The translations under genes were made by a program, and so were the position numbers. DNA of 27,368 bases from Priapulus caudatus (taxonomy: Eukaryota > Priapulida > Priapulimorpha > Priapulimorphida > Priapulidae): NCBI RefSeq assembly GCF_000485595.1, contig NW_014577307.1:251105-278472 (forward strand), in the 5' to 3' direction. The notes under the pieces are model-generated. The model ran no database searches, had not been told where the DNA came from, and worked only from the letters and a program-made list of their open reading frames with translations. This document shows positions 1 through 27,368 of the stretch, piece by piece. Each line of letters starts with the position of its first letter. The stretch's first letter is position 1.

Positions 1-330
1 GGGGGAGGGAGTGGGAGAGGGAGAGGGAGAGAGACAGCGAGAGAGAGGGAGAGAGGGAGAGGGAGAGAGACAGCGAGAGAGAGGGAGAGAGGGAGAGGGA
101 GAGAGACAGCGAGAGGGAGTGGGAGAGGGAGAGTGAGAGAGACAGCGAGAGAGAGGGAGAGAGGGGGAGAGATAGAGACAGTGAGAGGAGAGAGCCGAGT
201 GGGGGAGAAAGCTGAATGGAAAGAGAGAGGGGAAAAGAGAGGCAAGTAGCGAGCGAGACAGAGAGAGAAAGAGTGAATGAGAAAGGGAGTGAGAGAGAGA
301 GAGAGAGAGAGCGCACGTGCGAGGAGAGCG
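1..330. repeat. GA-rich minisatellite, 36-base unit
   Basis: A purine-only tract built from GGGAGA and GAGA words. The word gacagcga recurs at 33, 69, 105 and 141, an exact 36-base period over four copies. It then degenerates to irregular GA repeats to about 330. There is no coding potential. The window begins inside this array. Confidence 0.9.
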
Positions 331-512
331 AGGGGGCGAGAAGGAGGGGATACATAGACAGATGGATGGACAGACGGACATACAGATAAAAAGATAGAGA
401 TAAAGAGGCAGAGAGAGATTTGATATATCTCTCTCGCCCGTCATACACTACATTAATCTTTGAAGCAATAACTGTGGCAAGGAACGTGTCATTCGTGACA
501 ATCCAGAAAGGA

Positions 513-588
513 CCACCGGGAATGAATATGCAAGAAGCGGAAGATATTCGCCACCGGGAATGAATATGCAAGAAGCGGAAGATATTCG
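513..588. repeat. Perfect 38-base tandem duplication
   Basis: Two identical adjacent copies at 513-550 and 551-588, beginning ccaccgggaatgaatatgc and ending gaagatattcg. The unit length is not a multiple of three and stops interrupt the plus frames, so it is not coding. It is followed by a looser repeat of gaattgtgtgtctaat-like words at 597-643. Confidence 0.95.
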
Positions 589-675
589 CTGCGTCGAATT
601 GTGTGTCTAATCTGAATTTTGCGTCTAATTTGAATTGTGTGTGACGGAGATGCCTGAACTATTGATTGCCTTGCA

Positions 676-810
676 GTTAAGAATCCGAAGCACAATGTGC
701 GGCTGCCAGATCGGCGAAAAGTTTCATCCGTTCCCGCAGTATGCCTGCGATGAGGCATCCGGCTGCAATTGCACCAACGCCAACATCATTATCGCTGCCT
801 GCCGGAATTA
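676..810 (+). CDS. Possible terminal exon of an unidentified Cys-rich protein
   Basis: After a plausible acceptor (ttgattgccttgcag) the plus strand is open and reads LRIRST, then MCGCQIGEKFHPFPQYACDE and ASGCNCTNAN, up to a TAG at 808-810. Six cysteines fall within about 38 residues, in a stretch flanked by non-coding-looking sequence. I do not recognise the family and see no upstream exon. It could be chance. It could instead be the last exon of a gene on the plus strand facing the SNX25 gene tail to tail. Confidence 0.25.
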
Positions 811-1529
811 GGGGGCAGCACTGCAATCGCTCGCTCTGAGAAGAGGAGGTGGCTAGTTGGTTGGCTACTCACTAACGTGGCCGTGACCATAATCGCGTGC
901 ATGCATTCCGATCGCATCTACGCGTCGCTTTGCACACACACACATATATATCCCGAAGCTAAACACCACACTACTGTTACGAGTTTTACACATTTACACA
1001 TGCACGAAGTATTCAATTTACGTTGAACTGACTCCAGTTTGAAGGGATTCAATGCCACGTGATAAAACTCGTCAAAAATCACCATGTAAAACATGTATGC
1101 GACCGCATGCACGTAGCAAGCATTGCGAACTAACACACGATCAACGATTTACCTTCTAATATTTGACATCTCATATTTCTTACTTGACTGTCAGCAATAT
1201 AGTGGCAGCTGCTAGCCGCACGCCCTCTTATAGTGTCAAAGTGGGGTCATCATTGACCAGACAATACATTGATCTAAAGGCGGTATGATCAGATGGGTGC
1301 TGTAGCCAGTCATTGCAAATCCTGTGCATGAGATGTAATTAGCCGGTTAACGGCACAAGGTTTCTTTTCCCCAATGTAAAGCTGGGTGGATGACACGACT
1401 TTAATGATATATGACACCGTACTTTACGTTTTTGCCACGTGTGTTTTATGTTGTACATTTTTGTGTTGATTTACGGTTACGAAAATAATTCACTATTCTT
1501 TTTATTATTTATTACATGAATATGAAAAA
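811..1529. other. Unique non-coding sequence left of the duplication
   Basis: AT-rich with a short CA tract at 933-943 and no reading frame that resembles a protein. I searched it on the minus strand for the missing last SNX25 exon (a hydrophobic helix ending in an ELCPEL-like motif) and did not find it. Confidence 0.6.
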
Positions 1530-1966
1530 CCACTTAGATTGTAAGGTATTATGTATATTTACACTCATAATGAATTTTTAATAAAATTTGGTCCTATGTT
1601 ACAGAAAAATTCACCTAAAATGTTACGAATGTGACAAAACATCTGTACTTCTTCCTGCGTACAACCTTCGCCACAACTTTCTGCTCTCTGCGTGTGCTTC
1701 TGCCTTTACATTCTCACACGAGAAATCGATTGCGATCCATCCAGAAAATCGCCACACAACTCACGTCCGAAAATGTGTGCTGCAACATATATGACCAACC
1801 CGAAGATCAGCTCACCTTAAAAACAACCCCCACAAATCGTTCTTTCTCTATCTTCGCCGATACACCCCCCACACATTCACTCCACATGTCGTGCCGGTCT
1901 AGCCTCTAGGAGGACTTAATAGACTCTGTTGCATCATAGAAATGCCCTCCAAACATCAGGACTTAC

Positions 1967-2083
1967 CATGAATAGATGCTTGTCTTGCCCTCCTCTCCTG
2001 CAGACCAGGTCCGTCGACACCTTCGCACTTAGTGCCCGGCCCGTGCCATTCTGTTGACCACCAGGTTGGCGACAGCAGTGCCT
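1967..2083 (-). pseudogene. Broken duplicate of nexin-C exon 3
   Basis: It matches 12011-12111, but is 117 nt against 101 because of many small insertions. The NLVVNRMARAGH reading replaces NLVGQQNARQG through a frame shift. The GTAAGT donor is retained. Confidence 0.85.
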
Positions 2084-2377
2084 CTGCGCGAGAAAAACAG
2101 CTATTATGAAGCTCTAGCTTCCCCAAACTACATTCATCATGATTAAAATCCACGGGCTGACTAAATCTGTCATCGACGCCTGTAAAACGGGCAGTTCGCC
2201 GTCGGACTCTGCCTGTTTAACATGCGCAGTTGCCATCTCTTCTATTCGTAAACTAGAACTACTAAAAAGATATGTGCAATTGTGCCGAACTTACAATCAC
2301 ATTGCGACGACGAACGCGCATTTTGATGGACAAGATGGCGCCCTCCGCTTGACAGACGGCAGCATTGAAAGACTGAC

Positions 2378-2565
2378 CGGGTATGTTGCGTAACACTATT
2401 GCTCTTGGGCTAGTTGCCCTGGTGGTTAGCTTCTCCTCATCACTGGCGGCGCCGTCCACAATTCTGTAGCTTTCCACCAGGCCCATGGCGTCGCGGAACA
2501 GGTGGACTATACCAGATGAGCATAGATTCACTGAACAGCATACCAACAAGTATCGTGGATCTGCC
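2378..2565 (-). pseudogene. Broken duplicate of nexin-C exon 2
   Basis: It matches 12386-12567. Single-base differences give several frame changes: LFRDAM is readable and then runs into LVESYRIV where the intact copy has WPGGKL. Splice sites are retained. Confidence 0.85.
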
Positions 2566-2887
2566 CTGCAACGTTGGGAGCCGGGCAGATGCAGTGAAAA
2601 ATGAATTGAACGAATAATTTCTGCTACTACTGTACACGTAACTAATAATAATACATGATGATGATGCATAATAATAATAACATATCAAAACATTATAATA
2701 AATTAATATGAATAATATATTATGATTAATAATTAATTAAATAAACTATGCATAAAACACAAAACACAAGCAACGGAACAACAACAACAGACAACAATAA
2801 TAAGTAATAATAATAACAGTAAGTACTTCTAAAAAAAATCACAGAACGATCTGTCCAGCGGGACAGAGAGACGCAGAGACGGCTCAC

Positions 2888-3042
2888 TGTTGATGCTGCT
2901 GCGAACCGTGAGACCTGCCGAGACGATGAGAGGCGGCGCAGGAAGCTGAGACACGCGCTGAGCTCAAACACCTCCTGTGATGAGCGCTGTATCATCGGCC
3001 GCGTCCGATCGAATCTGGCGGCGTCTGGGTCTCGCGCGACCG
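2888..3042 (-). pseudogene. Broken duplicate of nexin-C exon 1
   Basis: It matches 12839-12985. EVFELS is readable, then the frame is lost. The acceptor region has no AG at the expected position (GTGCGGTCGC where unit 2 has GTGCAGTGGTC). Confidence 0.85.
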
Positions 3043-3381
3043 CACGCGACGCGAGCACGACACAAAACATATATACTAGAGACAGAGACAATTAATATTA
3101 TTATATTACTATTATCATTGTTAGGACACGAGTTAAGGACACATTGAGCAGCAGATTGTTCATCTTGCAGTTAAAAAAATGTAGCCTCAGCTCTCAAGGA
3201 AATGCAAATGAATCGTCAGTTTAGTGGAAACATGCCATAAAATGTGCGCACACAGCATATATGTCAGTGCTGCAGTATTTATTGCCGTCACCAGGTCCAT
3301 CAACACGGAGGTCCACCACGTTGCGCGAACCACTAAGGTCAAGGTGACGACAACCCGCCCAATGATTCAGACGCGGCTCAC

Positions 3382-3597
3382 CTCTCGTCGTCGAGGAACA
3401 GCTCAAGGTCAGCCATCAAGTCGTTGGGCAGCAACAGCAGATGAGCCGAGCGAAGAGTTTGCGAAAGCGGCAAGGACGAGCGCAGGCGGCTTCACAGAGC
3501 GGGCCTGCGCGGCCTGATGTTGCCTCCAGGCTCGGACTAAGGAAGTAGAGTAGAGCAATCTGCGCTGCACGCGACCACCTCGTTAAGAGAGACAGGT
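3382..3597 (-). pseudogene. Broken duplicate of PX exon 3
   Basis: It matches 13303-13505 but is 216 nt against 203, with about a dozen scattered extra bases. The acceptor CTTCAG and donor GTGAGC remain, but no single frame spans the exon. Confidence 0.85.
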
Positions 3598-4041
3598 CTG
3601 AAGCACATCAGTAATCACGCGTTCTAATGGTGACTATATACGTGCTGTGCTGGTATGTGGTGGACGGGTGGTATGGTGCTTGCTGCTAAATTCTATTTGC
3701 TACTACTGCTGCTGCTGTGCTACTATTACTTACTACTACTATCTCATCTATAAGTTGTTATTATATTTTATTGATATTAATTATCATATCGATTATATAA
3801 TATTATTCATCAAACTTTTATCTGTCATGATGATAACAGTTGAGAAAACGCAAGCTTATCACTTAGGGAAGAGATTAAACAGCTCTGTAGACAAGTAGTA
3901 GGATAGTAGAATACCACCTATACAATGTCCATAACATCATGGTCGCCCGGCCAGGTGTCGAAATATAATCTCATAGCCTTCTAAACTTTATGTGCACATG
4001 TACACCTGTACAGCCCAGGAGGCGTGTTGGTGAGCTTCAAC

Positions 4042-4156
4042 GTTTAGTACTGCTCCAGGATTGTCTTTGCTTCTGTCTAAAAACGCTCATCTCACGACCG
4101 GAAATGGAATGGTCGTTGGGGAAATGCAATGCATAGCTTGTCAACCAGGGAGCCAC
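4042..4156 (-). pseudogene. Broken duplicate of PX exon 2
   Basis: It starts like 14020 (VAPWLTSYAL readable), then shifts frame at about 4125 through insertions. The donor is destroyed (GTTGAAGC against GTAAGC in the intact copy). Confidence 0.85.
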
Positions 4157-4429
4157 CTGGGTCGCAGGAAAACACACACAAAATAGTAGTAATACTAGCT
4201 CGTTTAAGCAATGATAAGAAAGAATACGTGTCAACAAATGACACTGCCTTCGATTATCCTCTGAGTGACAAATTTATAAACAGGTTGACTACAGTAAGAA
4301 TACCAAAGGTGAAAGAATATATATGCATACCTACCGGACAAACATTTTCAAGTCTAATGCTAACCTGCCACACCCAAGATGCATAGTGGATGACTAGTAA
4401 GAATTGCAGGCCTTTAAAATACAACCCAT

Positions 4430-4575
4430 CACCACACACACACATCCACCACACACACACGCACGCAGCGAATGCACGCACGCATGCCAAGACGACGCAC
4501 GCGACGTACGTACACCCACAGCACACAACACACACGCATGCACCGACGACCACAAATGCACGCCGCATGCCGAAG
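4430..4575. repeat. CA/GCAC-rich simple repeat (unit 1)
   Basis: Cacaca and cgcacgcatg words lie in the intron upstream of the broken PX exon 2. The array is shorter than that in unit 2. Confidence 0.8.
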
Positions 4576-4599
4576 GGACGCGACGTTACGGGCCCACAA

Positions 4600-5450
4600 C
4601 ACGATGCGGTGGATATTTGAGCACGCTATCATCAAATCATTAATCATTCACATCTATACAAAGCCTGTCATGGGTGACACCTCTGCATAGTCGGAGCCGT
4701 TAGACGCAAGCTCTCAACTCCTACACCATACACTCCCGAGCGTTACTACATGGGCGCAACAGGGTCGTAAGACGTCCAATCGCATGCGCATGAGCACGCG
4801 AGCACTGCACAGCGAGGTCCATCGGACAGCCACGACAACGACAACGAGAGCTTTTGCGACGTCGCACGTTGCGTACATGTGGTCTCAATGCACGCATAAA
4901 GTACACTCATATAGGGCGCTTAGGTTTATACGGAGAAGGTGGTTAAACTTTTAAGTTCGCAGGGCACGAGGGTCTTGGCGAGGGGATGTGCTACTGCAAG
5001 TGACGGGCGTGTCTGCCGGCTGCTCATTGGCGTCACCGGCGGACTGATTTCCCGCGCTGGGAACGCAGAGAGTTAGTGGAGGGTCGCCGATGTACTTTCT
5101 TATGAGACTAAGCCAGCCGGGGCGCGCTTTAGAGAAATAATACCGCTGGTACTCTTGCCCATCTTGATGGCTGTCCGTCAGGAACTGAGCTATATGGGAC
5201 GCGTCACTCTATGGCTGACTCGTATTAGTCAACAAAGGCATTAAAAATTGTAAATCACACCAGATTGATAAAGGTCAGAACAACGTTTCCTCTCCACGCT
5301 CGCTTCCGTCAAAACGGTGCAAAGCTGAGGGCTGGAGCGCTAGTTCGCGCTTCGAAGTAATAGCCTTTACTGCACGGCGCACGTGCATAAATGATAACTT
5401 CAAACAGGTATACTCAGACCCATGAATTAAATATAAAATAATAATAGATG
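4600..5450. other. Unit 1-specific stretch replacing the first PX exon
   Basis: In unit 2 the corresponding interval (about 14560-14880) holds the first PX exon. Here I find neither that exon nor any other coding match. The sequence is GC-balanced, without obvious terminal repeats, poly-A tail or recognisable open frame. It may be an insertion with loss of the exon, a haplotype difference, or a badly called consensus. Similarity to unit 2 resumes at 5481 (cacattagaga). Confidence 0.5.
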
Positions 5451-6489
5451 CGGATAGAATTACACGCGGGGATCCACGCTCACATTAGAGAGTAGCTTGC
5501 TAAAGATTCTCATATCTCTAGATAGAGCCACCTCTTGCGCCTGCTTCAGCGCGCGACGGAAAAATAGTCATTGTGTCGAGAAATGAAAGTGTGGCACGCC
5601 TTATGGTGATACACACCTGCGTACAATGCGATCGACCGTACCCCATAACGAGAATCGCACGTTACGAGGTGAATAGATAGAATCCCTTGCAAGGAAAGTA
5701 TGGAGAGAAGAGTCTCAGTTATGAACTTTATTAATATCGTGACCAGTGACTTGAGGTCTTGAACTTTGTTAACATATTGTTATTTATAGAATACTCGAAC
5801 CGTGGCGCAGTTTGGAAGTATCGGCCAACTCTAGAACATATGTAACCTTAATAGCTGAAAATAATGATGACGAAAAATCATCAATTTTATGTAGTATGGT
5901 ATTCCGCTCAAGCACTCAAGGACGCCACACACATCACATAAACCCACGCCATTACACAACACACAACACACACAAATCAACCAAATAAGCATGTAGCCGA
6001 TTGGCGTTGAAATAAATAGGTCTATGCTGCGCATTCCGACATGTTTAGTAAATCTTTACTCTAATATAACGGTTTGATCGCAGGGTGGAGCAGAATACGA
6101 TTTTGCCATTACATAGCAATATTGGCAATGAAATCTTGTAAAACGAACCATGACGCATGTGTGCACCACTCAGGACTGTTTGCTGTTTATATATATATGC
6201 TTAATAATTGCCAACCCTCCCCTAATTTGCATAATTTTTTTTTTAATCATCAAAACCCCTAGCGCTTTATCATTCACATACCAAAAATGAGCAAATTCGC
6301 GTTGAACCTGAAAGCTGACTAATTGTCGCCTCCCCAAATTCCGATTTTTGCCAAAAATTGCCGTGGCATCGAAAGCTAGTCAACTGGCGTGCTTCAAAAT
6401 GAGGACGTTTAATATGGGAGCCAGCAGTAAAAACTATGACCCAAATTTCAAAACATTGTGGCCCAAACGGTTCCTTGAGTTTATCGTTG

Positions 6490-6630
6490 ACTGAAGCGAA
6501 AAAAATGTTGACGGACAACGGTACGTGACGACGGACGTACGCACCGGACGCGACTCCATGCAATAGCTCAAGCTTGACGATGTCAGGTGAGCTTAAAAAA
6601 TGAGGAAGAGGAGATGTCAAAGGTAACCTA
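6490..6630 (+). repeat. Dispersed repeat tail, GACGG-rich with TCAGGTGAGCT end (unit 1)
   Basis: A run of gacgg/cgtacg words is followed by caatagctcaagcttgacg, atgtcaggtgagcttaaaa and tgaggaagagg. The same architecture appears at 15700-15805 and, in a divergent form, at 21395-21550. It probably represents the end of a dispersed element whose body extends left to about 6285. Confidence 0.6.
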
Positions 6631-7183
6631 ACTTTTATTACACGAACATATGTATATATGCCTAACACAGAATATACAATATACAAAGAACAAATGGGTA
6701 AGACAGCAATGGGCGACTCAAGATTTATGCACAGAAAGCCACAAGAAACGATCGCACACATAAGTCGCACGAGATGCTTCATCAGAAATGGGGCATTTTG
6801 GACCAAAATCCATATAAGATTATATAGGATAATATATATAACTAGAGCACTCGGAGAGCACAGACCTCCGCCAAGACAGCTGAATTTTCTCAATGTAATT
6901 TTTTTTATTTAATTACATTAATTAATGAAGTGGAAAAATTAATTAGGATAATTTAATTAAATAATTAATTGGATCCGGATTATGGGCCGCAGCGTGGCAG
7001 TGGGGAAGGACTGTGTTACCCTTAGCCTGTGCGTGCATGCTTTGTACAGAGTACTAAAGCCAGCGCCACCTAGGCGGGAAGTGACTGAATACGTGCATGT
7101 TTAACAAACCACAACACACAAACCAACACGGCAAACACGCACGCGGTAAAAATAAACCCCCGCCAAGCCCTGGCAGGGTAATG

Positions 7184-8184
7184 CAGGAGTAGTAATGCGA
7201 GAGGAGTTTGACAGTATTATGGTACGATTTCGCTACATTTTAGTCGTACGAGTTCGACTCGTGAAAGAATAAAAATCTACAAATGTATAGCAAACAATGA
7301 GCTTCTTTTGTTCACGCGTCTTTATTCTATCTTTTCTACCGGGTAATATTACAAACGCGTAGCTTACTTCGTTTTGCTCAATGGCGTACTATTGCACGAA
7401 CATGGTTTTCACGTTAGTTACCGTGCTGTGGCGATGCAAAGCCCGAAATTCGCCACACCAGCTAAGTTGAAGGCAAGGCGCGCCAAAGCTTCTTTTCGGC
7501 CGTTATAGCCTAGTCGGAGTGCCAGAAAATTCGGCGCCTAGAAATTTAAGTTGACATTGGCAGACCAATGCCTGGTTTAAAAGATTAAAACTATTTTACA
7601 TTTAAACTATATTAGGAATGGCCGTGTTTTATATGTGTTGAAAAGTCCGGCGAGTTTTTTTTTGATAAACGCTGCCGTGGTAGAAATATGCTACTACTTC
7701 GACCCGCCGGAGGAATGATGTGTATGAATCGTTATGTGAGTAACTGACGCATCCAGCCGCATTCGTAGGCTTTCTCGCACACTGTGTTTTACATGTTAAT
7801 ATGGACGCAACCGTTAGGTGTAGTCGGGGGTTAGCCAAGCGGGGCTGTTGCACGGGGGGCGCGGCGCGTACAGTGCCGCTGGCGCTGCTTGAGGCGATCC
7901 CTGCGTGCCTCCTTCAGTAGGCTGTGGTCGCGAATTTCGGGCTTGCATCGCACACGACGGTAACTAACGTAAAAAACCATGTCGTGCAAAAGATACAATT
8001 ATGTCAAAACGAAGTAAGCCTACGCGGTTTGTAATACTACCGGAAGATAGAATAAGGACCAGTGAACAAAAGAAGCTCATGTTTGTATACATTTGTATTT
8101 TTATTCACATCTAACTCATACGACAAAATGTAGTGAAATCAGTACCAAATACGTGTCAAACTCCTTTGTCATTATTAGCTCCTG
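7184..8184. repeat. Fold-back element with ~320-base inverted arms (unit 1)
   Basis: The plus-strand sequence from about 7184 to 7500 (caggag, gagtttgacagtatt, cgctacattttagtcgta, gagcttcttttgttcac, ttacaaacgcgtagcttact, cacgttagttaccgt, gcccgaaattcg) recurs as reverse complement from 8184 back to about 7900 with small differences. The spacer of about 400 bases has no clear open frame. This looks like a non-autonomous long-inverted-repeat element. It lies in the intron between the second coiled-coil exon and the PX exons. Confidence 0.75.
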
Positions 8185-8252
8185 ATATAATATAATAATA
8201 ATAAAAATATATAATAGGAAAAAGAGCTTTAAATTTGTGACAGTGCCCCAAC

Positions 8253-8384
8253 CTGGTAGCCATCGATCTCCACGCGCCAGCAGCTGCAATTCTCGCTCCA
8301 CGTTTCCGTTCTGTCGATGTGAGACTGCAACTGTAGCTGCTCTTGTGTCATTTCCTGAACTGCCTGTTCTAGCTTGCCAATCGT
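8253..8384 (-). CDS. SNX25: SNX25 exon: coiled-coil to PX lead-in (intact copy)
   Basis: A 132 nt exon (44 codons, phase 0 to 0) with acceptor TATCGCAG and donor GTTGGG. It encodes a Gln-rich helix (IGKLEQAVQEMTQEQLQLQS) and then HIDRTETWSENCSCWRVEI. The H..RT..W.EN...W...I motif is the conserved approach to the PX domain in SNX25. Only ~70 bases downstream on the minus strand begins a large fold-back repeat. In unit 1 the intact series of exons stops here: the matching first PX exon is not found in unit 1. Confidence 0.9.
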
Positions 8385-8575
8385 CTGCGATAACGACAAC
8401 TCAATTTCAATTAAAAATATTTTTTAAGCATGTTAGGGTTTAGTTTAGGGTCTTGCAGTCATTTAAATGAGATTAAAAGTCAGTTAAACATCGCAGGGTT
8501 AAAGAGATACATCTGGCCCTCACAACAATCCAGCTGCGACTCTGTCCTGGAGGGTGTGAGAGAGAGTAAGGTCAC

Positions 8576-8715
8576 CTTTGGGTCAGGTCGGTGTGAGTTG
8601 CGCAGCGCCTGTAGCGCCCGAGACTTGTTGCGAAATCTCTCCTCCAGGGCTGTCAGCTTGCGCTGGGCGTAGACGCACTGCTGCCCGAGGCTAGGCCCCT
8701 CGCTCGCCTGCCGCT
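8576..8715 (-). CDS. SNX25: SNX25 exon: coiled-coil region, first part (intact copy)
   Basis: A 140 nt exon, acceptor TTTTTTCAG and donor GTGACC. It completes a Glu codon from the RGS exon and ends in phase 0. It encodes a polar lead and then YAQRKLTALEERFRNKSRAL followed by QALRNSHRPDPK. The pattern A..KL..LEE...NK..ALQALR..-.PDPK matches the helix between RGS and PX in SNX25 proteins, probably an extended or coiled-coil helix. The second copy at 17680-17823 is about 95% similar to the eye but out of frame. Confidence 0.92.
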
Positions 8716-9028
8716 CTGAAAAAACCAACGCGAGCCTTAGTGGAACAATTCTGAAAAGTGATCCTGCTTTCGAGTACGCATTGCGTGGAAGGAAGCAAGC
8801 TGGAATTATTGTGCGAATAATAAGCGGGTGAAACGGTTCGGTTATACTGCGAGTGGGTGAAATCGCAATTCAGTCAAGGCTGTATATAATGGCCACTGGA
8901 TTTAAACGGTGAGAGTGGCCTTCACGGACAGGTCGCCGTTCTATCGAGGTGGCCGCTAACACAAGTGTGATTGTACTCGGGTGCACCAATACGTATTAAC
9001 AGTGAACAGCGAACAGTGCAATTCTCAC

Positions 9029-9212
9029 CCAGTGTACTTCTCGCATTGCTCTCGTCAGCGGCGGCGTCGGGCGTCGCACGCGAGGCTCCGGCCGGATCGT
9101 ACATGTTGCCGACGTAGCTGTTGTAGACGTCGCTGACTAGGAAAGACGGGTAGAAGCGATCCTCGAGCGTGTCGAACAGCTCCTGCTGAGCCTCGTAGAA
9201 TCCCTCCGGTCC
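9029..9212 (-). CDS. SNX25: SNX25 exon: end of RGS domain (intact copy)
   Basis: A 184 nt exon with acceptor TACGCAG and donor GTGAGA, ending in phase 1. It encodes GPEGFYEAQQELFDTLEDRF and then YPSFLVSDVYNSYV. The AQ..LF.-LE.RFYPSFLVSD motif closes the RGS fold and is close to the vertebrate SNX25 sequence at this point. A low-complexity acidic and Ala-rich tail (SRATPDAAADESNARS) leads out of the domain. The splice phases agree with the exons on both sides. The duplicate at 18130-18316 has lost its acceptor AG and its frame. Confidence 0.93.
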
Positions 9213-9840
9213 CTGCGTATAACGGCGTAAATGTGAGAGTATTGCAACATGCGTTATAACGTGCCCAGTAGGTGGCGCTAACTACTTCACCGAAGCCAGT
9301 GATGAACACCAACGTCACAGCCTGGACTGGGGTGGAATAAATTCGATGTTCGTATCATATAGTAAACGTTGCTTCTTCAGTCTTTACTTTGGAAATACAA
9401 CAGTAAAGGAAGCAGGTGAGCAAACATGGCCGACGTAATGAGTCACCACATATGACAGAATCTAGTTCTGAATTGAGATATGGCACATGACCATTGCACA
9501 AATGTACACACGATCGAACCTGCGTATGACCCGTACTCAAGAACACACGAAAAGTGGTCTTTGTGAGTAGGATAAGTTGATGTCAGGTAACTTTGTGTCA
9601 ATGGCAAACAGCATAAAAACGTGTTTTCCCAGCCAAAATCTGATCGCCTTGGAAAGACACCCACGATACGAGGACGAGTGTCCTGGTGAAAAGGTCTATT
9701 GTATATTAAACTCTATAAGCCATCTCAAATAAATGTAATCTATGGATTGCATTAACTTTTCTATTCTTGTCCCAATGTTTCTAAAATCTCTAATTGACAA
9801 ATTAAATCCATATAGGTGTGACCTGCAACATTACAAATAC

Positions 9841-9963
9841 CTTGTCAGCAACAAGAAATGCTTCCATGTGCTTAACAATAGCACGATCTAACTTCACTGC
9901 ACTGCTGCTGCTGCTCAACAGATGGCGTTGGTAGAGCTCTGTGGCCACTCCATGCTGTTTGAC
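9841..9963 (-). CDS. SNX25: SNX25 exon: RGS domain, middle (intact copy)
   Basis: A 123 nt exon (41 codons, phase 0 to 0), acceptor ATTTCAG and donor GTATTT. It encodes VKQHGVATELYQRHLLSSSS, followed by VKLDRAIVKHMEAFLVADK. The A..LYQ.-L and following VxLDRxIxxxMEAxL helices correspond to the central part of an RGS fold. A run of serine codons (AGC x4 then AGT) comes from a CTG-type repeat on the plus strand at about 9902-9914 and could vary in length between individuals. The counterpart at 18945-19069 is frameshifted. Confidence 0.92.
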
Positions 9964-10154
9964 CTGAAATAGGGCTATCCATGCATCATTGTGACAACTT
10001 AATTTACTATGCCTAACCTACCCGTTATTGTAATTGACTACAAACTCTATCACAAAGAGTATCACAATTCTTTCACTTGAAATTAAACTCGTTTCTTAGA
10101 ATTTGGTGCATTTGTGTATATTAGAATAGAGAATCTTTCATATAATCATTACTA

Positions 10155-10664
10155 GTGCGTTCAATTTGCTTCCCCAGAGCCACCTGGGTTAATCTGGGTA
10201 CGAAATCGAACGCATCTGGGTTAGGGAAGATAAACGAACGGTTTTTGGGTTAACCCGGGTTAATTATCATAGATGCCGTTAACAAGAAAAAAAGAATAGC
10301 AATTGCAATCTTATTATTAATGAAATCTAAGAATGAGCGGCTCAAGGATAGAGAGCATGTCCAGTAAAAAACATCATCTTATCCAATCACCGTCCTTGAG
10401 CAAACACACGCAGTCATTCACACTGCTACATTCATGCAGCACTGATCCCGCACTGATATCGTCGCCATGCATGGTGTCGTTGCAATGGATTGTGGGATAC
10501 TTCCCCAAGCCCCCCCCCAAGTGAGCACCTCGGCGAGCCGCTCACTTCGTCCTCACCCGGGTTGACCCGGGTAATGCAAAAATACCACGTGACTGCCAAA
10601 TCGAACGTATTTGGGGCTGGCCCGAGTAGACCCAGGTTAACTTGGGGAAGCAAATCGAACGCAT
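10155..10664. mobile_element. Non-autonomous DNA element with terminal inverted repeats (unit 1)
   Basis: The left end reads tgcgttcaatttgcttcccc and the right end is its near-perfect reverse complement ggggaagcaaatcgaacgca, about 510 bases apart. Inside are repeated CCYGGGTTAA-like motifs, including the palindrome ttaacccgggttaa at 10250-10263. There is no transposase. The size, TIRs and lack of coding fit a MITE. The target-site duplication is unclear (TA or a short AT-rich word). It sits in an intron of the RGS domain. Confidence 0.75.
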
Positions 10665-10699
10665 TATACAAGATGCAGCGGACCCGAGCACCAACTCAC

Positions 10700-10831
10700 T
10701 TTTGGCGAGGATCTCAGTTTCTCGACACCTTCCCAGAATTCTAGCAATGACTCGAGGCCCGTTCTCTGTAAATACTCGAGGAATGCCTTTCTCCCCTCTA
10801 CTGTCTCCATGATGGCAGTGAAGGATAGTGC
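10700..10831 (-). CDS. SNX25: SNX25 exon: RGS domain, first part (intact copy)
   Basis: A 132 nt exon (44 codons, phase 0 to 0) with acceptor CGTCACAG and donor GTGAGT. It encodes ALSFTAIMETVEGRKAFLEY and then LESLLEFWEGVEKLR. This is the opening of an RGS fold: a helix ending in a fixed aromatic, the R..F..Y/F motif, then L.FW..VE.L. RGS domains bind G-alpha subunits. Those of SNX13/14/25 are divergent, and GAP activity is not certain, so none is claimed here. The same exon occurs at 19877-20014 with indels. The downstream intron holds a terminal-inverted-repeat element that ends only ~36 bases from this exon. Confidence 0.93.
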
Positions 10832-12010
10832 CTGTGACGAGAATGCATCCAAGCAAATCATACATCACATCAAAAGTAGATGAGGGAAGAATTTCGTTTC
10901 TTATCTATTTTTAACACATCTAAATTATATATTGATATATTATATATCTAATACATATTTGTGGAAGTTTCTCTGTTCGTCTGTTCTCGATTCAAATCAA
11001 TATCGGCCACTCTATATATGTCCAAGGATGGCCATTACATGCAACTTTGGATACATTGGAACATGGGCGCATTGGATTTGACCTCCGAGGTCATCTGACA
11101 TTGCAAAACAAAACAAGTGCCGAGGAGCGACAGCGCTCATCTAGCATCTACTGCGGTGACTCTGTGGTGGAGTGGTGGGATTCTAGTAAACCCTGCTAGT
11201 CCCAAATGTGTTCACATACGCGCCAAAACAGTGGAAGGCACAGGGATGGTATCAGGAACCTTCTCAAAGAAATGTTCGTTGGAATCTTTATGAAAGTTGC
11301 CACGAGATGGCACGTACGTTTAAGTGTCTTTAGATTAAAGATGGAAGCTCCCATCGTACGTAGTAGCAACAACTATTTGCAAGACAGAATAGGTAAGCAC
11401 TCATCCATTTACCTACGCAAGCCTACAGGTTGAAATAGAGAGCTACCACCTGTAACTAATTAACACAGGCAAAAGCTACACAGTACTATTGCCACTACAT
11501 GCACTGGCAGTGGCATAAGTTACATGTAACACACTGACAGTACAGAATGCCATAGAAATTATACGATTTAAGGAGCATAAACCTTCTTCAACTCCACTTA
11601 GATTGTAAGGTATTATGTATATTTACACTCATATGAATTTAATAAAAGTTGGTCCTATGTTACAGAAAATCACCTAATGTTACAAATTGACAAAAATTGT
11701 ACTTCTTCCTGCGTACAACCTTCTGCACAACTTCTGCCTCTCTGCGTGTGCTTCTGCCTTTACATTCTCACACGAAAAATCGATTGCGATCCATCCAGAA
11801 AATGCACACAACTCACGTCCGAAAATGTGTGTAACATATATGACCACCCGAAATCAGCATCACCTAAAACACCCCCACAAATCGTTCTTTCTCTATCTTC
11901 GCCGAGTACACCACCCACACATCTCACTCCACATGTGTGCCGTTCTAGCCTCTAGGAGATTAACTAGACTCTTGCATCTATAAAGATGCCCTCCAAACAT
12001 CAGGACTTAC

Positions 12011-12111
12011 CATGAATAGATGCTTGTTTGCCCTCCTCTCCTGCAGAGCTTCGAACACCTTGATAGTGCCCTGCCGTGCATTCTGTTGACCCACCAGGTT
12101 GGACAGTGCCT
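12011..12111 (-). CDS. SNX25: SNX25 exon: nexin-C domain, last exon found (intact copy)
   Basis: A 101 nt exon with acceptor CCCGCAG and donor GTAAGT. It completes a Glu codon and encodes ALSNLVGQQNARQGTIKVFE followed by ALQERRANKHLFM. The L..LVGQQNAR.G..K.F.ALQE.-ANKHL motif is close to the end of vertebrate SNX25, where about 25 residues remain. The donor shows that one more coding exon should follow. I did not find it in 11594-12010 or in 1-1529, so it is probably beyond the left edge of this window. Confidence 0.93.
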
Positions 12112-12385
12112 CTGCGGGAGAAAACAGCTATATGAAGCTCTAGTTCCCCAAACTACATTCAATCAGATTAAAATCACGGTGCGACTAAATCTGTCATCGA
12201 CGCGGTAAAATCGGGCAGTGCGTCCGACTCTGGTTTAACATGGCATATGCCATCTCTCTATTCGTAAAACTAGAACTACTAAAAAGATATGTCAATTTCC
12301 GAATTCCAATCACACTGCGACGACGACGCGCATTTGATGACAAGTGGCGCCCTCGCTTGACAGACGGCAGCATTGAAAGACTGAC

Positions 12386-12567
12386 CGGGTATGTTGCGTA
12401 ACACTATGGCCTTGGCTAGTGCCCTGGTGGTTAGCTTCTCCTCATCACTGCGTGCCGGTCCACATTCTGCTAGCTTTCCACCAGGCCACATGGCGTCGCG
12501 GAACAGGTGGATATACCAGATGAGCATAGATTCACTGAACAGCCAACCAACAGTATCGTGGATCTGC
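12386..12567 (-). CDS. SNX25: SNX25 exon: nexin-C domain, middle (intact copy)
   Basis: A 182 nt exon, acceptor GTTGCAG and donor GTCAGT (a slightly weak site), ending in phase 1. It completes a Lys codon and then encodes QIHDTVGWLFSESMLIWYIH and LFRDAMWPGGKLAECG. These are followed by a basic and acidic helix ending in VLRNIP. The QI.DTV.W.FSE.ML..YI..FRDA.WP.GKLA signature is diagnostic for SNX25-type nexin-C domains. The unit 1 version (2378-2565) carries several indels. Confidence 0.94.
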
Positions 12568-12639
12568 CTGCAACGTGGGAGCCGGCAAGATGCATGAAAA
12601 ATGAATTGAACGAATAATTTCTGCTACTACTGTACTACT

Positions 12640-12717
12640 ACTAATAATAATAATGATGATGATGATAATAATAATAACAATATCAATAAAAACATTAATA
12701 ATAATAATAATGATAAT

Positions 12718-12759
<42 letters not shown>

Positions 12760-12782
12760 AATAATAATAATAATAACAGTAA
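12640..12782. repeat. Trinucleotide repeat tract (AAT/AAC)n
   Basis: Runs of ataataata and aacaacaac lie in the intron between nexin-C exons 1 and 2. The matching interval in unit 1 (about 2640-2822) is shorter in pure repeat and much interrupted. Translations of poly-Leu or poly-Ile/Thr across it are artefacts. Confidence 0.9.
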
Positions 12783-12838
12783 GTATTCTAGAAAAAAATC
12801 ACAGAGATCTGTCCAGCGAGAGACGCAGAGACGCTCAC

Positions 12839-12985
12839 TTGTTGATGCTGCTGCCGAACGTGACCTGCACGAAGACGATGAGAGTGCGGCGCAGGAAGCT
12901 GAACACGCCGCTGAGCTCAAACACCTCGCTGATGAGCGCGTACATCGGCCGCGCGATCGAATCTCGCTCCTGGTCCTCCCGACCA
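12839..12985 (-). CDS. SNX25: SNX25 exon: start of nexin-C domain (intact copy)
   Basis: A 147 nt exon with acceptor GCGTGCAG and donor GTGAGC. It encodes a charged lead (GREDQERDSIARP), then YALISEVFELSGVFSFLRRT and LIVFVQVTFGSSINK. The S/GE.FEL.G.F...RRTLI..VQVTFG..INK pattern is nearly the vertebrate SNX25 motif at the start of the C-terminal nexin domain. In unit 1 (2888-3042) the same exon is frameshifted and its acceptor AG is lost. Confidence 0.94.
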
Positions 12986-13302
12986 CTGCACGCACGCAGC
13001 ACACACAAACATATATTACTAGAGACAGAGACAATTAATATTATTATTATTACTATTATCATTGTTAGACACGATAAGGACACATTAGATCAGAGGTTCA
13101 TCTTGCAGTTCAATGTAGCTCAGCTCTCAAGAAATGCAATGAATGTCCAGTTTAGTGGAAACATGCATAAAATGTGGCACACACATATATGTCAGTGCTG
13201 CATATTTTCTGGGTCACCAAGGTCATCAACACGGAGGTCACCACGTTGCGCGACCACTAAGGTCAGGTGACCGACAACCCGCCCAATGATCACGCGGCTC
13301 AC

Positions 13303-13505
13303 CTCTCGTCGTCGAGGAACAGCTCAAGGTCAGCATCCAAGTCGTTGGCAGCAACAGCAGATGACCGAGCGAAGAGGTTTGCGAAGCGGAAGGACGAGGA
13401 GGCGGGCTTCAGAGCGGGCTGCGGCGGCCTGATGTGCTCCAGGCTCGGACTAAGGAAGTAGTAGAGCATCTCGCTGCACGCGACCACCTCGTTAGAGAGA
13501 CAGGT
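13303..13505 (-). CDS. SNX25: SNX25 exon: end of PX domain and linker (intact copy)
   Basis: A 203 nt exon, acceptor TGCTTCAG and donor GTGAGC, ending in phase 2. It encodes TCLSNEVVACSEMLYYFLSP and SLEHIRPPQPALKPASSSF, then an acidic stretch with DLDADLELFLDDE. The first part matches the last PX helices (C.SE.LY.FLSPS.E.). The rest is the usual flexible acidic linker to nexin-C. The next exon supplies the third base of a Ser codon, so the phase fits. The unit 1 counterpart is 3382-3597 and is broken. Confidence 0.92.
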
Positions 13506-13519
13506 CTGAAGCACACAGT

Positions 13520-13705
13520 AATCACGTTCTTAATTACTACTACTACTGCTGGTGCTGGTTGTGGTGGACGTGGTGGTATGGTGCTGCTGCTAATTCTATT
13601 GCTACTACTGCTGCTGCTGCTGCTACTATTACTACTACTACTATTATTATAATTGTTATTATTATTATTGATATTATTATCATTATCATTAATAATATTA
13701 TTCAT
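13520..13705. repeat. Trinucleotide repeat tract (CTA/CTG/TTA)n
   Basis: Tactactac, ctgctgctg and ttattatta words lie in the intron between PX exons 2 and 3. The unit 1 counterpart is at about 3640-3800 with more interruptions. Confidence 0.85.
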
Positions 13706-13909
13706 CAAACTATTTATTTCATGATGATACATTGAGAAAACGAAGCTATCACTAGGGAAGAGATTAAAACAGCTTGTAACAAGTATAGGATAGTAGGAAT
13801 ACCACATTAAATCCATAACATCATGTGGCAGTGTCGAAATATAACTCATAGCCTTCTAAACTTATGTGCACATGTACACTGTACAGCAGGAGGCTGTTGG
13901 TGAGCTTAC

Positions 13910-14020
13910 GTTTAGATACTGCTCCAGGATTGTCTTTGCTCTGTCTAAAAACCGCTCATCTACCGACCGGAAGGAGGTCTTGGAAATTGGCAATGCATAG
14001 CTTGTCAACCAGGGAGCCAC
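13910..14020 (-). CDS. SNX25: SNX25 exon: PX domain, middle (intact copy)
   Basis: A 111 nt exon (37 codons, phase 0 to 0), acceptor GCGACCAG and donor GTAAGC. It encodes VAPWLTSYALPISKTSFRSV followed by DERFLDRAKTILEQYLN. This aligns with the PX segment that in vertebrate SNX25 runs from the VP/VA..L motif through the Pro-rich turn to F+S+D..F...+. It contains the membrane-facing loop and the long helix of the fold. The matching exon in unit 1 (4042-4156) is frameshifted and has lost its donor. Confidence 0.92.
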
Positions 14021-14274
14021 CTGGTCGCAAAAACACACACAAAATAGTAGGAATACTAGCTCGTTTAACAATGATAAGAAAGAATACGTGTCAACAAATG
14101 ACACTGCTTCGATTTATCCTGAGTGACAATTATAAACAGGTTGACTACATAAGAATACCAAAGTGAAAGAATATATATGATACCCACCGGACAACATTTT
14201 CAGTCTAATGTAACATGCCACACCCAAATGCATGTGCATACTAGGTAAGAATTGCGGCTTTAAAATACAACCCA

Positions 14275-14550
14275 CCAACGCACGCACGCACGTAAACGCA
14301 CGCACGCATGCAAGAACGCACGCACGTACGTACACACACCCACACACACACACACGCATGCACGCACGCAGCCAAAATGCACGCACGCGATCGCAAGACT
14401 CACGGACGCGCACACCACACGGATGCACGCACAGCAACACACACGCGCATGCTCTACGCACGGCACACACAGCACACAACAAACACACACACACAACACA
14501 CCACACACAGCAACACACAGCACACGCGCGTGCGAGTGCATGCACGCACT
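14275..14550. repeat. ACGC/CACA-rich simple repeat (unit 2)
   Basis: About 275 bases of cacacaca, gcacgcacgcatgc and related alternating purine-pyrimidine words, which are prone to Z-DNA and to slippage. It lies between PX exons 1 and 2, ending ~60 bases before the first PX exon. It is about twice as long as its counterpart at 4430-4575. Confidence 0.85.
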
Positions 14551-14612
14551 AGCCACAGGCTAGGCTTACCGCACACCGACTTGCCTAACGCAGAGCGGCG
14601 CTGCGGACTCAC

Positions 14613-14761
14613 GCGACTCGATGCTGTGGAGGGTTTTGAGGTCGCCGAGATTGTCGCGAGACGACCCAGCCGGCGTCTGGTTGTGCCGTTCGCCGTTGTC
14701 CGTCGTCGATTCGACGGCTTGCCCGGACAAGAACACCATATGGTAACAGTAAGGAACACTC
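14613..14761 (-). CDS. SNX25: SNX25 exon: start of PX domain (only copy; one frame break)
   Basis: The acceptor GGGCAG precedes a phase 0 start that reads ECSLLLPYGVLVRASRRIDD and on to GWVVSRQ. It resembles the first beta strands of a PX domain followed by the W-x-V-x-R element. After that the PX-like reading LGDLKTLHSIES is in another frame, so at least one indel lies near 14650-14670. A GTGAGT donor at 14612-14607 closes the exon; its 149 nt length is one short of in-phase, consistent with sequencing error. A longer form ending at 14570 (donor GTAAGC) is possible but adds residues not expected in PX. No equivalent is visible in unit 1. A canonical PX Arg-Tyr pair is not present; Leu replaces Tyr, as in vertebrate SNX25. 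Confidence 0.65.
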
Positions 14762-15699
14762 CTGCCCTCTCGTCCTGAACGACGTAGATGCGCGAGAAAC
14801 CGCGCAAAGAAATAAAATCAAATATATAATAATAAAGAAAGGTAAATAAAACATAACAAATAGATGGATACATAATACCACGGCGGATATCAACGCTCAC
14901 ATTAGAGAGTACTTGTAAGCACTCTCATATCTTAGATAGAGCACCAGCTCTGCGCTTTCAGCGGCGCGGACAAAAAATAGCATTGTCACGAAATAAAAGG
15001 TGTCATATGACACTGTAGCTCGCCACAAAAATAGGACACACAAATATAAGTGAGTAAGAAGAAGCTCAGTTTAATTGAGCACCATGTCAGACGTACATAT
15101 AGAAACGTATCTGCCATGCTGTTATATCGCAATAATAATTTATAGAAACCAAATGAATCACATTGTGACCCGTGAGATGGCCTTACGCTATCCCGCTTTG
15201 TGCGTATGGCGTTTGAAATAAATACGGTTTATGCTGCATTCACCGACATTTTTTGTAAATCTTGTTACCTGATAGACGTTTTATCGCCAGGTGGAGAGGG
15301 AATAGACCATTTGCATTAAAGCATATGTCAATGAAATCTTGTAAAACGAACCAGTTGAGTGGTCTGACACCACAGACTGTTTGTGTTTATATAATATGCT
15401 ATAATTAATTGCCAAACCCCCTATTGCATTTAATTTTTTTTTTAAGATATCAAAACCCCTAGCGTCTGATTCCATTCACATACCAAAAATGAGCAAATCC
15501 GTTTGAAAGCTGACTACTAAGGGCAATTCCCATTTTGCCAAAAAATTTGCGGTGGATCGAAAGTACGTTCAACTGGCCGTGGCTTCGAAAATAGGAACGT
15601 TTTAATATGGGAGGCGGATAGCAGGTAATCAAACTATAACACCAATTTCAAAATGTTGCGCCAAACGTTGTCCTGAGTCGTACGTTTGATCCTGAAAGC

Positions 15700-15805
15700 G
15701 AAATGTTGACCGGACGGACGGACGGCCGTACGTACGAGGGCGACGACCCAGTGCAATAGCGCTCAGCTTGACGATGTCAAGGTAGGCTAAAAATGAGGAA
15801 GAGGA
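15700..15805 (+). repeat. Dispersed repeat tail, GACGG-rich (unit 2 copy)
   Basis: The words cggacggacggacgg, cgtacgtacg, caatagcgctcagcttgacg and atgtcaaggtaggctaaaaa make this the duplicate of 6490-6630. Confidence 0.6.
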
Positions 15806-16351
15806 GATGTCAAAGGTACCTACTTTTATTACCACGACATATGTAATATATGGTTAACACAGAATATACAATATATCAAAGAAGCAAATGGTTAAGACAG
15901 CAAGCGGCGACGTCAAGATTTAAGGCACAGAAAGCCACAAAAACAGATCGCACACATAAGTCGCACGAGTTGCTTCATCAGAAATGGGCCATTTTGGACA
16001 AAATCCATAAAAATATATATATAACTAGAGAGCACAGACCCTCCGCCAAGACAGCTGAATTTTCTCAATGTAGAATTTTTTACTTAATATATTAAATTAA
16101 GTAAGTGAAAAATTAATTAATTAATTAATTAATTAAATAATTAATTTGATCCGGATTAGTGCGAGCGTGGGGCAGGTGGGGAAGGACTGTGGTTACCCTT
16201 AGCCTGTGTTTCATGTTGTAAGTCTACAGCCAGCGCAGCCGCTAGCGGAAGTGAACGAAACGTGCATGTTACACAACGCACAAACACACAAACAACACTC
16301 AAACACACGCCGGTGAAAACATAACCCCCGCAAGAGCCCTGGCAGAGGTAA

Positions 16352-17284
16352 TCAGGAGCTAGTAATGACAAAGAGTTTGACACGTATTTGGTACTGATTT
16401 CGCTACATTTTGTCGTACGAGTTCGATGTGAATATAAAAATACAAATTGTAACCAAACATGAGGCTTCTTTGTTCACTGGCTTTATCTATCTTCGCGGTA
16501 GTATTACAAACCGCGTAGCTTACTTCGTTTTGACATAATTCGTAGCTTTGCGCACGACATGCGTTTTCACGTTAGTTACCGTCGTGTGGCGATCGCAAAG
16601 CCCGAAATTCGCACAACACAGCTGGCTAATTGAAGGACGCGCGCCAGGGCTTTTCGGCGGCCGTAGCCTAGTCGAGTGCAGAAAATTCGCCTAGAAATTA
16701 AGTTACATTGCACCAATGCTGGGTTTAAAAATTAAAACCATTTAACATTTAAACTATAGTTAGAATGGCCTTGTTTTATGGTTGAGTCCCGCATTTTTTT
16801 TTAATAACGCTGCGCTGGTAAAATATCTGAACTACTCACCCGCGGAGGAATGAAGTGTATGAATGCGTGTATGAGTAAACTGACGCTCCGCCGATGTAGC
16901 TTTCGCACATGCGTTTACCATTAATTGCATAGCAACGCGTTTAGTCTCTAGCCCGCGTACAGTTGCCGCTGGCCTGGCCTGAGGCGATCCTTGCCGTGCC
17001 TCCTTCAAGTAGCTGTGTGTGCGAATTTCGGCTTTGCCATCGCCACACATCGACGGTAAACTAACGTAAAAACCATGTCGTGCAAAAAGTACAAATTATG
17101 TCAAAACAAAGTAAGCTACGCGGTTGTAATACTACCGGAAGATGAAAAGGACCAGTGAACAAAAGACAGCTCATGTTGTTATAGCATTTGTATTTATTAC
17201 ACATCTAACTCATACGACAAAATGTAGTGAAATCAGTACCAAATACGTGTCAAAGCTCGCTTTGTCATTATTAGTCTCTGATAT
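16352..17284. repeat. Fold-back element with long inverted arms (unit 2 copy)
   Basis: This is the same element as at 7184-8184, carried along by the duplication. The left arm (aatcaggagctagtaatgac, tttgacacgtatttggtac, tacattttgtcgtacgag) and the reverse complement of the right arm agree closely, which confirms that the inverted structure is not confined to one copy. Confidence 0.75.
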
Positions 17285-17348
17285 AATATAATAATAATAA
17301 AAATATATAATAGGAAAAAGAGCTTTAAATTGTGACAGTTGTCCCAAC

Positions 17349-17486
17349 CATCCGGTAGCCATCGATCTCCACGCGCCAGCAGCTGCAATTCTACGCTCCA
17401 CGTTTCCGTTCTGTCGATGTGAGACTGGCAACTTAGCTGTGCTCTTGTGTCATTCTCTGAACTGCTGTTCTAGCTTGCCAAATCGT
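17349..17486 (-). pseudogene. Broken duplicate of coiled-coil exon 2
   Basis: It corresponds to 8253-8384. It is 138 nt instead of 132 and has an extra T next to the acceptor, further indels at 17430-17470, and an insertion just before the donor. Confidence 0.8.
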
Positions 17487-17679
17487 CTGCGATAACGACA
17501 ACTCAATTCAATTTAAAATATCTTTTAGAGCATGTTAGGTGTTTAGTTATGGGTCTGCAGTCATTTAAATGAGATTAAAAGTCAGTTAAACATTCGGCAG
17601 GTGTAGAAGATACATCTGGCCCTCACAACAATTCAGCTGCGACTCTGTACCTGGAGGGTGTGAGAGAGAGTAAGGTCAC

Positions 17680-17823
17680 CTTTGGGTCAGGGCTCGTGTG
17701 AGTTGGCGCAGCGCCTGTAGCGCCCGAGACTTGTTGCGAAGTCTCTCCTCCAGGGCTGTCAGCTTGTCGCTGGGCATAGACGCACTGCTGCCGAGGCTAG
17801 GCCCCTCGCCGCTGGCTGCCGCT
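17680..17823 (-). pseudogene. Broken duplicate of coiled-coil exon 1
   Basis: It matches 8576-8715 with both splice sites kept. Insertions near 17810 and 17700 put the start and end of the exon in different frames, with a readable central block (KLTALEERLRNKSRALQALR). Confidence 0.85.
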
Positions 17824-18129
17824 CTGAAAAACCCAACGCGAGCCTTAGTGGAACAATTCTGAAAAGTGATCCTGCTCTCGAGTACCATTGCGTGGAAGGA
17901 AGCAAGCTGGAATTATTGTGGCGAATAATAAGCGGGTGAAACGGTTCGGTTATACTGCGAGTGGGTGAATCGCAATTCAGTCAAGGCTGTATATAATGGC
18001 CACTGGATTTAAACGGTGAGAGTGGCCTCACAGACAGGTCGCCGTCTATCGACGTGGCCGCTAACACAAGTGTGATTGTACTCGGTGCACCAATACGTAT
18101 TAACAGTGAACGGCTAGTGCAATTCTCAC

Positions 18130-18316
18130 CCAGGTTGAAGTTCTAGCATTGCTCTCGTCAGCGGCGGCGTCGGCGTTGCACGCGGAGCTCCGGCGATCGT
18201 ACAGTGTTGCGGACGTAGCTGTTGTAGACGTGCGACGATAGGAAAGACGGGTAGAAGCGATCCTCGAGCATGTTCGAACAGCTCCTGCTGAGCCTCGTAG
18301 AATGCCCTCCGGTCCG
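18130..18316 (-). pseudogene. Broken duplicate of RGS exon 3
   Basis: It is a near copy of 9029-9212. The splice acceptor is altered (GCAACGG where the intact copy has GCAGGG), and indels at about 18140-18280 disrupt the frame, although YPSFL-type coding can still be read in pieces. Confidence 0.85.
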
Positions 18317-18944
18317 TTGCGTATAACGGCGTAAATGTGAAGTATTGCAACATGCGTTAAACGTCCCAGTAGGTGGCGCTAACTACTTCACCGAAGCCAG
18401 TGATGAACACCCAACGTCACAGCCTGGACTGGGGTGGAATAAATTCGATGTTCATATCATATAAGTAAACGTTGCTTCTTCAGTCTTACTTGTTGAAAAC
18501 AACAGTAAAGGAAGCAGTGAGGGCAAACATCGGCCGACGTAATGAGTCACCACATATGACAGAATCTAGTTCTGAATGAGATATGGCACATGAACCATTG
18601 CAACAGAATGTACACACGATGCGAACCTGCGTATGACCCGTACTGCAAGGACACACGAAAAGTGTCTTTGTGATAGGATAAGTTGATGTCAGGTAACTTT
18701 GTGTCAATGCAAACAGCATAAAAAGTGTTTTCCCAGCCAAAATCTGATCGCCTTGGAAAGACACCCACGATACGAGGACGAGGGTGTCCTGTGAAAAGGT
18801 CTATTGTATATTAACTCTATAAGCCATCTCAAATAAATGTAATCTATGGATTGCATTAACTTTTCATTCTTGTCCCAATGTTTCTAAAATAATTAATAGC
18901 AATTAAGATCCATATAGGGTGTGACCTGCTAACATTTCAAATAC

Positions 18945-19069
18945 CTTGTCAGCAACAAGAAATGCTTCACTGTGCTTAACAATAGCACGATCTAACTTCA
19001 CTGCACTGCTGCTGCTGCTCAACAGATGGCGTTGTAAGAGCTCTGTGGCTCACTCCATGCTGTTGCACG
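18945..19069 (-). pseudogene. Broken duplicate of RGS exon 2
   Basis: It matches 9841-9963, including the CTG-type serine repeat, but small insertions and losses near 19030-19069 shift the frame. The acceptor context reads TTTCAGCG rather than TTTCAGGT. Confidence 0.85.
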
Positions 19070-19264
19070 CTGAAATAGGGCTATCCATGCATCATTGTGA
19101 CAACTTAATTTACTATGCCTAACCTACCATTATTGTAATGACTACAAACTCTTATCACAAAGAGTATCACAATTCTTTCATCTGTGAAATTAAACTCGTT
19201 TCTTAGAATTTGGTGCATTTGTGTATATTAGAATAGAGAATCTTTCAATATAATGCATTACTAG

Positions 19265-19838
19265 TGCGTTCGATTTGCTTCCCCAGAGCCACTGGGTTAA
19301 CCTGGTACGAAAATCGTAACACGCATCTGGTTAAGGGAAGAGTAAACGAATCGGTTTTTGGGTTAACACCCGGGTTAATTATCAAATAAGATTCCCGGTA
19401 AACAAGAAAAAAAGAATAGCAAATGCAATGCTTAGTTATTAATGAAAATCTAAGAGATGAGCGGCCAGATAAAGAGGCAATGTTCCAGTAAAAAACATAC
19501 ATCTATAATCACAATGCACCGTCCCTTGAGCAACACACACGCCTGAAGATCCACGTCGTCAGCTGAACTCGCGATTATTCACCTGCTCATCATGCAGGCA
19601 CTTGATCCGCACGTGATACGTCGCATGCATGGTGTCGTTGGCAATGGATGTGGGATACATCTCCCAAGCCACCCCCCCCCCAAGTGATACGGCCCAGCGA
19701 GCCGGTTACTTCGCTCGACCCGGGTTGAACGCCGTGGTAATGGCAAAAATACCAGACGTACTGCCAAATCGACCACTGTATTTGGGGCTGGCCCGAGTAG
19801 ACCCAGGTTAACTTTGGGAGAAGCAAAATCGAACGGCA
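19265..19838. mobile_element. Non-autonomous DNA element with terminal inverted repeats (unit 2 copy)
   Basis: This is the copy of the 10155-10664 element within unit 2. Ends tgcgttcgatttgcttcccc and gggagaagcaaaatcgaacg are recognisable, and the interior has many small insertions, making it ~60 bases longer. Confidence 0.7.
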
Positions 19839-19876
19839 TATACAAGATGCAGCGGACCCGAGGCACACGAAATCAC

Positions 19877-20014
19877 TTTGGGCGAGGATCTCAGTTTTCT
19901 CGACACCTTCCGAGAATTCTAGCCAATGACTCGAGCCGCGTTCTCTGTCATAATACTGCGAGAAGTGCCTTTCTCCCCTCTACTGTCTCCATGATGGGCA
20001 GTGAAGGATAGTGC
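19877..20014 (-). pseudogene. Broken duplicate of RGS exon 1
   Basis: It matches 10700-10831 along its length but carries several one-base insertions (138 against 132 nt). The reading frame is lost soon after the start, and the donor reads GTGATT in place of GTGAGT. All differences seen are small indels or single changes rather than codon-level substitutions, which points to sequence error more than to pseudogene decay. Confidence 0.85.
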
Positions 20015-20789
20015 CTGTGACGAGAATGCATCCAAGCACATCATACATCACATCAAAAGTAGATGAGGGAAGAATTCGTTTCTTATCTATTTTTAACACA
20101 TCTAAATTATATATTGATATATTATATATCTAATACATTATTTGTGGAACGTTTCTCGTTCGTCTGTTCTCAGATCAAATCAATATCGGCCACTCTATAT
20201 ATGTCCAAGGATGGCCATTACATGCAACTTTGGATACATTGGAACATGGGCGCATTGGATTTGACCTCCGAGGTCATCTGACATTGCAAAACAAAACAAG
20301 CCGAGGAGCGACAGCGCTCATCTAGCATCTACTGCGGTGACTCTGTGGTGGAGTGTGTGGGATTCTAGTAAACCCTGTTAGTCCGCAAAATTGTGTTCAC
20401 ATACCGCGGCCAAAAACAGTGGATGGCACAGGGATGGTAATCAGGAACCTCCAAAGGAATGTTCGTTGGGATCTTTATGAAAGTGTCCACGCCAGATGGC
20501 ACGTACGTTAAGTGTCTTCAGATATAAAGATGGAAGCTCCCATCGTACGTAGTAGGCAACAACTATTTGCAAGACAGAATAGGTAAGCACTCATGCCATT
20601 TACCGTACGCAAGCCTACAGGTCTAAATAGAGAGCTACCACCTGTAACTAATTAACACAGGCAAAAGCTACACAGTACTATTGGCCACTACATGCACTGG
20701 CAATGGCATAAGTTACATGTAACACACTGACAGTACAGAATTGCCATAGAAAATATACGATTTAAGGAGCATAAACCTTCTTCAACCAA

Positions 20790-21550
20790 ATTTAGCTTTT
20801 AAATTTCACGTGTGACATTGTAGGCTCATACATCCAGGCATGTATAGATTCTACTAACAAAACATCCGGCAGTCAATTCTTTCTAACAGTAAACAAATCC
20901 ATGTTTAACCCTCCTGCTTGAGGGTCAAAAGGTTATCCGACACTTACTCTTCGCATATCAGCAGAAAGTAAATTTCATGTCTTTCAATAAAGCCATAAAA
21001 ATGGCTAGTCACGCGCTGAAGCAAAAAGTTTTTCAATCGCTCCGTCAGACATGTCCTCAGAAAATGTTTAAAATCTGCCTGTGCCCCATTGACCTTTGAC
21101 CTGTGACCTCAAATTTTGGCACAGTGATGCTTTTCCTACCATGATGCTATATCACCAACTATCACGAGGCCTAGGTCGAACCGTTTAGATTTGGCCGCAA
21201 TTCTGCATTTCCTCCCTATTACCTTTAAGTTAAGGAGGGAAGTTCCGCCTTCTTTACACCTCTTGACTTTGACCTTTGAACCCACAATGCGCCAGCTTCG
21301 ACACTCAACCAACTGCGTTTCAGATATTCGCCCCCCCCCCACTCCCCAAATATCGTGACGCGTACGTCGAGCGGTAAGATTTGTGCCCAAGCTGTTTGAT
21401 CGGACGGACGACGGACGACGGACGGACGGACGACGGACGCACGCACGGACGATCATGCGATCTACAAGCTGCATCTGACTACGTCAGATGAGCTAAAAAA
21501 TAAAGAAAAAATATGTCGTCAGATGAGCTAAAAATGAAGAAAAAATTATG
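20790..21550 (+). repeat. Dispersed repeat with TGACCTTTGACC block and GACGG tail
   Basis: This intron stretch contains ttgacctttgacctgtgacc at about 21090, tgactttgacctttgaaccc at about 21264, a run of nine to ten Cs at 21332, a GGACGGACGACGG array at 21394-21450, and the end word cgtcagatgagctaaaaa. The end word is repeated in tandem at about 21484 and 21516. These blocks resemble the bodies and tails of short interspersed elements. No protein is encoded. It lies between the last N-terminal SNX25 exon and unit 2. Confidence 0.6.
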
Positions 21551-21734
21551 CCCCTGCAGCAGCGTTACATCAACGCACCCTTGTAGCGGTAAATAAACCG
21601 GCCCACATGCAGACGGGATTCACTTTGCACTGGCTTGCATGTCTGTCATGTCATTGTTGTAACAACATTCACCTTGCACCGACTTGATACAAAGTGTGCA
21701 AGACTATACGTAGCACAATTATAGACTATAGAGT

Positions 21735-21763
21735 GTGATAGATAGATAGATAGATAGATACAT

Positions 21764-21795
<32 letters not shown>

Positions 21796-21823
21796 ATAGA
21801 TAGAGAGATAGATGGATAGATAG

Positions 21824-21854
<31 letters not shown>

Positions 21855-21872
21855 GATAAATAGATATAGATA
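21735..21872. repeat. (GATA)n microsatellite
   Basis: About 135 bases of gata repeats with occasional interruptions (cata, gagagata, gataaata). It directly adjoins the palindromic element end at 21890-21955. Confidence 0.95.
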
Positions 21873-21954
21873 TATTTTTGGGTATCTTTCTTTCAACCAA
21901 GTGGTCACCAATCGAGCGCTTTATTTCCCGGGCAACGCCGGGTGTCCTGCTAGA

Positions 21955-21955
<1 letters not shown>
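21873..21955. repeat. Possible retroelement end with CCCGGGCAACGCCGGGT
   Basis: Sequence running from ttttgggtatctttctttc to gggtgtcctgctag contains cccgggcaacgccgggt, an imperfect hairpin. It is bounded on one side by GATA repeats and on the other by a (TA)n tract at 21955-21984. A GC-rich hairpin next to a microsatellite is common at the ends of non-LTR elements. I cannot name the family. Confidence 0.4.
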
Positions 21956-21986
<31 letters not shown>

Positions 21987-22083
21987 TCAATTAATTCCTT
22001 GCCAGATCTAATCATGTAAAAAATTCCCCACAATTACAATAATAATCTTTATAAGACCCTAAGATTGGGTTACCCATGCCCAC

Positions 22084-22274
22084 CTTTTTTCCAGGCACGT
22101 GCACCCCAGCCTGCCTCTCTCGGCTTCTGTACGACAGATACTCAGCGCCACCTAGCATGCGAATTCGGTACTCGCATTGCGCCTTTGCGTAGCGACACTG
22201 CTTGATGTAGCGATGCAGATTACGTGCCTTTAGTAACGCCCCCTTGGCACTGCTCGTAGGCTGTGCATCTCTGT
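22084..22274 (-). CDS. SNX25: SNX25 exon: PXA-RGS linker helices
   Basis: A 191 nt exon with acceptor ATCACAG and donor GTGGGC, ending in phase 0. It encodes a Ser/Ala-rich lead, then LLKARNLHRYIKQ and YAKAQCEYRIRMLGGAEYLS. The K-A-R-N-x-x-RYI...AK.QCE.RIR.LGG pattern is specific to SNX25 and close relatives and lies between PXA and RGS. It closes with basic residues ending in PGKK. The next coding exon in transcript order is the first RGS exon, which begins in phase 0 as required, about 2.1 kb away in unit 2 (broken there) or about 11.3 kb away in unit 1 (intact there). Confidence 0.93.
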
Positions 22275-22488
22275 CTGTGATAGGATAAAGGTACATTGTA
22301 AGGATAAGTGTACATGAGAAACTCCCAGAGAAAAGATATTCTACAGCAACAAGGCAAAGCAGAGCATTCGAATTATCCTTCTTTTCGTGATGATTGTTAT
22401 CGATGCATGAGCGGGAATAATTTATCAGCCATTGCACAGTGATGTGTGACAATTTTTATGCGGAATCATCACACAAGATGCTTGTTAC

Positions 22489-22562
22489 CTGTTTCTATTC
22501 CCTGTGCTTTTTTCCAGTTGTTGATCACGGTTGCCTGCATAATCTCAGTGATAATATGATAC
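22489..22562 (-). CDS. SNX25: SNX25 small exon: linker after PXA
   Basis: This 74 nt exon encodes YHIITEIMQATVINNWKKAQ followed by GIET. It joins LKQIR from the upstream exon through an Arg codon split two plus one. The pattern RYxIxxEIxQAT is conserved in SNX25 and related sorting nexins just after PXA. Splice signals are CTCTTAG and GTAACA. The exon ends in phase 1 and the next exon begins with the two bases that complete an Asp codon. It is too short to be noticed as an open frame on its own and is supported by homology and phase. Confidence 0.9.
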
Positions 22563-22905
22563 CTAAGAGTTCAACAATTAATTGTCACTATTAATTAAAT
22601 TATTTACAGTAATCTTGGCTAAATCTATTCACACATGACTTCATCTTTAGTACACACCCCAACATAATTACATAATTATACTTTAAGAGTATAATAATTC
22701 GATACACAATTTGCACTTCAAATATGACAACCATTGTTTTTCTAAACTGGCAAATGCACCACACACAAATTCCTACAGATTTTAAAGCGTAGTCTCCACC
22801 AATACCAACTATTAGTAATTACAGCACGGAGTTTTTATCCTACTCTACAAACACCTGCTGAAACTATATACGAGTAATGCGAGCTGTATTTCAAAGTCGC
22901 CCTAC

Positions 22906-23092
22906 CTGATTTGTTTCAACTGCTCAATGTCTGTGCAGGCATTGATCATTTTGATGAACGTCTCATACGTAGCAGCATAGGCATACGTGCGTCTGTGTGT
23001 TTCATACTCAGTCTCCCTGCTCTCTAACCAGATGACCAGCTTCTGGTTTATGTAGTCTGGATCACACACCATATCGATGCAGGGCTTTAGCA
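22906..23092 (-). CDS. SNX25: SNX25 exon: end of PXA domain (DPDYIN motif)
   Basis: A 187 nt exon with acceptor TGTTTAG and donor GTAGGG. It continues REVMLS with VLKPCIDMVCDPDYINQKLV, the most diagnostic PXA motif of the family. It then encodes a long polar helix and a segment ending in FIKMINACTDIEQLKQIR, matching vertebrate SNX25 in the equivalent position. Start and end phases (2 and 2) fit both neighbours. The strong match makes this one of the surest exons in the window. Confidence 0.95.
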
Positions 23093-23384
23093 CTAAACAT
23101 GAAAAACAACAGGGCTTCAAAACGAAAGAACAACAACTAGGTCAGTAACCACTGATGCAAACAACCCAATGTTAGCAGTAAACAAATACAATGTTTATTT
23201 AACACTAACACAAATGATTCCCCCTATAAATTACGCTCATGAAGTATGTCATTTTATTCTGAGAACAATTTCGAGATATGGCAATCGTGACTTATGTGAT
23301 CAAGTTTTTGTAACATTGTGAACTTTCATACAACGGTTCTAATACCCCATGCCATCCCGACCATTCCTCTAAGGCAGTTGTTAC

Positions 23385-23542
23385 CGGATAACATGACTTC
23401 ACGTAGGAGATATCTGATCACAGAAGCCTGCTGATGTTTTGCGGGTAGTGCGAGAACTAAGATCACATCGCATGCTTGGCGCAGATATTCTGTCTCTGTC
23501 TCTTCACTCATCAAGCAGGGGTGCAGCGAAAACATTTCATTC
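23385..23542 (-). CDS. SNX25: SNX25 exon: PXA domain, third part
   Basis: A 158 nt exon flanked by a TTTACAG acceptor and a GTAACA donor. It encodes NEMFSLHPCLMSEETETEYL, then RQACDVILVLALP and SVIRYLLREVMLS. The HPC..SEE.E..YLR motif and the following hydrophobic helix with LREV are hallmarks of PXA domains in the SNX13/14/19/25 family. The junction codon with the upstream exon is CG plus G (Arg), and the exon ends with one base of a Val codon completed by the next exon, so both splice phases agree. Confidence 0.93.
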
Positions 23543-23796
23543 CTGTAAAGTTGAATCCAACCAAGATACACATACCCAATACAAAAGCAAGGTATACCTA
23601 TTCTAAATAACTTGAAGCACGTTGTTTGCATAACCTACTGCATTTTCAGTAGCATTTGTCAATGATACACTGGAAAGGGTATATGATCTCATATAGATGA
23701 TGTTTACTGTTGTTATTCATGCGTGTGCGAGCTACCTGAGACTAAATTGAAATGATATACAAAACCCACTAGGTTGGATACACATTTGGTTTGCTA

Positions 23797-23869
23797 TAGT
23801 TTCTAAAACTATACTTTTTTAGAAACTCGAGATTTCAATCAAATTTGAGTTTTTTCAAAATCTCGAGTA
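23797..23869. other. Nested hairpins in a PXA intron
   Basis: agtttctaaaa (about 23800) pairs with ttttagaaact (about 23817-23827). Overlapping the second arm, actcgagattt (23825-23835) can instead pair with aaatctcgagt (23858-23868). The two stems compete for the same middle segment. This may be a small element remnant. Confidence 0.6.
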
Positions 23870-24042
23870 ATCAATTTGATGACTGCTACATATTTATTAC
23901 ACATGGCGAAGTTTGCATTTACTCACCTGAGTAAGTTGGTTGCAAAAAGAAAAATCAAGAAATATTATAGATTTTTTGTGGGATCGTTTTTTTCCGATAC
24001 CTAATCTACTAATGCTTGACGATCAATTATTTAGATGCTAAC

Positions 24043-24174
24043 CGAGAGCTGCAGTGACGGATGCTACGGAAGTGGTCACAGAGCTTCTGAACGACATCCT
24101 GCGAAATCACTTGCACTTTATCAATGTCCCTACTCTTTTTCGTCAGTTGCTGGAGCATTTCCCAGACATCAGCC
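24043..24174 (-). CDS. SNX25: SNX25 exon: PXA domain, second part
   Basis: A 132 nt exon that joins the preceding one in phase and continues PXA with ADVWEMLQQLTKKSRDIDKV and then ISQDVVQKLCDHF. These are the expected amphipathic helices (W..L..L..R..DID, then D-V-V-x-x-L-x-x-H). The acceptor (CTTCAG) lacks a good pyrimidine tract and the donor is GTTAGC, which is non-optimal. An alternative acceptor about 35 bases upstream would also keep frame, so the 5' edge is less certain than the interior. A plus-strand open frame covers the same bases, but the minus-strand homology is clear. Confidence 0.85.
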
Positions 24175-24431
24175 CTGAAGCATTCAAACTTCATGATGTC
24201 AGCCATACTCGGTGTAGGTTACTGGATGCAAGGGCCAAATATTTCTGCTATAACAATAATAGTTTTATACGTTTCTTGTGGTACATATTGCTTTATAAAG
24301 TTAAATAGTAGTCCAGGATAAATATTGTATCACTTTTTATAAGTTTGGGTGTTCTCTTATTGGGTATAAGTAAAAGATAACTGAATCCACAGTGGAGATA
24401 TGTTGTCATATATTAATCTATCAATACTTAC

Positions 24432-24613
24432 TCAAGAACTTTTGAAAATTCATTAGTATCATTACTGATTTCTTGGTACCAACTAATGACATAGTCTCGC
24501 ATAGTTAACTGTATAGCTTCTCCCAGTGCCTGATCCACTGCAAGAGATATGATGACAGGATGGGCATGGGCATCTCGATTTTCTTCCTGTTGCTTTCTTT
24601 CCTCCTCCTCCTT
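24432..24613 (-). CDS. SNX25: SNX25 exon: start of PXA domain
   Basis: A 182 nt exon with acceptor ACGCTAG and donor GTAAGT, ending in phase 2. It opens with a very charged stretch (KEEEERKQQEENRD). It then enters the PXA (PX-associated) domain with VDQALGEAIQLTMRDYVISW followed by YQEISND, which matches the family pattern of helix, RDYxxxWY, and acidic or serine-rich turn. This start lies at about residue 47 of the assembled protein. PXA domains of this family are helical and are proposed to handle lipid at ER contact sites, by homology with SNX14 and yeast Mdm1. Confidence 0.9.
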
Positions 24614-24998
24614 CTAGCGTGTAGACAAAAAGAAATACATTTACTTGAATAAATTAAACGATTGTATGGTGCCAGAACTGTAATACACTTTGCGCATGCA
24701 AAACTTTCGACTTACACGGACGTTTATTTACTGGGAACAATAAACTATAGAAATGCCCGCTAATTTGATTATGTATATTCATATCTCTAACTGTACCAGA
24801 ACCTTAATGTTGTGGAATCTGCAATGCAATGCATATTGTGTGTTTGCATAAGCACATGTAGATGAGAGCTTGTACATGCATATGTGCTGGTCAAAGTCTA
24901 TTATGGATAATGAGTTCATTTGTGTGCTCATGCAGATATAGTACTTAAACTAATGAAGTAGCTGCATACTATGCTATAAGTATAATATAATTAGAAAT

Positions 24999-24999
24999 T

Positions 25000-25044
<45 letters not shown>
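24999..25044. repeat. (CT)n(TA)n microsatellite
   Basis: A pure ct run passes into ta repeats, ending ~20 bases from the donor site of the first SNX25 exon found. Confidence 0.95.
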
Positions 25045-25045
<1 letters not shown>

Positions 25046-25062
25046 TACAGATGTATGCTCAC

Positions 25063-25200
25063 CAAAATCTTAATAAAAAGTTCTCTAGAAGGAGATCTGT
25101 AAACGTCTTCTACTTGAGCTTCATGAATTCGTTGCTGTCGGATGAAGAGACGAAATCCCACAGCAGCACCTGCTAACATGCACGTAAGTACAAAGGCCAC
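25063..25200 (-). CDS. SNX25: SNX25 exon: N-terminal transmembrane segment
   Basis: This 138 nt exon (46 codons) is open in phase 0, preceded by a TTTCTAG acceptor and followed by a GTGAGC donor. It begins with the hydrophobic run VAFVLTCMLAGAAVGF, followed by RLFIRQQR, which looks like one membrane span and a basic cytosolic flank. The rest is a polar linker ending in SRELFIKIL. Members of this family are anchored to ER membranes by N-terminal hydrophobic segments, so the placement upstream of PXA fits. No Met lies upstream within the exon. The initiator must be in another exon; one candidate is ATG GAA followed by GTAAAC near 25790, which would join in phase but has a weak donor and is unproven. 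Confidence 0.8.
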
Positions 25201-26160
25201 CTAGAAATGTAAAAACAAAGTACCATAAAATTGTCTGTTAGATGATCAACATATAGTTGCCATACATTCCATTCACTCCACCTGATGGAAGTTGGGGAGC
25301 AGAGTGCTACATCGGCAAACAGCAGACTTAATTAATTCGTACATGTGATGTGGTATCAAGGATCGCACGTAGTTTACTTCATAAACACGTAAAAAGATAC
25401 GGGTATTCATTCGTCATGACTCAGTAAGGTCACGAAATCCTACCACCCGCATCCACCCATTTGACAAATTAGTTATTGGCAGTGGCTACGGGTACGGTAG
25501 CCGTATCTTAATGTTTAACATTTCTCTAGAGGTCTAGCAAAATTATCGGTGAAAGTGCGGATCGAGGGTCCATTTGCAGACCTGCGTTTTTCTATGAGTC
25601 ACATGCATAGCAACGTACGGGCATGCATTGATTCGCAAATTACACGGTGAAACTCTGGTAATTTGGGCCTTACTTCCTTGAGAGCTTAGCTGGAGTCAGT
25701 GTGCATGCGTTTCTCTGCGCTGGTGGAAACCTCTAGAAGCTGTTGCTAGTAGATCAGTGCTGCGCGCGTGCTCGACGCGTTTACTTCCATTGTCCCATTG
25801 TCACATTACGTGGACGGGGTTCATTAATATTTAAAAAAAAGACGCATGTAGCCCCCGCGTCTCGTCGATGCCTGACTATTATATCCAGCATCGATTGGGT
25901 ACGTGCGCAGCGTACCAGGCACCTATTGTAAATAGAAGTGATGTCACACAAACACACACACATACTACGATGCATTGAATCCCCCGCATACGCGCCTGTG
26001 AATCACTGGTATCCCGGCGGTTACCCCTGGTAGCGGTGACCGAGGGCATTGACACCACCGGGGGAGTCCCCTGGCATCTGGTGTGAATGCCCCTGGGGTG
26101 GATGCGCCCTACTTTAATTTTCCTGCATGTGTGAGAGGGCGGTCCATTATAGGGCAATTA
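25201..26160. other. Sequence upstream of first recognised SNX25 exon; no exon found
   Basis: Contains a CA tract at 25946-25965 and a GC-rich hairpin at 26044-26092. The minus strand has ATG GAA then GTAAAC near 25790 and an ATG-started frame near 26570 (MADRRPWLRHELEW). Either could be a 5' exon, but neither has support beyond position. I see no recognisable core promoter. Confidence 0.4.
26044..26092. other. GC-rich hairpin
   Basis: gggcattgacacca at 26044-26057 pairs with tggtgtgaatgccc at 26079-26092 with one mismatch in 14. The loop contains gggggagtcccc, which can itself pair. The structure is strong on either strand. Function is unknown. Confidence 0.75.
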
Positions 26161-26890
26161 ACACGGCATCTGCAGCAATGTGTAGTAGAACGAAAGCGAG
26201 AGATAGAGAGAGAGAGAGAGAGAGAAAGCGGGGAGTGATCGGGAGGTGGTGAGAGTTAAGTAGTAGTAGTAGGCGATGTTTAGCGCAAAATTAGCGCAAA
26301 TGTTTAGAGCGTGTTTCCTGTGAGTTGCTGCGACTCTAGGAAGTGTACAACAGTAAGCTTCCGCAATTGTTCACCGTTGCACTATTTCGTCTCTAGAAAA
26401 GGCCATTTTTGGCTCTTTTTTTTCGCCGAAATTCGGCACTAGAGTGCAATAATTTGCATTATGCACGCAAATTAGATGCCTCGTGGACGTCTAGAAAGCA
26501 TTAGAAGTAAAATTATTCGTGTTGTGCCATTCCAGCTCGTGGCGTAGCCATGGTCGCCGGTCGGCCATTTGTGTGTATGAAACGGGATCCGACTACTCTG
26601 TAGAAATTCGCATCATAGAGCTGGCAAAAGTTTCGAGTGGAGCATAGAGCACGAATCTGTAGTTATTTAACATGAATAAAGTGTATGTTTTGTAAGCGCA
26701 GTAACAGTGTGCGTATTTTTAATTAATTTCTGTTCGATGCTTATTCAGGCCTGTAGCCTATGGACGCCCTCTACTGTTGTTCAACACCTTAACATTTGGG
26801 GAAAATGGCTGTTTGAAAAACAAGTGCCGTCAGGGAAGGGATATAAAATCTACTGCCGAATTGGGTTCTGTACAGAAATGTTCAGTGTTT
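26161..26890. other. Non-coding sequence between hairpin region and CT tract
   Basis: A GA run at 26201-26228, a short direct repeat built on atgtttag and ttagcgcaaa at 26276-26310, and no gene that I can support. A plus-strand frame beginning at 26707 is open only because it runs into the CT repeat. Confidence 0.5.
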
Positions 26891-26914
26891 CTCTACGACG
26901 CCCGTGGCCCTCGA

Positions 26915-27077
26915 TCTCTCGCCTCTCTCTCTCTCCTCTCTCCTCTCTCTCTCTCTCTCTCTTCTCCTCTCTTCTCTCTCTCTCTCTCTCTCTCTCCTCT
27001 CTCCCTCCCTCCTCCCTCCCTCCCTCCTCGCTCTCGCTCTCGCCTCCTCTCTCTCTCTCTCTCTCTCTCTCTCCTCG

Positions 27078-27111
<34 letters not shown>

Positions 27112-27240
27112 CCTCTCCCTCTCCTCTCTCGTTCTCTCTCTCTCTTCTCGTCTCTCTCGCCTCTCTCGCTCTCTCTCTCTCTTCTTCTCTCTCTCCTTCT
27201 CTCTCAATCTATCTCTTTCTGTCTCTCTTTCTCGCGCTCT
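26915..27240. repeat. CT-rich polypyrimidine tract
   Basis: More than 300 bases of almost pure C and T (ctctct, ccctcc, ctcgct words). It mirrors the purine-rich tract at the left end of the window. Open frames here read as Ser/Leu or Arg/Glu repeats and are artefacts. Confidence 0.95.
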
Positions 27241-27368
27241 TTCTATTTTGCTCCTACGTCTCGCCTATGGTGCGCGCTCGCTCACGCCGCAGACAGCTTG
27301 CTGTTATAGCGAAAGCACGCACACCATGACGGCCCTCCCCCACCAGCATCAACACCCACGCACGCGCG

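Follow-up and report, generated by a model that had tools for sequence, protein, structure and literature searches.

Mirror-image exon damage in an SNX25-like gene of Priapulus caudatus is technical noise, and its tandem arrangement is probably a product of the assembly

Among the described systems, overfilling by the gap filler PBJelly comes closest to the locus presented here. According to the part of PMC9635638 that was available, filling with PBJelly leaves misjoined scaffolds with spurious sequence and duplicated genes, and the accessible sections of PMC8848313 put the identity of PBJelly fills, in simulated data, at 88.6-95.2% on average. The error profile of PacBio RS reads is stated in an excerpt of PMC3504050 as 2% mismatch, 4% deletion and 9% insertion. 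The priapulid Priapulus caudatus serves comparative work on moulting animals, for instance in PMC6170570, the available text of which names the assembly as Priapulus caudatus 5.0 (accession AXZU00000000.2, McDonnell Genome Institute). The assembly procedure was not found in print: the accessible parts of the literature gave only name, maker and accession, and likewise for a newer assembly. The window analyzed in this study, i.e. the whole stretch of 27,368 nucleotides, corresponds to positions 251105-278472 of scaffold C247 (365,796 bases). It is bordered by N on both sides, 6,944 bases before and 7,084 bases after, which do not necessarily represent assembly gaps. Next to these N runs of about 7 kb, a GA-rich tract is located at the start of the window (1-311) and a CT-rich tract near its end (26915-27244).

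The joined exons of the window found their best protein match in P0001, 'sorting nexin-25-like isoform X2 [Priapulus caudatus]' (619 aa; 94% identity, 71% of the query). The gene lies on the minus strand, where single-copy exons for a membrane segment and the PXA domain (25200-22084) are followed by a first copied unit (unit 2) and then by a second one (unit 1). Residues 23-375 of P0001 align at exons E1 to E7 in seven pieces, six of them with 96-100% identity and the first with 74%, where the alignment overruns the exon. For exons E8 to E12 of unit 1, identities of 98-100% were obtained in four exons and of 85% in E10, again with an alignment running beyond the exon. A domain scan detected PXA (E 8.8e-25) and RGS (E 1.5e-19) in P0001 and Nexin_C (E 2.5e-28) in the protein assembled from the unit 2 exons. 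For PX, no Pfam match was obtained in the scanned protein, from which the damaged first PX exon was omitted; the late PX exon aligns to SNX25 relatives. Like SNX25, the window gene possesses PXA, RGS and nexin-C domains, and its nearest mollusc, hemichordate and nemertean SNX25 matches (P0002-P0006) are 38-41% identical to it. What separates it from SNX25 is the damage to its first PX exon in this assembly and a terminal exon that was not found in the window. Translated searches of the window and of about 10.6 kb of non-N sequence to its left (C247:211105-251104) gave no convincing match to the terminal exon among the matches listed. The window gene is one SNX25-like gene, part of which is tandemly copied in the assembly.

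The copied part consists of two direct tandem units, unit 1 (1530-11592) and unit 2 (11594-20786), which were paired by blastn as 1530-4563 with 11594-14384 and 6002-11608 with 15207-20802 (Table 1). Exons E8 to E12 (RGS and coiled-coil; 8250-10831, minus strand) are open in unit 1 only, their unit 2 counterparts carrying 8 to 15 inserted or deleted bases per exon. Exons E14 to E18 (late PX, linker and nexin-C; 12008-14021) are open in unit 2 only, with 14 to 28 inserted or deleted bases in each of the unit 1 counterparts. The original prediction, made from the sequence alone, of tandem units with mirror-image exon integrity was confirmed by the blastn pairs and by five exons open in unit 1 only and five in unit 2 only. 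Inserted and deleted bases add up to a net multiple of three in four of the ten broken exons (E8, E10, E12, E16), whose reading frame is nevertheless disrupted internally. Unit 2 E9, though broken, retains an open stretch of 35 residues. Splice phases, read by eye, agree at all nine junctions checked (E7/E8 to E11/E12 and E14/E15 to E17/E18), as had been claimed. By contrast, the claim of a single indel in the first PX exon (E13, about 14.59-14.79 kb) turned out to be too low, since at least two frame changes occur in unit 2, where PX-like motifs are spread over three frames. In unit 1 this exon was not recognised; 4900-5399 was considered as a match to the unit 2 exon and rejected, its score lying below the best of 100 shuffles.

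The two units had been described as holding the same exons. They are indeed direct copies but not collinear throughout, since no similarity was detectable between 4560-5381 and 14540-14800 or between 5597-6001 and 15006-15206 (z 0.1 to 1.8; 200 shuffles, three scoring schemes), while two positive controls reached z values of 16 to 92. For 4560-5400, no other match was found in the searched genome. The stretches 4560-5381 and 5597-6001 of unit 1, which are without a unit 2 counterpart, may reflect a haplotype difference, a real second copy or a chimaeric fill. A probe from the right part of the units detected only two matching places in its own genome, both inside the window, a result in favour of one gene drawn twice. 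The middle of each unit also harbors an inverted repeat (7184-8186; 16351-17282) with arms of about 280-300 bases, whose similarity of 77-87% in blastn is partly affected by noise.

Table 1. Features of the SNX25-like locus, with positions given for the window
Feature	Position	Strand	Remarks
Unit 1 left part, noisy copy of E14-E18	1530..4420	-	10.3 indel openings and 0.9 substitutions per 100 vs 11594-14263; indels in 5/5 exons
Unit 1 middle, noisy	4421..8129	-	includes 4560-5381 and 5597-6001, without unit 2 counterpart
Unit 1 right part, accurate copy of E8-E12	8130..11592	-	five open exons
Seam, unit 1 end / unit 2 start	11592..11594	.	sequence
Unit 2 left part, accurate copy of E14-E18	11594..14263	-	five open exons matching SNX25 relatives
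Unit 2 middle, noisy; damaged first PX exon (~14.59-14.79 kb) and repeat element (~15.05-15.87 kb)	14540..17223	-	14.9 indel openings per 100 vs unit 1 middle
Unit 2 right part, noisy copy of E8-E12 (RGS, coiled-coil)	17224..20786	-	6.0 indel openings and 1.4 substitutions per 100 vs 8130-11592; indels in 5/5 exons
E1-E7, upstream single-copy exons of the SNX25-like gene	22084..25200	-	membrane segment, PXA domain

To describe the difference between the copies, affine alignments controlled by simulation were used. The left parts of the units (L) revealed 24 substitutions and 268 indel openings over 2,604 aligned bases (0.9%; 10.3 per 100), the right parts (R) 47 substitutions and 203 indel openings over 3,380 aligned bases (1.4%; 6.0 per 100), which amounts to about 4 to 11 indel openings per substitution. 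With the same aligner, natural divergence simulated at three levels was dominated by substitutions, while simulated indel noise reproduced the observed pattern. A first MAFFT alignment (1.6 to 54% mismatches per bin, few indels) was replaced, its gap costs being ill-suited to these sequences. Since gap openings also exceeded mismatches in plain blastn (208 versus 120 in L, 317 versus 305 in R with the middle), the sign of the indel excess is independent of the scoring, its size is not. Indel rates in exons and non-exons were 10.5 versus 10.1 in L and 6.6 versus 5.9 in R, i.e. the error is blind to coding status. On both sides, the copy with the broken exons is the longer one, with 287 versus 66 extra bases in L and 183 versus 83 in R; within the inner R part (8130-10200) this excess is small (69 versus 52 extra bases), a point against the account of misordered contigs and long-read fills given below. 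In L, substitutions and the extra bases of the open and of the broken copy correspond to 0.9, 2.5 and 11.0 per 100 aligned bases, respectively. That the noisy copies are longer is in keeping with the PacBio RS profile, as far as it is given in the available part of PMC3504050. The breakage of the copies is technical noise and not biology.

An outside standard for this noise is an interspersed repeat element, which is present in the window at about 5992-6658 and 15046-15875 and also at two other places (L023 and L007; scaffold C20 and elsewhere on C247). A comparison of the latter two copies yielded 3.9% substitutions and 2.9 indels per 100, i.e. natural divergence between repeat copies of this genome comprises more substitutions than indels. 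The window copies differ from them by 4.2-5.1% substitutions and 11.7-13.8 indels per 100 (11.7-13.2 for the unit 2 copy), which demonstrates noise beyond the natural divergence of the same genome. The element differs between unit 1 and unit 2 by 4.1% substitutions, a value as high as that between copies from separate loci, and the unit 1 copy is devoid of its first 115-139 bases or so, which unit 2 shares with L023. In the alignable middle (6002-7830 versus 15207-16946), 3.0% substitutions and 14.9 indel openings per 100 were determined. As these rates are close to the sum of those in L and R (2.3 and 16.3, respectively), both middles appear to be noisy, independently of each other. The suspected assembly artefact has to be divided into two parts. 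Indel dominance, equal rates in exons and non-exons and the repeat control provide good support for the mirror-image decay as an assembly product, whereas a false tandem arrangement is the favoured reading.

In the window, a single accurate block, at about 8.0-14.3 kb, is flanked by two stretches whose noise is independent. Its start, at about 7.9-8.1 kb, falls within an inverted-repeat arm and its end, somewhere from 14.0 to 14.6 kb, at a CA-rich array; short-read contigs would be expected to stop at such places. With a probability of roughly 65%, we assume that one SNX25-like gene was drawn twice by a hybrid assembly and that the false tandem originated from misordered contigs, PacBio-type reads and a PBJelly-type gap filler presumably having been used. 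The accurate contigs R (E8-E12) and L (E14-E18) would have been scaffolded in the order opposite to that in the genome, and the gaps on either side closed with poorly corrected long reads, each in the true order. The left fill would then read flank-L-middle-R and the right fill L-middle-R-flank. Because both fills would follow the true order, each of the exons E8-E12 and E14-E18 would occur once in an accurate and once in a noisy form, and the middle twice in a noisy form. It is the contig order and not the genome that we favour as the maker of the tandem.

Some observations stand against misordered contigs. The seam at 11593, where one or two bases match neither side, is free of N and connects accurate sequence with accurate sequence; a misordered join alone does not explain this. 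Identical runs of 39 and 33 bases exist at the unit ends, the first being the fifth of 298 runs in L and the second unremarkable in R; they allow, weakly, for accurate flanks that end at the unit ends, as a collapsed real duplication predicts. Moreover, the middles are partly unlike and the substitutions in the repeat element go beyond noise alone, so that the fills may derive from separate haplotypes, from two real copies or from a chimaeric read. Seam, identical runs and differing middles would all agree with a real tandem duplication of E8-E18 in at least one haplotype of the sequenced animal, the near-identical copies of which were collapsed by the short-read assembly. Accurate R and L would each have been placed once round a real junction, the missing copies would be noisy long-read fill and the decay would be unreal. 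The E18 donor and the E8 acceptor are, in addition, both phase 0, hence a real duplicate would keep the frame. On the other hand, noise could account for all substitutions in L and R, so that the copies show no sign of independent divergence. The occurrence of a noisy tandem pair on another scaffold points to a systematic cause, though this pair may be real too. It was the only additional multi-kilobase pair of this kind detected in 27 stretches of five scaffolds including C247 (270,000 bases, 163,484 of them not N), which were scanned with length cut-offs of 300, 250 and 200 bases; the count excludes satellite-like arrays near C247:309.7 kb and C50:75.4 kb. The pair, about 7 kb in length (C100:141464-148490 versus 148781-155565; L015, L016), is likewise indel-dominated, with 126 substitutions and 718 indel openings over 6,458 aligned bases. 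Its first copy stops right at a gap of 10 N. Since the 280 bases preceding the second copy are unlike those preceding the first one, it is not a plain overlap. On balance, a collapsed duplication is rather unlikely, albeit a serious competitor. A real and recent duplication of SNX25 E8-E18 in the sequenced Priapulus, in tandem and in frame, is slightly more doubtful still; it could encode a sorting nexin with doubled RGS, PX and nexin-C regions, and only the sequence decay would be technical.

The original prediction had envisaged another course, in which two noisy copies of one locus were joined and then polished, the reads being drawn to one copy at each place. The available part of PMC8081667 describes false duplicates that attract mapped reads while part of the sequence stays unpolished, and the complementary exon integrity agrees with such a process, which was therefore kept as a rival. 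It fits less well, however, and we regard it as highly improbable. Both copies of the alignable middle are noisy, at a rate close to that of the two sides added together, so neither of them was corrected, though 4560-5400 lacks a second match in the genome, and integrity switches once per unit instead of forming a patchwork. One accurate block between two noisy fills explains the doubly noisy middle directly. Whether contigs were misordered, a real duplication collapsed or polishing was uneven, the decay is technical in all three cases. Biological decay of a real duplicate, the copies of which lost different exons and were perhaps rescued by unusual splicing, matches the mirror-image pattern of open and broken exons only and is practically ruled out by the indel profile and the exon-blind rates, along with the insertion bias and the natural predominance of substitutions in repeat copies of this genome.

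The gene model P0001 has to be treated with caution. It leads from the single PXA exons to the unit 1 RGS exons (22084-25200 and 8232-10834) and ends in the intron after E12. In the protein, PXA and RGS were detected, whereas neither PX nor nexin-C gave a match, despite the open nexin-C exons in unit 2. A P. caudatus protein containing the late exons of unit 2 was not encountered among 442 candidates, five of which matched, none named P. caudatus and none with more than 60% identity. Because P0001 runs into an intron and is devoid of PX and nexin-C, it would be unsafe to read domain loss or exon duplication from this assembly. A gene with complementary damage in its two halves and far more indels than substitutions provides a rapid indication of fill from poorly corrected long reads.

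What the window has in common with PBJelly overfilling, as described in the accessible parts of PMC3504050 and PMC9635638, is the noise profile, the position of accurate beside noisy stretches and the duplicated gene parts; small N gaps (10 and 25 N) are also found elsewhere in the Priapulus assembly. By contrast, in typical overfilling noisy extensions face each other across a gap, whereas in the window the noise lies outside and the accurate block with its N-free seam inside.
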